A DNA stretch of 64,000 nucleotides from the NCBI GenBank assembly GCA_022842285.1, contig JALHPV010000006.1:1-64000 (forward strand). The letters are read 5' to 3'. The stretch is from Kofleriaceae bacterium. GTDB lineage: Bacteria > Myxococcota_A > Polyangia > Haliangiales > Haliangiaceae. Below the pieces are notes generated by a model. The model searched no databases and was not told the origin of the DNA. It worked only from the letters and a program-made list of their open reading frames with translations. Both the position numbers and the translations under genes were made by a program. Shown piece by piece: positions 1 to 64,000 of the stretch (its first letter is position 1; every line of letters starts with the position of its first letter).

Positions 1-600
1 CACCTACTCGTCTTCCACCCCGCCGTCGAGCGCATGCGCGAGCTGGTCTCGACGGGCTCGCTCGGCACGCTGCACACGATCCGCGCGACCCGCGCCAACA
101 TGGGCCGGCACCGGCGCGACGAGAACGTGCTGTGGAGCTTCGGACCGCACGACCTCTCGATGCTCGACTACATCCTCGGCGAGCAGCCGATGACGGTCAG
201 CGCCCGGGGTCAGTGCGTACACGAGCCCGGCATCGAGGACGTGGTCTTCGTCACGCTGCGCTACGCCGATGCCATGGCGCACCTCCATCTGTCGCGCCAT
301 CACCCGCGCAAGGAGCGCGTGCTCACCCTGGTGGGCTCCGAGCAGACGGTCGAGCTCGACGATGTCTCCGACGAGAAGCTGCGCCTCTACGGAGCGGCCG
401 GGGTGCATATCCCGGCCCTGGCCCCGGTGGAGCCGCTACAGCGTCAGTTTGCCCACTTCCTGGCGTGCATCGCCGGTGAAGCGGCCCCCCGTGCCGATAT
501 CGCCAGCGCGATCCGAATCCTCACTGTCCTCGCGGCCGCCCAGCGTTCGCTTGTGCTGGACGGGGCCCCGGTGCCGGTGCAACCTGCGGAGGTTCCGTGA
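1..600 (+). CDS. Gfo/Idh/MocA-family sugar oxidoreductase, C-terminal part (5' end outside window)
   Basis: The reading frame is open from base 1 to the TGA at 598-600, giving 199 residues without an N-terminal Rossmann fold, so the start lies before the window. The visible part begins in the linker region (HPAVERMRELV) and continues into the alpha/beta substrate domain with the FGPHDLSML stretch typical of Gfo/Idh/MocA dehydrogenases of nucleotide sugars (WlbA-type family). Such enzymes oxidise or reduce a sugar hydroxyl with NAD(P). Its stop overlaps the GTG start of the following tyrosine kinase gene by two bases, so it belongs to the polysaccharide operon. The substrate cannot be read from this fragment. 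Confidence 0.8.
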   Translation, partial: HLLVFHPAVERMRELVSTGSLGTLHTIRATRANMGRHRRDENVLWSFGPHDLSMLDYILGEQPMTVSARGQCVHEPGIEDVVFVTLRYADAMAHLHLSRHHPRKERVLTLVGSEQTVELDDVSDEKLRLYGAAGVHIPALAPVEPLQRQFAHFLACIAGEAAPRADIASAIRILTVLAAAQRSLVLDGAPVPVQPAEVP

Positions 601-2756
601 GCACCCCCACCGCGCCCAGCACGTCCGCCGAAGATACCGAGGAGCTCCTCGGCTTCGATGTACGCCGTTACCTGAAGGCGCTGCGGCGGTACATCATCCC
701 GCTCCTCGCGCTCATCGCGATCGCCATCACGGTCGCCGTCATCTTCACGCGGCGCCAGCCGAAGATCTACGAGGCTCGGGCCTCCATCCAGATCGAGCCG
801 CGCATCGCCGATGTCCTCGGGCAGGGCGAGGATGGGATGCTCAGCATCAACGCCGGCTCCCTCGAGTACTACCGGCAGCAACGCTCGGTGCTCTCGAGCT
901 ACACGCTCGTGAAGCAGACGGTCACGAGCCATTCGCTCCAGACCAAGCTCCTGACCGAGGCCGAGATCGCGGCGCTCCGTCCCGAGCAGCAGATCGAGGT
1001 CGCCACCGGCCGCCTCCTCTCGCGGATGGTCATCAAGTATCCCGAGCAGAACCGCATCATGTATGTGGTCATCCGGGGCGAGAACCCGCAGCTCCTGGCG
1101 GACCTCGCGAACGCGCACGTGGCGACCTACCTCGCGTACTCGCGCGGCCTCCTCACCGGCGATACCCGGCAGGCGGCGGAGGCGCTGTCCTCCGAGTTCG
1201 ACAACGCGGCCATCGAGCTCCAGAAGGCCGACGCCGCGCTCTACGACTTCCAGAAGAAGACGGAGATGCTCGCCATTCCCCTCGAGGATCGGCAGAACCT
1301 CGTCGCCGCCAACATCACGGCCTACTCGGCACGCCTGAACGAAGCGCGCATCACCCGCATCGAGCTGCAGTCGAAGCTCGATCGCATGAAGAAGGCCTCC
1401 AAGCAGGCGCTCCTCGATTCGCCGATCTTGATGATGGGCGACAAGTCGTCGTTCGACTCGCTGCGCGCGCAGTACTACCAGGAGCGCAACGCCTTCCTCC
1501 AGCTCGAGAAGGAAGTTGGCCCGAAGAACCCCGAGTACCAGAAGCAGAAGCTGAAGGTCGACGACCTCTACGCCGCGCTCGACTCCGAGGCGAAGCGCAT
1601 CGTCGGGGGCATGCAAGAGCACTACGAGGCCGCCTACGCCACCGAGCGCACGCTCGATGCCGCCGTCGAGCGCTACAAGAAGGAAGCCCTCGAGCTCGGC
1701 CCGGTCATCGTCGAGTACAACGGGCTCAAGCGCGCCAAGCAGAACTGGGAGGACAAGTACAACCTCTTGCGCGCGCGCCTCGGCACGTCCGAGATGGCCG
1801 GCCGCATGAACAAGAGCATGAGCACGAGCAACATCAAGCCGCTCGATCCCGCGCTCGTGCCGACGAAGCCGGTGTCGCCGAGCCTGCGCGTCAACGTCGC
1901 CATCGCATCTGTCCTCGCCCTCCTCCTCGGGGTCTCCCTCGTGTTCCTCTCGGTCTTCCTCGACCGCACGGTGAAGACGACCAACGATGCGTCGCAGGCC
2001 GCGGGCGTCCCTGTCCTCGGCTTCATCCCGATGCTCGGGTCATCGGGCGACAACCGCTCGCGCGATATGTACGTGCACGAGCACCCGAAGTCCCTGATCG
2101 CGGAGAGCTGCCGCGCGCTGCGCACCAACATCCTCTTCTCCGCCGCCGACAAGAAGCTGAAGACCCTCATCGTCTCCTCGGCGAACCAGCGCGAAGGCAA
2201 GACGACCAGCGTCATCTACCTCGGCACGACGATGGCGCAGAGCGGCCAGCGCGTCCTCCTCATCGACACCGACATGCGTCGCCCGCGCCTCCACGAGTCG
2301 ACGGGCGTGCCGCGCCAGAACGGCCTCTCCAACCTCATCCTCGGCGACCAGGACTACGACGACGTCATCAAGACGACGGACATCCCGAACCTGTTCGTCC
2401 TCCCGTGTGGCCCGCTGCCTCCGAACCCGGCCGAGCTCCTCATGACGAAGCGGTTCAAGGCCGTCCTCGAGGAGCTCGAGACGCGCTTCGACCGCATCAT
2501 CCTCGACTCGCCGCCCGTCCAGGCCGTCACGGATGCCGTCGTCCTCTCCAAGCTCGTCGATGGTGTCATCCTCGTCGTGCGCGCCGACAAGACCCTCCGC
2601 GAGGACGTGAAGCGTTCGGCCCGCCAGATCCACGACGTCGGCGGCTGGATCTTCGGCGTCATCGTCAACGAGATCAACGCGGGCGATCGCAGCTACTACA
2701 GCTACGGGTATGGCTACGGCTACGGCTACGACTCCAAGGAAGAGCCGGCCGCGTAG
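597..2756 (+). CDS. Wzc-like polysaccharide co-polymerase and tyrosine autokinase (BY-kinase)
   Basis: 719 residues with a GTG start overlapping the previous stop. An N-terminal Wzz domain is bounded by membrane segments at about 33-50 and 431-452, with coiled coil between. The C-terminal cytoplasmic ATPase carries the BY-kinase motifs: Walker A (QREGKTT, about 530), Walker A' (LLIDTDMRRPR, about 555) and Walker B (IILDSPP, about 635). The protein ends in a cluster of seven tyrosines, five alternating with glycine, the expected autophosphorylation tail. Family knowledge: Wzc-type proteins sit in the inner membrane, contact the Wza outer-membrane channel and control chain length by cycles of tyrosine phosphorylation. 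The Wza-like gene lies 0.7 kb downstream, which supports this role. No dedicated low-molecular-weight phosphatase is seen nearby. Confidence 0.93.
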   Translation: MSTPTAPSTSAEDTEELLGFDVRRYLKALRRYIIPLLALIAIAITVAVIFTRRQPKIYEARASIQIEPRIADVLGQGEDGMLSINAGSLEYYRQQRSVLSSYTLVKQTVTSHSLQTKLLTEAEIAALRPEQQIEVATGRLLSRMVIKYPEQNRIMYVVIRGENPQLLADLANAHVATYLAYSRGLLTGDTRQAAEALSSEFDNAAIELQKADAALYDFQKKTEMLAIPLEDRQNLVAANITAYSARLNEARITRIELQSKLDRMKKASKQALLDSPILMMGDKSSFDSLRAQYYQERNAFLQLEKEVGPKNPEYQKQKLKVDDLYAALDSEAKRIVGGMQEHYEAAYATERTLDAAVERYKKEALELGPVIVEYNGLKRAKQNWEDKYNLLRARLGTSEMAGRMNKSMSTSNIKPLDPALVPTKPVSPSLRVNVAIASVLALLLGVSLVFLSVFLDRTVKTTNDASQAAGVPVLGFIPMLGSSGDNRSRDMYVHEHPKSLIAESCRALRTNILFSAADKKLKTLIVSSANQREGKTTSVIYLGTTMAQSGQRVLLIDTDMRRPRLHESTGVPRQNGLSNLILGDQDYDDVIKTTDIPNLFVLPCGPLPPNPAELLMTKRFKAVLEELETRFDRIILDSPPVQAVTDAVVLSKLVDGVILVVRADKTLREDVKRSARQIHDVGGWIFGVIVNEINAGDRSYYSYGYGYGYGYDSKEEPAA

Positions 2757-2797
2757 GTGAGCGAGCGAGCGAGGCCGCTCAGCTCAGCTCAGCTCAC
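2757..2797. terminator. Possible bidirectional hairpin between convergent genes
   Basis: Between two convergent genes lies an imperfect inverted repeat: GTGAGC followed by GAGC repeats, then tandem AGCTC units ending in GCTCAC. The outer six bases pair perfectly and the inner repeats only partly. There is no clear T-run, so calling it a terminator is an inference from position and symmetry. Confidence 0.3.
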
Positions 2798-3357
2798 TTG
2801 AACGGGGACGCGAACGCAGGCGGCTCGACGGGGATGTCGAACGGCATGCCCATCGTCGGATCGTCGAGGAGCGTCGGGGCCGTGAAGTCGCTCGAGTCCG
2901 TCGACATTTCCTTGGTGCCAATGCAGGTGTCGGCTTCCTCGCGCGCCTTGTGAACGGCGATGGCGGCCTTGGCGACCGCCTCGTAGGAAGCCACGCGCTC
3001 GCCCGTCTCGAGCAGACCGAGGAGCTGGCTGTGGGCCGCGTCGAAGATGTTCGCCTCGGCCTTCAGGTTGACGAACTTGTCGTTCACGCAGGTGAGCTTG
3101 ATGACGTCCTTCTCTTTGCGCGAGATGGCCTGGAGGTACTGGACACGCTGGATGTCCTGACGCACCTGCTTGCGCATATCCGCCGAGAGCTGCTTCATCT
3201 CGTCGGGAGAGAGCGTGCTGGCAGGGCGAGCGGTCTCCGCCTTCTCGTCCTTCTTCTCGTCCTTCTTCTCGGACGTGCCCGACGACTGCGCGTAGAGCTG
3301 TCCCGCCGCGAGGAGCGCGACCGCGGCGAACGCGATGCCTTTTGTGAGCTTTTTCAT
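2794..3357 (-). CDS. Small secreted or periplasmic protein of unknown function
   Basis: 187 residues starting MKKLTKG, with a clear signal peptide (Lys-rich n-region, hydrophobic core, cleavage near LYAQ-S at about 24). The ATG was chosen because the frame upstream reads antisense through the Wza and ligase genes. A short acidic/basic tract (KKDEKKDEK) is followed by a mostly helical, charged region with only two cysteines (TCVND, DTCIG), which could form a disulfide. I recognise no family. It lies on the opposite strand between the Wzc-like and Wza-like genes and shares a 60-base divergent region with the latter, so a role in polysaccharide export is possible but unproven. Confidence 0.75.
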   Translation of the reverse strand: MKKLTKGIAFAAVALLAAGQLYAQSSGTSEKKDEKKDEKAETARPASTLSPDEMKQLSADMRKQVRQDIQRVQYLQAISRKEKDVIKLTCVNDKFVNLKAEANIFDAAHSQLLGLLETGERVASYEAVAKAAIAVHKAREEADTCIGTKEMSTDSSDFTAPTLLDDPTMGMPFDIPVEPPAFASPFK

Positions 3358-3417
3358 ACGGATCGAGCGACCAGACCGAGTTAGACCATAGCTCCTAGCC
3401 TGCAGGGGCGTCAACCA

Positions 3418-4020
3418 ATGGTATCTCTGCCTCACATGCGGTGGCTGGTCGTGCTCGCCCTGGTCTTCGGGGCCTGTCGGGACAACCCTCCCGTCGAGTA
3501 CCCGACGGTCGCGCCGTTCGACGAGACGGCCGTCACACTCGGCCCCATGGACAAGATCGACGTGACCGTCTATCACGGCACCCGATCGGCCAAGGCGGCG
3601 TATGTCCTCGACGCCATGGGGGACATCGAGGTCCAGTACCTCGGGCAGGTCCACGCGGCAGGCAAGACGCCGCAGGCGCTGCGGGACGAGCTCCAGCAGA
3701 AGCTGGGCGACGGGTTCCTGAAGGACCCGATCGTGTCGGTGACGGTCACCGAGCTCAACTCCCGCAAGCTGAGCGTCCTCGGCCAGGTGAACAAGACGGG
3801 GACCATCCGGTTCACTCCCGGGATGACCATCACCGAGGCCATCGCCCAGAGCGGCGGCTTCTCGCCCATGGCCCGGAAGAACAACGTGCAAGTCCGGCGG
3901 ACGCTGAATGGCAAGCTCCACACCTACACCGTCGCGGTCGAGCGCATCGCCGAGGGCGAGAACCCCAACATGCAGCTCATGCCCGGCGACGAAGTGTTTG
4001 TCCCCGAGCGGCCCTGGTAA
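3418..4020 (+). CDS. Wza-like polysaccharide export lipoprotein (Poly_export/SLBB)
   Basis: 200 residues. The N-terminus has a signal peptide with a lipobox-like VFGAC, so it is probably an outer-membrane lipoprotein. The mature part opens with a Poly_export domain (LGPMDKIDVTVYH; DAMGDIEVQYLGQV) and then an SLBB-like domain (LSVLGQVNKTGTIRF; MTITEAIAQSGG) ending PGDEVFVPE. This is short for the family: Wza itself is about 380 residues and has more ring domains plus a helical barrel, so this is the minimal form common in deltaproteobacteria. AGGGG about 8 bases upstream favours the ATG at 3418, although an ATG at 3436 would also give a signal peptide. It probably partners the Wzc-like kinase. 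Confidence 0.9.
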   Translation: MVSLPHMRWLVVLALVFGACRDNPPVEYPTVAPFDETAVTLGPMDKIDVTVYHGTRSAKAAYVLDAMGDIEVQYLGQVHAAGKTPQALRDELQQKLGDGFLKDPIVSVTVTELNSRKLSVLGQVNKTGTIRFTPGMTITEAIAQSGGFSPMARKNNVQVRRTLNGKLHTYTVAVERIAEGENPNMQLMPGDEVFVPERPW

Positions 4021-4023
4021 CGA

Positions 4024-6255
4024 GTGACTCGCCGGGAGCGCATCTCCATCGCGGTCTGCGGACTCGCGGTCGGAGTGAGCATCCTCGCGATTGGCGGCGC
4101 TCCTCACCTCGCGCAGTCGGCGGTGGCAGTCATCGTCGCGGGCGGGCTCGCGATGCTGGTGCCCTCGCGGCATGGCTTCGAGCGCATCCCCCCGCTGGTG
4201 GCGCTCCTGGGCGTGGCGGCGGCCTGGACGTTTCTCCAGTGGCTCCCGCTGCCAGGTGGACTCGCGAGCCTCCTGAACCCCGAGCTGGCGGCGCTCCGCG
4301 AGGATGGGGCGCTCATCGCCGGGGTGTCGCCCCGGGCCGCGCTCACGGCGGATCCCCCCGGGACGCTGCGGGCCCTGACCTTCTTGCTCACCCTCTCGGG
4401 CGTCGCCGTGCTGGCCGTCCGGACCGCGACCAGCGAGCGGGGGCGGTTCTGGCTCGTCGCCGCGATCGGCGCCGTCACCGGGCTCGCGGCTGTCCTGTCC
4501 GGCCTGCATGCGGTGCTCGATGCGCGCTCGCTCTACGGGCTCTACACGCCGGCGCATATCCCACCGCTCCTCGGTCCCTTGCTCAACACGAACCACCTGG
4601 GCGGCCTCATGGCCACCGGCGCGCTGTGCAACGTGGGGCTGTTCCTCCATCGCAAGCAGGCGTCGAAGTGGCGCATCGGGTGGGCCGCGGCCGGGCTCGC
4701 GTGCCTCGCCGCCACGATGGCAACGCTGTCGCGGGGAGCGGTGATCGCGCTCGCGGGAGGGGCTGTCGTGATGCTCGCCGTGCTGTTCGTGCAGCGGGTG
4801 TCAGCGCTGCGGGATCAGAAGTCGCGGCGGCGGCGCGAACAGTTCCTGACCACGACGCTGCCGATCGCGATCGTCGTCACCTGCGGCCTCGTGATCGCCG
4901 TCTTCTTCGGTGCGGGCTCGGTGATGCAGCAGATCGAGACGACCTCGCTGAAGGAGATCGATGCTCCGACGAGCAAGTTCGCCGCGTGGCAGTCGACGGC
5001 GACGTTGATCGGTGACATGCCCTGGACGGGCGTGGGGCGCGGCGCCTTCGAGGCCGCCTTCACGCGGGTCCATCCCGCGAGCGCCCTCGTGACCTTCTCG
5101 CACGCCGAGAACGAGCCGCTGCAGGCCATCGCGGAGTGGGGCATCCCGATGGCGATCGTGCTCGCCCTCCTCGCCGGCTGGATGCTGCTCACGGCCGTTC
5201 GCCGCTGGAACGATGGCCCGCTCGCGGCCTCGGCGCTCGGTGTGGTCGTCGCCATTGCCTTCCAGAGCTGCTTCGACTTCGGCATGGAGCTCCTCGGGCT
5301 CGCCGTGCCCGTGGTCATCGTGCTGGCCACGCTCACGTATGTCCCGCTCGGGGATGTGAAGCGGAAGCCGGTCGCCCGCGGCATCCGCGTCGCCCACGGG
5401 GTGGTCGTCCTCGTCGGCGCGCTGCTGTTGCAGACCGCGCTCACCGAACCGCTCGACGTCGCCCACCGGAACCTCAAGGGAGCCAGCCGAGCGCAGATCA
5501 CGGCCTCGATCGCGCGCCATCCGCACGACTACCTCGGCTACTCCGCCCTCGCGACGGACCTCGCCAAGGCTGGCCGGCCCGAGGCCGTCGCGGTCTTGAA
5601 TCACGCGCTCCGCCTCCATCCCTCCCATCCCTCGCTCCACTGGATCGCGGCGCGCCTGCTCGTGCGAGACCAGCTCCTGGCCCAGGCCGAGTCCGAGTAC
5701 GCGCTCGCCGCGAAGTACCAGGTGAACATCGCCGCGCTGCTCTCCGAGGTCGTGCGCACGCTGCCACCCGAGCGCGCGGCGCGCGTCCTGCCCGTCACCC
5801 TCCCCGTCGAGGTGACCGTGCGCAGCCTGCGCTCGCTCGACAAGAACGACGTCGCGATGCTCTGGCTCGAACGTGTCATGGCGGTGCGCCGTGATACCCG
5901 CGCCGTCGAAGCGATGGCCATGCTCGCCGCGGTCATGAAGGACCCCGTCGCGGCCGAGCGCGCGGCCCGCCGTCGCTGCGAGCTCGTCCCCGGTCCGGCC
6001 TGCAAGCTGGCCCTCGCGGGCGTCCTCGCCGCTGCGGGTCGTCACGCCGACGTGATCGTCGAGCTGCGTGACGTCGAGTCCTGGTCCGGCCTCGTCGATC
6101 AGCACGTCGCCGGCTGGCTCCTCCTCTGCGATAGCCACCAGGCGAGCGGGCAACCCGCCAAGGCCCGCGAGTGCCTCCTGCGCCTCACGACGAGTGGCAT
6201 CATCGAACCCTCCGATGTCCGCATCACCTCGCGGCTGGAGCGGTGGCGGCCATGA
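4024..6255 (+). CDS. O-antigen ligase/polymerase family membrane protein (Wzy_C) with C-terminal TPR-like region
   Basis: 743 residues with a GTG start 3 bases after the Wza-like stop. The first 450 residues or so form many hydrophobic helices with the Wzy_C hallmarks: a periplasmic segment with NTNHLGG, TLSRGAV, and FSHAENEPLQ before the next helices. The last 300 residues are soluble and helical (HPHDYLGYSALATDLAKAG; LHPSHPSLHWIAARLL), typical of TPR repeats. Family knowledge: these proteins either polymerise repeat units or ligate a finished glycan to lipid A or another acceptor at the periplasmic face. A second Wzy-like protein is encoded at 29703-30821, so one may be the polymerase and one the ligase; sequence alone does not say which. 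Confidence 0.88.
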   Translation: MTRRERISIAVCGLAVGVSILAIGGAPHLAQSAVAVIVAGGLAMLVPSRHGFERIPPLVALLGVAAAWTFLQWLPLPGGLASLLNPELAALREDGALIAGVSPRAALTADPPGTLRALTFLLTLSGVAVLAVRTATSERGRFWLVAAIGAVTGLAAVLSGLHAVLDARSLYGLYTPAHIPPLLGPLLNTNHLGGLMATGALCNVGLFLHRKQASKWRIGWAAAGLACLAATMATLSRGAVIALAGGAVVMLAVLFVQRVSALRDQKSRRRREQFLTTTLPIAIVVTCGLVIAVFFGAGSVMQQIETTSLKEIDAPTSKFAAWQSTATLIGDMPWTGVGRGAFEAAFTRVHPASALVTFSHAENEPLQAIAEWGIPMAIVLALLAGWMLLTAVRRWNDGPLAASALGVVVAIAFQSCFDFGMELLGLAVPVVIVLATLTYVPLGDVKRKPVARGIRVAHGVVVLVGALLLQTALTEPLDVAHRNLKGASRAQITASIARHPHDYLGYSALATDLAKAGRPEAVAVLNHALRLHPSHPSLHWIAARLLVRDQLLAQAESEYALAAKYQVNIAALLSEVVRTLPPERAARVLPVTLPVEVTVRSLRSLDKNDVAMLWLERVMAVRRDTRAVEAMAMLAAVMKDPVAAERAARRRCELVPGPACKLALAGVLAAAGRHADVIVELRDVESWSGLVDQHVAGWLLLCDSHQASGQPAKARECLLRLTTSGIIEPSDVRITSRLERWRP

Positions 6256-6989
6256 AGATCTCGATCATCGTCGGCGTGTGGAACGGTGCGAAGACCCTCG
6301 AGGCCACCATCGACAGCGTCGTCGCGCAGACGCATCCCGACGTCGAGCTCCTGATCCAGGATGGCGGCTCGACCGACGGCACGGTGGCGCTGCTGGAGCG
6401 GCGCGACGCCGATCTCGCCTACTGGAAGACCGAGCGCGATGCCGGCCTGTACGACGCCTGGAACCGCGCCCTCGAGCACGCCACCGGCGAGTACATCGCC
6501 TTCCTCGGCTGCGACGACTGCCTCGCCACCCCACATGTCCTCGCGACCCTCGCCGCCGCCATACCCGTCGAGCGGCCGGACCTCGTCTGCTCCCTCAACG
6601 CCCACGTCGATGCGCGGGGCCGCTTCCTGCGCACGTTCGGTCGCCCCTGGACCTGGGACGGCGGCATGACCCGCGCGCAGGTCATCGCGCACCCCGGCAT
6701 GCTCCACCGCCGCGGCCTCTTCGACGAGCACGGCCGCTTCGACGCGAGCTACCGCATCGCCGGCGACTACGAGTGGCTGCTGCGCCTCGGCCCGGCCTGC
6801 CGCACGACGTTCGTCGATCAGATCACGGTTCGCATGGGCGACGCCGGCATGAGCCACACCCGGGTGGGCACGACGCTGACGGAGATCCGGCGCGCGCAGA
6901 CCAAGCACCTCGGGGCCGCGATCGCGACGAAACACTACGCGGCCAACGCCGCCCGCTACGCCCTCAGGAAGCTGCGCGGCAAGCGCTGA
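6252..6989 (+). CDS. Family 2 glycosyltransferase (WcaA-like)
   Basis: 245 residues. The ATG at 6252 overlaps the previous stop (ATGA), and the protein begins directly with MKISIIVGVWNGAKTLE, the usual GT2 start; a longer reading with 27 extra residues is unlikely. GT-A motifs seen are LIQDGGSTDGT (nucleotide site), the metal-binding GCDDC at about 87-91, and a late aromatic GDYEWLLRLG acceptor-site motif. It is a cytoplasmic inverting glycosyltransferase probably adding one sugar to the lipid-linked repeat unit. Donor and acceptor are not predictable. Confidence 0.9.
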   Translation: MKISIIVGVWNGAKTLEATIDSVVAQTHPDVELLIQDGGSTDGTVALLERRDADLAYWKTERDAGLYDAWNRALEHATGEYIAFLGCDDCLATPHVLATLAAAIPVERPDLVCSLNAHVDARGRFLRTFGRPWTWDGGMTRAQVIAHPGMLHRRGLFDEHGRFDASYRIAGDYEWLLRLGPACRTTFVDQITVRMGDAGMSHTRVGTTLTEIRRAQTKHLGAAIATKHYAANAARYALRKLRGKR

Positions 6990-7990
<1,001 letters not shown>

Positions 7991-7994
<4 letters not shown>

Positions 7995-8932
7995 TGGTTC
8001 GACCTGTACCACGCGACGGTCTTGGCGAGCCCCTCGGCGAGCCCCGTCTTCGCGGTGAAGCCGAAGCGCTCGCGAGCGCGGGAGACATCGAGGCGGCGGC
8101 GCGGCTGGCCGTTGGGCTGTGACGGATCCCACTTGAAGGAGCCGGTGAACCCGGTGGCGTCGGCGATGGCGGTGGCGAGGTCCTTGATCGAGATCTCGGC
8201 GCCGCTGCCGAGGTTCACGGGCTCGCTCGAGTCGTAGCGCTCGGCCCCGAGGATCAAGCCCTCGGCCGCATCCTCGACGTAGAGGAACTCGCGGGTGGGC
8301 GAGCCGTCGCCCCAGAGCGGCGCCTCGGTGTCACCGGCGGCGCGGGCGGCGTCGAACTTGCGGATCATCGCGGGGATGACGTGGGAGGTGCGGAGATCGA
8401 AGTTGTCGCGCGGTCCGTAGAGGTTGACCGGGAACAGCATGATGCTGTTCATGCCGTACTGCTGGCGGTACGCGTCGGACTGCACGAGGAGGAGCTTCTT
8501 CGCGACGCCGTAGGGCGCGTTGGTCTCCTCGGGATAGCCGTTCCAGAGGTCCTCTTCCTTGAAGGGGACGGGCGCGAACTTGGGGTACGCGCAGATCGTG
8601 CCGGCGATGATGGTCTTCTGCGTGCCGGCGAGGCGGGCTTCCTCGATGACGTGGAGGCCCATCATCGCGTTCTCGAAGAGGAAGAGGCCCGGGTTGTCGC
8701 GATTCGCGCCGATGCCGCCGACCTTCGCCGCGAGGTGGAACACGACATCCGGCCGGGCGTCGCGGAAGAGGCGCGCGACCGAGGCCCGGTCGACGAGGTT
8801 GTACTCGGCGCTGCGCGGGACCACCACGCGCTTGGCCCCACGCGCCACGAGCCCTTCGACCACAAAGCTACCGAGAAAGCCCGCACCGCCCGTGACGAGG
8901 ACGGTCTTGTCGGCCCAGGTATCCACCGGCAT
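7991..8932 (-). CDS. fcl: GDP-L-fucose synthase (GDP-4-keto-6-deoxymannose 3,5-epimerase/4-reductase)
   Basis: 313 residues, close to the usual length. Extended SDR with [11 protein letters not shown] for NAD(P), the fucose-synthase segment [12 protein letters not shown], catalytic APYGVAKK (Tyr, Lys), and the typical [10 protein letters not shown] and [12 protein letters not shown] blocks. It epimerises C3 and C5 and reduces C4 of the Gmd product to give GDP-L-fucose. It is the first gene of a two-gene minus-strand unit with gmd and is divergent, 52 bases away, from the UDP-xylose synthase gene, so that gap should hold both promoters; I could not assign -35/-10 boxes with confidence. Confidence 0.95.
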
Positions 8933-8984
8933 GGCGAGTACGTACCAACCTTTCCGCCCCTTCTGCTAGTGTCCGCCCGCCTCG

Positions 8985-9946
<962 letters not shown>

Positions 9947-9950
<4 letters not shown>

Positions 9951-10972
9951 GCTCGGGGCGGGCATCGGACGGGTTCGACACGGTCATCGTCCCCGACTTC
10001 AGCGGCAAGGCGAGCGTCACGTTCGAGGCCCGCACGCTGTACTTCCTCGCGTCCTGGCTCGAGTTCTCGAAGGCCACGAGCGCGTTTCCCCTGCACCTCG
10101 CCTGCATCGGCGAGCCGCCCGATTCGGTGAAGCGCCTCGCCGAGCGCGCCCAGGCTCGCATCTCGCGCCACGAGCCGGCGGCGAAGAACCTCGGCGTCTA
10201 CGCGAACAAGCTGCGCGGCTTCGAGGCGCCCCTCGAGACGAAGCGGATCCTGCTCCTCGATGTCGACATGATCGTGCTCGGCGACATCACGCGGCTCGCC
10301 TCGCAGGTGCCCGCCGATGCGATCAGCGCGGCCCCGTCGCACAGCGCCATCATCCTCCCCGAGATGTGGGACGAGCTCCACGCGAAGCTCGGCACGCCGA
10401 AGCCCACGGCGCGCATCGCCGACTTCCACGACTCGCTCTCGGTGGCCGGCGATGCCATCTACCCGAGCTTCAACTCCGGGGCGATCCACGCCCCCGCGAC
10501 GTCCGCCTTGCCCGCGCTCTGGACCGAGCACCTCGCGATCCTCGGGGAGCTGCGCCCGCGCTTCAACGAGATCTTGAAGCCGCTGAACATGAGCGCGACC
10601 GACGAGCCGGCGTTCGCCACCGCCGTCTACGAGCTCGTGCGCCGCGGGGTTCCATTCGCCCCGCTGCCCGACGTCTACAACGGCCGCTGGCGGCACCTGT
10701 ACCGCCGCGAGCCGCGCATCGAGGACTTCGTCGTGTTCCACATGACGAGCAGCTTCGCCTACGGCACCACCCTCGCCGACAAGCTCGCGCCCACGGCGCT
10801 CGGCTACCAGAAGAAGCTGATCCGTCGCTACGGCAAGCGCTGGCTCCTGCGGTCGCGCTCCCACACGCGCGAGGCGTTCCGCTACTTGCTGCCGGCGGCG
10901 TGGGAGCTGCGGAAGCTGCAACCCGTGCTGCGCACGCTGCACGCGAAGCACGTCGCGCCGGTTGTCCCGTGA
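9947..10972 (+). CDS. Putative GT-A-fold glycosyltransferase of unrecognised family
   Basis: 341 residues; its ATG overlaps the previous stop (ATGA). The strongest clue is [15 protein letters not shown] at about 100-113, a hydrophobic strand ending in a DVD metal-binding motif followed by a helix, as in GT8-like or nucleotide-diphospho-sugar transferases. Further support comes from [11 protein letters not shown] (a substrate strand seen in GT8-like proteins) and a late FHMTSSF motif. There is no membrane segment. The context (UDP-xylose synthase before, ABC exporter after) fits addition of a sugar, possibly xylose, but that is inference. It could also be a non-catalytic relative. Confidence 0.65.
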
Positions 10973-11793
10973 GCGACTACGAGCTCGTCATCAAGCCGCA
11001 CTCGCTGGTGTCGCTGCGCGACCTGGCCGACGTCTGGCGCTACCGCGAGCTCCTCTGGACCCTGGCCTCCCGTGACATCCGCGTGCGCTACAAGCAAGCG
11101 CTGTTCGGCGTGCTGTGGGCCCTGGCCCAGCCCCTCGCGCAGGTCGTGATCTTCACCGGCGTCTTTCACAAGATGGCCGGCATCCAGCCCGACGCCCCGG
11201 TTAGCTACCCGCTGTTCATCTTCAGCGGGACGGTGATCTGGGCCCTGTTCGCGGCCGCGCTGGCCCAGGCGAGTAACTCGCTCGTCGAGAACGCGCGCGT
11301 GATCAGCAAGGTCTACTTCCCGCGCGTGCTGGTGCCGCTGGCGGCGGTGATCGTCGCTGCGGTCGACTTCTTGATCGCGTTCGTGCTGCTGATGATCGCG
11401 GTCCCGCTGTTCGGCGAGCCGTATCACCTCAGCATGTTGCTCCTGCCGATCTTCGCGCTCGGAGCGGCAGGCGCGGCGTTCGCCGTCTCGCTGTGGACGA
11501 GCGCCATCAACATCCAGTTCCGCGACGTGCGGTACGCGCTACCGTTCGTGCTGCAGCTCCTGATCTTCCTGACGCCGGTGTTCTACCCGTCGACGCTCCT
11601 GCCCGAGGACTGGCGCTTCCTGCTCGCGCTGAACCCGATGGCCGCGATCGTCGACGGGTTCCGCGCCGCGATGTTCGGCATGCCCGTGCCGTGGGACCGC
11701 GTGGGTCTCGCGCTCGGCCTCGTCACCATCGTCGGCGCGACCGGATTCCTGTACTTCCGGCGCATGGAGCAGACGTTCGCGGATCGCGTGTGA
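10969..11793 (+). CDS. wzm: ABC-2 type polysaccharide export permease (Wzm-like)
   Basis: 274 residues from a GTG overlapping the previous stop (GTGA). The soluble N-terminus carries the family signature (YRELLWTLASRDIRVRYKQALFG), followed by six hydrophobic segments, NPMAAIVDGFR near the end and a short cytoplasmic tail. It forms the membrane channel of an ABC exporter that moves a complete lipid-linked polysaccharide across the inner membrane. The next gene is the matching ATPase, with a 4-base overlap. This indicates an ABC-dependent O-antigen, capsule or teichoic-acid-like route. Confidence 0.95.
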   Translation: MSDYELVIKPHSLVSLRDLADVWRYRELLWTLASRDIRVRYKQALFGVLWALAQPLAQVVIFTGVFHKMAGIQPDAPVSYPLFIFSGTVIWALFAAALAQASNSLVENARVISKVYFPRVLVPLAAVIVAAVDFLIAFVLLMIAVPLFGEPYHLSMLLLPIFALGAAGAAFAVSLWTSAINIQFRDVRYALPFVLQLLIFLTPVFYPSTLLPEDWRFLLALNPMAAIVDGFRAAMFGMPVPWDRVGLALGLVTIVGATGFLYFRRMEQTFADRV

Positions 11794-13028
11794 CGGCCAT
11801 CATCTCCGCGCGTGGCATCGGCAAGACCTACCGACTCGGACAGTCGGGAGGTGCGAACAGCCTGCGCGAGGCGCTCTCCGTCCTGCTGAAGCGCAAGAGC
11901 GCGTCGAAGGACTTCAACGCCCTCGACGACGTGTCGTTCGACATCCAGCGCGGGGAAGCGGTCGGCATCATCGGCCGCAACGGGGCGGGCAAGTCCACGC
12001 TGCTGAAGATCCTCTCTCGGATCACGGCCCCCACCCGCGGCGAGATCACGCTGCGCGGTCGCGTGGCCGCGCTCCTCGAGGTCGGGACCGGCTTCCACTC
12101 CGAGCTCTCGGGCCGGGAGAACATCTTCTTGAACGGCGCCATCATGGGCATGACCCGCGCCGAGGTCCGCGCCTCGTTCGACGAGATCGTGGCGTTCAGC
12201 GAGGTCGAGAAGTTCCTCGATACGCCGGTGAAGCGCTACTCGAGCGGCATGTACGTGCGGCTCGCATTCGCCGTGGCCGCGTACCTGCGGCCGGAGATCC
12301 TGGTGGTCGACGAGGTCCTGGCCGTCGGCGATGCCGCGTTCCAGAAGAAGTGCCTCGGCAAGATGCAGGACGTCGCGACGGGGGGGCGGACCGTCCTGTT
12401 CGTCAGCCACAACATGGCCGCGATCACGCGGTTGTGCTCGCGGGCCATCCTCTTGCGCGAGGGCAAGGTCGTGGCCGACGACCGGGTCGACAACGTCGTC
12501 ACGCAGTACCTGCGCGGCGCCGACGACAGCCCGATCTCCATCGACTACGAGGCGACCGGGCGCATGCCGGGCAACGAGCACGCGCGGCTCCTCGCGGCCC
12601 GCGTCGTCTCGGACGGCCTCGACGGGGCGATGGTCGACATCCGCAAGCCGATCACCATCGAGATCGACTACGAGGTGTTGACGGAGAAGCTGCCACACCA
12701 TCCGAACGTGCACTTCTTCCACGAGGACGGGACGTGCGTGTTCATCACGAACGACTCCGTCGACACGGACACCCGCCGGCCCCGCCCCCTCGGACGGTAC
12801 CGGGCGTCGGTCGCCGTCCCCGGCAACTTCCTCGCCGAGGGCATGTACTCGATCGGCGTGGCCGTCTCGACGTTCGAGCCCGTCATCGCGCACTTCTTCG
12901 ATCGGGGTGCGCTCGCCTTCCAGGTCCACGACCCCGCCGAGGGTGACTCGGTCCGCGGAACCTTCGCAGGTCCGCTCCCCGGATCGGTGCGCCCGCTCCT
13001 GCCGTGGAGTACGGTCGCGCTGCCATGA
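11790..13028 (+). CDS. wzt: Polysaccharide ABC transporter ATPase with C-terminal carbohydrate-binding domain (Wzt-like)
   Basis: 412 residues with a GTG start overlapping the Wzm stop. The N-terminal nucleotide-binding domain has Walker A (GRNGAGKST), a Q-loop region, the signature YSSGMYVRLAFA, and Walker B (ILVVDEVLAVGD) with the H-loop SHNMAA. Residues about 250-400 form a separate domain of beta character (HPNVHFFHEDGTCVFITND) like the C-terminal domain of O9a/O8-type Wzt. In those systems the domain binds a non-reducing terminal modification of the glycan, often a methyl group, before export. The several methyltransferases downstream are candidate cap makers. Confidence 0.95.
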   Translation: MTAIISARGIGKTYRLGQSGGANSLREALSVLLKRKSASKDFNALDDVSFDIQRGEAVGIIGRNGAGKSTLLKILSRITAPTRGEITLRGRVAALLEVGTGFHSELSGRENIFLNGAIMGMTRAEVRASFDEIVAFSEVEKFLDTPVKRYSSGMYVRLAFAVAAYLRPEILVVDEVLAVGDAAFQKKCLGKMQDVATGGRTVLFVSHNMAAITRLCSRAILLREGKVVADDRVDNVVTQYLRGADDSPISIDYEATGRMPGNEHARLLAARVVSDGLDGAMVDIRKPITIEIDYEVLTEKLPHHPNVHFFHEDGTCVFITNDSVDTDTRRPRPLGRYRASVAVPGNFLAEGMYSIGVAVSTFEPVIAHFFDRGALAFQVHDPAEGDSVRGTFAGPLPGSVRPLLPWSTVALP

Positions 13029-13801
13029 AGGCGGTCATCCTGTGCGGTGGTCTCGGCACGCGCCTGCGTGAGGAGACGGAGTTTCGACCCAAGCCGCTGG
13101 TCGAGATCGGGGGACGTCCGATCCTCTGGCACATCATGAAGATCCTGGGTCACCAGGGGCTCAAGGACTTCGTGATGTGCCTCGGCTACAAGGGGAACCT
13201 CATCAAGGAGTTCTTCCTCAACTACGAGGCGATGACGAACGACGTCGAGATCCAGCTCGGCAAGAGCGGCGGCGTCACCTACCTCGGCGAGCACGAGGAG
13301 CAGGACTACTCGGTGCGCCTCGTCGACACGGGCGCGCTGGCGGGGACGGGCGCGCGCATCGCGAAGGTGCAGCGCCACGTCGGGAACGAGCGCTTCATGG
13401 TCACGTACGGCGACGGCCTGACGAACGTCGACCTGTCGCGGCTCCATGCGTTTCACGAGTCCCACGGCAAGCTCGCGACCGTGACCACCGTGCGCGTCCC
13501 GGGCCGGTTCGGCGTGATCGACTCGGCCCCGGACGGCACCGTCGAGCGCTTCCGGGAGAAGCCGACCGAGGACGCCTGGATCAGCGCCGGCTACTTCGTC
13601 TTCGAGCCGAAGGTGTTCGATTACCTCTGGCTCAACGATGACTGCTTCCTCGAGCGCGAGCCCCTCGAGCGCCTGACGCGTGACGGCCAGCTCGTCGCGT
13701 ACCGGCACGAAGGCGAGTTCTATCCGATGGACACGTATCGCGACCACGTCGCGCTGAACGACCTCTGGTCGGCGGGAAAGGCCCCGTGGAAGATCTGGTG
13801 A
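13025..13801 (+). CDS. rfbF: Glucose-1-phosphate cytidylyltransferase
   Basis: 258 residues, ATG overlapping the wzt stop (ATGA). The nucleotidyltransferase signature is intact: [13 protein letters not shown] and [17 protein letters not shown], with VTYGDGL as the metal-binding Asp motif. The block [16 protein letters not shown] and the late GFY-like [11 protein letters not shown] are characteristic of the CTP-specific RfbF/DdhA family. It makes CDP-glucose from CTP and glucose-1-phosphate, the entry point of the CDP-deoxysugar cassette that continues with the next gene. Confidence 0.95.
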
Positions 13802-14787
13802 ACCGAGCCTTCTGGGCGACGCGACCGGTCCTCGTCACCGGCGCGACGGGCCTGCTCGGCACGGCCATCGTGCGGATGCTCCACGACGCCGGCGCGGTGG
13901 TCGTGGCCCTGGTTCGCGACTGGGTGCCGCAGTCGGAGCTCGTCCGCTCGGGACTGCTCGAGCGGGTCCGCGTGATCCGCGGCGACATCTGCGATCAGGC
14001 GCTGCTCGAGCGCGTGATGGGCGAATACGAGATCGACACCGTCCTGCACCTCGCCGCGCAGACGATCGTGGCGATCGCGAACCGCAATCCCGTCGCCACC
14101 CTCGAGGTGAACATCCGCGGGACCTGGTGCGTGCTCGAGGCCGCCCGCCGCAGCCCGACCGTGAAGCAGATCGTGCTCGCGTCGAGCGACAAGGCGTACG
14201 GCGCGCAGGCGCAGCTGCCCTACTCCGAGGGCACGCCGCTCGAGGGGCGGCATCCGTACGACGTGTCCAAGTCGGCCGCGGATCTCATCGCGCAGATGTA
14301 CGCGACGAGCTTTGGCTCGCCGGTCTGCATCACGCGGTGCGGGAACTTCTACGGCCCTGGCGATCTCAACTGGAACCGCATCGTCCCCGGCACCCTGCGC
14401 AGCGCGATCCGCGGCGAGCGGCCGGTGATCCGCTCCGACGGCAAGTTCGTCCGCGACTACATCTTCGTCGACGACGGCGCGGCCGCGTACCTGACCACCG
14501 CCGAGAAGCTCGCCGCCGATCGCTCGCTCGCGGGCGAGGCGTTCAACTTCTCGAACGAGACGCCGGTCACGGTGCTCGCCCTGGTGGACCAGATCCTCGC
14601 CGTCGCCGGTCGCACCGATCTCGTCCCCGAGGTGCGCAACGAAGCGAGCCACGAGATCCGCGAGCAGTTCCTCGACGCCACGAAGGCGAAGACGCGCCTC
14701 GGCTGGTCGGCGAAGTTCTCCCTCGCCGAGGGCCTCGCCCGGACGCACGCCTGGTATCGCGACTTTCTCGCGAAGGCATCCTCATGA
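13798..14787 (+). CDS. rfbG: CDP-glucose 4,6-dehydratase-like SDR
   Basis: 329 residues if started at the GTG 13798, which overlaps the rfbF stop (GTGA), as in almost every junction here, and gives the family-like N-terminus [17 protein letters not shown]. An ATG 12 bases upstream (13786) is the alternative. SDR motifs: [26 protein letters not shown], catalytic HPYDVSKS (Tyr, Lys) and [20 protein letters not shown], which is very close to CDP-glucose dehydratases. It should convert CDP-glucose to CDP-4-keto-6-deoxyglucose. The usual GHTGFKG is replaced by GATGLLG, so it is a divergent member. Confidence 0.88.
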
Positions 14788-16001
14788 CATGTCGGAGCTG
14801 CGGCGGTGAGGACCTCGCGCCGATCCTCTCGCTCGGCTCGATGGCGCTCGCGAACAGCTACCTGCGCCCCGAGCAGCTCGCCGACCCCGAGCCCACCTAC
14901 CCGCTCGATCTCGTGCGCTGCCGCGCCTGCCAGCTCGTCCAGATCACCTGCACGGTGCCGCCGGAGATCCTGTTCCGCGACTACCTCTATCTGTCGTCGT
15001 TCTCGACGACGATGCTGAAGCACGCGGAGACGCTGGTCACCCGGCTCGTCGCGGAGCGGAAGCTCGGTCCGGGCTCGCTCGCGGCCGAGGTCGCCAGCAA
15101 TGACGGCTACCTCCTCCAGTACTACGTGAAGGCGGGCGTGCCGGTGCTCGGGATCGAGCCCGCGCGTAACGTCGCGGCCCTCGCCCGCGAAAAGGGCGTG
15201 CGCACCGTCGACGAGTTCTTCGACGCCGAGCTCGCCGCCCGCCTGTGCGACGAGGGCCTCGCCGCCGATGTCATCCACGCGAACAACGTCCTCGCGCACG
15301 TCGCCGATCTGAACGGCTTCGTCGAGGGCTTCCGCGTGCTGCTGGGCCCGGAGGGGGTCGTCGTGTCGGAGTCGCCGTACCTCGGCGAGTTCCTGCGCCA
15401 CGTCGAGTTCGACACCATCTATCACGAGCACCTCTGCTACTACTCGCTGACCGCGCTGGTGAACCTCTTCCGCCGGCACGACCTCGAGATCGAGCACTGC
15501 GAGCGCATCCCGATCCACGGCGGGTCGCTGCGGATCTTCGCGCGGCACAAGGCGGTCGCGCGGCCGACGCCGGACGTGGCCGACCTCCTCGCGAGCGAGC
15601 AGGCCTGGGGCGTCGATCGCGACGAGCCGTACCGGGCGTTCGCCGCCGGGGTCGAGCAGGTGAAGCACGATGTCGTCACGCTGATCCGATCGCTGCGCGC
15701 GGAGGGCAAGACGGTCGCCGCCTACGGCGCAGCGGCGAAGGGCACCGTCCTCTTGAATGCGTGTGGCCTCGGTCCCGCGGACCTCGCGTTCGTCTGCGAC
15801 AAGAATCCGCTCAAGCAGGGTCGCGTGATGCCGGGCGTGCACGTCCCGATCGTCGCCCCCGAGCAGCTCGCCGCGAGCACCGCCGACTACTGCCTCATCC
15901 TCGCGTGGAACGTCGCCGAGGAGATCAAGCGCGAGCAAGCGGCGTTCGCGGCGCGCGGCGGCAAGTTCATCGTCCCCATCCCGAGCGTGCAGATCGCCTG
16001 A
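14784..16001 (+). CDS. Sugar C-methyltransferase (TylC3/NovU-type, SAM-dependent)
   Basis: 405 residues, ATG overlapping the previous stop. Three parts are visible: an N-terminal zinc-binding module with CRSCGG and CRAC pairs (residues about 3-50), a Rossmann SAM domain ([12 protein letters not shown], about 100) with the [13 protein letters not shown] active-site block, and a C-terminal alpha/beta domain ([30 protein letters not shown]). This is the architecture of sugar C-3 (or C-5) methyltransferases that act on 4-keto-6-deoxy nucleotide sugars. Placed straight after the CDP-glucose dehydratase, it probably makes a C-methyl-branched CDP sugar; the carbon methylated is inferred. Confidence 0.9.
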
Positions 16002-16531
16002 TGAAGGTCACGCCGACAGCGCTGGCGGGCGTGGTCATCATGGACCTGGAGCTGGCCCAGGACGAGCGCGGCTTCTTCGCGCGGACCTACTGCCCCGACG
16101 AGCTCGCCGGCAAGGGCGTCCCGTTCGCGGTCTACCAGAGCAGCATCTCCTTCAACCATCGCCGCGGCACGCTGCGCGGGCTCCACTGGCAAGCGGACCC
16201 CGCGCCCGAGGCCAAGCTCGTGCGGTGCACGCAGGGCGCGATCTTCGACGTGGCGGTGGACCTGCGCGCCGACTCGCCGACCTTCCGGCAGTGGGTGGGC
16301 ATCGAGCTCACCGCGAGCAACCGGCGCCAGCTGTTCGTGCCGCCGCACTGCGCCCACGGCTTCATCACGCTCGCGGACGCGACGGAGGTCAGCTACCAGA
16401 TCTCGACGGCGTATCGCCCCGAGCTCGCGCGCGGGGCCCGCTGGGACGATCCGGCGTTCGGGATCACGTGGCCCCTCACTCCGACGGTGATGTCGGACCG
16501 GGACCGCTCCTACGCGGACTTCACCGCATGA
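16001..16531 (+). CDS. RmlC-type 3,5-epimerase of a 4-keto-6-deoxy nucleotide sugar
   Basis: 176 residues, ATG overlapping the previous stop by one base (TGATG). Cupin fold of the RmlC family: DERGFFARTYC, NHRRGTLRGLHWQ (catalytic His), the GAIFDVAVDLR strand and FVPPHCAHGFITL. These enzymes epimerise C3 and/or C5 next to the C4 ketone. Because the neighbours handle CDP-sugars, the substrate is more likely CDP-4-keto-6-deoxy-(C-methyl)-glucose than dTDP-4-keto-rhamnose; rmlA, rmlB and rmlD are absent here. An RfbI-like iron-sulfur reductase for 3-deoxygenation is also absent. Confidence 0.9.
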   Translation: MKVTPTALAGVVIMDLELAQDERGFFARTYCPDELAGKGVPFAVYQSSISFNHRRGTLRGLHWQADPAPEAKLVRCTQGAIFDVAVDLRADSPTFRQWVGIELTASNRRQLFVPPHCAHGFITLADATEVSYQISTAYRPELARGARWDDPAFGITWPLTPTVMSDRDRSYADFTA

Positions 16532-17385
16532 CACGCATCCTCGTCACCGGCGCGACCGGCTTCGTGGGCACGCACGCGACACAGGCGTTGCGCGCGCGGG
16601 GCCTCGAGGTGCATGCCGCCGGTCGCGAGCACGACCTCCTCGATGCCGGAGCGCGGGAGGCCCTCGTGCGCTCCGTTGCGCCGACGCACGTGCTGCACCT
16701 CGCGTGGGACGTCACCCCGCCGGCCTACTGGACCGCCGAGTCGAACCTCGCCTGGGTGGCGGCCAGCCTCGAGCTCGCCCGCCTCGCCCGCGCCCATGGC
16801 TGCCGGCGCTTCGTCGCCGCCGGGACCTGCGCCGAGTACGACTGGAGCGCGGGGCGCTGCGACGAGGCCACGACCGCGCTCGCGCCCGCGTCGCTGTACG
16901 GCGTCGCGAAGCATTCATTGCACCTGCTCCTCGCCGCCTGGGCCCGGCAGTACGCGGTGTCGTTCGCGTGGGGCCGCCTGTTCTTCATGTACGGGCCGGG
17001 CGAGGCGCCCGAGAAGCTCGTCGCGACGGTGATCCGCAACTCGCTCGCCGGCCAGCCGACGGACACGACACCGGGCACGCAGGTGCGCGACTTCCAGCAC
17101 GTGGCGGATGCGGGGGGCGCGCTCGCGGCATTGCTCGAGAGCGCCGTCGAGGGCCCCGTCAACATCGCCTCGGGCGCGCCCATCGCCGTCGGCGAGCTGA
17201 TCCTGCGCGTCGCCGATCGCCTCGGTGCACGTTCGCTCGTGAGGCTGGGGGCGAAGCCGGCGCCGGTGGAGGCCCCCCGCGTCGAGGCAGCCGTGGAGCG
17301 CCTGCGGACCGAGGTCGGCTGGACCGATCGCTTCTCGCTCGACACGGGTCTCGACGATGCGATCGCGTGGTGGAGGGCCGCGTGA
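16528..17385 (+). CDS. NAD(P)-dependent nucleotide-sugar 4-ketoreductase/epimerase (SDR)
   Basis: 285 residues, ATG overlapping the previous stop. Extended SDR with ILVTGATGFVGTH, catalytic SLYGVAKHSLH (Tyr, Lys), GRLFFMYGPGE and VRDFQHVADAG. As the last SDR of the rfbF-rfbG-methyltransferase-epimerase series, it is well placed to reduce the C4 ketone and complete the CDP-deoxysugar. It is somewhat shorter than classical epimerases and lacks the long C-terminal domain. Stereochemistry of the product cannot be read from sequence. Confidence 0.85.
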   Translation: MTRILVTGATGFVGTHATQALRARGLEVHAAGREHDLLDAGAREALVRSVAPTHVLHLAWDVTPPAYWTAESNLAWVAASLELARLARAHGCRRFVAAGTCAEYDWSAGRCDEATTALAPASLYGVAKHSLHLLLAAWARQYAVSFAWGRLFFMYGPGEAPEKLVATVIRNSLAGQPTDTTPGTQVRDFQHVADAGGALAALLESAVEGPVNIASGAPIAVGELILRVADRLGARSLVRLGAKPAPVEAPRVEAAVERLRTEVGWTDRFSLDTGLDDAIAWWRAA

Positions 17386-18527
17386 CGTGCCCGGTGTGCA
17401 GCGCGGCCGAGACGCGCGAGTTCCTCGTGCGGGAGAGCGTGCCCGTGCACCAGAACCTCGTGATGGCCACGGCGGAGGCCGCGGCGTCGATCGCGCGCGG
17501 GCGCCTGGCCATGCGCATCTGCCCGTCGTGCGGCTTCGCGTTCAATGCGGCGTTCGACGCTGGCTTGCTCGCCTACGGCGACGACTACGACAACACGCAG
17601 TCGCACTCGCCGTCGTTCCGCGCGTACCTCGACGAGCTCGTCGCCCACCTCGTGACCACGCGCGGGGTGCAGGACGCGCGGATCGTCGAGGTCGGCTGCG
17701 GCAAGGGCTACTTCCTCCGCGAGGTGGTGGCCGCGCATCCGGGGAACCGCGGCTGGGGCTTCGATCCGAGCTACCTCGGTCCCGAGGTGGACCTCGACGG
17801 TCGCCTCCAGTTCCGGCGCGAGCTCTACGGTCCGGCGCACGAGAGCGTGACGGCCGATGTGGTGATCTGCCGCCACGTGATCGAGCACGTCGCGGACCCG
17901 GTAGCGCTGCTGCGATCGGTCCGGGCCGCCCTCGCCTCGTCGCCGCGAGCCCGGGTGGTCTTCGAGACGCCGTGCCTCGAGTGGATCCTGCGCGGGCTCG
18001 TGAGCTGGGACCTGTTCTACGAGCACTGCTCGCTGTTCACGGCCGCCTCGCTACGGACGGCCTTCGAGCGCGCCGGCTTCGCCGTCGAGAGCGTGAAGCA
18101 CATCTTCGGCGGGCAGTACCTCTGGCTCGAGGCGCGGCTCGCCCCCGCGCCCACCGACGCGCCCACGCGCGAGCCCGGCGAGGTCGTCGCGCTCGCCGAC
18201 GCGTTTGCCGGGGACGAGCAGCGGTGGCGCGCGATGTGGACGGAGCGCCTCCGCGGCGGAGATCGCGTCGCGGTGTGGGGCGCGGGCGCGAAGGGCGTGA
18301 CGTTCACGAACCTCGTCGATCCGACCCGCGCGCTGATCGATTGCGTCGTGGATCTCAATCCGCGGAAGCAGGGGCAGTTTCTCCCCGGCACTGGCCACCC
18401 GATCATCGCGCCCGGCGACCTCGCCACCCGGAGCGTCCGCCGGGCCGTGCTCATGAATCCGAACTATCGGGCCGAGAACGAGCGCTTGCTCGCCGAGCTC
18501 GGCCTGACCGTAGCGCTCGAGGACTGA
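17382..18527 (+). CDS. Second C-methyltransferase-like SAM enzyme with zinc-binding N-terminus
   Basis: 381 residues, GTG overlapping the previous stop (GTGA). Same three-part layout as the protein at 14784: paired cysteines CPVC and CPSC at about 3-50, a SAM domain (IVEVGCGKGYFLREV; CRHVIEHVADP), and a C-terminal domain (VAVWGAGAKGVTFTN; VDLNPRKQGQFLPG). The active-site block differs (DLFYEHCSLFT instead of YHEHLCYYS), so it is a divergent paralogue that may methylate another position or sugar. It is translationally coupled to the reductase before it. Confidence 0.85.
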   Translation: MTCPVCSAAETREFLVRESVPVHQNLVMATAEAAASIARGRLAMRICPSCGFAFNAAFDAGLLAYGDDYDNTQSHSPSFRAYLDELVAHLVTTRGVQDARIVEVGCGKGYFLREVVAAHPGNRGWGFDPSYLGPEVDLDGRLQFRRELYGPAHESVTADVVICRHVIEHVADPVALLRSVRAALASSPRARVVFETPCLEWILRGLVSWDLFYEHCSLFTAASLRTAFERAGFAVESVKHIFGGQYLWLEARLAPAPTDAPTREPGEVVALADAFAGDEQRWRAMWTERLRGGDRVAVWGAGAKGVTFTNLVDPTRALIDCVVDLNPRKQGQFLPGTGHPIIAPGDLATRSVRRAVLMNPNYRAENERLLAELGLTVALED

Positions 18528-18529
18528 TC

Positions 18530-19294
18530 ATGAAGCTGACCATCGACACCGACGCCCGCACTGTCACCGCCGACCACGGCGGCACGACCGAGACCCACGA
18601 CCTCTACAGCAAGCGGGGCTTCGAGCTCATCTCCGCGCAGTGGGTGAAGGTCGGATGGAACCAGAAGTACGCCTATACGTTCTCGTGGTTCGGCCGCCCG
18701 GTGATCCAGCTCCCCGAGGACATGATCCGCATCCAGGAAGTCCTGTACCGCGTGCAGCCCGACGTGGTCGTCGAGACCGGCGTCGCGCACGGCGGCTCGC
18801 TCATCTTCTACGCCAGCCTGTTCAAGGCCCTCGGCCGCGGGCGCGTCGTCGGCGTCGACATCGAGATCCGCCCGCACAATCGCGCCGCGATCGAGGCGCA
18901 CGAGCTCTCGCACCTGATCACGCTCGTCGAGGGAGACTCCACGGCGCCATCCGTCGTCGAGCAGGTCCGGGCTGCGATCAAGCCTGGCGACAAGGTGCTC
19001 GTGATCCTCGACTCGAATCACACGAAGCAGCACGTCGCGAACGAGCTCGTGGCGTACTCCCCGTTCGTGACGGCCGGCTCGTACATCGTGGCCACCGACG
19101 GCCTCATGCGAGACCTTCACGACGTGCCGCGCGGCGCGCCCGAGTGGAAACATGACAACCCGACGACGGCCGCCCTCGAGTTCGCCGCCGCCCACCCCGA
19201 GTTCATCCTCGAGCAACCGCCGTGGCCATTCTCCGAGAGTGACCTGACCGAGAACATCACCCACTGGCCGTCGGCCTACCTGAGGAAACGCTGA
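18530..19294 (+). CDS. CmcI / rhamnosyl O-methyltransferase-family protein
   Basis: 254 residues, ATG two bases after the previous stop. The core VVVETGVAHGGSLIFYAS, VVGVDIEIRPHN and VILDSNHTKQHV is that of the CmcI family (cephalosporin hydroxylase/rhamnosyl O-methyltransferase), a class I SAM-binding fold with a metal site. Members in polysaccharide loci are thought to O-methylate deoxysugars. Here an O-methyl group on rhamnose, fucose or the C-methyl sugar is plausible, and a terminal O-methyl cap would match the Wzt carbohydrate-binding domain; both are inference. Confidence 0.85.
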   Translation: MKLTIDTDARTVTADHGGTTETHDLYSKRGFELISAQWVKVGWNQKYAYTFSWFGRPVIQLPEDMIRIQEVLYRVQPDVVVETGVAHGGSLIFYASLFKALGRGRVVGVDIEIRPHNRAAIEAHELSHLITLVEGDSTAPSVVEQVRAAIKPGDKVLVILDSNHTKQHVANELVAYSPFVTAGSYIVATDGLMRDLHDVPRGAPEWKHDNPTTAALEFAAAHPEFILEQPPWPFSESDLTENITHWPSAYLRKR

Positions 19295-19297
19295 CGC

Positions 19298-20167
19298 GTG
19301 ACTCCGCTCGTCACCATCGGGATCCCCACCTATAACGGGGCGCACCGGATCGAACGGGCGATCGCGTCGGCCGTCGCCCAGACGCACGAGCGCGTGGAGG
19401 TGGTCGTCTCCGACAACGCGTCCACCGATGGCACCGCAGACGTGCTGACGGCCTGGACCGCGCGGGACCCGCGCGTGCGCTGGGTCCGGCAGCCGACGAA
19501 TCTCGGCGCGGTGGGCAACTACGAGTTCGTCCTGCGCGAGGCGCGGGGCGAGTACTTCATGTGGCTCGGCGATGACGACCACCTCGACCCCGACTACGTC
19601 GCGAGCTGCGTGGCGAGCCTCCAGGAACCGAACACCACACTCGTGGCGGGCTCGGCCATCTACTATCGCGAGGGCCACCCTCCGACGCCGGGCCAGGCCC
19701 TGTCGCTCGAGGGGGCCGACCCGTGCGAGCGCGTGCTCGAGTACTTCCAGCGCGTCGAGGACAACGGCATCTTCTATGGCGTGAGCCGAACCGCCGACCG
19801 GAAGGCCGCGCCCTGGCCCCGGGCCATGGGCAGTGACTGGTTCGTGGTCGCCGCGCTCGTCTTCCGCGGGCGCGCCCGCACGCTCCCGGCCACACACGTG
19901 CATCGCACCGATACCTGGGATCGCACGCGGGGCCCGGCGCGGGCGGCCCGCACCCTCGGAGTCTCGAGCTGGCACGGACGCTATCCGATGGCCGCGATCG
20001 CCGTGGCCGCGCTACGCGAGATCGCGGCGAGCCCGACGTACACATCCCTGCCCGCGAGTGACCGGATGCGGCTCGCCGCCGGCTCCGCCCTGCGGATCGC
20101 ACGCCGGGGGCGCTGGCCGGGTCCGGCGCGCCGGATCGCGCGGTTCATGCGAGGAGCGATCGCGTGA
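19298..20167 (+). CDS. Family 2 glycosyltransferase
   Basis: 289 residues with a GTG start 3 bases after the previous stop. Begins VTIGIPTYNGAHRIERAI; nucleotide site VVSDNASTDGT; metal motif GDDDHLDP at about 90. The C-terminal third is Arg-rich and may lie on the membrane surface (RRGRWPGPARRIARF). It is a cytoplasmic inverting transferase of the wall/O-antigen type adding one residue to the repeat unit; specificity is unknown. It is coupled to the Rmd-like gene by a 4-base overlap, which weakly hints at a rhamnosyl donor. Confidence 0.9.
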   Translation: MTPLVTIGIPTYNGAHRIERAIASAVAQTHERVEVVVSDNASTDGTADVLTAWTARDPRVRWVRQPTNLGAVGNYEFVLREARGEYFMWLGDDDHLDPDYVASCVASLQEPNTTLVAGSAIYYREGHPPTPGQALSLEGADPCERVLEYFQRVEDNGIFYGVSRTADRKAAPWPRAMGSDWFVVAALVFRGRARTLPATHVHRTDTWDRTRGPARAARTLGVSSWHGRYPMAAIAVAALREIAASPTYTSLPASDRMRLAAGSALRIARRGRWPGPARRIARFMRGAIA

Positions 20168-21081
20168 GCGCGTATACCGGAGTCACGAGCCTCGTGACGG
20201 GCGCGAACGGGTTCGTCGCGAGCTACCTCCTGCCGCGTCTGCGCGCGCTCGGGGCACGCGCCGTGGGCCTCGGGCGGCAACCGACGGGCCGCCTCGCGGA
20301 CATCGAGTACCACCAGTGCGATCTGCTGGACCCCGAGGCCGTGCGACGCGTCCTCGCCCAGGTGCGGCCGGCCTTCGTCTTCCATCTCGCCTCGCAAGCG
20401 TCCGTCGGCTCGTCGTGGGAGCGCGAGTGGGAGACGATCGAGACGAACGTGCGGACCACGTTCAACCTGTTCCGCGGAGCCGAGCTCGAGGCCCTGCCCA
20501 CGCGCGTCCTCCTGGTCTCGTCGGGCGAGGTGTACGGCGACCGCGACCAGCCGGCCGAGCCAGCGCTGGATCTGCGGCCGCTCAGCCCGTACGCGCTCTC
20601 GAAGGCGATGATGGAGAACCTCGCCCACAGCTATCGCAAGTCGACCGTGTCGTACGTGATCGCCCGGGCGTTCAACCACACCGGGCCGGGCCGTCCGACC
20701 CGCTACTTCGAGTCGAGCATCGCGCGGCAGCTCGCCGATGCGGTCCGCCGGGGAGAGACCCATGTCGACCTCACCGTCGGCAAGGTGGACAACATCCGCG
20801 ACTACTCCGACGTGCGCGACGTGGTCGACAAGTACCTCGAGCTGGCCCACGCGCCATCGGGTACGGTCGCGAACGTCTGCAGCGGCAAGGGGGTCGAGCT
20901 GCGGCGCGTGATCGAGCTGCTCGCCGAGATCGCGGGCGTGACCGTGACCCTCCAGGTCGACCCGACGCGGCTGCGCAAGAACGACATCCAGTCGCTCGTC
21001 GGTGTCGATGCGAGCGCCGGCCCCGCGCGGCCGCTCGTGGAGACGCTTTCGGACCTCTATTACTACGAGCGAGACCGATGA
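20164..21081 (+). CDS. rmd: GDP-4-keto-6-deoxy-D-mannose reductase-like SDR (GDP-D-rhamnose synthesis)
   Basis: 305 residues, GTG start overlapping the previous stop. SDR motifs: SLVTGANGFVASYL, FHLASQASVGSSW, VSSGEVYGD, catalytic SPYALSKAMME (Tyr, Lys), and the block ARAFNHTGPGRPTRYFESS, which is the characteristic RMD substrate-site segment. It would reduce the Gmd product at C4 to GDP-D-rhamnose. The alternatives are GDP-6-deoxy-D-talose synthase or another close SDR. Gmd is encoded on the other strand at 6990, and Fcl competes for the same intermediate. Confidence 0.82.
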   Translation: MSAYTGVTSLVTGANGFVASYLLPRLRALGARAVGLGRQPTGRLADIEYHQCDLLDPEAVRRVLAQVRPAFVFHLASQASVGSSWEREWETIETNVRTTFNLFRGAELEALPTRVLLVSSGEVYGDRDQPAEPALDLRPLSPYALSKAMMENLAHSYRKSTVSYVIARAFNHTGPGRPTRYFESSIARQLADAVRRGETHVDLTVGKVDNIRDYSDVRDVVDKYLELAHAPSGTVANVCSGKGVELRRVIELLAEIAGVTVTLQVDPTRLRKNDIQSLVGVDASAGPARPLVETLSDLYYYERDR

Positions 21082-22175
21082 CGAAGCTCCTCTACGACTC
21101 GCGGTTCGAGCCCACCGAACATGGACACGGCGGGAGCCACCGCACGCTCCAGATCGTCGACATCCTGCGGGCCGGTGGGTACGACCCCGTGATCATTCCC
21201 GACCTCAAGGCCGAGAAGCGGGATCGCCTCGTCGCCGGCGCGAAGGCCGCGGTGCGCGACGGTGCATTCACGCTGCGCCACGCCCGGCAGACGGGACGCA
21301 TCGCGAATGCGTACGGCCGCGAGGCGCTGCGCTACGACCGCACGCTCGCGGGCTACACCGGCGCCCCGCTCGTCGTGTGGGAGGCCACGCGGCATCGCAT
21401 CGTGCCCGCGCTCGCCGCCGCCCGGAACCTCCGCGTGCTCGCCGCGCCGCAGAACCTCGAGGCGATGATCGAGGACCAGGAGGATCGGGTCACCGGCGAG
21501 CGCCTCCCGACGAGCCTCGAGCGCGAGCTGGACGGGCTGCGGGCCGCCGCCGCGGTGGTCACGATCTCGCGCGAGGAGCAGTGGTTCCTCGCGATGCGTG
21601 GCATCGAGTCAGACTATCTCCCGACGTTCCCGGCCCCGGCCGTCGAGGCGGCGATGCGCCGCGTGCGCGAGCAACGGGCCGCCCGGACGCAGGACCGCCT
21701 GCTCGTCCTCGGCACGGCGCACAATCCGCCGACCCGTACCGGGACGATCGCTCAGCTGCGCATGCTGGCTCCGGTCCTCGAGCACCTGCAGCTGGACCTC
21801 GACGTCGCCGGCTTTGGCACCGAGACCTTGCGCGATGCGGTGCCGTCGCCGCGCCTGCACTATCACGGCTCGGTCAGCGCGGAGCATCTCGAGCGCCTGC
21901 TCGTCGGCGCCCGCGCGATCTTGATCCATCAGATCGCGGCCTCGGGCGCGCTGACCCGGATCCCCGAGATGCTCGTCGCGGGCGTCCCCGTCGTCGGGAA
22001 TGCGATCGCCTGCCGGAGTGCGTTCACGTACGTCGGCGTCTCCTGCTACGACAGCCCGGAGGATCTCACTGCCATGTTGCGCCAGCCGCTGCCCACGCCC
22101 CCGATTCCCGCGCCTCCCCGCGCGGCCGAGCAGCGGTTCCTCGCGACCGTCGCTCGCCTCGTGGCGACGTCATGA
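21078..22175 (+). CDS. GT-B-fold glycosyltransferase (GT4-like)
   Basis: 365 residues, ATG overlapping the previous stop. The N-terminus DSRFEPTEHGHGGSHRTLQ has the glycine-rich loop of GT-B enzymes. The C-terminal half has a typical donor domain: LLVLGTAHNPP, LDVAGFGTETL, YHGSVSAEHLERLLVGARA and IPEMLVAGVPVVGN, where the usual E-x7-E motif is partly degenerate. No membrane segments. It probably transfers one sugar in repeat-unit assembly; donor unknown. Confidence 0.8.
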   Translation: MTKLLYDSRFEPTEHGHGGSHRTLQIVDILRAGGYDPVIIPDLKAEKRDRLVAGAKAAVRDGAFTLRHARQTGRIANAYGREALRYDRTLAGYTGAPLVVWEATRHRIVPALAAARNLRVLAAPQNLEAMIEDQEDRVTGERLPTSLERELDGLRAAAAVVTISREEQWFLAMRGIESDYLPTFPAPAVEAAMRRVREQRAARTQDRLLVLGTAHNPPTRTGTIAQLRMLAPVLEHLQLDLDVAGFGTETLRDAVPSPRLHYHGSVSAEHLERLLVGARAILIHQIAASGALTRIPEMLVAGVPVVGNAIACRSAFTYVGVSCYDSPEDLTAMLRQPLPTPPIPAPPRAAEQRFLATVARLVATS

Positions 22176-22915
22176 TCCTGCGCCGCGTGAAGCGTCCGCT
22201 GAAGCGCCTCTTGCGCTCCGCCGGCATCGAGGTCCGTCGCACGGGCAGCGTCCATCGCGCCACGGCCGTGGGCGACATGCGCGCGCTCCTCGAGCAGCTC
22301 CGCGGCCAGGGCTTCGCGCCCACGCAGATCCTCGACGTCGGTGGTCACCGCGGCACCTGGAGCCAGCTCGCGCTGGAGGTCTTTGCCGGCGCCCGGAGCT
22401 TCTTGATCGAGCCCCAGCTCGAGCACGAGCCCGCGCTGCAGGCGTTCTGCGCGGCGCACCCGGGGTCGACCTATCGCCTCGCCGGCGCCGGCGCGACGCC
22501 GGGGGAGCTCACGCTGAACCTCTGGGATGACCTCGCCGGGACCTCGTTCCTGTCGCCGCGCGAAGGCGCGAAGACCCGGACCGTGCCCGTGCTGACCGTC
22601 GACACGTTGATCGCCGAGGGCCTCACGCCCCCGCAGCTCGTGAAGATCGACGTGCAAGGCTTCGAGCTCGAGGTGCTACGCGGAGCGACCAAGCTCTTCG
22701 GCGCCACCGAGGCGTTCGTCGTCGAGACCTCGCTGTACGAGTTCATGCCCGGCATGCCGCTGTTCCACGAGGTCGTCGCGTTCTTCGCCGCGCGCGACTA
22801 CGTGCCTTACGACTTTCCGGGCTTCCTGCGCCGTCCGTCCGACGGAGCGCTGGGCCAGCTCGACGTCTGCTTCGTGCCCGCGAAGGGTCGGTTCCGTCGC
22901 TCTAGCGCGTGGTGA
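22172..22915 (+). CDS. FkbM-family SAM-dependent methyltransferase
   Basis: 247 residues, ATG overlapping the previous stop. FkbM hallmarks: ILDVGGHRGTWSQLAL (SAM loop), FLIEPQ (acidic residue after strand 2) and VKIDVQGFELEVLRGA, followed by AFVVETSLYEF. These enzymes O-methylate sugars in glycans and antibiotics. Last gene of the plus-strand run; its 3' end overlaps by 14 bases the 3' end of the minus-strand gene at 22902, so the two big transcripts converge with no spacer. Candidate for adding a terminal methyl cap. Confidence 0.9.
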   Translation: MILRRVKRPLKRLLRSAGIEVRRTGSVHRATAVGDMRALLEQLRGQGFAPTQILDVGGHRGTWSQLALEVFAGARSFLIEPQLEHEPALQAFCAAHPGSTYRLAGAGATPGELTLNLWDDLAGTSFLSPREGAKTRTVPVLTVDTLIAEGLTPPQLVKIDVQGFELEVLRGATKLFGATEAFVVETSLYEFMPGMPLFHEVVAFFAARDYVPYDFPGFLRRPSDGALGQLDVCFVPAKGRFRRSSAW

Positions 22916-23942
22916 GCTTCTTCAGCCGCCGCCGCGCGCTGTAGTACGGCGTCGCGAGCGCCACCGAGACCGCGTTCGCGAGCTTCACGCGCGTGGAGCG
23001 CGGGCCGTGCAGCGGGCAGTACTCGACGAAGAGGTGGCGCGTCCATAGATCGCAGCACCGCCCCGTGGAAGGCCCCGGCGCGCTCGATCTACCCGGCTCG
23101 GCTGACCGCGCCCGTTCGGCCGCGTTCGATCCACCCGCCTCGCCCTCCGGCTCGGCTGACCGCGCCCGTTCGGCCGCGTTCGATCCACCCGCCTCGCCCT
23201 CCGGCTCGGCTGACCGCGCCCGTTCGGCCGCGTTCGGCAGGGCACGCACGAGCTCCGACCAGCGCCGGTAGAACGCGGGCTTGTCCTGCCGGTAGGCGTG
23301 CAGGACCGCGGCCGGCCCCTGCAGCTCGCGCTCGATCCCCGCGAGCGTGCCGAACTGGATGAGCTTCGTATCGACCGCGCGCGCGCCCTGCGTGACATGC
23401 GCACCGGGGGCGATGTCGAACGTGCCGCGCTTCAGGGGGGCCGGAATCTCGCGGGCGTAGCGCTTCGCGTAGCAGGACCCGCCGTTCACGTGGCCCGCGA
23501 TCAACGCGCGCGACGTGGGGATGAACGTGCGCGGCCGCACCATGCCGAGCACGAGCGCGTTCGGCTGGCCTCGCCAGGCGCGATCCAGCTCGGCGAGCCA
23601 GGTCGCGCGGGTCGGCACCATGTCGGCCTCGAACCACAGCGCGAACCCACCGTCGTGCTCGTCGGTGGCGGCGACGTGCTCCATGATCTCCCAGAACATG
23701 GCCGTCGGGCGGGCGGGATAACCCGTCACCTGAGTCTGGCAGCGGTAGGTCCGCGTCGGCATCACCTTCGCGAAGGCGGCCTGCAGCTCGTCCGACGCCT
23801 CGATGCCCGTCGTCACCGAGCACAGGAGCGCGGTCACGGTGAAGCCCGTCGGGCGGGGCCATCCCGCGAGCACCTCGGCGAGCACCTGGTAGCGCAGGAT
23901 CTCCTCGGCGGAGAAGTAGCTGATGACGAGGAGGTGATTCAC
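22902..23942 (-). CDS. Putative GT-A-like glycosyltransferase with internal 18-residue repeats
   Basis: 346 residues from a GTG that overlaps the stop of the upstream fused nucleotidyltransferase gene (GTGA). I recognise no family. The N-terminal 250 residues look like a GT-A fold: VNHLLVISYFS start, ALWFEADMVPT (an acidic metal-site-like motif), VLGMVRPRTF and GGSCYAKRYA. Residues about 235-285 hold 2.6 copies of an 18-residue Ala/Glu/Arg-rich unit (AAERARSAEPEGEAGG) that looks like an inserted linker. A Cys/His-containing tail follows (RCCDLWTRHLFVEYCPLHG). Last gene of the minus-strand glycan run. Confidence 0.65.
   Translation of the reverse strand: MNHLLVISYFSAEEILRYQVLAEVLAGWPRPTGFTVTALLCSVTTGIEASDELQAAFAKVMPTRTYRCQTQVTGYPARPTAMFWEIMEHVAATDEHDGGFALWFEADMVPTRATWLAELDRAWRGQPNALVLGMVRPRTFIPTSRALIAGHVNGGSCYAKRYAREIPAPLKRGTFDIAPGAHVTQGARAVDTKLIQFGTLAGIERELQGPAAVLHAYRQDKPAFYRRWSELVRALPNAAERARSAEPEGEAGGSNAAERARSAEPEGEAGGSNAAERARSAEPGRSSAPGPSTGRCCDLWTRHLFVEYCPLHGPRSTRVKLANAVSVALATPYYSARRRLKKLTTR
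23095..23236 (-). repeat. In-frame 54-bp tandem repeat, 2.6 copies
   Basis: Units at 23095-23148, 23149-23202 and 23203-23236 (partial). As far as I can read, the units are identical, and 54 bases equals 18 codons, so the frame is kept. It encodes the Ala/Glu/Arg-rich repeats of the glycosyltransferase-like protein. Perfect identity at the DNA level suggests recent expansion or variable copy number. Confidence 0.95.
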
Positions 23943-25594
23943 GACGCGAAGTACTCGTCGAGGAGCTGGAGCGCGCGCACGTACATCGCGAGCTGCCGCT
24001 GAGGTTTGTCGTAATGCAACGCGGGCATGCTCGCGAAGAGCAGAGCCGAGATGAGCTGGATCTCGCGGCGGTCGTAGCGCGGGAAGAAGACCTTGGCGAA
24101 CCGCGCCTCGATCTCGTGGTGCGCGGCCGTCTCGCGAAACGAGAGCTGCACCGAGGTGCCGTCGATCGACACGCGGAACAGGTCGTTGACGATGAAGTCG
24201 TAGAGGCCGTGCACCGAGTGCCACAGCTTCGCGACGTCGTAGCGCGGATCGCCGTAGATCCCGACGGCGCCGAAGCTGCCGCGCGGATCGATCAGCTTGC
24301 AGATGCGCGAGCGCAGGTCGTAGAGGATGTTCGAGAGACAGAGGTCGCCGTGGACGATGGCGCCCTTGGCCGAGTCCTGGAGGCGGACGACCTCCATCTC
24401 GATGCGCGGCCACAGCGACGGCAGGTTCGCCATCGCCTTGCCGTTAACCGTGACCTCGCCCTCGTAGGCGAGGAGCTGCGCGAGCTCCTCGCTGCACGGG
24501 AAGCCCGTCAGGCGGCGCCGCGTCTTGTCGAGATACATGTCCCGGATGGCGCCCGTCGGGACGGGCCGGGCATGCGCCCCGAAGCGCTCGCTGACGATGA
24601 CCTCGAGGTGGGCGAACACGCGCTGCCAGACGCCCGGATCGACGTTCTCGAAGAGGAACACCTCCGACAGCGTCGGGTAGCCGTAGTACTCGAGCTCGAC
24701 CCACGGGTCGCCGTACTCCATCGAGTAGGCGAGCACGCGCGGGAAGAACACCGCGAGGTCCGGCGGGAGGAGGCGGAGGTAGTTCACCTCGTTGATGAAC
24801 TTCTCCGCGTCGCGACTGCGCTTGGTGAGCGTACCGACGACGGGATCGATCGAGACCGAGTTGAAGGCCCGCGCCTGCAGGAGGGCCTGGTGAGAGCTCG
24901 CTTGCATGTCCGCGTTGCCACAGTCGAGCCAGGACCCGGCGCGACGCACCACGATGGGCGTCGCCGTGTTGACGCGCTCGAGGATGCCGGCGAGCTCGGC
25001 CCGCGTGCCATTCGCGGCGGCGGTCTCGACGTTGGCGTGCGCGGCGCGACGCAGATCGTCGGCGCTCGAGAAGTAGTACACGCCGATGAGGGCATCGAGC
25101 GTCCCGGTGAGGCCCGGCTGCTTGTCCCGAAGCTGCTCGAGCGTCCCGCCCTTGTTCGTGTAGGCGATGCACCACCGGTGCGAGTCGTCGACGGGATGCG
25201 TGAGCACGACCGGGTCCCGCCCGAGGACGGTGTCCTCGCCGAGCGAGAAGTGCGTATCGCCGAGGACCACGAGCGCGCGCGGCGTCTGCACGGTGTCGGC
25301 GAGCTCCATGATGGTCTGGCCCACGCCGCCGGTGACCGCGGGCTGGATGAACCGGATCTCGCAGTCCTCGCCGAACGCGAGATCGACGAAGTCTTCGACG
25401 AACATGCCGCGCCGGGCGACCGCGATCACGAAGCGCCGCGCCCCCAGCGACCGCAGGTACGAGATGGTCCAGTGGATCACCGGCCGTCCGCCGACCGGGA
25501 TCATCGCCGGGCACGTGATGTTCGACAGCGCGAGGAGGCCTTCGGGGACGCGCCCCGCGGCCGGCACGAGCACGGTGACGTCGTCGAGGTTCAT
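23939..25594 (-). CDS. Fusion of a sugar nucleotidyltransferase-like domain and an APH/choline-kinase-like domain
   Basis: 551 residues, ATG overlapping the upstream stop (ATGA). Residues 1-240 resemble an NDP-sugar pyrophosphorylase (MNLDDVTVLVPAAGR; IPVGGRPVIHWTISYL; VVLGDTHFS; GSWLDCGN), but the usual GxGTR loop reads GRVPEG and the PK lysine is replaced (CPAMIPV). Residues 270-551 resemble an aminoglycoside/choline-kinase fold: IVHGDLCLSNIL (catalytic Asp) and KLIDPRGSFG (metal site). It may phosphorylate a small molecule or sugar and activate it, as LicA plus LicC do separately for phosphocholine; the substrate is unknown. A canonical nucleotidyltransferase is encoded directly upstream. 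Confidence 0.82.
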   Translation of the reverse strand: MNLDDVTVLVPAAGRVPEGLLALSNITCPAMIPVGGRPVIHWTISYLRSLGARRFVIAVARRGMFVEDFVDLAFGEDCEIRFIQPAVTGGVGQTIMELADTVQTPRALVVLGDTHFSLGEDTVLGRDPVVLTHPVDDSHRWCIAYTNKGGTLEQLRDKQPGLTGTLDALIGVYYFSSADDLRRAAHANVETAAANGTRAELAGILERVNTATPIVVRRAGSWLDCGNADMQASSHQALLQARAFNSVSIDPVVGTLTKRSRDAEKFINEVNYLRLLPPDLAVFFPRVLAYSMEYGDPWVELEYYGYPTLSEVFLFENVDPGVWQRVFAHLEVIVSERFGAHARPVPTGAIRDMYLDKTRRRLTGFPCSEELAQLLAYEGEVTVNGKAMANLPSLWPRIEMEVVRLQDSAKGAIVHGDLCLSNILYDLRSRICKLIDPRGSFGAVGIYGDPRYDVAKLWHSVHGLYDFIVNDLFRVSIDGTSVQLSFRETAAHHEIEARFAKVFFPRYDRREIQLISALLFASMPALHYDKPQRQLAMYVRALQLLDEYFAS

Positions 25595-26313
25595 CGAGGA
25601 TACCGGGCCTCGAAGTCGGCGAGATCCTCGGGCGTGCCGAGCACCCAGACCTCCTCGGCGACATCGAGGCGGATCTCGAGGCCGGCGGCGATCAGCCGGT
25701 TGTAGACGGGCGCGACGTAGAACTCGTTCTTCTCGCGCTCGTTGGCGTCGATCATGGCCTGCGCGTGCTTCACGAAGTCCCGCCCGCGCGTGAAGTGGTA
25801 GAGGCCCGTCGTGGCCCAGTCGGAGATGCGGCGCTTCTCGGCGGTCTCCACGACGCGACCGTGCTCGTCGGTGCGCGCGAAGCTCCACTTGTCGCCCGGC
25901 GCCTGGAACACGGAGAGGAGCCCGGCGACGCTCGGCGGCAGCGTTGGCAGCCGCTCGGCCAGCAGCGTCCGGCAGTAGGTGTCGGCGTTGTAGATGATGA
26001 GCGGGTCGCCGCTATCGATCCACGCCCTCGCCTCGAGCACGGTGCACGCTTGCCCCTCGGTCACCTTGTCGAGCGGAACGATGACCGGATCGAACGCGGC
26101 ATAGCGCTCGCGGATGTCGGCCTCGAGCGCGCGGTCCGCGAGGTGCTCGGCGAGGCAGATGAAGATCACGCGGTGCGCGAGCGACAGCGGCAAGCTGTCC
26201 ATGGCCCAGGCGTACATGGGCTTGCCGCGCACATCGATCAGCGGCTTGGGGGCCGTGAAGCCGACCTCGGCGAACCGGCTGCCGCGGCCGGCCATGGGCA
26301 TGACGATATTCAC
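25591..26313 (-). CDS. Sugar-1-phosphate nucleotidyltransferase
   Basis: 240 residues starting at GTG (VNIVMPMAGRGSRF). Signature intact: MAGRGSRFAE and APKPLIDVRGKPM (catalytic Lys), then YNADTYC as the metal-binding Asp. It resembles short HddC-like or dTDP-glucose-pyrophosphorylase-like enzymes. It would make an NDP-sugar from an NTP and a sugar-1-phosphate. Its stop overlaps the start of the fused kinase/nucleotidyltransferase, so the two probably work in one pathway, perhaps with the kinase domain supplying the phosphorylated substrate. Confidence 0.88.
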   Translation of the reverse strand: MNIVMPMAGRGSRFAEVGFTAPKPLIDVRGKPMYAWAMDSLPLSLAHRVIFICLAEHLADRALEADIRERYAAFDPVIVPLDKVTEGQACTVLEARAWIDSGDPLIIYNADTYCRTLLAERLPTLPPSVAGLLSVFQAPGDKWSFARTDEHGRVVETAEKRRISDWATTGLYHFTRGRDFVKHAQAMIDANEREKNEFYVAPVYNRLIAAGLEIRLDVAEEVWVLGTPEDLADFEARYPR

Positions 26314-26321
26314 GTCGGGAT

Positions 26322-27389
26322 CTAGGTACCCCGAACCACCGTCGAAATCACGCGCTCGTACTCCGCAACGACGTGCGCCGAGCCATAGCGGGCCTGGCAG
26401 TCCGCGCGGATGCGGGCGGGGTCGTACGTGTCAGCGAGCGAGGCGAGGATCGCGGTCGCCATCGCCGCCGGGGTGACGCTCGTCGCGAGGCGTCCATTCT
26501 CGCCGGGCCGCACCATCTCGGCGCTCGCTCCCGGGCAATCGGTGAGGACGATCGGGGTGCCCACGGCGAGGGCCTCGAGGGCGGCATTCGAGAACCCCTC
26601 GTAGCGGGACGCGAGCACGAAGCGGTCCGCCCCCCGGACATATGGCAGCGGACTCGCCACCTGCCCCGCGAAGGTCACGGGCAGCCCGCGCGCCTGCGCC
26701 TCGAGGGCCGCGCGATCGGGGCCGTCGCCGAGCACCGTCAGGTGGACCCCGGGGTACGTCGCGCGGACCTGCGCGAGGGCGGGCAGGAGGATGTCGAAGC
26801 CCTTCTGCGGCATCAGGCGACCGACGCTGACGAGCGCGGGCGTCCCCGCGATCGGCGTGGGCGTGATCTCGCCGAGCTCGATGGGATTGGGGATGACGTG
26901 GAGGTGGTCGCTGCGCCCGAGGAGCTGCGTCAGGTCTCGCCGCATCGCCTCGCTCTGGCAGATCACCGCATCGGCGTGGCGCAGCGCCAGGAGCAGGAGT
27001 TGCTTCGCCGCGCGGTGCTTCACGAGCGACTGTCCGACGAGCTGATCGAAGTCGGCGCTGACGTCGTTGGCTTGCCGCAGGATCAGCTTGGTCCGGCGCG
27101 GCAGGGCCCACTTCGCGAGGCCGAGGGCGAGGATCATCCGCTGCGTCGCCAGCACGGCATCCGGCGACCGTCGTCGCAGCGCGCGCACCGCCGGGACCGT
27201 CGGATAGCGACCCGCGACGAGCTCGATCGGAACGTCGGCCGGGATCCGATCGAACTCGCGCCCTCCCCGCTTGGTCATCAGGAGCGACGGGGCGAACCGC
27301 GCCCGATCGAGCCTCGTCACCACCTCGGCGATCACGCGGTCCGGACCGCCGCGATCGAGCTCGGGGATCGCGAAGGCGATCGCGATCAC
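26322..27389 (-). CDS. Family 4 glycosyltransferase
   Basis: 355 residues taking the GTG at 27389, which overlaps the upstream stop (GTGA); an ATG 24 bases further up is possible but would extend the overlap. GT-B enzyme: N-terminal IAFAIPELDRGGPDRVIAE (glycine loop), C-terminal VSVGRLMPQKGFDILLPAL, LTVLGDGPDRAALE, and the donor motif SRYEGFSNAALEALAVGTPIV (E-x7-E). It is retaining and cytoplasmic, acting on the lipid-linked oligosaccharide. Donor unknown. Confidence 0.92.
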   Translation of the reverse strand: MIAIAFAIPELDRGGPDRVIAEVVTRLDRARFAPSLLMTKRGGREFDRIPADVPIELVAGRYPTVPAVRALRRRSPDAVLATQRMILALGLAKWALPRRTKLILRQANDVSADFDQLVGQSLVKHRAAKQLLLLALRHADAVICQSEAMRRDLTQLLGRSDHLHVIPNPIELGEITPTPIAGTPALVSVGRLMPQKGFDILLPALAQVRATYPGVHLTVLGDGPDRAALEAQARGLPVTFAGQVASPLPYVRGADRFVLASRYEGFSNAALEALAVGTPIVLTDCPGASAEMVRPGENGRLATSVTPAAMATAILASLADTYDPARIRADCQARYGSAHVVAEYERVISTVVRGT

Positions 27390-28456
27390 GTCCGGCTCTG
27401 CTGCTGCTTCCACCGCTCCTCGGCGCGCGCGCGCACGAGCCGAGCCACCGTCGTGCCGACCGGGCCGAGGCCGAGCAGCGCGCGGAGGATCCAGACCTTC
27501 GCGTTGCCCCGCACGAGGTCCGGATAGGCCGCCCGCGCGAAGTGAATCGCCCGGCGCGCTGTCATGCGCTTGCCCTCGGCGAGAGCCACGAGCCCGCGCA
27601 GCGCGATGTCCTGCTCGACGAAGGCACGCGCGAGATCATCCCGCGTCAGCCCGGCTGACTTCAGCACCTCGTCGGGAAGGTTGAACGTGGCCGTGTACTG
27701 GTCCGTCAGGTGCTTCAATGCGCCCGAGCGCTGCTCCTGCGCGAGCTGCCCCGCCGCATGCACGCGGTAGTCGAACAGCTCGTGGTCGATCGCGTAGGCC
27801 GTCTCCGCCTGCGCGAGCAGCTTCCACAGGAACCACTTGTCGGGGTTCATCAGGCGTCCGCCTGCGTAGCCCCCGACGGCATCGTGGAGCGCGCGCGGGT
27901 AACACGTCGTCGCGAAGGGGAGCGGTGAACGCAAGAGCTCGAGCGAGCGTCGCAGCAGCTCCTTCGCGGGCAGCGCGCGCACCGGGTGCCCCACCGCGCG
28001 GCTCAGCGCGGCGTCGACCGGCGCATCGCGCCACAGCTTGCTGTCGGGCACCACCGTCCCGGTCTGCCGGCCGTCGCCGTCGATGATCGTGGACGCGGAG
28101 CCCCACACCGCGCGCTCCGCCTTCGCGCCGAGTGCAGCCTCGAGCTTGGCGTACACGGCGAGCGCACCCGGCCGCATGCGGTCGTCCGACGAGAGCAGCA
28201 GCATCCGGGTGCCGCGTGCGAGGGCAGCCACGCGCTCGAGGTTCGCGGCGAAGCCGACGTTGCACGGGTTCACCTCGACGCGAACGCGTGGATCGCCCGA
28301 CTGCTTCGCCACCGCAACCGAGTCATCGGTGCTCGCGTTGTCGACGACGACGATCTCGACGTCCGGCCCGGCCTGCGTGCGGACGCTCTCGATCGTCTCG
28401 CCGAGGTAGCGCGCGTAGTTGAAGTTCGGGATCAGGACGGACAGCGATGGGGTCAT
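27386..28456 (-). CDS. Family 2 glycosyltransferase with long C-terminal extension
   Basis: 356 residues, ATG overlapping the upstream stop (ATGA). GT2 motifs: SVLIPNFNYARYLGETIESV, IVVVDNASTDDS and LLLSSDDRMRPG (metal site). The C-terminal 130 residues are helical and basic (VRARAEERWKQQQ) and may bind the membrane surface. Both ends are coupled to neighbours by 4-base overlaps. Adds one residue to the repeat unit; specificity not readable. Confidence 0.9.
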   Translation of the reverse strand: MTPSLSVLIPNFNYARYLGETIESVRTQAGPDVEIVVVDNASTDDSVAVAKQSGDPRVRVEVNPCNVGFAANLERVAALARGTRMLLLSSDDRMRPGALAVYAKLEAALGAKAERAVWGSASTIIDGDGRQTGTVVPDSKLWRDAPVDAALSRAVGHPVRALPAKELLRRSLELLRSPLPFATTCYPRALHDAVGGYAGGRLMNPDKWFLWKLLAQAETAYAIDHELFDYRVHAAGQLAQEQRSGALKHLTDQYTATFNLPDEVLKSAGLTRDDLARAFVEQDIALRGLVALAEGKRMTARRAIHFARAAYPDLVRGNAKVWILRALLGLGPVGTTVARLVRARAEERWKQQQSRT

Positions 28457-29706
28457 GCCGCAGCTCCTCGCAGGCGGGGCACGAGGTCGGCCACGATCCG
28501 ATCGCGCACCCCCGCGATGCGTCCGCTCATCTCGCGCACGACCTGCTCGCGGTGCGCGCTTGCCTCGGCCGCCGCCTTCGCCACCTGCGTGGGCCAACCG
28601 CCTCCCTTCGGCAGGATCACGGGCGCGCCCGGCACGCCGAGCTCCTGGAACAGGCCCGTGATCTTGAACGAGCTGCCCTCGACGGGCACGACCGGCGCCC
28701 CGCCGATCATCGCGAGCACGCCGGTGTGCATGCGACTCGTGACCACCACGTCGAAGGAGCCGAGGAGCGCGCCGTAGCGATCGTGATCGAGCCCCGCCCC
28801 TTCGGCGCGGACGCCCAGCCCCTGCTGGAGCTCGTCGTAGAACGGCTGGTCGGCCGGCACCTCGTTGGAAACCAGCACCACGGTGAAGCCCGCCGCTTGC
28901 AGCTCGCGGAGAGCCCGCCGCCAGCCGTCGAGGTAGCGCCCCGCCGTGGCCTCGGGGACGTTGATCGCGACCCCGACGGTCTTCGCGCGATGCGCCTGCG
29001 CCGGCAGCACGTCGCACGTCAGGGCGAGGTCCGGCGTGACCAGCACGTTCTTCGGGTCGCCGCCCATCGCCTCGAACGCGCGCACGCTCTTGTCATCGCG
29101 AAACCCGACGAGCTTCAGCGTCCGGTACACCGCGGGAATGATCTTCCGCAGCGTCGGATCGGTGATGTCCATCGTGTGGTTCATGATCGCGACCGGCCGA
29201 CCCAGCTTCTGCGCCACGTGCGCGTCGAGCAGGTGATAGAAGGCCGCCGCCGGCTCGCGCGGGTAGAACTCACCCGCGGGGTTCAGGATCACCAGCTGCG
29301 CGCGCTGGTACGCCGCGAGCCGGGCCTGGTACTCGGCCGCGTAGCGCCCCAGCCGCGCGAGCTGACCGCGTAGGTTCAGCCGCTGGCGCAGCGCCACGAA
29401 CCGCACGGCAGGCTGGATCTGCTCGTCGAGCATGATCTTCGTCGTGGCCGGAGGGCTCAAGCGGAACTGGGCCCCCGGGGCGGACCGCGCGAGCTGCTCG
29501 GCGATGCGATCGAAGGCCGCGACGGGGTCGCGTTCACTCGCCACCTGCCGCAGCGTGTACTGCAGCAAGTGCCGCGGGCGCCGCTCGAGCACGCGCAGGG
29601 GAGCATCGGGGAAGGCCCGCCGGGTCATGTCGACCCATGCGACCGACAGCGCCTGATTCCCCTTGTTGAGCGTCCGCAGACGCGTGACCAGCACGACCTC
29701 ACTCAT
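28453..29706 (-). CDS. Polysaccharide pyruvyl transferase family protein
   Basis: 417 residues, ATG overlapping the Wzy-like stop. N-terminal VTRLRTLNKGNQALS and C-terminal DVVVTSRMHTGVLAMIGGAPVVPVE are the two conserved blocks of the pyruvyltransferase family (CsaB/WcaK type), a GT-B-like fold. Members add a pyruvate ketal from phosphoenolpyruvate to a sugar, giving the polymer negative charge. Some relatives act as ordinary transferases, so the chemistry is probable rather than certain. Confidence 0.88.
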   Translation of the reverse strand: MSEVVLVTRLRTLNKGNQALSVAWVDMTRRAFPDAPLRVLERRPRHLLQYTLRQVASERDPVAAFDRIAEQLARSAPGAQFRLSPPATTKIMLDEQIQPAVRFVALRQRLNLRGQLARLGRYAAEYQARLAAYQRAQLVILNPAGEFYPREPAAAFYHLLDAHVAQKLGRPVAIMNHTMDITDPTLRKIIPAVYRTLKLVGFRDDKSVRAFEAMGGDPKNVLVTPDLALTCDVLPAQAHRAKTVGVAINVPEATAGRYLDGWRRALRELQAAGFTVVLVSNEVPADQPFYDELQQGLGVRAEGAGLDHDRYGALLGSFDVVVTSRMHTGVLAMIGGAPVVPVEGSSFKITGLFQELGVPGAPVILPKGGGWPTQVAKAAAEASAHREQVVREMSGRIAGVRDRIVADLVPRLRGAAA

Positions 29707-30821
29707 CGCTTCGGTTCCTTCAGCGCTGCAAAGAGCGCGAGCATCACCCACAACATCGTGAATCGCAGCCCCTGGTGAGCCATCGAGTAGAGCGCCGGAG
29801 GGAGCAACATGAGCCCGGTCCGGATCGACACGCCCTTCAGCATGCGCCGGACGAAGGCGGCAAACAGGAGGCAGCCGACAATGCCGTAGCTGAAGATGAG
29901 CGTACCGATCGAGGAGTGGATCTCGGCCGCGCCCAGCATCGTCGTCTCCGCGAACCGTCCCGGGTTGCCTTCGCCGGCGCCGAGGACGGTGTGGATCGGG
30001 TTGTTGTAGATGCGGTCGTAGCCGCGCTCTTCGAAGAAGGTGCGATCCGCGTAGCGATCCTCGGTGACGCGCGTCTGGAGCGTGTCGATCGACGACGTGG
30101 CCGGGGTCTCGACGATGGCCAGGCCGGCGGCGAGCAGCGCGGTCACGATGATCACGCGGGGATTCGACAGCGTGAGCAGCATGACCAGCAGCACGATGCC
30201 GGCCACCGACGAGCGCGACGTCGAGAGCAGCGCCAGGTAGCCACACGCGGCCAGCGCGATGCTCGACCGGATCAGCGGCACCTTCAACCGCGCGTGCGTG
30301 AGCGCGATGATGCAGCCCGCGAGCAGCGCGTAGTAGCCGAGCTGATTCGGGTTGTGGAAGAAGAGCCGGCTGCGTCCATGACTGCCGATCATCACGAAGG
30401 ACGCGGCGACCTGGAACCCGACGGTGGCGTAGACGAGATACAGGGTGAGGCGCAGGAACCCCTCGCCGAAGCGCTGGTACAGCACCACCGCGGCGAGAAA
30501 GAACATCCCGTTGTAGACGTAGTAGAGCGGGAACAGGAGCGACACGCCCCAGGCCCACAGGATCAGCGCCCACGCGAGGTTCACGAGGACCACCCACAGC
30601 GTGAACCAGCCGAGCCAGCGCACGGCGCGGAGCGTGTCCCGCGGGAGCCGGCCGTTCCAGCCCACGAACGCCATGGGGATCAGCGGCAGGATCAGCGCGT
30701 CGCCGGGCTGCGGCAGGCCACCGCGCACGACGTAGAACGGGATGAAGATGACGTACAGCGACCAGACCACGAGCACGGGCTGGCGCAGGAGCCGCAGCGT
30801 GCTTCGCGTCTCGGTCGACAT
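29703..30821 (-). CDS. Wzy-like O-antigen polymerase/ligase
   Basis: 372 residues, almost entirely hydrophobic, with about ten predicted membrane segments. The periplasmic HNPNQLGYYALL and the TSRSSVAGI segment are Wzy_C/ExoQ hallmarks, followed by a large loop containing YNNPIHTVLGAGEGN. It acts at the periplasmic face of the inner membrane, polymerising repeat units or ligating the chain. It lies between the pyruvyltransferase (overlap) and the RCC1 lipoprotein (3-base gap). The ligase-like protein at 4024 is the second member in the locus. Confidence 0.88.
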   Translation of the reverse strand: MSTETRSTLRLLRQPVLVVWSLYVIFIPFYVVRGGLPQPGDALILPLIPMAFVGWNGRLPRDTLRAVRWLGWFTLWVVLVNLAWALILWAWGVSLLFPLYYVYNGMFFLAAVVLYQRFGEGFLRLTLYLVYATVGFQVAASFVMIGSHGRSRLFFHNPNQLGYYALLAGCIIALTHARLKVPLIRSSIALAACGYLALLSTSRSSVAGIVLLVMLLTLSNPRVIIVTALLAAGLAIVETPATSSIDTLQTRVTEDRYADRTFFEERGYDRIYNNPIHTVLGAGEGNPGRFAETTMLGAAEIHSSIGTLIFSYGIVGCLLFAAFVRRMLKGVSIRTGLMLLPPALYSMAHQGLRFTMLWVMLALFAALKEPKR

Positions 30822-30824
30822 GAG

Positions 30825-31979
30825 CTACGGACAGATCTGCGCGAGCTGCGGAATGGGCTCGCGCAACGTCGAGCTGACGCCGTTGCCGAGTTGCCCGAAC
30901 GTCTGCAAGCCCCAGCAATACACCTCGCCCGCGGCGTTCACGGCGCAGTCGTGATCGCGGCCGGCCGCGAGCTGGGTGACCGTGCCGGGAACATTCACCA
31001 CCACCGGCGAGAGTCCGTAGCCGGTGCCCGCGCAGTGCACGGTGTTGGCGGTCGTGCGCACGCAGGTGTGATCACCTCGCGCGACGACCTCGACGGCGCC
31101 CGGGATGGGGAATTCCACCGGCAGCATCGACCCGTTCATGCTCCCCGTGCCGAGCTGGCCGCCGTTGTTGGCGCCGAAGCACTGCACCATGGAATTCCTG
31201 AGCGAGCAGATATGGCCGGTGCCGAGCGCCGCCTGCTGCGCGCCGACGATCCGTGAATCCACTGACGGGATGGGATTGCCGTTGCCCCAGCACGCTGCCG
31301 TGGCTCCGGTCACGCAGTTCGCACGGTCCCCCGCCGCGATGCCCGACGCGCCGGTGTAGACGAGGGTGGCCGTCGGCTGTTGGACGAGGTTTCCGGTCCC
31401 GACCTCCCCTCGCCTGTTCTCTCCCGAGCAGAGCACGTTGCCGGAGTCGTTGATGCTGCACGTGTGGTACAGGCCGCCCGCGATCGCGAGCGACCGTCCG
31501 CGCTGCGTGATCAACCGCGGAGCCGCCGCCCCGGCAATGTCGCCGGAGGTGCCGTCACCGAAGGCACCGTAAAGGTTGGAGCCCCAACAATACGTGCTCG
31601 TGGCCGTCCCGGCGCACGAGTGGATCGCCCCGAGCCCGAGCGTCGTGGCGGCCTCCGGCAATGCGCTGACGCGAACGGCCGTGGTGCTACAGGGCGAGCC
31701 GCCACACGTGCTCGGCGTGGGCGCGCCGACCTGGCCGTCGTTGTTGCGGCCCCAGCAGTACAGACCACCGTCCTCCATGCGCGCGCACGTGTGCTCCTGA
31801 CCCGCCGCGATCTCGACGGCCCGGCAGCTCGTCATCTCCATGTCGGGTGGAGCGTCGGGGCCGTCGGCGTCATCGGGCACGCCGTCGGGAGGCACGACCA
31901 TATCTGGGGTGCCCTCCGCGCCGTCGAACCGACACGCAGCAAGCAGCACTGCCAGGCACAGCGGCCCCACCCTCGACAT
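30825..31979 (-). CDS. RCC1-repeat beta-propeller lipoprotein
   Basis: 384 residues. Signal peptide with lipobox (CLAVLLAAC; lipidated Cys at 16), then an Asp/Pro-rich linker (residues about 20-50) and seven RCC1-type blades, each with an H-x-C motif followed by a C-W/F/A/S-G segment (YCWGRNNDGQVG; QCFGANNGGQLG; YCWGLQTFGQLG). The paired cysteines in each blade suggest disulfides in an exported propeller. Such CWG-type RCC1 lipoproteins are common in myxobacteria; their ligands are unknown. It is embedded in the glycan operon between the Wzy-like and PglC-like genes, so an accessory role in polymer handling is possible. The frame upstream of the ATG reads antisense, which fixes the start. Confidence 0.88.
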   Translation of the reverse strand: MSRVGPLCLAVLLAACRFDGAEGTPDMVVPPDGVPDDADGPDAPPDMEMTSCRAVEIAAGQEHTCARMEDGGLYCWGRNNDGQVGAPTPSTCGGSPCSTTAVRVSALPEAATTLGLGAIHSCAGTATSTYCWGSNLYGAFGDGTSGDIAGAAAPRLITQRGRSLAIAGGLYHTCSINDSGNVLCSGENRRGEVGTGNLVQQPTATLVYTGASGIAAGDRANCVTGATAACWGNGNPIPSVDSRIVGAQQAALGTGHICSLRNSMVQCFGANNGGQLGTGSMNGSMLPVEFPIPGAVEVVARGDHTCVRTTANTVHCAGTGYGLSPVVVNVPGTVTQLAAGRDHDCAVNAAGEVYCWGLQTFGQLGNGVSSTLREPIPQLAQICP

Positions 31980-31996
31980 GGCTGAATTGTGCCAGA

Positions 31997-32581
31997 TCAC
32001 CGCGCCTCGAACAGCGAGATGCCGAGCGGCATCAAGAGAGTGTGAGCAATGATCCGCAAGTCCAAGGTGAGGGACCAGCGGTCGATGTACTCGATGTCGA
32101 TCTCGATCCGCTGCTTCCACGGGATGTCATTACGGCCCAGGACCACGGACAGCCCGGTGAGGCCGGGCAGGACCTCGAGCTTGCGCTCCTCGCCGGGGGC
32201 GTAGAGGTGGCGCTGCGAGACCATATCGGGGCGCGGGCCGATGAGGCTCATCTCGCCACGGAGCACGTTCAGGAGCTGGGGGAGCTCGTCGAGGGCGCCC
32301 CGGAGGTAGCGGCCGACCCGGGTGACCCGGTCGTCATGGGGGTCGATCTTCGTCGAGCCGTCGGCGTTGTACTTGATGGGGGCGTCCCGCATGGTGCGGA
32401 ACTTCAATAAGCGGAACGGGCGGCCGTCCTTGCCCAGGCGCTCCTGGGTGAACAGGACGCGGCCAGGGCTGTCGACCTTGATGGCCACCGCGATCGCGGC
32501 GAGGGCCGGGGCGGCCACCGCCAGCCCGCCCGCCGACAGCGCGTAGTCGAGCGCACGCTTCACGAGGTAGGTCGGCTTCAC
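31997..32581 (-). CDS. PglC-like monotopic phosphoglycosyltransferase (initiating sugar transferase)
   Basis: 194 residues from a GTG overlapping the upstream stop (GTGA); an ATG 12 bases earlier is possible. One N-terminal hydrophobic re-entrant helix (about 10-35) precedes FTQERLGKDGRPF and LLKFRTMRDA, then the catalytic Asp-Glu in LDELPQLLNVL and the GEMSLIGPRPD block. This small form, without the four-helix N-terminus of WbaP, transfers a phosphosugar from a UDP-sugar to undecaprenyl phosphate, starting repeat-unit synthesis. The dehydratase, aminotransferase and acetyltransferase of the same operon suggest a UDP-diacetamido-trideoxy sugar (bacillosamine-like) donor. Confidence 0.92.
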   Translation of the reverse strand: MKPTYLVKRALDYALSAGGLAVAAPALAAIAVAIKVDSPGRVLFTQERLGKDGRPFRLLKFRTMRDAPIKYNADGSTKIDPHDDRVTRVGRYLRGALDELPQLLNVLRGEMSLIGPRPDMVSQRHLYAPGEERKLEVLPGLTGLSVVLGRNDIPWKQRIEIDIEYIDRWSLTLDLRIIAHTLLMPLGISLFEAR

Positions 32582-33741
32582 GTGTGGCCCCATCGCTGAC
32601 TTGCACCGCCCGTCGAGAGCAGGCGGTCGTACACGGCGAGGACCTTGGCCACCGAGCTCTCGACGGCGAAGTCGCGGCGGGCCCGGGCGAGGTTGGTCCG
32701 ACCGAGCTCCTCCCGTCGGAGCGGCGCCCGGGTCAGCGCGACCATCGCACGCGCGAGGGCGCCCGCATCACGGACGGGGACGAGGACACCTTCGTCCGGA
32801 TTTCGGATGACCTCACGACAGCCGCGCACGTCCGTCGCGAGCAGCGGCTTGCCCATGGCGGCGCCCTCCATCAGCACGCGCGGAACTCCCTCGTGCCAGC
32901 TGGGCAGGGTGACGACGTCCGAGGCCGCATACAGGCCGACCATATCCTCATGCCGGCCCAGGAGCTTCGCGCCGGCGTGACGAGCTCGTTCCAGGACCGC
33001 GGGCCCCAGGGCATCCGACCGCTCGTCGACGGCTCCCGCGACGGCGAGCTGGACCCGCGGCTCCTCGGCGCGGGCGAGCGCGAGCGCCTCGAATAGCTCG
33101 ACGAAGCCCTTCTCCACGATCAGCCGGCCGGCGGTCACGAACAGCACGTCGTCAGGCGCGACGCCGAGCTCGGCGCGCACCTCGGCTCTACGAGCGGCGG
33201 GCGACGCCGGATCGAAGCGTACGAGGTTGATGCCGTTGCCGATGAGCGAGATGCGCTCGGGTCGGACCGCCCGGGTCGCGATGCACGACTGCATGTCCTC
33301 GACGGCTTGCGACATGACGGCATCACAGCCGAGGTTCGCGATGCGCTCGAGGGCGGCATGGGCGGCGCGCTTCAGCGGCGGCGTCTCGAGCGAGAACGGC
33401 ATGCCGTGGATCGTGTGGACGACGATCGGCACGCGCATCGCCGCCGCCACCACGCGCCCGATGTGCCCCGCCTTGATGTTGTGCGTGTGGACGATGTCGT
33501 AGCGATACGTACGGCAATAGCGCGCGAGCTGCAGCGCGCCGGCCACGTCGCTCGGCGCGTGCAGGGTGCGGCGCAGCGCGAACGGCCTCCATATGAGGCC
33601 CGCCTTCTGCCCCGCCGCGACGTGTGGACCGTCGGGCGTGATCATCGTGACCTCCCAGCCTCGGGCCAGGAGCGGGGCGTTGAAGGGCATCAGCGCGGGG
33701 ATCGCGAGATCCGAGCTGCACACGTGCGCGAGCCGGATCAT
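32578..33741 (-). CDS. Family 4 glycosyltransferase (PglA/second-sugar type)
   Basis: 387 residues, ATG at 33741 overlapping the upstream stop (ATGA). GT-B motifs: N-terminal LAHVCSSDLAIPALMPFNAPL, YDIVHTHNIKAGHIGR, FVTAGRLIVEKGFVELFEAL, and donor motif PSWHEGVPRVLMEGAAMGKPLL (E-x7-E). Its position between the initiating PglC-like enzyme and the amino-sugar genes is like that of PglA, which adds the second sugar to the undecaprenyl-linked first residue; this is inference from order. Confidence 0.92.
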   Translation of the reverse strand: MIRLAHVCSSDLAIPALMPFNAPLLARGWEVTMITPDGPHVAAGQKAGLIWRPFALRRTLHAPSDVAGALQLARYCRTYRYDIVHTHNIKAGHIGRVVAAAMRVPIVVHTIHGMPFSLETPPLKRAAHAALERIANLGCDAVMSQAVEDMQSCIATRAVRPERISLIGNGINLVRFDPASPAARRAEVRAELGVAPDDVLFVTAGRLIVEKGFVELFEALALARAEEPRVQLAVAGAVDERSDALGPAVLERARHAGAKLLGRHEDMVGLYAASDVVTLPSWHEGVPRVLMEGAAMGKPLLATDVRGCREVIRNPDEGVLVPVRDAGALARAMVALTRAPLRREELGRTNLARARRDFAVESSVAKVLAVYDRLLSTGGASQRWGHT

Positions 33742-34427
33742 GGCAGCCACACGTGATAGGTCTGCGCCCGCTCGACGGGGACGAAGCCGCAGCGCTGGTA
33801 CAGCGCGAGCGCCCGGTTATCGGCCTGCGTCCCGACCCGCCCGACGAGGCCCCGGTCTCGGACCCAGCTGATGAACCCGCCGACGAGCGCGCTCCCCAGC
33901 CCCTGCCCCTGCACCGACGGATCGACCGCGACGAGATCGATGGCCACGCGCCCCTCCCCTGCGGAGACGATCGTGAGCGCCCCGACGGGACGGCTCGCGG
34001 CGCGCACCACCAGGGTGGCCATGGCCCGTCCCCGCAGGTCGTTCTCCATCCATCGCGCGTACAGCGCCCGCGTTCGCGCGAGCGGGAGCCGCGGGTCGGC
34101 GTGGTAGTGCGACGTGCGAATCGCATCGCCGGTGAAGCCCGCGATGGTCGCGATCTCGGCGTCGTCGAGCTGCGTGACTGCTTCGACGCCCGCGCTGGGC
34201 ACCGCGGGCCCCTCCCCGAGCTGCGAGGTGACGAGGGTCTCGAGCGGGGCGCCCAGGCGCGCGGCGAGGTCCGTCGCGCGGGCGTCGATGCGCACGAACA
34301 CCACGTCGTATTGCCCGCGCGCCGCTGCGAGTCCTGTATCGATATCCGCCGGCACCGTCGGGGCGAGCTTGCCCACGCGCACGCCGTAGACTTCCGAATC
34401 GAAGGCACTCGCCGTCAGCACGGTCAC
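33738..34427 (-). CDS. GNAT-family N-acetyltransferase (WecD-like)
   Basis: 229 residues, GTG start overlapping the aminotransferase stop (GTGA). The C-terminal GNAT fold shows IDLVAVDPSVQGQGLGSALVGGF (acetyl-CoA loop) and NRALALYQRCGFVPVE. The N-terminal half (SEVYGVRVGKL; SHYHADPRLP) is like WecD, which acetylates the 4-amino group of dTDP-fucosamine. Next to the aminotransferase it probably N-acetylates a 4-amino-4,6-dideoxy sugar. Campylobacter uses an unrelated hexapeptide-repeat enzyme (PglD) for this step, so the cassette combines two types. Confidence 0.9.
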   Translation of the reverse strand: MTVLTASAFDSEVYGVRVGKLAPTVPADIDTGLAAARGQYDVVFVRIDARATDLAARLGAPLETLVTSQLGEGPAVPSAGVEAVTQLDDAEIATIAGFTGDAIRTSHYHADPRLPLARTRALYARWMENDLRGRAMATLVVRAASRPVGALTIVSAGEGRVAIDLVAVDPSVQGQGLGSALVGGFISWVRDRGLVGRVGTQADNRALALYQRCGFVPVERAQTYHVWLP

Positions 34428-35557
34428 TCCAGCGAGGCGAACACGGCGTCGATCACGTCCTGCACGTCCTCGTCGGACATGCGGCTGTAGATCGGCAGCG
34501 AGACCTCGCGCCGGAACTCGCGCGCCGCGATCGGGAAATCCTCGGGCTGATAGCCGTACGTGTCCCGGTAGTACGGGTGCATGTGCAGCGGGATGAAGTG
34601 CACGCTGATGCCGATGTTCCGCTGCTTCATCCGCTCGGCGAACCCATCACGCCCGCTCGCCACGCGCAGCATGTAGAGGTGCCACGCGTGCTGGTTCGCG
34701 GCGCCGCGGGCCGGGATCTGGAGCTCCGGCCGCGGGGCAAAGGCCGCGTCGTACCGCGCCGCGATCTCGCAGCGCCGCTTCCACATCGTCTCGAGCTTTC
34801 CGAGTTGCACGAGCCCGAGCGCCGAGGCGATGTCGGTCAGGTTGTACTTGAAGCCCGGCGCCACGATCTCGTACGCCCACGAGCCCTCGGCGGTGTAGCG
34901 CTTCCACGCGTCGCGGCTGATGCCGTGCAGGCACATGATGCGGCAGCGATCGGCCATCGCATCGTCCTCGGTGGTGAGCATGCCGCCCTCCCCCGTCGAC
35001 AGCGTCTTCGTCGCGTAGAACGAGAACGCGGTGAACGTCGACTGGCTACCGATCATCGTGCCGCCGAGCTTCGTGGGCAGCGCGTGCGCCGCGTCCTCGA
35101 TGATCGGGATGCCGCCGGCGACCGCGCGGAGCGCGTCCATCTCGCACGGCTCGCCGGCCATATGCACCGGCATGATCGCCTTCACGTCGTGCTTCGCCAG
35201 TGCGTCCTTCACGAGGTCGACGTCGATGTTCAGCGTATCGGGACGGACGTCGACGAACAGCGGGTCCGCGCCCATGTAGCGGATCACCTCGGCCGTCGCT
35301 GCGAACGTGTACGGCGTCGTGAGCACCTTGTCGCCGCACTTGATCTTCAGTGCCTCGAGCGCGAGGTGCATCGCGGCCGTGCAGGAGTTCACCGCGATGG
35401 CGTGCTTCGCGCCGACGAGCTTCGCGAACTCGGCCTCGAACTTGCGCGTCTGGGCGCCCGTGGTGAGCCAGCCGCCGCGGATCACCTCGGAGACAGCAGC
35501 GACCTCGGCCTCGTCCGTGTCGGGCAGAGCAAACGGCAGGAAGCGCGCGCGCGGCAT
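34424..35557 (-). CDS. PLP-dependent nucleotide-sugar aminotransferase (DegT/DnrJ/EryC1/StrS)
   Basis: 377 residues, ATG overlapping the upstream stop by one base. Family features: the RGGWLTTGAQTRKFE N-terminus, NSCTAAMHLAL (phosphate site), IIEDAAHAL (Asp155, pyridine N) and FYATKTLSTGEGG (Lys184, internal aldimine). It aminates a 4-keto-6-deoxy NDP-hexose using glutamate as donor. The PglF-like dehydratase encoded just upstream would supply the ketosugar and the WecD-like enzyme downstream the acetylation. Confidence 0.94.
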   Translation of the reverse strand: MPRARFLPFALPDTDEAEVAAVSEVIRGGWLTTGAQTRKFEAEFAKLVGAKHAIAVNSCTAAMHLALEALKIKCGDKVLTTPYTFAATAEVIRYMGADPLFVDVRPDTLNIDVDLVKDALAKHDVKAIMPVHMAGEPCEMDALRAVAGGIPIIEDAAHALPTKLGGTMIGSQSTFTAFSFYATKTLSTGEGGMLTTEDDAMADRCRIMCLHGISRDAWKRYTAEGSWAYEIVAPGFKYNLTDIASALGLVQLGKLETMWKRRCEIAARYDAAFAPRPELQIPARGAANQHAWHLYMLRVASGRDGFAERMKQRNIGISVHFIPLHMHPYYRDTYGYQPEDFPIAAREFRREVSLPIYSRMSDEDVQDVIDAVFASLE

Positions 35558-37467
35558 CAGTTGTGATGCGTCATAGCATCGGACCCGCTCGCCGTGGTCG
35601 CCCGCGGCTTGCCGACGCTGTACTCGGGGACGAGGTGCGACAACGCGGACTTCACCTGGTCGCCCGCGGTCCCGTTCGCGACGCCCAGGAGCTCGGCGAT
35701 GCCCTGCACCACCTCCTCGAACACGTGGGCCTGGTGGCGCCCGATCAGCACCTTGGGGTGCTTGGTGCGCTCGGCCTGCTCCGTCGCCGTCGACAGCTCC
35801 TCGAACAACTTCTCGCCGGGCCGGACCCCCGAGAATTCGATCTCGATGTCCTCGTCGGGACGCAGCCCCGACAGCGTGATGAGGTCGCGCGCGAGGTCGA
35901 CGATCTTCACCGGCTCGCCCATGTCGAGGATGAAGATCTCGCCGCCCTGCCCCATGGCCCCCGCCTGCATGACGAGCTGGCTCGCTTCGGGGATGGTCAT
36001 GAAGTAGCGACGCATCTCCGGGTGCGTGACCTGGACGGGGCCGCCCTTCGCGATCTGGTCCTTGAAGATCGGGATCACGCTGCCCGCGGAGCCGAGCACG
36101 TTGCCGAAGCGCACCGTCACGAAGCGCGTGCGCGAGCGCGTCGAGAGCACCTGGAGGTAGATCTCGGCGACGCGCTTGGTCGCGCCCATCACCGACGTCG
36201 GGTTGACCGCCTTGTCCGTCGAGACGAGGACGAAGCGCTCGACGCCATACTTGTCCGCGAGATCCGCGACGGTGCGGGTCCCTCCGACGTTGTTCTTCAC
36301 GGCCTCGCCGGGGTTCCACTCCATCATCGGCACGTGCTTGTGCGCGGCGGCGTGGAAGACGATCGCCGGGCGAGCGGCCTCGAAGACATCCGCCATGCGC
36401 GCAGCGTCGGTCACGTCCGCGATGCGCGGCTCGACGATGACGTGCGGGAACGCCGACGCCAGCTCGCGGTGGATCTCGAACAGCGCGTTCTCGAAGCGCT
36501 CGAGGAGGATGAGGCGCTCCGGACCGAAGCGGCAGATCTGGCGACACAGCTCCGAGCCGATGGAGCCGCCCGCGCCGGTCACGAGCACGACGCGACTGCG
36601 CAGGCTCGAACCGACGACATCCTCGTCGAGGCGCACCGGCTCGCGGCCCAGGAGATCCTCGATCGCGACCTCGCGCAGGCGTGACAGGTTCACCTTGTCG
36701 CCGACGATCTCGTAGATGCCGGGGATGATCTTCGTCTCGAGATCCGCGTCGCGGCACATCTCGGTGATGCGGCGAATCTGCTGCCCCGAGGCATTCGCGA
36801 TCGTGATCAGCACCTTCTTCACGCGCTTCGCGTAGGCGAGCTCCTTCAGGTCCTTCGTTCCGCCGAGGACGGGGATGCCCGCGATCAGGGCGCGGTGCTT
36901 GAGCGGGTCATCATCGATGAAGCCCACCGGGTTCAGCTCGAGCTCGGGGCGGTGCGCCAGCTCGCGGGCCACGATCACCCCGGCCTCACCGGCCCCGATC
37001 AGGAGCACCCGATGCCGCTTGCCCTGGGTGGCCCGCTTCTGGCGGTCGCGCTCCTCGCCCAGGTAGCGCCGACCGGCCCGGATGCCGACGAGGGCGAAGA
37101 ACACGAGGACGAAGTCCATCGCCAGCACCCCCAGCGGGATGACGCCGCCGCTCGGGACCGGGAGTACGTGAAGGAGCCGGAGGATCGCGGCGACCACCGA
37201 TGGCACGGCCACGGCCAACAGCACCCGCGCCGTGTCGCGCATGTTCAGGTAACGCCACGACATTCGCGGCACGCCGAACGCGATCAGGCCGAGGTACTGG
37301 AGGCCGACGACCCACAGCCAGTGGAAGACGGCGCCGTCTCGAACTGCCCCCGGAATCTGGAACTCGAACCGGAACAGGTAGGCGCACCAGAACGCGATCG
37401 ACATCGCGACCAGGTCGATCGCGACCCGCAAACTGCGAATGACTTGAGGCACGCCGGGCGGGGACAC
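35557..37467 (-). CDS. Membrane-anchored UDP-GlcNAc 4,6-dehydratase-like enzyme (PglF/WbpM/CapD family)
   Basis: 636 residues with a GTG start (VSPPGVPQV); a second GTG 15 bases downstream is possible. Four N-terminal membrane helices, a first Rossmann domain (VLLIGAGEAGVIVARE, about 155), then the catalytic SDR (VVLVTGAGGSIGSELC, about 290; FHAAAHKHVPMME) with STDKAVNPTSVMGATKR, where Thr, Asp, Met and Lys correspond to the PglF-type active site. It should turn UDP-GlcNAc into UDP-4-keto-6-deoxy-GlcNAc. First gene of the 13-gene minus-strand run; the promoter should lie in the 144-base divergent gap before 37612. Confidence 0.92.
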   Translation of the reverse strand: MSPPGVPQVIRSLRVAIDLVAMSIAFWCAYLFRFEFQIPGAVRDGAVFHWLWVVGLQYLGLIAFGVPRMSWRYLNMRDTARVLLAVAVPSVVAAILRLLHVLPVPSGGVIPLGVLAMDFVLVFFALVGIRAGRRYLGEERDRQKRATQGKRHRVLLIGAGEAGVIVARELAHRPELELNPVGFIDDDPLKHRALIAGIPVLGGTKDLKELAYAKRVKKVLITIANASGQQIRRITEMCRDADLETKIIPGIYEIVGDKVNLSRLREVAIEDLLGREPVRLDEDVVGSSLRSRVVLVTGAGGSIGSELCRQICRFGPERLILLERFENALFEIHRELASAFPHVIVEPRIADVTDAARMADVFEAARPAIVFHAAAHKHVPMMEWNPGEAVKNNVGGTRTVADLADKYGVERFVLVSTDKAVNPTSVMGATKRVAEIYLQVLSTRSRTRFVTVRFGNVLGSAGSVIPIFKDQIAKGGPVQVTHPEMRRYFMTIPEASQLVMQAGAMGQGGEIFILDMGEPVKIVDLARDLITLSGLRPDEDIEIEFSGVRPGEKLFEELSTATEQAERTKHPKVLIGRHQAHVFEEVVQGIAELLGVANGTAGDQVKSALSHLVPEYSVGKPRATTASGSDAMTHHN

Positions 37468-37611
37468 CGTAGCTGATCCGATTCTGGGGGTGGCCCGTAG
37501 GTCACCCCAGAGGGTGATAACTCGGTTAGGCGCTGGGTACTGTGCCGGTCGTCACCTGAAATAGGGTTGCAAAAATGCCGGATGCGGCCGATCCTCGGAG
37601 CTAGCTATCTC

Positions 37612-39462
37612 ATGACGAAACGGCTCGTAACTACAGTACAAATTCTGCTGATCGCTCTCGCCTCCACCATGGCGGGGTGTCTCGGCACGGGGGAAGAGGG
37701 CGACGCGGAGCTGTCGACCATCGAGTCCGAAATCTCGGTCGCTCCCACGGGCGTGACCGCCACCGCGACCTCCTCGACGCGCATCACGGTGTCGTGGAAC
37801 CCGGTCGCGATGGCGACGAAGTATTACGTGTGGCGATCGAACACGGGTCCGGCGGGCACCTATGCCTTCCAGGGCACCACGCTCGCCCCGGGTACCTCGC
37901 TCAACGTCGCCAACAACATCATCCCCGGCACGCAGTACTGCTTCACCGTCTCGGCGGACGGTCCCGGTGGCCAGGGTCCCCGCTCGAGCCCGCCGGCGTG
38001 CGTGACGCCGGGCATGGCCATGCTGCCGGCCGCACCGACGGGTGTCACCGCGACGCCGACGGCAGCGACGCGCATCCTCGTCGCGTGGAATAGCGTGGCG
38101 ACGGCGACCAAGTACTACGTCTACCGCTCGGCGGCGGGCGGGGCAGGCCCGTTCACGTTCGCGGCGACGACGCTGGCACCGACGACGAACGTGAGCGTCG
38201 CCGGCCTCGCGCCCGCGACGATCTACTGCTTCCAGGTGCAGGCGGAGAACGCCTCTGGCACCGGTCCCGTCTCGAGCCCGCCCGCCTGCGGGCGCACGTT
38301 CGTCGAGGGGCTCGAGGGCTACTGGAAGCTGAACGAGGCCAGCAGCGCCACCGCGACGGACGTATCCGGGTTCATGCGCAACGGCACGTACGCTGGCACC
38401 ACCACGCGCAACGCCACCGACCGGGCGCCGCTCGACAACGATCCGATCGCGATCGGCATCGGTGGTGGCGCGGGCGATGCGATCAACGTTCCGCACCAGG
38501 CTCCCTTCAACCTGACCGGTGACTTCACGGTCGCGTTCTGGACGAAGGTCACCGGCGCGTCCACGTACCGCTTCATCGGCAAGCGCGCGGCGGGCTGCGG
38601 CGCGATCAACTGGGAGATCGTGCAGGACGAGATGGGGCTCCACATCAATGGTGCGAACCGCGCGAACTTCGGCGCGAACGTCCCGGCGAACCAGTGGACC
38701 CACGTCGCCGTGACCCAGTCCGGGACGACGGCCGTCTTCTACATCAACGGCGCCCAGGTCGGCACGGCCACCTACGATGTCGGCGTCCGCAACAACGACC
38801 CGCTGCAGCTCGGCAATGCGGGCGGGTGCGGCAGCTCGGCCTTCCTCCTCGACGAGGTCCAGGTCTACAGCCGCCAGCTCTCGCCGACCCAGATCGCGAC
38901 CATCGGGACGATCCCGCCGACGCCGACGAGCGTGACGGCGACGGCGACGAGCTCCGCGCGGATCGATGTCGCCTGGGCGGCGGTGCCGAACGCGTCGAAG
39001 TACTTCCTCTACAAGGGCTCGTCGGCGGCGAACCTCACGTTCTTCCAGAGCGTGGTGTCCCCCACGACGTCCTTCTCGGATGGCGCGAACCCGGCCAATA
39101 CGCAGGTCTTCTACGCCGTGCGCAGCGTTCGCGATGGCCTCATCTCGAACTTCAGCACCACGGTGAATGCGACGACGCAGTCGGGCCCGGCGCCGGTCCA
39201 GGGCGTCACCGCCACCGCGTCCGGCAATGACCGCATCACGATCACGTGGTCGACGCTCGCGACCGCGACGAAGTACTACGTCTACATCGGATCGAGCGCG
39301 GCGGGACCGTTCACGTTCAAGGGCACCACGCTCGCCCCTGGCCTCTCCTACGTGGCCGCCCAGCTCAGCCCCAACACGACGTACTTCTTCGTCGTCCGCG
39401 CCGAGACCCCGAACGGCGTCTCGCCGAACTCGGCCGTCGTCTCCGCGACGACCAACCCGTAG
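37612..39462 (+). CDS. FN3/LamG-domain surface lipoprotein
   Basis: 616 residues from the ATG at 37612, preceded by GGAG 11 bases upstream; the 15 residues of the longer reading are not signal-like. Lipoprotein signal (TKRLVTTVQILLIALASTMAGC), then two fibronectin type III domains (about 44-125 and 140-225), a concanavalin-like/LamG domain (about 233-430, GLEGYWKLNE; FYINGAQVGTATY; LLDEVQVYSRQLS) and two more FN3 domains (437-520 and 528-616). FN3 copies share the motif GVTAT-(P/A)T-x5-I-x-V-x-W. Likely outer-membrane lipoprotein binding polysaccharide. It is monocistronic, divergent from the glycan operon. Confidence 0.88.
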   Translation: MTKRLVTTVQILLIALASTMAGCLGTGEEGDAELSTIESEISVAPTGVTATATSSTRITVSWNPVAMATKYYVWRSNTGPAGTYAFQGTTLAPGTSLNVANNIIPGTQYCFTVSADGPGGQGPRSSPPACVTPGMAMLPAAPTGVTATPTAATRILVAWNSVATATKYYVYRSAAGGAGPFTFAATTLAPTTNVSVAGLAPATIYCFQVQAENASGTGPVSSPPACGRTFVEGLEGYWKLNEASSATATDVSGFMRNGTYAGTTTRNATDRAPLDNDPIAIGIGGGAGDAINVPHQAPFNLTGDFTVAFWTKVTGASTYRFIGKRAAGCGAINWEIVQDEMGLHINGANRANFGANVPANQWTHVAVTQSGTTAVFYINGAQVGTATYDVGVRNNDPLQLGNAGGCGSSAFLLDEVQVYSRQLSPTQIATIGTIPPTPTSVTATATSSARIDVAWAAVPNASKYFLYKGSSAANLTFFQSVVSPTTSFSDGANPANTQVFYAVRSVRDGLISNFSTTVNATTQSGPAPVQGVTATASGNDRITITWSTLATATKYYVYIGSSAAGPFTFKGTTLAPGLSYVAAQLSPNTTYFFVVRAETPNGVSPNSAVVSATTNP

Positions 39463-39477
39463 CGAGACGCCCTCGTA

Positions 39478-39520
39478 CTCGTAGCGCTTCCGCGCGGCGA
39501 GTCGAACCAAGGCCGCCGCT
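39478..39520 (-). repeat. Degenerate partial copy of the 3' end of the adjacent kinase gene
   Basis: Bases 39478-39501 match 39578-39601 (one mismatch, CTCGTAGCGCTTC block) and 39503-39520 match 39639-39656 (one mismatch). The spacing differs by 36 bases, so the copy has an internal deletion. It lies between the convergent FN3 lipoprotein and kinase genes. Confidence 0.8.
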
Positions 39521-39522
39521 GG

Positions 39523-39549
39523 TGTCGCAGGGGTCCGACCCCTGCGACA
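39523..39549. repeat. 27-bp perfect palindrome, copy 1 of a dispersed repeat
   Basis: Arms TGTCGCAGGGGT and ACCCCTGCGACA are separated by CCG. The same 27 bases occur twice at 51745 and 51794. It sits between the 3' ends of two convergent genes and could form a strong hairpin; there is no T-run. It may act as a terminator/mRNA stabiliser, or be a REP-like element. Confidence 0.9.
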
Positions 39550-39571
39550 CGCAAAGCCGGTACCCACGAGC

Positions 39572-41896
39572 TCAGTTCTCGTAGCGCTTCAGCGCGGCGA
39601 GAAGCCAGGTCCGGCCGGGCGCCCGCTCGGCCACGGGCCGAAGCAAGGCCGCCGCTGCGGCGCGCTGTCCCTGCGCGGCGAGGAGGGCGGCCTCTTCGCA
39701 GATGGCCCACGTCGCGAAGTACGGCACGTGGTACGCGGCGTAGAAGTCGACCGCGCCCTCGTACTCCTGCGGCGGACCGATGACGTGGTCCGCGCGATAG
39801 GGCTGCAGATCCTCGCGCCCTGGATCGACGATGCACCCGCCAGCGAGGAACTCGGTTGCGCGCATCACGAGGAGCCGCAGCGAGATCGGCGAGCCATACG
39901 GCGGCGGTTCGTCGTCGCTATCGGGGTGCAACCCATCGAGCTGGGCGAGCGCCTCGTCGCGGCGGTGGCCCATCACGCCCGCGACGAAGAGACACGCCCC
40001 GCGCTCGCGCGCCGACGCATCCGCGCCGCCGGGGAGGCACGGCTCGACCGTCTTGATCGCCTGCTCGCGCTCGCCGTCGGCCCACTGCAGGAGGGCGAGG
40101 GCCGCGCGTCGCATCGGCCGCCGCGAGGGGCCGGCGCGGTCGAGGGAGCGCTGGTAGAGGCCCTTCGCCGCGGCGCGATCCCCGGACAGCGCGAGCACCT
40201 TGCCGAGGCCGGCGAGCGTGTCCTCGCCCTCGGAGAGGCGCAGGGCTTCCTCGGCCGCGGTGATCGCCTCCGGAAAGCGGCCGGCCGCGGCGAGGGTCGT
40301 CGCATAGACCCCGATGGCATCGGCCTCACCGGGGAACGCCTGCTTGTAGAGGGTGCCGATGCGAAGCGCCTCGGCGGGATCGTCGAGGTAGAGGAGCACC
40401 GACGAGTAGTGATCGTAGATGCGGCCGCGGAACGACTCGCCGGGCATCGCGAGGGTGGCCTTGAACGCCGTCCCGGCGGCCTCGTAGAGACCCGCGCGAT
40501 AGGCGAGCTCCGCGTCCCAGAACGCGAGCTCGCGATCAGCGGGCGCCCCGACGGCCGCGAGGGCGGCACGGGCGGCCGTCGGATCGGACTCGACGAGCGC
40601 GATGGCGGCGTCGAGGAGCGCGCGATCCTTGCTGTGCGCGGGCGTGGCCTCGCGGGCCGTGATCGCGGTGTCGACGGCCTTCGCGCGGTCGGCGTCGGTG
40701 CCACCGCCGAACAGCACGAGGTAGGCGTTCGCCCGCGGATGCTCCGGCGCGGCCGCCAGGGCGGCCCGCAGCGACGACATCGCCTTGTCCGTGTAGAACA
40801 CGTCGTACTCCTCGAGCGCGCGCTTCACGTACTCGTCGCCGGGACGCGGCGGTGGAGGCGGCGCCGGGCCGTCCTGGCGCGTGAGCATGACGACGCCAAC
40901 CGTGGCCGCCGCCGCCATGACGACCCCGAGGATCACCGGCCACATGCGGCGCCGCGGAGCAAAGCGCTCCCTGCGCTCGTGGGCGATCGCCTCGCGCATC
41001 GCTTCCATCGTCGGCCAGCGCTCGGCCGGCGCCTTCGCGAGGGCGCGCATGACGATCTCGCTCACGGGTCCGGGGACCGTCTCGAGTGGCGGCGGCTCCT
41101 TGGATCCGATCTCGGTGAAGAGGGTGTCGATCGTCGTCGCGGTGTACGGCGCCTTGCCGTGGAGGAGCTCGTAGGCGAGGACTCCGACGGAGAACACCTC
41201 GCTGCGCTCGTCGGGCGCCGCGCCATCGATCTGCTCCGGCGCCATGTAGAGCGGCGTGCCGAGGAGCTGACCGGCGTGCGTCCGGTAGCTCGCGAGATCG
41301 AGGCCCGCGGGGACGGTGGCATCGGGGTTCCCGCCCGCCGGTGTCGAGGCCATCGTCTCCTCGAGCGCGATCTCCCCTCGGTTCGCGGGCGAGGCGGCGG
41401 CGACGGGCTCGGGGTCATCACTGCCCAGCTTCGCGAGGCCGAAGTCGAGGACCTTCAGATCGTCACCCGACACCATCACGTTCGCGGACTTGATGTCGCG
41501 ATGGAGGATGCCGCGGGCGTGGGCCGTGGCGAGGGCACTGGTGAGCTGCTCGAGCCAGCGCAGGGCCATCTCGAGCGGCGGCGGACCCTGCTTGCGGAGG
41601 TAGTCGAAGAGCGTTCGCCCCTCGACCAGCTCCATGACGAGGATGTCATCGCCCTCGTGCGAGACGATATCGAACAGCGTCACCACGTTCGGGTGGCGAA
41701 TCGCGGCGGCCGCCCGGGCCTCGCGCAGCATGCGAGCCCGGCGCTCCACGTCGCCGGCGTGGTCGGCCGGCAAGATCTTGAGAGCGACGTAGCGATCGAG
41801 CCGCTCGTCCCGCGCGCGCCAGACCTCCCCCATCGCGCCCTTACCGAGCTGCGAGACGAGGCGATACGGACCTACGAGGTCGCCGGAGACGGGCAT
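39572..41896 (-). CDS. Transmembrane Ser/Thr protein kinase with TPR sensor region
   Basis: 774 residues. Kinase domain 10-310: glycine loop LGKGAMGEVW, VALK Lys40, LHRDIKSANV (Asp134), DFG at 151-153, and GTPLYMAPEQ. An unusual Ala/Pro-rich insert of about 50 residues lies between DFG and the APE motif (158-208). Membrane helix about 319-337, then helical TPR-like repeats to the end (EHPRANAYLVLFGG; FPEAITAAEEALRLSEG). All catalytic residues are present, so it should be active. It follows the Glt-like cluster by 33 bases on the same strand and is probably co-transcribed, perhaps phosphorylating that machine. Confidence 0.93.
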   Translation of the reverse strand: MPVSGDLVGPYRLVSQLGKGAMGEVWRARDERLDRYVALKILPADHAGDVERRARMLREARAAAAIRHPNVVTLFDIVSHEGDDILVMELVEGRTLFDYLRKQGPPPLEMALRWLEQLTSALATAHARGILHRDIKSANVMVSGDDLKVLDFGLAKLGSDDPEPVAAASPANRGEIALEETMASTPAGGNPDATVPAGLDLASYRTHAGQLLGTPLYMAPEQIDGAAPDERSEVFSVGVLAYELLHGKAPYTATTIDTLFTEIGSKEPPPLETVPGPVSEIVMRALAKAPAERWPTMEAMREAIAHERRERFAPRRRMWPVILGVVMAAAATVGVVMLTRQDGPAPPPPPRPGDEYVKRALEEYDVFYTDKAMSSLRAALAAAPEHPRANAYLVLFGGGTDADRAKAVDTAITAREATPAHSKDRALLDAAIALVESDPTAARAALAAVGAPADRELAFWDAELAYRAGLYEAAGTAFKATLAMPGESFRGRIYDHYSSVLLYLDDPAEALRIGTLYKQAFPGEADAIGVYATTLAAAGRFPEAITAAEEALRLSEGEDTLAGLGKVLALSGDRAAAKGLYQRSLDRAGPSRRPMRRAALALLQWADGEREQAIKTVEPCLPGGADASARERGACLFVAGVMGHRRDEALAQLDGLHPDSDDEPPPYGSPISLRLLVMRATEFLAGGCIVDPGREDLQPYRADHVIGPPQEYEGAVDFYAAYHVPYFATWAICEEAALLAAQGQRAAAAALLRPVAERAPGRTWLLAALKRYEN

Positions 41897-41929
41897 GCGG
41901 CGGGGCTTGGTTATACCCCCGCCGGCGAA

Positions 41930-43360
41930 TCAGTCCGGAACCAGCTGCAGGGTGATCGCGAAGGAAGCCTCGGTCGCCTCGCCATCCTTGTCGGTCGGCT
42001 TCGGGAACGTCCAGCCCTTCATGAGGTTACCGATGCAGGCGTCGACCTCGTCGGCGAAGCCCGCGGCGTCACCGTCGGTGGTGCGGCCGGACTCGTTCAC
42101 GGTGAGCGAGAGCTTCACCTTGCCGCGCGCCGTCGCTTCCTTCTTCAGATACGTCGTGTAGCAGCGCTTGATACCGGTCATGTACGCCGACTGGATCTTC
42201 TTCAGGACCACGTCCGGCGAGAGCGAGGAGTCGTCGAAGCTCTGCTTGTCGCTGACGGAGATGCGACCCGTGGGGCCCTTCTCCTCGCCCGTCCCGCCGC
42301 CGGCGCTGACCGGGCCCGAGGGGCCGTCGATCTTGGAGCCACCGCCGGTACCGACCTTCGAGCCGCCGTCGCCGCGCGAGCCACGGTTCGAGCCACCACC
42401 GACGACGACGGTCTTGCCGCCTTCGCGCACCGCGGCCACCTGATCGCCGAGGTCGGCGGCCGGCGCGCGGTCGTTCATGCCGCCGGCGTCACCGGTCGTG
42501 CTGTCATTGGAGAGCATGTTGGCCATCGCCATCGCGTCGGCCTCGGACATGCCCGGGCTCGAGCCTTCGCTGCGACCGCCCGGGTTCTTGTCGGGCCTGC
42601 CGCCCGCGTCGGGCTTGCCGGACGGCTTGTTGTCGGTCTTGGCCGGCGCCTCGGGGCCGGGGGCCGCCGCGCTCCCTGCCGCAGATCCGGTGTCCGGGGG
42701 CAGCTCCGGCGGCGGCTCCTCGATCGCGACCTGATACTGGTCCTGCTTGAACAGGACCTTGTAGGCGCGATCGGCGGCGCTGTCGTCCTCGACGTCGCGC
42801 AGCCAGAAGAACAGCGTGACCGCGAAGTGAAGGACGATCGATCCGCCGACGATGACGGCGAGCCGCGGCTCGATGCGGTCCGCGAACGAACCACGCACCG
42901 ATGCAGGGAGCATCGGCTTGGGCTGGCGCGGCGGCTCGGCCACGAGCTGGAACAGGATCGTCAGATCACCGAGCGAGACCTTGCCGCGGGCGGCATCGCC
43001 GAGCGGGACCTGGAAGTACCCGTCGGTCTGGGTCGCGCCCTTCTGCTTGAGCCCTTCGAGCGTGTTGACCTGGGCGTCGCCGTCGGAGAGGCGACCATCC
43101 ATCTTCGGGAGGAAGCGGAGGTAGTACTTGCCGTCGTCGATCGCGAACATCGTGAACTCGAGCGGCAGGCCATCGGCCGGCACCGAGAACGTGTTCTTCA
43201 TCGACTGCCCGACGCTGACGGGCACGCGCTCGCGGATGAGGCGCTCCTCGACGATCTTGCCGCCAAGCAGCACACCGATGCGGAGGATGCGTTGCCGCGT
43301 TCCCCCGGCGCCATTGTTCGCCGAGGTTCCGCCGCCTTGGGGTCGCTTGCTGGCCGCCAT
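41930..43360 (-). CDS. AgmX/PglI C-terminal domain protein, GltG-like (TonB-type envelope protein)
   Basis: 476 residues, ATG overlapping the upstream stop (TGATG). An N-terminal cytoplasmic beta-rich domain (25-140; ILRIGVLLGGKIVEER, an FHA-like or unknown fold), one membrane helix (about 166-187), a long Pro/Gly/Ser-rich periplasmic stalk (215-380), and a C-terminal domain (about 385-476; VLKKIQSAYMTGIKRCYTTYLK, KVKLSLTVNESGRT, CIGNLMKGWTFP) of the AgmX/PglI/TonB-like type. In Myxococcus such proteins span the inner membrane and link the cytoplasmic motor to outer-membrane partners in gliding or spore-coat assembly. Confidence 0.85.
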   Translation of the reverse strand: MAASKRPQGGGTSANNGAGGTRQRILRIGVLLGGKIVEERLIRERVPVSVGQSMKNTFSVPADGLPLEFTMFAIDDGKYYLRFLPKMDGRLSDGDAQVNTLEGLKQKGATQTDGYFQVPLGDAARGKVSLGDLTILFQLVAEPPRQPKPMLPASVRGSFADRIEPRLAVIVGGSIVLHFAVTLFFWLRDVEDDSAADRAYKVLFKQDQYQVAIEEPPPELPPDTGSAAGSAAAPGPEAPAKTDNKPSGKPDAGGRPDKNPGGRSEGSSPGMSEADAMAMANMLSNDSTTGDAGGMNDRAPAADLGDQVAAVREGGKTVVVGGGSNRGSRGDGGSKVGTGGGSKIDGPSGPVSAGGGTGEEKGPTGRISVSDKQSFDDSSLSPDVVLKKIQSAYMTGIKRCYTTYLKKEATARGKVKLSLTVNESGRTTDGDAAGFADEVDACIGNLMKGWTFPKPTDKDGEATEASFAITLQLVPD

Positions 43361-43665
43361 CAGAAGGGCGCTTTCTTCACCGTGGCGATGATGAGAGGCA
43401 TGAAGTCCTGCTTCAGGCTCTCCCACTCGTAGGTGACGTCTTTGGGCGTGATCACGTAGATGACGCTCGGGCGCGGGACCTTCCCGCACACGGACACGAC
43501 GGTATCGATGACAGTCACCGGTTTCCCGTTGACGTACTCGATGTGGAACTTGCCCTGCTTCTTCTCACCCTCGGCCTCCTCGTCGTCGCACCCCTCGGCG
43601 CGCGCGACACGACTCGCGCCAAAGAGCGTCGAGGCAACGATTCCTGCGATGAGAAGGTGCTTCAT
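43360..43665 (-). CDS. Small secreted protein, GltF-like by position
   Basis: 101 residues with a clean signal peptide (MKHLLIAGIVASTLFGASRVARA-E). The mature part has an acidic stretch (CDDEEAEGEKK) and one other cysteine (SVCGK), so a disulfide is possible. A good ribosome binding site (GAGGA) overlaps the stop of the upstream TPR lipoprotein. No family recognised from sequence; the GltF suggestion rests only on gene order between the GltE-like and GltG-like genes. Confidence 0.8.
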   Translation of the reverse strand: MKHLLIAGIVASTLFGASRVARAEGCDDEEAEGEKKQGKFHIEYVNGKPVTVIDTVVSVCGKVPRPSVIYVITPKDVTYEWESLKQDFMPLIIATVKKAPF

Positions 43666-43673
43666 GGAATTCC

Positions 43674-44810
43674 TCAGGAGTTCTTCTTCTTGTTCTTCTT
43701 CTGAGCGCGCTTGATCGCCTTGTCGACGTCCTTCATGCGGCTGTCGAACAGCTTCATGTCCACGCCGGGCTGGTTCTTGTACTGATCGAAGTACTGCTTC
43801 GCCGTGGTGAGGCGCTGCACGGCGTCGGCGATCCCCGGATACGGATCCGTATCGAGGTAGAGCAGGCCGAGGTTGTAGTAGGCGGGGCCGTAGCTCGCCT
43901 GCGCCTGCGTCGCCCGCTTGTAGGCGGACTCGGCGTTGCGCACGAGCTGGTCGCGCTGTCCGTCACCGGCGCGGTAGTCGGCCGCGTGACCGCGATACGC
44001 CGAGCCGAGCGACGTCAGCGTGACTGCGTCGTTGCGACCGAACTGACCGGTGAGGCGCTCGAACGTCTGCTGCGCTTCCTGGTACTGGCTGTTCTTCAGC
44101 TGGTGCACGCCGAGGTTCGTCAGCGCGCTTGCGTGATTCGGGTTGAGCTGCACGGCAGTCTCGTACGAGAGCCGCGCTTCCGCCGGGCGATTCGTCGCGT
44201 CGTAGACGAGACCGTAGACGTAGTTGACGTTGGCGTTCTGCTTCGCGACGGGGCGCTTGATGAGATCGTCAAGGACGAGCTCGGCCGTGTCGTAGAGCCG
44301 CTTGTGGTAGTAGGCGAACGCGACGTACGAGGCCGCCTCCACGCTCGCGGCATCGATCGCCAGCGCCGCCCGCGCTTCGGCCAGGGCCTTGTCGGCATCC
44401 GGCGTCGGCTGGTTGAGCGCGGCCTTCGCGGCGTTCAGATGACGATCGACCTCGGCCTTCGACTGCGCCGGATCGGCATCGAAGTTGGGCGGCACGATCG
44501 GCGGAGGCTCGGGCGTCGCAGGATCGCCGTCACTGCCCCCGGGCTCGTTCGCACCGACGTCGTCGCCACCACCACCAGGAAGCGTGGGGTCGCCGCCGGG
44601 CTGGCCGCTGCCGCCGGGCCCATCGAGATCAGGATCCGCCCCGCCGTCATCCATGGACTGCGAGCCGGATCCGGAGCCCGCGCCCGGCTTGGGCGTGGTG
44701 GTCTCCTTCTTGTCGCCGCCGCCACAGGCGATCAGCAACGAGAGGAGAGCACCGCCGAGCAGGCGGGAGGATGGCCGGGCCATACGTGCTGTAACGCGCG
44801 ACATCGTCAT
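43674..44810 (-). CDS. TPR lipoprotein, GltE/AglT-like
   Basis: 378 residues. Lipoprotein signal with LLSLLIAC (Cys at about 29); GGGAGA ahead of the ATG 44810 supports this start. A low-complexity Gly/Asp/Pro linker (30-110) leads to about six TPRs (ALAEARAALAIDAASVEAAS; NPNHASALTNLGVHQLKN; YGPAYYNLGLLYLD) and a Lys-rich C-terminus. Outer-membrane TPR lipoproteins of this kind are part of the gliding (AglT/GltE) and spore-coat (Nfs) complexes of Myxococcus. Starts 9 bases after the large TPR gene. Confidence 0.85.
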   Translation of the reverse strand: MTMSRVTARMARPSSRLLGGALLSLLIACGGGDKKETTTPKPGAGSGSGSQSMDDGGADPDLDGPGGSGQPGGDPTLPGGGGDDVGANEPGGSDGDPATPEPPPIVPPNFDADPAQSKAEVDRHLNAAKAALNQPTPDADKALAEARAALAIDAASVEAASYVAFAYYHKRLYDTAELVLDDLIKRPVAKQNANVNYVYGLVYDATNRPAEARLSYETAVQLNPNHASALTNLGVHQLKNSQYQEAQQTFERLTGQFGRNDAVTLTSLGSAYRGHAADYRAGDGQRDQLVRNAESAYKRATQAQASYGPAYYNLGLLYLDTDPYPGIADAVQRLTTAKQYFDQYKNQPGVDMKLFDSRMKDVDKAIKRAQKKNKKKNS

Positions 44811-44819
44811 TGGATCTCC

Positions 44820-47800
44820 CTACGGAGCGGTCGTGCCCTGGATAATCTCCTGGCGCAGAACCGTGTATTCACTCGGGAACTCGCGTCCGAGGTTTTCCAG
44901 TGCGAGACGGACCCACTGGTTCGAGATGCCGTTCTGCTTGGCGATGTCCACCACCGCCACCCACTGGACCTTCGCGTCCTGGAGGGTCTTCGCGATGTTG
45001 GCGTCGAGCTGCGCCTGGTAGGTCTCCATCGCCGTGCCCCCCGCCTTCTCGATCGGGGTCGGGATGGGCGCGGCGGCCAGCTTGAGGCCGTTGTCGTACT
45101 GGATGTTGCCGAAGCGGACCTTCGCCGCCATCGAGTACTCGACGATGCCGTAGGCATCGAGGGCGATGTACTTGTCCTCGGCCTTGAGCTTCTGGGCCTT
45201 CAGATCGGCGCCCTGCTTCTGGAGCTCGGCCGCCGTCTTCGCCGCCTTCTTGATCTCGTAGGTCTCCCAGGTTCCGGCGTAGTAGTCCTCGGCCTGGGCG
45301 AGCGCCCATTCACCCGCGAGCCGGGCGCCGAGGCCGCCCTTCACCGCGCCGCGCGCCTTCCACGCATCGATCGTGGCCTGGCCGGCGGCCTTCGCCTGGC
45401 TCATCTGGTTCTTCCGCTTGCGGATCGCGGAGACGTCGTAGAACGACTGGACGAAGCGATCCTCGTTGCCGGCATCCTTGCCGTACGCCGAGCGCCACTT
45501 GCCGTAGGCCGTCTCCATGTTGCCGATATCACCGCTCTGCCGGTAGATGCTGGCGATCGACCAGAGCGCCTTGTCCTTCTGGCCCCGGTCGGTCTCGATC
45601 CGGCCGTAGCTCGTGTAGAGCTCGACCGCCTTCTTGAAGTCGCGATTGAGCTCGCTGGCGACGGCGGCGTTGTAGAGCGCGTCGAGGCCGAGCTGATCGA
45701 TCGTCTTCGGCGTCTCGCCCTCGAGCGGCGGCGGCGGCTTGAGGCCGAGCCGCTTGGCCTTCTTCGTCGCCTCGTAGAGCTCGAGGTACGTCTTGACCGC
45801 GTTCGCGTAATCGAACGCCGCCTGGTAGCTCGAGGCCTGCAGCCGGATCGCGTCGAGGTAGTACGGGCTCTCGCGGAAGTTCTTCTGCGGGTTGTTTGCG
45901 AACTCCTTGAACAGCGCGATCGCCGTCTTCGGACGCTCACCGCGGCGATACGCGACCGCGGCGTTGTAGAGCGCGACCGGCAGATCCGGATCGGTGTTCG
46001 GCGCGGTCTTGTAGAACTTGTAGAACGCCTCGGCAGCGGGGACGAACTCCTGCTTCGCGAAGAGGTCGGCGGCGCGCGAGAAGTTCAGCGAGCGGTTCTG
46101 CGCGATCGCGAGATCGATCGTCTTCTGATCGCCGCACTTCTGGGAGATGAAGGCCTTGTTCGTGCGCTCGATCGCGTCGAAGTCCGACCGGGCCTCGTAG
46201 ATCGCGAGGATGCCGTCCTTCGCCTTCGCCGCCTCGGGATTGCCACAGAACTTGTCGAGGACCTTCTGGTAGCGCACCAGGGCGTCGTCGACGTGCAGGT
46301 AGGCGAGCGAGATCAGCGCGGCGTTGATGCCCTGCTGGGGTGCCGCCTTCGGATCCGCGACGATGTTCTGGTAGTTGTCGTACTCGGTCTGGAGCTCGAG
46401 ATAGATCGGCGGAATGGGCTGCGGCGTCCACGGCTGCGGCTTCGCGCGGAGCTCGGCCACCGTCGGCACGACGAGGGGCTGCAGCGTCCCGGCGGCCGCC
46501 TGGCGCTTGGCCTCCTCTTCGTACGCGTAGACGACCTTGCGGGCGGCATCGATGTAGTGCTCGGTGCCGAGGTCGCGGTGATCGCGGACCCACTTGTACG
46601 CGGCGACGGACTCGAGATAGCGCTCGCTCCAGAACAGCGCTTCGGCGGAGTTGAAGTTGAAGTCGTAGATCTTGTCGGAGTCGGGATAGATGTCGATGAA
46701 CTGCCGATAGAGCTCGATCGCGCGGTTGTAGAGCGCGAGGTACTCGTCGCGCATCGTGGGATCTTTCTTCCCGAGCGCCTCGTAGTCCTTGCGCGCCTGC
46801 GTCGCGGCGGAGTGCGTGTTCACCGCGGCGGCATAGAGCGCCCGCTCTGCGATGCGGCGCTGGTTCTCCATCGCCTCGCGGTCCGCTTCATTGGCCGTGT
46901 ACCAGGCGGTGCCCGGCGCATACTTCGTCGCGAGCTCGGCTGCGGCCTGATCCGCCGCGAACTTGTCGCCCTTCGAGTCGTACGCGTTGACGATCTCCTG
47001 GTGGACCTGCGGGTTGTTCGGGTTGAGCTCCCACGGCGGCGCGAGCGCGATGCGATACGACTCGACCGCCTGATCGAAGGCCTGCAGGTCGACGAACGCC
47101 TTGCCCATCGCGACCCAGATGTCGCGCACGTGGGGCTCGTTCTCGCGACCGGCGTAGAAGGCGCGCACGCGCTCGATGGCCTTGACGGGATCGCTGTCGG
47201 TCTCGCCTTCCCACGGATCGGTGAACGCGACGGCGATGTACTGGATCGACTCCTCGCGGAGCTCGAGCGAGGGCGTATTGCCCGTCGCCACGATCTGGTC
47301 GTACAGCTTCACGCTGTCGTCGAACCGCTTGATCGCATCGGGGAGCCGGTCGCGCTTGAAGTACGACCACGCGAGCTTGTAGAGCGACTCGGCGTAGAGC
47401 TTCGAGTCGTTGCCACCGTCGGCAACCTTCAGGTACGCGGCGATGGCGTCGTCGATCTCGCCACCGGTCCCGAAGTGCGTATCGGCCGCGCCGCGGACCC
47501 ACGCGTAGCGAATGAGCTCGGGATCCGAGTCCTTGTACGGCGTGCACTCGGCGTAGGGATCGCGGAGCGTCTTGCTGGTCACGCGCGCGCGGGCCTCCTC
47601 CATCGAGGGCGCCTGCGCCGGCGGGTCGTTCCACTTGTACTTGTTGGCGCACGTGAGCGAGAGGAAGATCTGCAGCGAGCGGCGCTCGTCCGGGACCTTC
47701 AGGTAGTACGCGAGCAGGTACAGCGTCGACGGCGTCTGGCGATAGCCCGGGAACCGCGTCAGGATCCCTTCCCAGAGCTGGAGCGACTTCGTGTAGTCCG

Positions 47801-48353
47801 CGTTGATCGGCGGATCGTCGGGGTTCGGCGGCTGGCCCGACGCTTCGAGCGCGGCGAGCTGCGTGTCGACGATGTACTCGGACTCGTCGAGGTACAGGTC
47901 GGCGAGCTGGAACATCTTGTCGGGCGTGAACGTGACGTGCGTCGGGTGGTCCTGGAGAAACTTCTCGAGGAGCGCGATCGTCTTGCGGCGGTTATCGACC
48001 TGCGACTTCTCGGTGTTCGCGATGCGCTCGTCGTAGCGCTTCGTCAGGTCCGCGGTGCGCGTCTCGTACTCGCGCTTGGCGAGGGCCCGCATGCGCTGAT
48101 CGTGCTGCGTGGCGGCCACGATGAAGCGCTCGTACTCGTCCTCGACTTCCTTCAGCTGCTCGAGCTCGCTCGCGTTCAGCTGGAGTGGCTCGGGGCCACC
48201 CACGCCCGGACCGTTCGCGGGATCGGCGGGCAAACCTTCGGCGGGGCCAGGCGCGGGCGCGGTGCCGCCGGGCTGCGCGAACGCCGGCATCCCGGTGCCG
48301 AGCACGGCGGCGGTCAGGAGGGCAGCCAGGCTGCGGCGGAAGGGTCCCTTCAT
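44820..48353 (-). CDS. Giant periplasmic TPR protein, GltD/NfsD-like
   Basis: 1177 residues with a signal peptide (RRSLAALLTAAVLGTGMPAFAQ). Coiled coil at about 50-115, then TPR/alpha-solenoid units through most of the protein (FQLADLYLDESEYIV; SLYKLAWSYFKRD; AFDQAVESYRIAL; ALWSIASIYRQSGDIGNME). No enzymatic motif. The size and its position before a TPR lipoprotein, a small secreted protein and an AgmX-type protein fit GltD of the Myxococcus gliding complex; NfsD of the spore-coat machine is the paralogous alternative. ATGA overlap with the upstream gene. Confidence 0.82.
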   Translation of the reverse strand: MKGPFRRSLAALLTAAVLGTGMPAFAQPGGTAPAPGPAEGLPADPANGPGVGGPEPLQLNASELEQLKEVEDEYERFIVAATQHDQRMRALAKREYETRTADLTKRYDERIANTEKSQVDNRRKTIALLEKFLQDHPTHVTFTPDKMFQLADLYLDESEYIVDTQLAALEASGQPPNPDDPPINADYTKSLQLWEGILTRFPGYRQTPSTLYLLAYYLKVPDERRSLQIFLSLTCANKYKWNDPPAQAPSMEEARARVTSKTLRDPYAECTPYKDSDPELIRYAWVRGAADTHFGTGGEIDDAIAAYLKVADGGNDSKLYAESLYKLAWSYFKRDRLPDAIKRFDDSVKLYDQIVATGNTPSLELREESIQYIAVAFTDPWEGETDSDPVKAIERVRAFYAGRENEPHVRDIWVAMGKAFVDLQAFDQAVESYRIALAPPWELNPNNPQVHQEIVNAYDSKGDKFAADQAAAELATKYAPGTAWYTANEADREAMENQRRIAERALYAAAVNTHSAATQARKDYEALGKKDPTMRDEYLALYNRAIELYRQFIDIYPDSDKIYDFNFNSAEALFWSERYLESVAAYKWVRDHRDLGTEHYIDAARKVVYAYEEEAKRQAAAGTLQPLVVPTVAELRAKPQPWTPQPIPPIYLELQTEYDNYQNIVADPKAAPQQGINAALISLAYLHVDDALVRYQKVLDKFCGNPEAAKAKDGILAIYEARSDFDAIERTNKAFISQKCGDQKTIDLAIAQNRSLNFSRAADLFAKQEFVPAAEAFYKFYKTAPNTDPDLPVALYNAAVAYRRGERPKTAIALFKEFANNPQKNFRESPYYLDAIRLQASSYQAAFDYANAVKTYLELYEATKKAKRLGLKPPPPLEGETPKTIDQLGLDALYNAAVASELNRDFKKAVELYTSYGRIETDRGQKDKALWSIASIYRQSGDIGNMETAYGKWRSAYGKDAGNEDRFVQSFYDVSAIRKRKNQMSQAKAAGQATIDAWKARGAVKGGLGARLAGEWALAQAEDYYAGTWETYEIKKAAKTAAELQKQGADLKAQKLKAEDKYIALDAYGIVEYSMAAKVRFGNIQYDNGLKLAAAPIPTPIEKAGGTAMETYQAQLDANIAKTLQDAKVQWVAVVDIAKQNGISNQWVRLALENLGREFPSEYTVLRQEIIQGTTAP

Positions 48354-50833
48354 GGCGTCCCCGGCTTCACCGTCGGTGCGGTGGGTTTGGTGTCAGGCGA
48401 GCTCGGCGTGACGCGCCCCGGTGTTCCGCTATCGGGGCTCCCCGAGGGCGGCGTGTTCGAGGGCGTGTCTTCGACGGGCGCGGGCGGCGGCGGCGGAGTC
48501 GCGGTCGTGTCGAGCTGACCCTCGAGGATGCCGCGGAACTCGTCGCGGAGCTGCTTCACTTCGCGCTGGCGCGAGAGGTTGAGCCGCTTGAGGTCGTCAT
48601 CGGCGTCTTCCTTCTGCGACCACGCGACATCCGTGGTGCCGACATCACTACGAATGACGATGTCGTAGAAGCGCTCTTTGACTTCCTTGAAGCTCTTGCC
48701 GAGCACCGTGCCCGACAGCTCGCGCGACTGCGCCTCGGCGTCCGCGAGCTCGGTGCGGAGCTGCGCGATGTTCGCGCGCTCCGTCGTGATCGCGGTCTTC
48801 GTCTCCTGCATGCCGCGAGCGGCCATCTGATCGAGCGTGGCCTCGAGCTGGGCGAGCTGGTCGGCGAGCTTGGTCGCCTTCGCCCCCAGCTGCGACAACC
48901 CGCGCGCCTTGTCCGACGTCGCCATGCCGGCGAGCACGCGGTGCTCCGTCGACAGCGTCGTGATGAGCCGGGTGCGGACCTCACGCTGGCGCGCGATGGC
49001 TTCATCCCCCGCGGAGGCCAGATCGCGGCTGTACTCCATCTCCTTCTGGATCGCCTCGAGCTCGGCGTTGATCGCCGCGCCCTCGGTCTGCACGGCGGCG
49101 AGCGTGTCGCTCACGGAGGCCGTCTGCTCGGCGGTCAGCGACGTGGCGGGATCCTTCGAGATCGCAACGCTGTACGTGCGGATCGCGACCGCCATCGCCT
49201 GCGTCGTATCGAGCGCGCCGCTGACCTCCAGCGTCTGCTCCTCGAGCGCGCTGATGCCCGTGGCCGTGGTCTCGCGCGCCGCCGACACCATCGTCTCGAC
49301 GGACTGCTTGCTGCTGTACTCCTGCTGGAGCTGACGGCGCTCGGCCGTGAGCTGCGGCAGATCGCCGGCATTCCCGGCGAGCGCGGCCTGCTGATCGTTC
49401 AGATCGCCACGCAGCTTGTTCAGATCGTCCTGGATCTCGCCGATGCGAGCCCGGCGACCGGCGAGCACCGGATAGATGGCGGTCTTGTCGTTGGCGGCGA
49501 CGAGGGCCTCGAGCCGCGCGAGCACGTCCTCGGAGAGGGCGAGCGCGTTGCGGATCTCGTTCAGGTCCGCCGCCACCTGCACCGCGCGCTGCACACCCGG
49601 CTCCTCGGCCAGGTAGGCGGCCGCCGCCTCGGGCAATTGCGCGGTCGTCTCGAACAGGTCTGGCGAGCGGCCCGCGATCTGCGACAGATACACCGTCGGA
49701 TCCGCTTCGGTGTCGACCATCTCCGCGAGCGCGACGTACGACGGGTGATACGTGTCGTGCGTCTCCATGAAGACGGCCTCGGCCTTCGCGTACTCCTCCT
49801 CGGGAGTCTTGTTGGCGTCTTCGTCGTCCTTACGGACCGTGCCCTCGATGATGCGCTGCCGCAGGATCTGCGCCTTGCGAATGCGCAGGTTCCCCTCGAG
49901 GATGCGCACCGTCGGCGTCTTCGTCGACGTCGGCTCGGACAGCGCGAGCAGCTCGAGCGCACGGAGCGCCTTGTCGAACTGCTTGTTCTTCACGTAGACC
50001 CACGCGACCTCGTAGAGCGCGTCGGGGAAGAGATCGCTGCGGCGGTCGACGAGCAAGTACGCATCGATCGACTTCGCGAACTGGTCCCGCTCGTAGAAGA
50101 GGCGGCCCATCGCCATCTGCGACAGCTCGATCACCCGGCGATCGTTCGCCGTGCGCGGCTTCATCTCGATGAGCTCGGCGAACAGCGTCGTGGCGCGGTC
50201 GAGATCCTTCTTCGCGACGTAGACCGTGGCCGTGTAGTACTTCGCCTGGAGCTCGTGGGTGGAGCCAGCGGGCACGCGCGCGAACGTCTGGATCGCCTCG
50301 TCGTGCTTGCCGTCGGCGAACGCGAGCTTGCCGCGAACGTACGTCGCTTCGGCAGTCTGCGTCGTGCCGAGTCCGTCGAGCTTGCTGACGACGGCCGCGA
50401 TGTCCTCGGTGTCCTGCGTGCTGATCGCGATCTCGATCAAGCGCAGCAGCGACGGCTGGTAGTACTTGCTCGACGTGTTTCCGCTATCGACGATCTGCGC
50501 GAAGTAGCCGCGGGCGGCGCCGCGATCCTTCTTCGCGAACAGCGCCTCGCCGAGGTAGTACCGTGCGCTCTCCTGCTCCGCGCCTGGCTTCGCCGCCAGG
50601 TCGAACAGCATCAGCGCAGCGGCGTCGTAGTCACCGAGCGCGAACGCGACCTGGGCATCCACCAATCGACGCGGCGGCTCGGTCGTCGCGACGCCGATCT
50701 TGGGCAGATTTGCCCCCAGCTCGCGCGCCTCGTTCTCGTAGCGCGTGACCTTCTCGTTCGCGTTCTCCGCGTTCGCGACCGGCGAGCTCGCCAGCGCCGC
50801 GAGCACGGGCAGTAGCAGCTTCCAGCGCTGCAT
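48350..50833 (-). CDS. Periplasmic TPR and coiled-coil protein of unknown function
   Basis: 827 residues. Signal peptide (LLLPVLAALASSPVANA), TPR-like repeats at 30-330 (DAAALMLFDLAAKPGAEQESA; ALYEVAWVYVKNKQFDKALR), long coiled coils at about 430-700 (LTAERRQLQQEYSSKQ; TKLADQLAQLEATLDQM), and a Pro/Thr/Gly-rich C-terminal tail. Layout is like a scaffold or spacer in the cell envelope. It is coupled to the GltD-like gene (ATGA) and abuts the gene before it. I know of no clear counterpart in the Glt cluster. Confidence 0.8.
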   Translation of the reverse strand: MQRWKLLLPVLAALASSPVANAENANEKVTRYENEARELGANLPKIGVATTEPPRRLVDAQVAFALGDYDAAALMLFDLAAKPGAEQESARYYLGEALFAKKDRGAARGYFAQIVDSGNTSSKYYQPSLLRLIEIAISTQDTEDIAAVVSKLDGLGTTQTAEATYVRGKLAFADGKHDEAIQTFARVPAGSTHELQAKYYTATVYVAKKDLDRATTLFAELIEMKPRTANDRRVIELSQMAMGRLFYERDQFAKSIDAYLLVDRRSDLFPDALYEVAWVYVKNKQFDKALRALELLALSEPTSTKTPTVRILEGNLRIRKAQILRQRIIEGTVRKDDEDANKTPEEEYAKAEAVFMETHDTYHPSYVALAEMVDTEADPTVYLSQIAGRSPDLFETTAQLPEAAAAYLAEEPGVQRAVQVAADLNEIRNALALSEDVLARLEALVAANDKTAIYPVLAGRRARIGEIQDDLNKLRGDLNDQQAALAGNAGDLPQLTAERRQLQQEYSSKQSVETMVSAARETTATGISALEEQTLEVSGALDTTQAMAVAIRTYSVAISKDPATSLTAEQTASVSDTLAAVQTEGAAINAELEAIQKEMEYSRDLASAGDEAIARQREVRTRLITTLSTEHRVLAGMATSDKARGLSQLGAKATKLADQLAQLEATLDQMAARGMQETKTAITTERANIAQLRTELADAEAQSRELSGTVLGKSFKEVKERFYDIVIRSDVGTTDVAWSQKEDADDDLKRLNLSRQREVKQLRDEFRGILEGQLDTTATPPPPPAPVEDTPSNTPPSGSPDSGTPGRVTPSSPDTKPTAPTVKPGTP

Positions 50834-51607
50834 TTACTTCCCCGGCGTCGTGGCGGCCGGCGTGGTCGCGGCCGGCGGCGGTGCCGTCGGCGTGGTCGCG
50901 GGCGTCGGCGCCACCGGCTTCTCCGGCGTCACCTGCGTGATCGCGCACGTCACCGCGGGGCGCTTCTCGAGCGGCGTGGTCGGCCCACCCTTCTCGTGAC
51001 CCTTGCAGTCGACCTTCGAGATCTTGCCCTCGCCGGCCGTGAACGTCTGGTTGCCCTTCGCGTTGAACGTGTACTTCGTCAGGTACTCGAACACGCCATA
51101 CCCGTGGCCACGGTACGTCGCGACGATCGAGATCACGTGACTACCGGGCGAGATCGGGCCCGCGAAGATGTCGAAGCTCTTCGTCTTGTAGAGGTTCTGC
51201 GCCGTGTCATCCGACCGCGCAAACACCTGCGTACCGTCGAGCGAATAGCTCAGCTTGATCAGCCGGAACGAGCTGCCCATCTCGTTCGAGTGCGAGATCA
51301 GCGCCTGCGCGCCAACGCCACCGCCGACGAGCTGCTCCTTCAGCATCTGCACGCGCGCCTTCAGCTGCCACGCGCGCTCCTTCAGCGCCTGCGTCCGCTG
51401 CTCCAGACGCCGCATCCGAATGGATGTCGGCATCTGCTCGGGCGGCACGGTGGCCGGATCGACATTGGGCGCAGGCGCGGGTTGTCCCGGCGCCCCCGTT
51501 GTCGTGGAGGTCGGCGTCGTAGTTGGCGTGGTCCCCGAAGGCGCTTGCGCGAACCCTTCAGAGACACCCAACGAACAGACCAGAAGCGCGGCAGCAGCAA
51601 GACGCAT
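50834..51607 (-). CDS. Secreted coiled-coil/beta-domain protein, first gene of the envelope cluster
   Basis: 257 residues from the ATG 51607 (MRLAAAALLVCSLGVSEGFAQ, signal peptide). A Thr/Pro-rich linker (22-60), a short coiled coil (65-93), a beta-rich domain (about 97-215; FRLIKLSYSLDGTQVF; SPGSHVISIVATYRGHGYG) and a Pro/Ala/Thr tail. A bioactive function is not recognised; the beta domain with a PEGA-like SPGSH-turn could bind another envelope component. Its stop directly abuts the next ATG, so it leads the operon. Confidence 0.78.
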   Translation of the reverse strand: MRLAAAALLVCSLGVSEGFAQAPSGTTPTTTPTSTTTGAPGQPAPAPNVDPATVPPEQMPTSIRMRRLEQRTQALKERAWQLKARVQMLKEQLVGGGVGAQALISHSNEMGSSFRLIKLSYSLDGTQVFARSDDTAQNLYKTKSFDIFAGPISPGSHVISIVATYRGHGYGVFEYLTKYTFNAKGNQTFTAGEGKISKVDCKGHEKGGPTTPLEKRPAVTCAITQVTPEKPVAPTPATTPTAPPPAATTPAATTPGK

Positions 51608-51638
51608 GGACCCTCGTTTTCCCGTGCGGATTGGCGAT

Positions 51639-51667
51639 GTTGTAACACTCGGACAAACACGCATCAA
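51639..51667 (-). promoter_or_regulatory. Possible sigma-70-type promoter for the envelope cluster
   Basis: On the minus strand TTGATG (51667-51662) and TACAAC (51644-51639) are separated by 17 bases, lying 32 bases upstream of the ATG at 51607. Each box matches the consensus at four of six positions. In GC-rich DNA this is suggestive only. Confidence 0.3.
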
Positions 51668-51740
51668 CCTATCCACCCCACCCTCACGCGCCTCACGCCT
51701 ACCTTGGGCGTACCCCATCCGAGACCCCCGTCACGCTCCC

Positions 51741-51838
51741 GCACTGTCGCAGGGGTCCGACCCCTGCGACACCCCCTGCGACACCTATCGCACTGTCGCA
51801 GGGGTCCGACCCCTGCGACACCCCCTGCGACACCTATC
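51741..51838. repeat. Two tandem 49-bp repeats carrying copies 2 and 3 of the 27-bp palindrome
   Basis: Identical units 51741-51789 and 51790-51838. Each contains the palindrome (51745-51771 and 51794-51820; arms TGTCGCAGGGGT/ACCCCTGCGACA) followed by a half-copy (CCCCTGCGACACC). They lie downstream of obgE and upstream of the envelope cluster promoter region. The same palindrome is found 12 kb away at 39523. Confidence 0.95.
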
Positions 51839-51860
51839 GCGCAAGCGCGACGATTGGCTG

Positions 51861-53093
51861 CTATTCCGATGACTTGGCGCGGAGGTGGGCCCAGAGGCGC
51901 TCGAGGATGGGCTCGAGGCCCTGGCGCCCGGCGGCCGAGATGGGGACCAGCTGGATCCCCTCGGCCTTGAAAGCGGCGATGTGAGCGGCGATCGCCGCCT
52001 CGTCCGTGGAGTCCGATTTGTTGAGGACCACGACCTGCGGTTTGGTGGCGAGGTCGGGGGCGTAACGGGCGAGCTCGGCGTTGATCACGCGGAAGTCCTT
52101 GAGCGGCTCGCGGTCGGGGCCGGCGAGCTCGGTGGCCTCGACGATGTGGAGGAGGACGCGGCACCGCTCGACGTGGCGGAGGAACTGGTGGCCGAGCCCC
52201 GCGCCCTCGGAGGCGCCCTCGATCAGGCCGGGGATATCGGCGATGACGAACGTCCGGTCGTCGGACAGCCTGACCACGCCGAGGTTGGGGACGAGGGTCG
52301 TGAAGGGGTAGTCGGCGATCTTGGGCTTCGCGCGCGAGACGGCGGAGATGAAGGTCGACTTGCCGACATTCGGGTAGCCGAGGAGGCCGACGTCGGCGAG
52401 GAGCTTCAGCTCGAGGCGGATGGCGCGCTCGACGCCCGGGGTGCCTTGTTCGGCGGTGCGAGGCGCCTGGTTCCACGGCGTGGCGAAGTGCATGTTGCCC
52501 TTGCCGCCGATCCCGCCCTTGGCGACGACGTACCGGGCACCGTCGGTGGAGAGGTCGGCGAGCCACTTGCCGCGGGGCCGCTCGCGATCGCCGCGCTTGC
52601 CCTTGGCCTGGACGACGCCGGGCTCGTCGTCGCCCTCGTCGGGCTCGTCGTCGGCATCGTCATCGTCGTCGGCGTCGTCGTCCTCGTCATCCTCGGCGGC
52701 GTCGTCGTCGTCATCCTCGGCGTCGCTGTCCTCGTCGTCACCCATGGCCAGCGCGGCGTCGGCCTCGGGATCGTCGTCGCCGCGCGGGTCATCGGGGACG
52801 CCCGCAGACACGTCGTAGATCATGGTGCCGACGGGCACGCGCACGATCAGGTCATCGCCGCCGGCGCCGTACTGATCCTTGTTGCGGCCGTTCTCGCCGC
52901 GCTGCGCCTCGTACCGGCGGCGGTACTTGAAGTCGAGGAGGGAAGCGAGCTTGGCGTCGGCGACGATGACGATGCTGCCGCCATCGCCGCCGTCCCCGCC
53001 GGTCGGGCCGGAGCGGCCGATGCCGAACGCGACGCACCCATCGCCGCCGCCGCCGGCACGCACGTGGATCGTCGCTTCGTCGATGAACTTCAC
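51861..53093 (-). CDS. obgE: Obg/CgtA GTPase with an acidic insertion
   Basis: 410 residues, GTG start (VKFIDEATIHVRAG). The glycine-rich Obg fold (1-95) is interrupted by an about 80-residue insertion (97-176) of almost pure Asp/Glu followed by a basic stretch (AKGKRGDRERPRGK), then Obg resumes (LADLSTDGARYVVAKGGIGGKGN). GTPase motifs intact: G1 GYPNVGKST, G2 DYPFTTLVP, G3 DIPGLIEGA, G4 NKSD, G5 SAAG. No C-terminal OCT domain. Obg proteins act in late 50S ribosome assembly and stress control. Usually co-transcribed with rplU-rpmA; here two plus-strand genes and a ykgJ-like gene intervene. Confidence 0.96.
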   Translation of the reverse strand: MKFIDEATIHVRAGGGGDGCVAFGIGRSGPTGGDGGDGGSIVIVADAKLASLLDFKYRRRYEAQRGENGRNKDQYGAGGDDLIVRVPVGTMIYDVSAGVPDDPRGDDDPEADAALAMGDDEDSDAEDDDDDAAEDDEDDDADDDDDADDEPDEGDDEPGVVQAKGKRGDRERPRGKWLADLSTDGARYVVAKGGIGGKGNMHFATPWNQAPRTAEQGTPGVERAIRLELKLLADVGLLGYPNVGKSTFISAVSRAKPKIADYPFTTLVPNLGVVRLSDDRTFVIADIPGLIEGASEGAGLGHQFLRHVERCRVLLHIVEATELAGPDREPLKDFRVINAELARYAPDLATKPQVVVLNKSDSTDEAAIAAHIAAFKAEGIQLVPISAAGRQGLEPILERLWAHLRAKSSE

Positions 53094-53168
53094 AGCGCTC
53101 GCTTCCTATCACGGCCCGGCGGGAGCCGCCGCTGGAACGACCGGCGGCCTGACCCGACGGGGGCATGC

Positions 53169-54239
53169 GTGGTAACGACAGGCGTGTCCTGGCTCCGGGT
53201 GTGGGCGCGCGCGGTGATCGGGCCCGCCGTCCGACGGGTGTCGGCGGCCTGGGTCGGATGCGCGATCGTGGGGAGCCAGATCCTCGGCGGCAACGCGATG
53301 CGGCCCGGTGACCTGACAGGGCTGGCCCTCGCGCACGCCGGGGTCGGAGGCGTGATGGCGTTGACGTGGATGTTCGTATTTCTGCCGACGGCGCGCGTGC
53401 TCGTGCGGCAGGACGGCGCGCGCTACCTCCGCGCCCTGCCAGCTCCGCGGCTCGCCCCGACCGTGCTCGCGGCGGTCGCGATCGTGGGCTTGCAGCTGCC
53501 ATGGATCGGGCTGTGGATCGTCGGCGAGGGAGCGCGCGGAGCGCTGATCGGCCTCGTGGGGACGCTGGTGATCGCGGGGCTCGCCGCGATCCGGACGCCG
53601 GCACTGCGGCCGCGTGCCCCGCAGTGGCGGGGCGCCACGGGAGCACTGGCGGGTGTCCACGTGCGTGCGCTCCGTCGACGGGCGGGCGACGCGCTGATGC
53701 GCGGAATCGGACTCGCGGCGCTCGCGGGGGCGGCCGGGGGCCTGTTCGTGCGCAACAATGGCCTCGTGGGCGCCGAGGCAGGGGTGCTCGGCAGCGCCGT
53801 GATCGCCGTGATGCTCGTGCCGGCCGTGGTCGCGCCGCTGCTCGTGCTGCTCGAGTCGCATCGCGCGAGTGCGTGGGTCGCGGCGACGACGGGGGCGTCG
53901 GAGCTCGCGCGTACGAGCTCGCTCGCCGCGATCGTGGTCGGGTTGCACCTCGCCTGCACGCTGATTGCCGTCGGCGCCACGGCGGCGATCATCGGCGCGG
54001 ACCTCGCGACGATCGCGTGGCTCGGGGGCGTCGCGGCGCTCGTCGCGATCGGCAGTGGCCTCGGGTGTACCCGGGTCTTGCTCGGGGTGGGCGAGGCCAC
54101 GCGGATCGCGGCCCGCGCCTCGATCGGAGCGCTGGCCGTCGCGGCCGCGGCCGTGCTGTGTCTGGGATTGTTCGATGCGCCCGGCGCGCTCGGGCTCGTC
54201 GCGATCGGATTCGCCGCGCTGCTCGCGAGGTCGGCGTGA
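53169..54239 (+). CDS. Membrane protein, probable ABC exporter permease
   Basis: 356 residues from the GTG at 53169, preceded by GGGGG about 7 bases upstream; the start is uncertain because GTGs at 53184 and 53199 are also in frame. About nine hydrophobic segments, Arg-rich cytoplasmic loops, no recognised signature. Its 3' end overlaps the start of an ABC ATPase (GTGA), so it is inferred to be the permease. Substrate unknown. Divergent from obgE. Confidence 0.72.
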   Translation: MVTTGVSWLRVWARAVIGPAVRRVSAAWVGCAIVGSQILGGNAMRPGDLTGLALAHAGVGGVMALTWMFVFLPTARVLVRQDGARYLRALPAPRLAPTVLAAVAIVGLQLPWIGLWIVGEGARGALIGLVGTLVIAGLAAIRTPALRPRAPQWRGATGALAGVHVRALRRRAGDALMRGIGLAALAGAAGGLFVRNNGLVGAEAGVLGSAVIAVMLVPAVVAPLLVLLESHRASAWVAATTGASELARTSSLAAIVVGLHLACTLIAVGATAAIIGADLATIAWLGGVAALVAIGSGLGCTRVLLGVGEATRIAARASIGALAVAAAAVLCLGLFDAPGALGLVAIGFAALLARSA

Positions 54240-54868
54240 CCGCGCCGCGCCTCGTGGTCGACCGGTTGAGCGTACGGCGGGGCACGCGCGTGATCCTCGA
54301 CGAGCTGTCGTTCGAGGTGGAGGCGGGCACGATCGTCGGGGTCGTGGGCGCGAACGGGACGGGCAAGTCGACGCTGCTGTCGTGCGTGGCCGGCGTGCTC
54401 GCACCACGCGATGGTCAGGTGCGCATCGACGGTCACTCCGTGTGGGGAGCGCAGCGCGCACGCACGGCGGCGCGGCGTGCACTGGGCTACGTCCCCGAGG
54501 GCGCGGATCCGCCGCCGTTCCTCACCGCCGCGGAGCTGTGGGCCCTGTGTGCGGCGAGCCGGCAGGCGGCGTTGCCGTCGGAGCAGATCCGCGCGGCGCT
54601 CGGCCTCGCCGAGCTTGCCGATATCGCGATCGATCGCATGTCACTCGGCATGCGACGGCGGGCCTGCCTCGGCGCGGCGCTCGTCGGGCCGCCGACGTTG
54701 CTCGTGCTCGACGAACCGGACAACGGGCTCGACGTCGCGCGCCTCGATGCGCTCGTCGAGATCATCCAGCGCCACGCCGCGGATGGTGGCGCGACGCTCC
54801 TCGCCTCGCACGATGCGACGTGGCTCGATCGACTGGGCGCGCGGCGGATCGAGCTAACGCGCCGGTGA
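54236..54868 (+). CDS. ABC transporter ATP-binding protein
   Basis: 210 residues, GTG overlapping the permease stop. Walker A GANGTGKST, signature-like MSLGMRRRACLG (the usual LSGGQ is degenerate), Walker B LLVLDEPDNGLD and H-loop ASHDATW. Short, single-domain ATPase of an ABC-2-like or daunorubicin-type exporter. 3' end overlaps the convergent ykgJ-like gene by 15 bases. Confidence 0.92.
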   Translation: MTAPRLVVDRLSVRRGTRVILDELSFEVEAGTIVGVVGANGTGKSTLLSCVAGVLAPRDGQVRIDGHSVWGAQRARTAARRALGYVPEGADPPPFLTAAELWALCAASRQAALPSEQIRAALGLAELADIAIDRMSLGMRRRACLGAALVGPPTLLVLDEPDNGLDVARLDALVEIIQRHAADGGATLLASHDATWLDRLGARRIELTRR

Positions 54869-55120
54869 TGTGAGGGCTTCCCAGAGCTCGAGGGTCGCCA
54901 TCGCCTCGGCCGCCGAGGAGCCGCACATCTCGGGTTGCGGCTTCAGGTCGCGACAGACGGCCGGGCGCTCCGGTTTCCCGAACAGCGCACAGCGGATGTC
55001 GGCGGTCAGGTGCGGACACCGCACGCCCGCAAGCTTGCCCGCCGGATAGCCGGGCATGGGGGCCGAGATCGAAGGCGCGATGCAACACGCCCCGCAATCT
55101 GGCCGGCATTCGACGAGCAT
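54854..55120 (-). CDS. YkgJ-family cysteine-cluster protein
   Basis: 88 residues. Conserved cysteines: CRPDCGACC at 5-13, RCPHL at 34-38, RCALF (about 43-47), VCRDL and MCGSS, the pattern of YkgJ-type putative Fe-S or zinc-binding proteins. Function unknown in the family. Located 19 bases downstream of rpmA on the same strand, so it may be co-transcribed with the ribosomal genes. Confidence 0.88.
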   Translation of the reverse strand: MLVECRPDCGACCIAPSISAPMPGYPAGKLAGVRCPHLTADIRCALFGKPERPAVCRDLKPQPEMCGSSAAEAMATLELWEALTSPAR

Positions 55121-55139
55121 TCGCCCGTCCTGGCGTCAG

Positions 55140-55406
55140 TTACGCAGCGGCCGGAGCAGCGTAGACCGCAACGCGCATGCGGTCCTTGCCCTGGCGCTCG
55201 AACTTCACGATGCCGGTGATCTTGGCAAAGAGCGTGAAGTCGCGGCCGAGGCCGACGTTGGCGCCCGGGTGGTACTTGGTACCAACCTGGCGAACGAGAA
55301 TGCTGCCCGCGGGAACGTTCTCGCCAGCGAAGCGCTTCACGCCTCGCATCTTCGGCTGCGAATCGCGGCCGTTACGGGTAGAGCCCTGTCCTTTTTTGTG
55401 TGCCAT
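55140..55406 (-). CDS. rpmA: 50S ribosomal protein L27
   Basis: 88 residues, normal length. [17 protein letters not shown]-terminus and the [21 protein letters not shown] core are unmistakable. L27 lies near the peptidyl-transferase centre of the 50S subunit. It has the short Gram-negative N-terminus, not the cleavable extension of Firmicutes. Downstream of rplU by 12 bases. Confidence 0.98.
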
Positions 55407-55418
55407 GACGCGTTGTCC

Positions 55419-55736
55419 TTAGCCGGAGATACCCGCGATTTTCACCGCGGTGTAGTCCTGACGATGCCCGTTCTTACGGACGTAGTTCTTGCGACGACGG
55501 AACTTGAAGACGACGAGCTTCTCGCCGCGTCCCTGCTCCACGATCTCGCCAGTGACCTTGGCGCCCGCCAGAGTCGGCTTACCGATGTTGACGTTGCCGC
55601 CGTCACCCGAGGAGACAAGAAGCACCTGGTCGAAAACGACCTGCGTGCCCTTGTCGCCGTCGAGCTTCTCGACAACCACGGTCTTGCCGGGCTCAACCCG
55701 GTACTGCTTTCCACCCGTCTGAATCACGGCGTACAT
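55419..55736 (-). CDS. rplU: 50S ribosomal protein L21
   Basis: 105 residues, normal length. MYAVIQTGGKQYRVEPG start and FKFRRRKNYVRKNGHRQ followed by YTAVKI are diagnostic. It binds 23S rRNA in the 50S subunit. A ribosome binding site (GGAG) lies 8 bases upstream. First gene of the rplU-rpmA unit. Confidence 0.98.
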   Translation of the reverse strand: MYAVIQTGGKQYRVEPGKTVVVEKLDGDKGTQVVFDQVLLVSSGDGGNVNIGKPTLAGAKVTGEIVEQGRGEKLVVFKFRRRKNYVRKNGHRQDYTAVKIAGISG

Positions 55737-55773
55737 AGAACTTGCTCCGCTACGAAGGCTTTCGGAATCGCGG

Positions 55774-55801
55774 ACTTTACTGATCGTTCGGCTGGGGTCA
55801 A
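55774..55801 (-). promoter_or_regulatory. Probable promoter of rplU-rpmA
   Basis: Minus-strand TTGACC (55801-55796) and TAAAGT (55779-55774) with a 16-base spacer, about 38 bases upstream of the rplU ATG. The -35 box matches 5 of 6 consensus bases and the -10 box 4 of 6. Confidence 0.5.
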
Positions 55802-55958
55802 GCGATAAGCTGTCCCCAGTGGGCTCGGCCCTCGTGGCCCCGAGCGCTGACGGCTCCGAACAACTGGCAGCTCGTCGTCTAACTCACTGGATCCAGGCAT
55901 ACCCGCTCCCCGCGAGTCCACTCCGGACCTTGCCCGAGCCAGGTGTTCAGGCCGCTGA
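55802..55958. other. Non-coding gap between rplU promoter and the beta-barrel gene
   Basis: 157 bases between minus-strand genes. No tRNA, hairpin-plus-T-run terminator or conserved small ORF was recognised. Confidence 0.6.
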
Positions 55959-57104
55959 CTATTGCGAGGTCACGACCACGCCGAACACGGTCTGGAAGAA
56001 TCGTCGCGAGGGAGCCGCGTCACGATCAATGAAGAGCATCTGATTGCTGCTCTCGGCGCGATTGTCGAGGCGCAGCACCAGGTTCGAGTTGGCGAGGGGC
56101 CGATAGTCGAGCGTGACTGTCCCGGTGTAGACGGTGGAGTCCTCGAGGTCGGCCTGTAGCACCTCGGCCCGGCCACCGACGCGAAAGGTCTCGGATACGA
56201 CGCAGCCGAGGACGCCACTCACACCGTAGTAGAGGTGCGTGGTCCCCAGGTCCTCGTTGGCGAACAGGTCTGCGTTGATGGAAGCGGTGACCCGGTCGAT
56301 CGCCAGCGTGGCGATCACGTCCACGAAGTGATCGAACATGTCGTTACCGGGATCTGCCGACCCGAGGTAGCCCACCGCAAACGATGCGGGCCCGGCCGTG
56401 AACGTCGCCTGGGCGCCGACCGAGGGCTGCTCGGCTCCACTATCGACCGAGTTGTTCACGCCGTTCACGACCATCCCGGTCAGCTTGAGCGCCGGCGACA
56501 CCTCATAGCTGGCGCGCGCGCCGGTGTGCCAGAACGGCTGGAACGCGTAGTAGAGAGCGCCACGCGTGTAGTTCGTGTTCTTCCAGCTCTCGGCGACCTC
56601 GGTTCCATAGATCGTATTGAAGCGACCGACATCGATGGTCAGCTGAGGGCTCGCCTTCCACGTCCCGTACGCCTGGAACGCGGCCGCCACGCCATCGAGA
56701 TCTGGCACCACGGTCGAGTTGGCATAGAACGGCGCGACGGCCGTGCCGAATCGTAGGCTGGTCGTCACCGCGAACTTCTCGCGGTCGTATGTCGCGTCGA
56801 GCCCGAGGAACGCGAGCTCGAATCCGTTGTTCCGCTCCCATGCACGATGCGCGGGTTGCGGAATGGCCGCCCCCGTCTCGTCGACCGCGTCATTCTTCCG
56901 GGTCGAGAGCACGTAGCGCGCATCGGCGAACATCTCGATCTTGAGGGAGCTGTCGTCGGATGCGGCCGGTGCGGCGGGCGGTGCCGTGAGCACCACCGGT
57001 GTATCGGCCAGGGGCGCCTCGGGGTCTCCCCGCGCGGTTTCACTCGCTCCGATCAGGACCACGTGAACAACCGCGGCAGTCACGAGAATGCGAGAGAATC
57101 TCAT
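55959..57104 (-). CDS. Outer-membrane beta-barrel (porin-like) protein
   Basis: 381 residues. Signal peptide (MRFSRILVTAAVVHVVLIGASETARG), then many alternating amphipathic strands rich in aromatic girdle residues (FELAFLGLDATYDREKFAV; SLRFGTAVAPFYA; GARASYEVSPALKLTGMV; TYTGTVTLDYRPLANSN-like pattern) ending with an aromatic-rich strand (FFQTVFGVVVTSQ), as in beta-barrels. It resembles the outer-membrane beta-barrel (Bbp2-type) family found in deltaproteobacteria. Substrate unknown. Monocistronic, 41 bases downstream of the chemosensory operon. Confidence 0.85.
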   Translation of the reverse strand: MRFSRILVTAAVVHVVLIGASETARGDPEAPLADTPVVLTAPPAAPAASDDSSLKIEMFADARYVLSTRKNDAVDETGAAIPQPAHRAWERNNGFELAFLGLDATYDREKFAVTTSLRFGTAVAPFYANSTVVPDLDGVAAAFQAYGTWKASPQLTIDVGRFNTIYGTEVAESWKNTNYTRGALYYAFQPFWHTGARASYEVSPALKLTGMVVNGVNNSVDSGAEQPSVGAQATFTAGPASFAVGYLGSADPGNDMFDHFVDVIATLAIDRVTASINADLFANEDLGTTHLYYGVSGVLGCVVSETFRVGGRAEVLQADLEDSTVYTGTVTLDYRPLANSNLVLRLDNRAESSNQMLFIDRDAAPSRRFFQTVFGVVVTSQ

Positions 57105-57145
57105 CCTCGCTGCATCGACCGCTCTCGCGATTTTTACAGCCCTAA

Positions 57146-58240
57146 TCAAACGGCCGATTGGCGGACGAGCTGCTCCCACTCTGCGAGCCGATCGAGAACA
57201 CCAACGCGGGCCAGGAACGCCCGGTCGAGCTCCGATGGCTCGCCGCACAGCACACTCCCGACCAGTGACTCCGCCGCGTGGACGGCCGCGACCAGCATCT
57301 CGGCCGAGCTCGATGCGGCTTGCGGACGATGATGGTACGTGGCCGCCTCGACGAGCTCCGTGGGAAGCCCCCATTGGTCCAGCACGAAACCACCGAGGGC
57401 CGCGTGGTCGCATCCGAAGGCGCGCTGCTCCGCAGCGACGAGCCCGCCAATCTCGGGGTCTGCCAGCAGCGTCGATAGCACGGTGGGCCGGCGCGTCGCG
57501 ATCACGAGCTTGCCGATGTCGTGAAACAGCCCGGCCGCGAACGCCCGATCACCATCCTCGGGCAGGAACTGGCGCGCCAACCGCGCGACCATGAGCGAAT
57601 ACGCGGCGAACCCTTCGAGCGAGAACGCGCGACTCTTCACACTGGTCGCAGAGAACACGGCGCTCGATGCAACCAGCGCCGCGACCATGTCGATCCCGAG
57701 CATCGACACGGCCTGCTGGATCGTGCCGATCCGTCGGGTCGAGCCAAACCCGACCGAGTTGGCACTCTGCAGCGCCTTGAGCGCGACCACGGAGTCCTGT
57801 TCGACAACCGACGCGACCTGCACGGCGGTCGCCTTTGGATCGCGCGCGAGCTTGAGAATCGCCCAGTACGTCTCGGGCAGCGTCGGGAGCGAGTCGATCG
57901 ACCCGATGAGCTCAGCCACGGCCGCGGCTCCGATCGTGGAAGCGAGCTCGCACGTTCGCTCGAGTACGTCCGTGGCCGGGCGCGTGGCATCGAGGGAGGC
58001 GTGACAGAGGCGGATCTCGCCGCGCGGGCACCCTCCGCCAACGCTCAGCCGGGCGACGCTGGGACGGTCTCGTCGCACGGTTTCCAGGACCCCGCGCCCA
58101 CGCGGATCGTGGCTGTCGACGACCACGGCGGCGACATCGGTCCAGTGCCGGTCGACCGTATCCATGGTGACGACGAGCCAGTCGCTCTTTCGGAGTCCCG
58201 ACAACTCAGGGACCACGCCTACGACGGCAACCTTTCGCAT
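57146..58240 (-). CDS. HDOD-domain signalling protein
   Basis: 364 residues. N-terminal 110 residues resemble a degenerate receiver-like domain without the phosphoacceptor. HDOD domain about 110-310: LIGSIDSLPTLPETYWAILKLARDP, VVEQDSVVALKALQSANSVGFG, and FHDIGKLVIA (an HD-like motif in which His-Asp is present). HDOD proteins act in signalling networks and often lie at the end of chemosensory operons. AGGAGGAGG precedes the ATG. Metal-binding and any enzyme activity are uncertain. Confidence 0.88.
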   Translation of the reverse strand: MRKVAVVGVVPELSGLRKSDWLVVTMDTVDRHWTDVAAVVVDSHDPRGRGVLETVRRDRPSVARLSVGGGCPRGEIRLCHASLDATRPATDVLERTCELASTIGAAAVAELIGSIDSLPTLPETYWAILKLARDPKATAVQVASVVEQDSVVALKALQSANSVGFGSTRRIGTIQQAVSMLGIDMVAALVASSAVFSATSVKSRAFSLEGFAAYSLMVARLARQFLPEDGDRAFAAGLFHDIGKLVIATRRPTVLSTLLADPEIGGLVAAEQRAFGCDHAALGGFVLDQWGLPTELVEAATYHHRPQAASSSAEMLVAAVHAAESLVGSVLCGEPSELDRAFLARVGVLDRLAEWEQLVRQSAV

Positions 58241-58242
58241 CG

Positions 58243-59295
58243 CTATCCTCCTCCTGCTGCGATTTCAATTCGAGTCGACGCCGGCAGGATTCCGCGCAGT
58301 CGCACGACCGAGGTCTCCGACAACCGAGTCTTGGCAGTGAGCACCAACACGCCGCGCGCGTTGAACACATCCTTCGCGAGGACCATGCCTTCGCGCAGTT
58401 TGTCGATGGTCAAGGTCACGTTCTGCGCACTCGCGACCATGACGCTGACCTGGATCCGGGCGTTCGCCAGCACCACCGTCACCGTCTCGCGGCTCTGACT
58501 CGCTCCGCCGTAGGTCGGCACCTCACCCGGAGCGATGCTGCGCGGCAGGCTCCCGGTCAACGCGTAGCCCGCTGTTCCCAGCGCGGTCTTGGTCGCGCCC
58601 ATCGCGATGTTCGCGAGCTCGTTCAGCATGTCGGACGCGAGCTCATCGCCCGACTCGCCGAACATGTGCATGGTCAGGGCGCGCGCGCTCTCGGCCCCGG
58701 CTGCGAGCACCACGGACAGCGCCAGCTCTCGTTCGGCATCGGCCAGCGAGATCACGGCAGCGTGGGCAAAGCTCGCGCTGGGATCGACGGCTTCGCAGGT
58801 GGCGGGCACAGCGACCATCGTGCCGAGCGCGGCCGTGATGGCATCGCAGACCGCCGCCAGATCGGGCCCCGCGGTGATCTTCGGAACGGTCGCGGTCGTC
58901 ATGAGGGCCGCGGGTTTGGCGACACTCTTTGGTCGGCTCAGCTGGCGCTGGATGGAAGCGAACCGAGCGCGGAGATCTGCGGGGGCGAGGGCCCGCACTT
59001 CGCCGTCCGCGCCTGCATCGTAGACTTGGCGTAGCTGATCGTCGTCCATCGCTCGCGATGCGGCGAGGACGTAGATGTACGTGGACGTGATCGACCGCAG
59101 GACTTTGATCACGGCCAACCCATCGGCGAGCGGCAGGTTGGGCTCGATCAGCACCACCTCGGGGAGCGACTTCAGGAGCCTCGCGCACGCCGTGGTCCGT
59201 TCGTTGGCCACATCCACATCGTGGCCAAGCTCGCGCAGCGTGGCTCCGGTACGAGCCGCCTCCACCGCGTCGCGGAAGACGACAAGGGTCTTCAT
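58243..59295 (-). CDS. Pseudo-receiver fused to CheX/CheC-like phosphatase domain
   Basis: 350 residues, ATG overlapping the upstream stop (ATGA). Residues 1-110 have the receiver fold, but the phospho-acceptor Asp is replaced by Glu51 (VVLIEPNLP) and the conserved Lys is missing, so it is probably constitutive or non-phosphorylated. Residues about 140-260 form a CheX/CheC-like domain with DMLNELANIAMGATKTAL, the helix that carries the phosphatase Glu-Asn pair. A C-terminal PilZ-like beta domain (KLREGMVLAKDVFNARGVLV, about 290-350) may follow. Likely tunes CheY-phosphate level. Confidence 0.8.
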   Translation of the reverse strand: MKTLVVFRDAVEAARTGATLRELGHDVDVANERTTACARLLKSLPEVVLIEPNLPLADGLAVIKVLRSITSTYIYVLAASRAMDDDQLRQVYDAGADGEVRALAPADLRARFASIQRQLSRPKSVAKPAALMTTATVPKITAGPDLAAVCDAITAALGTMVAVPATCEAVDPSASFAHAAVISLADAERELALSVVLAAGAESARALTMHMFGESGDELASDMLNELANIAMGATKTALGTAGYALTGSLPRSIAPGEVPTYGGASQSRETVTVVLANARIQVSVMVASAQNVTLTIDKLREGMVLAKDVFNARGVLVLTAKTRLSETSVVRLRGILPASTRIEIAAGGG

Positions 59296-59732
59296 CCCGG
59301 CGCGCGCTCCTTCACGTAGATGCGCAAGGAGCTACCGACGACCTCGAAGCGGACGTCGGCCATGTTGTCCGTGGGGACGTGGTCCACGACCTGGGGGAGC
59401 GACAACATGCACTCGGCGTCGGGTTGCGATAGCAGCGACTTGAAGTTGCCGCCGATGATGTTGGCGAGCTCTGCCATCGCATCTTCGATGTCCTTTGGCG
59501 CCAGCTGCTCGGCAGGAATGCCGAACATGACCGAGGCCACCCGGCAGGCGAGGGCCTGCTCGCACGCCACCGCGAGAATTCCGTTCCAGCCCCCGCGAAT
59601 CGCGATCTGGCTGATCACGGGGGCCTCGTCACGACCGCTGCCGGCGGCGATCTCCGACCGATCGCTCGCCAGCAGGGACTGCGTGGTGGCGTGGACGATC
59701 TCGCCGAGTTGCTCGATCACTTCTGGGGTCAC
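59292..59732 (-). CDS. CheX-like CheY-phosphatase domain protein
   Basis: 146 residues, GTG overlapping the cheR stop (GTGA). The helix AMAELANIIGGNFKSLL carries the CheC/CheX active-site Glu and Asn, and SLPQVV is the typical following strand. CheX dephosphorylates CheY-P as a dimer in the cytoplasm. Second CheX-like domain in the same operon, adjacent to the pseudo-receiver fusion. Confidence 0.88.
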   Translation of the reverse strand: MTPEVIEQLGEIVHATTQSLLASDRSEIAAGSGRDEAPVISQIAIRGGWNGILAVACEQALACRVASVMFGIPAEQLAPKDIEDAMAELANIIGGNFKSLLSQPDAECMLSLPQVVDHVPTDNMADVRFEVVGSSLRIYVKERAPG

Positions 59733-60544
59733 GGGGTCCTCCGGTAGTAGACAGCGCGGTCACGACCGAGCCGAGACCAGGCGGTGTCGAGGCCAACCAC
59801 CGACTCGGCGGCACCGAGGAACAGCGCCCCATCCGCGGGGATCGTCGCGTGCATCTTGGCGAGGATCGCGGCTTTGGTCGCCGTGTCGAAGTAGATCAAG
59901 ACGTTGCGCAGAAACACCACGTCGGCGCGATGGCTCCAGGTCGCAGCGAGGTTCAGCTGCGAGAACTCGACGAGCCGGCGCACCTCGGGCTTGATCGTCC
60001 ACTCGGTCCCCGTGCGCTCGAAGTACTTGAGCAGCAGGGTCACCGGTAGTCCGCGATTGACTTCGAGCTGCTTGAACTTGCCCGCCCGCGCGCGCTCGAG
60101 CACCGCATCCGAGAAGTCCGTGGCGATGACCCGAAGCTTCCACGTCGCTGCTGCCGGCCCCAGGTACTCGAGCAGCAGCATCGCCAGCGAGTACGGTTCC
60201 TGACCCGTCGAACAGGCGGCCGACCAGATCGTCAGCGTCTTGGTCGTCTCGGCCCGCGCAGCAGCGAGAGCCGGCAACACGTCACGCTTCAGACAGTCGA
60301 ACGGGGCGACATCACGAAAGAACGACGTCTCGTTGGTCGTCAGGGCTTCGACGACGGCGGTCTGCAGGACCGCATCGGTGCGGGTCGCGGTGATCAACTC
60401 GGGGGTACTTGCGAAGCCGCGATCGCGCGCGACCGCGGAGAGCCGATCAACGATCAGGTACTGCTGTCCATCGTCGATCACGATCGCCGCGCGGCGGCGC
60501 ACGAGATCACGCACGTAGTTGACGTCGGGTGAACTAACCTGCAT
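59729..60544 (-). CDS. cheR: Chemotaxis protein methyltransferase CheR
   Basis: 271 residues using the ATG at 60544 (MQVSSPDVNYVRDLV), which overlaps cheB by 11 bases; the ATG at 60571 would overlap by 38 and is less likely. CheR N-terminal helical domain, TTNETSFFRD, SAM loop WSAACSTGQEPYSLAM, VIATDFSDAVLERARAG and DVVFLRNVLIYF. Methylates glutamates on the MCP using SAM. No TPR extension. Cytoplasmic. Confidence 0.95.
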   Translation of the reverse strand: MQVSSPDVNYVRDLVRRRAAIVIDDGQQYLIVDRLSAVARDRGFASTPELITATRTDAVLQTAVVEALTTNETSFFRDVAPFDCLKRDVLPALAAARAETTKTLTIWSAACSTGQEPYSLAMLLLEYLGPAAATWKLRVIATDFSDAVLERARAGKFKQLEVNRGLPVTLLLKYFERTGTEWTIKPEVRRLVEFSQLNLAATWSHRADVVFLRNVLIYFDTATKAAILAKMHATIPADGALFLGAAESVVGLDTAWSRLGRDRAVYYRRTP

Positions 60545-61604
60545 GGCGGCCACTCCGAGGTCGAGGGTCACGGAGCTCCTGCGCGATGGCGGCCAGCGGC
60601 ATGGCTTCGGCGAACCCGCCTCTCACCACGGCACCCGGCATTCCCCACACGACCGAGGACGCCTCGTCTTGCGCGATGACGCGGCCCCCGGCGTTGCGGA
60701 TCTCCTCGCTGCCCTTGAGGCCATCTTGGCCCATACCGGTCAAGACCACGCCGAGCACGTGTGGCCCCGAGACCGCCGCCGCCGTACGAAACAGCACATC
60801 GACGGCGGGCCGCACGGAGTTCTCAGGTGGACCGCGATCAACCGTGAGCCGAAGGCCGCGCGGGCCGCGCGTGACGCGCAGGTGATGATCGCCGGGAGCG
60901 ATGTAGCCCCGGCCCGGCTCGGCATCCGTGGGCGCGGTCACCTCGACGAACGGAATCTTGCCCTCGGCCGAGAGCCGCTGCGCGAACATCGTCGTGAACA
61001 ACGGCGGCATGTGCTGCACGATCACCAGTGGCACGGTCAGTCGCGTGAGCTGGCCACACAGGCTCGAGATGGCATTGGGTCCGCCGGTGGACGCACCGAC
61101 CACGATGATCTCGAGATCGGCGTTGGCGGGTCGGATCTGGCGATGCAGGGGGGTCACCGGGCGCACGGGGGCGGCCGCAGCGGGGGCGGCCGTGACCGGG
61201 GCCAACGCGCGTAGCTTCGGGATCAGCTGTGACGCGACGTGGGCGAGGGCGGCTTCGCGACTACCGGCCATACTCGGCTTGGTCACGTAGTCGGTGGCCC
61301 CCTTCGACAGCGCCTCGAACGTGATGGCGGCCGCGCGCGCGGTCGCGCTCGAGAACATGATGATCGGTAGCCGGGGATATCGGCGCCGAAGCTCCACGAG
61401 CGTACCGAGCCCGCCCATCCCGGGCATCTCGACGTCCAGCGTCACCACATCGACGGTCATGGTCTCGAGCTTGGCGAGGGCGATCTCGCCCGTGGCGGCC
61501 ACCGCCGCGAGCTCGAGGTCCGGGTGTTGCGCGACGAGCTCGGACAGCACGCGCCGTACGACCAGCGAGTCGTCGATCACCAGCACCCGGCGCTTCGCGG
61601 TCAT
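60534..61604 (-). CDS. cheB: Chemotaxis methylesterase CheB
   Basis: 356 residues, ATG overlapping the cheY stop (ATGA). Receiver domain with Asp57 (VTLDVEMPGMGG) and Lys109 (TKPSMAG); linker of Ala/Pro; methylesterase with GASTGGP (Ser172), VQHMPP (His198) and GMGQDG (Asp294), the full catalytic triad. Demethylates or deamidates MCP glutamates when phosphorylated by CheA. All residues intact. Confidence 0.97.
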   Translation of the reverse strand: MTAKRRVLVIDDSLVVRRVLSELVAQHPDLELAAVAATGEIALAKLETMTVDVVTLDVEMPGMGGLGTLVELRRRYPRLPIIMFSSATARAAAITFEALSKGATDYVTKPSMAGSREAALAHVASQLIPKLRALAPVTAAPAAAAPVRPVTPLHRQIRPANADLEIIVVGASTGGPNAISSLCGQLTRLTVPLVIVQHMPPLFTTMFAQRLSAEGKIPFVEVTAPTDAEPGRGYIAPGDHHLRVTRGPRGLRLTVDRGPPENSVRPAVDVLFRTAAAVSGPHVLGVVLTGMGQDGLKGSEEIRNAGGRVIAQDEASSVVWGMPGAVVRGGFAEAMPLAAIAQELRDPRPRSGRHAG

Positions 61605-61978
61605 GCTTCGCCGACTCCGAGCCCCATCAGCAGCAGCTTCTCGCGCAGCGCCTCCTCGGAGAACGGCTTCATCATGTACTCGTTGGCGCCCGCATCGAGG
61701 GCGCGACTCACCTGCGCCGTCTCGGTCTCGGTCGTGACCATCATGATCGGCATCGCGTCGAGCTCGCGCCGCCCCCGCACCTCTACGATCAGCTCGTAGC
61801 CGGTCATCACTGGCATGTTCCAGTCGACGAGCGCGAGGTCGCACGGCCCGGTCGACGCCAGGAGCTCGAGGGCTTGTTTGCCATCACCGGCCTCGACAAC
61901 CTCGAAGCCGACCTGGGTCAGCGCACGCTTCAGGATCATCCGCATGGCGCGGGAATCGTCGACCACCAATGCCTTCAC
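61601..61978 (-). CDS. cheY: CheY-like response regulator
   Basis: 125 residues, GTG overlapping the MCP stop (GTGA). Asp8-Asp9 acidic pocket, Asp52 phosphoacceptor (LVDWNMP), Thr83 and Lys104 (MMKPFSEE). Single-domain receiver, the output of the chemosensory pathway or a phosphate sink. It would receive phosphate from CheA, which is not in the window. Confidence 0.95.
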
Positions 61979-63726
61979 GAAGCCCTCACGATCTGCAGGC
62001 TGGGGGTACGGGCACGCGACTCGCTGCGCGTGATTCGATGCTCATCTCCCACCTTGAACTGGTCGACCAGCCTGCGTAGCTCGTTGCCCATCTTGGCGAG
62101 TGAGGAGGCGGAGGCTCGGGCTTGCGCCGCGCCGTCGGTGGTGGCTCGCGCCGCCCCGGCGACGCCGCTGATGCTCTGGGCGATCTCGCCCGAGCCGCGT
62201 GCCCCCTCGGCGATGTTGCGATTCATCTCGGTGGTCGTGGCTGACTGCTCCTCGACCGCGCTGGCGATCGTGCCCTGGAAGTCGCTGATCTGGCCGATGA
62301 TGCCCCCGATCTCGCCGATGGCGCGAACCGCGCTTTCGGTGTCGCTCTGGATGGACGCGATGATTCGACCGATGTCCTCGGTGGCCTTCGCCGTCGCCTT
62401 CGCCAGCTCCTTGACCTCGTTGGCCACGACCGCGAAGCCCTTGCCGGCTTCGCCCGCTCGCGCCGCTTCGATCGTGGCGTTGAGCGCGAGCAGGTTGGTC
62501 TGCTGGGCGATGGAGGTGATCACCTTGATCACGTCACCGATCGCCGCGCTGTTGGCGCCGAGCTTGGCCACCATTGCATTCGTCTGGGCCGCCGAGGTCA
62601 CAGCGGAGGTCGCGACCCGCGCCCCTTCGCTCGCTGTCTTGGCGATCTCGCGAATGGCCACCAGGAGCTCCTCGGTGCCCGTCGATACGGACCGCAGCGT
62701 CACGCTGACCTCCTCGGAGGCCACCGATGCGCTCTGCGCCTGGGTGGCCGTTTCCGCGGCGCTGCTGTCGAGGCGCTGGGCCACCGCCGACAGCTCGTCG
62801 GAAGCCGTACCCACCATGCTCGCGCTGTGTCCGATCGCGGTGATGCTCTCCCGCATGCTCATGATCATTCGCTCGAGGCCCGCCCCCAGCTGACCGATCG
62901 CGCCATCTCCGACGGCCGGAACGGAGGTCGACAGGTCGCCCGTCGCCGCGGCGTTCACACACACCAGCAGGCTGTCGATGTGCTTCCGGAGCTCATCTGC
63001 GGCGGCCCGCTCGTTGTGAGCGGCGCGCTCGCTGAGCGCGGTGAGCTCGAGCGACGCGGCCTGCTCGCGCTTGGCCTGCCGCACCACGAGCGTGCGCAGC
63101 CACAGCGACAAGGCGATCACGATGACCACGACGACGCCGAGCATCAGGAACGTACCGCGGCGCCGCGAATCGACGACACCGGCGACATCGGCCTCGGTCT
63201 TCCCGGCTTGCTCGGCGACCGCGGCGGCGAGCTGATCGATCGCGACTCGATGCCGTTGATAGGGTCCGGCGAGCTTGGCCCGCGCTGCGCGCGTCTTTTC
63301 GGGGTCGTCAGCCAGGCTCGCGGGCACGAGCTCACCGCTGATCGCGGCCAGGACGGCGTCGCCCGACTCGCGCGCTGCATCGACGAGCCTGATGGTCGTC
63401 GGGTCGGAGAGGTCCTTGCGCCAGTGGTCGTGCCGCTCGCGGTACTGGGTCTCGAGCTTGCGCAACTCGGCGGCGAGTGCGTTCCGTTCGTCGGGAGTCT
63501 TGGCGTCGGTGAGCTGGTGCGCCAACAAGTAGGCCTCGACGAGATACATCGGCGGAGGAAGGACGTCGGCGATCAGATCTTTGCTGGCGGCCACACGGTT
63601 GTAGTGGGGACCAAGCACACGCACCTCTCGCGTGGTCGAGTCGCCGTTGATGGCGATCGTCACGATGCCTATGAAGAACACGACGGGCAGCAGCAGCAGC
63701 TTGGTGCCGAGCGATACATTTTTCAC
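61975..63726 (-). CDS. Methyl-accepting chemotaxis protein
   Basis: 583 residues, GTG overlapping the cheW stop (GTGA), with AGGAGA about 9 bases upstream. Membrane helices at about 6-24 and 189-210 flank a helical periplasmic sensor of 160 residues. A HAMP-like segment precedes the signalling hairpin with the tip [20 protein letters not shown]. No CheR-binding pentapeptide at the C-terminus. Inner-membrane receptor; ligand unknown. Confidence 0.95.
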
Positions 63727-64000
63727 GAGAGGTCTCCTGGTGCGATGGAACGGTGCATGGCCGCGTGAAACACGGTCGCGAGATCGAGCGCGAGGATGAA
63801 TTCGGTCGGCAGCTTGAACGCGCCCCGAATCAACACGCGGGCACTGGTGGACAGCGTGGGCGGAGGCGGCTCGAACCACGCGTTGTCGACTTCGACAACG
63901 TCAGCGATCGTGTCGACCAGCAAGCTCGAGATCCCGGTCGGGCGCTGCACGATGAGGTTCATGGAGCGCTGAGTCGCCGGCGCGACGCCTAGCACCACCC
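63723..64000 (-). CDS. cheW: CheW coupling protein (5' end outside window)
   Basis: At least 92 residues visible; the frame is open to the window edge. [17 protein letters not shown] and the late [16 protein letters not shown] are the CheW beta-barrel strands that couple MCP to CheA. The N-terminal strands are missing from the window. The ATG near the edge is internal, so the true start is further upstream. Stop overlaps the MCP start. Confidence 0.85.

Follow-up and report, generated by a model that had tools for sequence, protein, structure and literature searches.

The stretch of DNA analysed here (the window, 64,000 nucleotides of contig C6 in a 7.9 Mb draft genome) belongs to a Kofleriaceae-type myxobacterium and carries on its minus strand, from 51607 to 41930, six genes in the order gltB-C-D-E-F-G. 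With a probability of roughly 0.7, this cluster represents an ancestral-type core (B to G) of the Agl-Glt/Nfs machines that is orthologous to the G4 cluster of M. xanthus, stands apart from both Glt and Nfs, and operates as a proton-driven envelope transducer. The six-gene envelope-motor set is ancient, is kept across nearly the whole phylum and forms a lineage separate from the gliding and spore-coat machines. The job of the Agl/Glt/Nfs core before gliding and the spore coat was a question raised in papers of 2011 and 2013; what the comparison adds is the phylum-wide set including GltB and GltF, its presumed motor partner, its G4 counterpart and a link to mglBA in several lineages.

Gene organization of the cluster

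The six minus-strand frames show a strong coding signal, with GC3 of 0.82-0.93 for the ORFs described in an earlier note on this DNA. The genes and neighboring features are as follows.

39572-41896, minus strand: Ser/Thr kinase with a TPR C-terminus (PF00069, E 6.9e-45)
41930-43360, minus strand: GltG-like transducer (NF033760, NF033768, AF2, Foldseek)
43360-43665, minus strand: GltF-like small secreted protein, 101 aa (hhalign, conserved position)
43674-44810, minus strand: GltE-like TPR lipoprotein, lipobox LLIAC (NCBIfam NF033758, hhalign)
44820-48353, minus strand: GltD-like giant periplasmic TPR protein, 1177 aa (hhalign, GltD tree)
48350-50833, minus strand: GltC-like periplasmic TPR protein, its C-terminal half a long coiled-coil (NCBIfam NF033756, hhalign)
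50834-51607, minus strand: GltB-like secreted protein (P7) with signal peptide, coiled-coil helix and beta-sandwich (hhalign against C77-type GltB)
51740-51837, no strand: palindromic repeat present as a tandem pair of 49-nt copies, in the gap separating obgE from the gltB-like gene
51861-53093, minus strand: obgE GTPase, conserved upstream neighbor (NF008955, E 1.4e-130; synteny)
55140-55406, minus strand: rpmA (ribosomal protein L27), conserved upstream neighbor (TIGR00062)
55419-55736, minus strand: rplU (ribosomal protein L21), conserved upstream neighbor (TIGR00061)

The junction of the P7 gene with gltC reads TAAATG, that of gltC with gltD ATGA and that of gltF with gltG TGATG, and the gaps between gltD and gltE and between gltE and gltF measure 9 nt and 8 nt. 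On the basis of these tight junctions, the gltB-G set is predicted to be translationally coupled. The start of gltG was corrected from 43489 to 43360, where its ATG overlaps the gltF stop, and the gene at 50834 most likely starts at 51607 instead of 51718. A sigma-70 promoter scan returned a single weak match, which was not above chance. The ORF at 53109-54482, between rpmA and obgE, was also considered; it is of low complexity, has no family match and is probably not a gene.

The order of giant TPR protein, TPR lipoprotein, small secreted protein and AgmX/PglI-type protein had been read in the earlier note as gltD-E-F-G, and this reading stands, as the ORFs lie where they had been placed and the homology is beyond chance. 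The two genes upstream (50834 and 48350) and the kinase downstream had been taken for an unrecognized extension of the unit. The upstream pair instead proved to be GltB- and GltC-like, completing the B to G set, and the kinase, which starts 33 nt downstream of gltG and has a homolog downstream of gltG in several genomes of the same family only among the fetched loci, is a family-level accessory. Adjoining the kinase on the opposite strand (37567-39462, plus strand) is a gene for a secreted Fibronectin type III/laminin-G protein.

Homology of the six proteins to Glt and Nfs components

Comparison with the curated NCBIfam gliding models matched the 48350 product to GltC (NF033756, E 2.8e-14, 52.8 bits against a cut-off of 450), the 43674 product to GltE (NF033758, E 2.1e-13, 50.1 bits against 225) and the 41930 product to GltG (NF033760, E 2.7e-14, 52.6 bits against 650), the last also carrying an AgmX/PglI tail (NF033768, E 1.6e-11). 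No window protein attains the equivalog cut-offs of these gliding models (225-650 bits), the window scores being 50-53, and such clusters should not be annotated as gliding genes.

A second cluster in the genome, of the Nfs/Glt type, lies at C77:8001-27668, where the contig end cuts it. The genome's other GltD and GltC relatives, one of each, are both encoded on this contig. There and in relatives the order is B-C-D-E-F-G followed by two more genes, the last encoding a CglE-like barrel. A probable A barrel gene lies upstream of the C77-type cluster in at least two relatives, and most of the relatives at L234-L243 are complete.

Profile comparisons with this second cluster connected the 44820 product to GltD (hhalign E 4e-63 across 937 columns), the 41930 product to GltG (E 3e-26), the 48350 product to GltC (hhalign E 6e-23) and the 43674 product to GltE (hhalign E 3e-14). 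The earlier note had let its case depend on the resemblance of the 44820, 43674 and 41930 products to GltD, GltE and GltG, and all three match by profile. Family-to-family alignment additionally linked the 43360 product to the C77-type GltF family (hhalign E 1.3e-8). For P7, the match is to the C77-type GltB family, encoded by the gene preceding gltC (family to family, hhalign E 1.6e-10), a remote link at an hhalign value of 96.9% to a family whose C77 copy is truncated by the contig end. Since P7 matches the profile of the gene preceding gltC and itself occupies the position of GltB, it is taken as GltB-like. It had no Pfam match and no meaningful NCBIfam match; its AF2 model (pLDDT 76.5) places a helix at 61-93 and eight strands, and a PDB fold search with it gave nothing convincing (best TM by query length 0.28).

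The GltG-like transducer

The GltG-like protein is composed of a cytoplasmic domain with a degenerate FHA fold, one transmembrane helix, a linker and an AgmX/PglI C-terminal domain. The N-terminal domain was modeled by AF2 with a pLDDT of 91, and FHA domains top its Foldseek PDB list. Pfam FHA is absent from the window GltG and from the GltG of the Myxococcus cluster L259 described below, and is found in Myxococcus Glt- and Nfs-type GltG. The modeled domain therefore appears FHA-like by structure only and degenerate. In the family alignment GQSxKNTF stands where FHA domains have their canonical GR motif, which makes phosphothreonine binding doubtful.

The transmembrane helix holds SIVLH, which follows the SxxxH pattern with the S-x3-H spacing of TonB. 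This pattern was matched in 43 of the 78 GltG homologs (the match in L106 falling just outside the helix) and is missing from the other 35, almost half of them, a point against the transducer mechanism favored below. Together with the AgmX/PglI tail, SIVLH upholds the earlier description of this protein as TonB-like. Matches to the AgmX/PglI C-terminal domain number 24 in genome G000, and 14 of these reach or exceed the curated cut-off, so that this single genome has, by these matches, many TonB-like transducers.

Relation to Glt, Nfs and the G4 cluster

In order to place the cluster, a GltD tree was built under LG+G4 with a quick search; with this simple model and short search, 43 cluster-type sequences separated from seven Glt, Nfs and C77 paralogs with SH-aLRT support of 100. 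The window GltD groups with that of the mglBA-linked Myxococcus cluster in a phylum-wide clade and falls outside the Glt and Nfs clades. The set thus belongs to neither Glt nor Nfs, to which the earlier note had likened it, but to the clade represented in M. xanthus by the G4 cluster.

Four gltD-type clusters were found in Myxococcus sp. RHSTA-1-4. L258 is Glt (GltG 1098 bits, GltE 758), L257 is Nfs-like (GltG 362 bits, FHA present), L259 is orthologous to the window cluster (GltG 169 bits) and L260 is a divergent fourth cluster. The order in L259 is mglB-mglA-B-C-D-E-F-G. In M. xanthus, mglA and mglB are MXAN_1925 and MXAN_1926 (PMC4316618), and MXAN_1922 is the gltD homolog of the G4 cluster (PMC3169522). 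Because L259 lies behind mglBA and these locus tags follow the same arrangement, the window cluster fits G4. By gene order, B-C-D fits MXAN_1924-1923-1922, a tag match drawn from L259 and not from M. xanthus itself. The M. xanthus G5 cluster (MXAN_1327) was ruled out as the counterpart, as L259 adjoins mglBA and so matches G4. In the 2011 study, motility was not appreciably altered when MXAN_1922 was mutated, and the function of the G4 cluster was given as unknown (PMC3169522).

Like the window cluster, L259 has a GltG without Pfam FHA and no embedded motor, and the two share the B-C-D-E-F-G order and the GltD clade; however, G4 is linked to mglBA in Myxococcus, whereas the window cluster is linked to rplU-rpmA-obg. 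The Nfs spore-coat machine (nfsA-H) has homologous proteins in the common B-C-D-E-F-G order, but is contiguous from A to H with the outer-membrane barrels A and H, carries FHA at the NfsG N-terminus and belongs to a separate GltD clade, whereas the window has only B to G and a GltG without canonical FHA. The Glt gliding machine (gltA-K with aglRQS) shares the GltB-G homologs and a TonB-like GltG; its true GltG scores 1098 bits compared to 50-53 for the window proteins against cut-offs of 225-650, its GltD clade is separate, and A, H, I, J and K are missing from the window cluster. Finally, Luciano et al. (2011) described a core complex (aglRQS, gltC, D, E and G in one region) that the window resembles in that gltC, D, E and G occur together. 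The window adds GltB-like and GltF-like proteins to that core, and R-Q-S lies inside the operon in many related lineages but not in the window's.

As the cluster has no GltA/H outer-membrane barrels and no GltI/J/K, it is probably not a gliding engine. The homology of all six proteins to GltB-G and the presence of gltI/J-like genes on contig C4 would be expected if it were the gliding engine of this organism; even so, we regard that reading as very unlikely, given a position outside the Glt clade, scores far under the NCBIfam gliding cut-offs, missing gltA/H, the lack of a canonical FHA, a presumed counterpart (MXAN_1922) that is dispensable for motility (PMC3169522) and a fuller Nfs/Glt-type cluster on C77. 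The view in the earlier note that the machine does more than gliding alone is borne out to the extent that it is an envelope machine with its GltD outside the Glt clade and with A, H, I, J and K missing from the cluster. The GltI/GltJ-like pair at C4:63000-81918 consists of a TPR protein longer than 2800 aa and a protein of the AgmX type whose transmembrane helix carries SLAVH.

AglRQS motor genes and a candidate motor for the cluster

The common operon of the fetched neighborhoods is gltB-C-D-E-F-(aglR-Q-S)-gltG, with about 30 loci from several lineages carrying the AglRQS genes at this position between F and G. Within the window's order, an embedded AglRQS is absent from every locus fetched, the window operon included. 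The window genome has R-Q-S sets on contigs C136 and C40. In a maximum-likelihood AglR tree, the unlinked C136-type clade (100/99) is nested in the clade of embedded AglR (97/86), with moderate support for the inner branches that place it (93/90 and 88/82), and the C40 type lies outside. Identity to the C136 AglR is only 34-42% in at least 25 genomes with an embedded AglR, the best AglR being beside gltD, and 51-85% for the unlinked AglR of at least 38 genomes, both counts being hand tallies among the matches listed, from related and not independent genomes. The operon was fetched for 15 of the genomes with unlinked AglR, and none of the 15 has an embedded motor. The simplest reading of these sequence comparisons would be that the motor left the operon in the window's lineage. 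On the basis of AglR phylogeny and distribution, the C136 set is probably the best motor candidate for the window GltG.

The operon's lack of motor genes might also mean that the cluster is a motor-less remnant, passive or non-functional. This is most improbable, because none of the six frames is broken and all are conserved, the window-type GltD is 55-68% identical across the genus, and AglR of the same clade is retained in genomes without an embedded motor.

Proposed mechanism and function

For the transducer that we favor, protons would drive a motor of the AglRQS type, probably the C136 set in this genome, which would move the TonB-type GltG through its SxxxH transmembrane helix; GltG is known to bind AglR (PMC3169522). 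The periplasmic arm of GltG would then act on a TPR/coiled-coil scaffold of B, C, D and F and, by way of this scaffold, on the outer-membrane lipoprotein GltE, the output being force or processive transport within the envelope. The role is probably that of a basal envelope-transport or envelope-maintenance machine. Candidate cargoes are a surface or periplasmic polysaccharide or an envelope component, and movement of a polymer and tensioning of the envelope have similar odds.

A Tol-Pal/TonB-like complex that maintains the envelope (outer-membrane anchoring, constriction or stability) with no mobile cargo would agree with the broad conservation, the rplU-rpmA-obg neighborhood, the TonB/TolA-like GltG and the lack of an outer-membrane barrel in the cluster. 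We hold this alternative to be possible but on the unlikely side, as other ExbD/TolR genes exist elsewhere in the genome and the paralogous machines studied so far are processive transporters.

Conservation and gene neighborhood

About 100 loci fetched from across the phylum show the B-C-D-E-F-G order, whole or up to the contig limit. GltD homologs are present in 127 of the 144 genomes of the class, some matching at the level of paralogs only. Of 237 phylum genomes, 175 carry the GltB-like gene. A tandem pair of GltB-like genes replaces the single copy at 11868-13498 of locus L085, and likewise in genome G081.

Among 97 distinct loci, obg lies just upstream of gltB in 41 and a MglA homolog in eight, one of which (L117) has a weak MglA match without MglB; in L102 mglBA is somewhat further from gltB. 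Lineages in which mglBA directly precedes the gltB-G set include Myxococcus and Archangium as well as several others. Thus, the conserved neighbor is rplU-rpmA-obg in the window's class and mglBA in some other lineages (Myxococcaceae and others). The mglB-mglA pair of the window genome lies behind recR on contig C125 (L263), unlinked to the gltB-G cluster, and its MglA is 85% identical to a Myxococcus-type query that is approximate, differing by a few residues from the L259 MglA.

The polysaccharide locus next door, at about 0.5-37 kb of the window, contains genes for a Wzc-type protein, O-antigen ligase, sugar transferases and a CapD-like epimerase, and the earlier note had taken it as a sign that the machine moves, anchors or assembles a glycan. 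Of 13 genomes of the same order, 8 had glycan genes (Wzc, Wzy, CapD-like, glycosyltransferases) within 20 kb downstream, compared to 3 of 20 control stretches (p=0.008); strict matches were present in 7 of the 13 flanks compared to one of the 20 controls (p=0.003). The samples are small and related, and two of the control matches fall 30-40 kb beyond the same operon on its downstream side. Outside the window's order, 7 of 20 downstream flanks had glycan genes, mostly single. These counts are suggestive at most of a recurrent neighbor, and within the window's order only. The enrichment is a tendency at the level of the order that does not by itself establish a glycan function; the conserved neighbors are rplU-rpmA-obg and mglBA.

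A Nfs-like machine that transports or assembles the polysaccharide of the adjoining locus would account for the enriched same-order flanks, and Agl-Nfs does move glycan in M. xanthus (PMC3858216). We nevertheless find this specific assignment doubtful, considering the mostly single genes outside the order, the recurrence of obg or mglBA as neighbors instead, the imperfect controls and a GltD clade that differs from Nfs.

Returning to the ancestral-type core, its placement immediately downstream of mglBA, in Myxococcus and Archangium as well as several further lineages, raises the speculation that MglA/MglB control came before gliding. Tentatively, B-G with AglRQS may have been an ancestral, MglA/MglB-controlled core that transported an envelope polymer in a polar or directed manner, and of which the gliding and spore-coat machines are later copies; although we rate this as rather unlikely, if true, both machines inherited the MglA/MglB switch from the core.

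Two minor features of the window were also observed. In ObgE (51861-53093), the Obg and GTPase parts are separated by an inserted acidic segment rich in Asp/Glu, roughly 65 residues long and located at about residues 103-171. The perfect palindrome TGTCGCAGGGGTC-N-GACCCCTGCGACA, a REP-like element with 87 copies genome-wide that are often in tandem, is present in the window at 39523-39549, 51745-51771 and 51794-51820, so that its copies flank the unit from gltB to the kinase on both sides.
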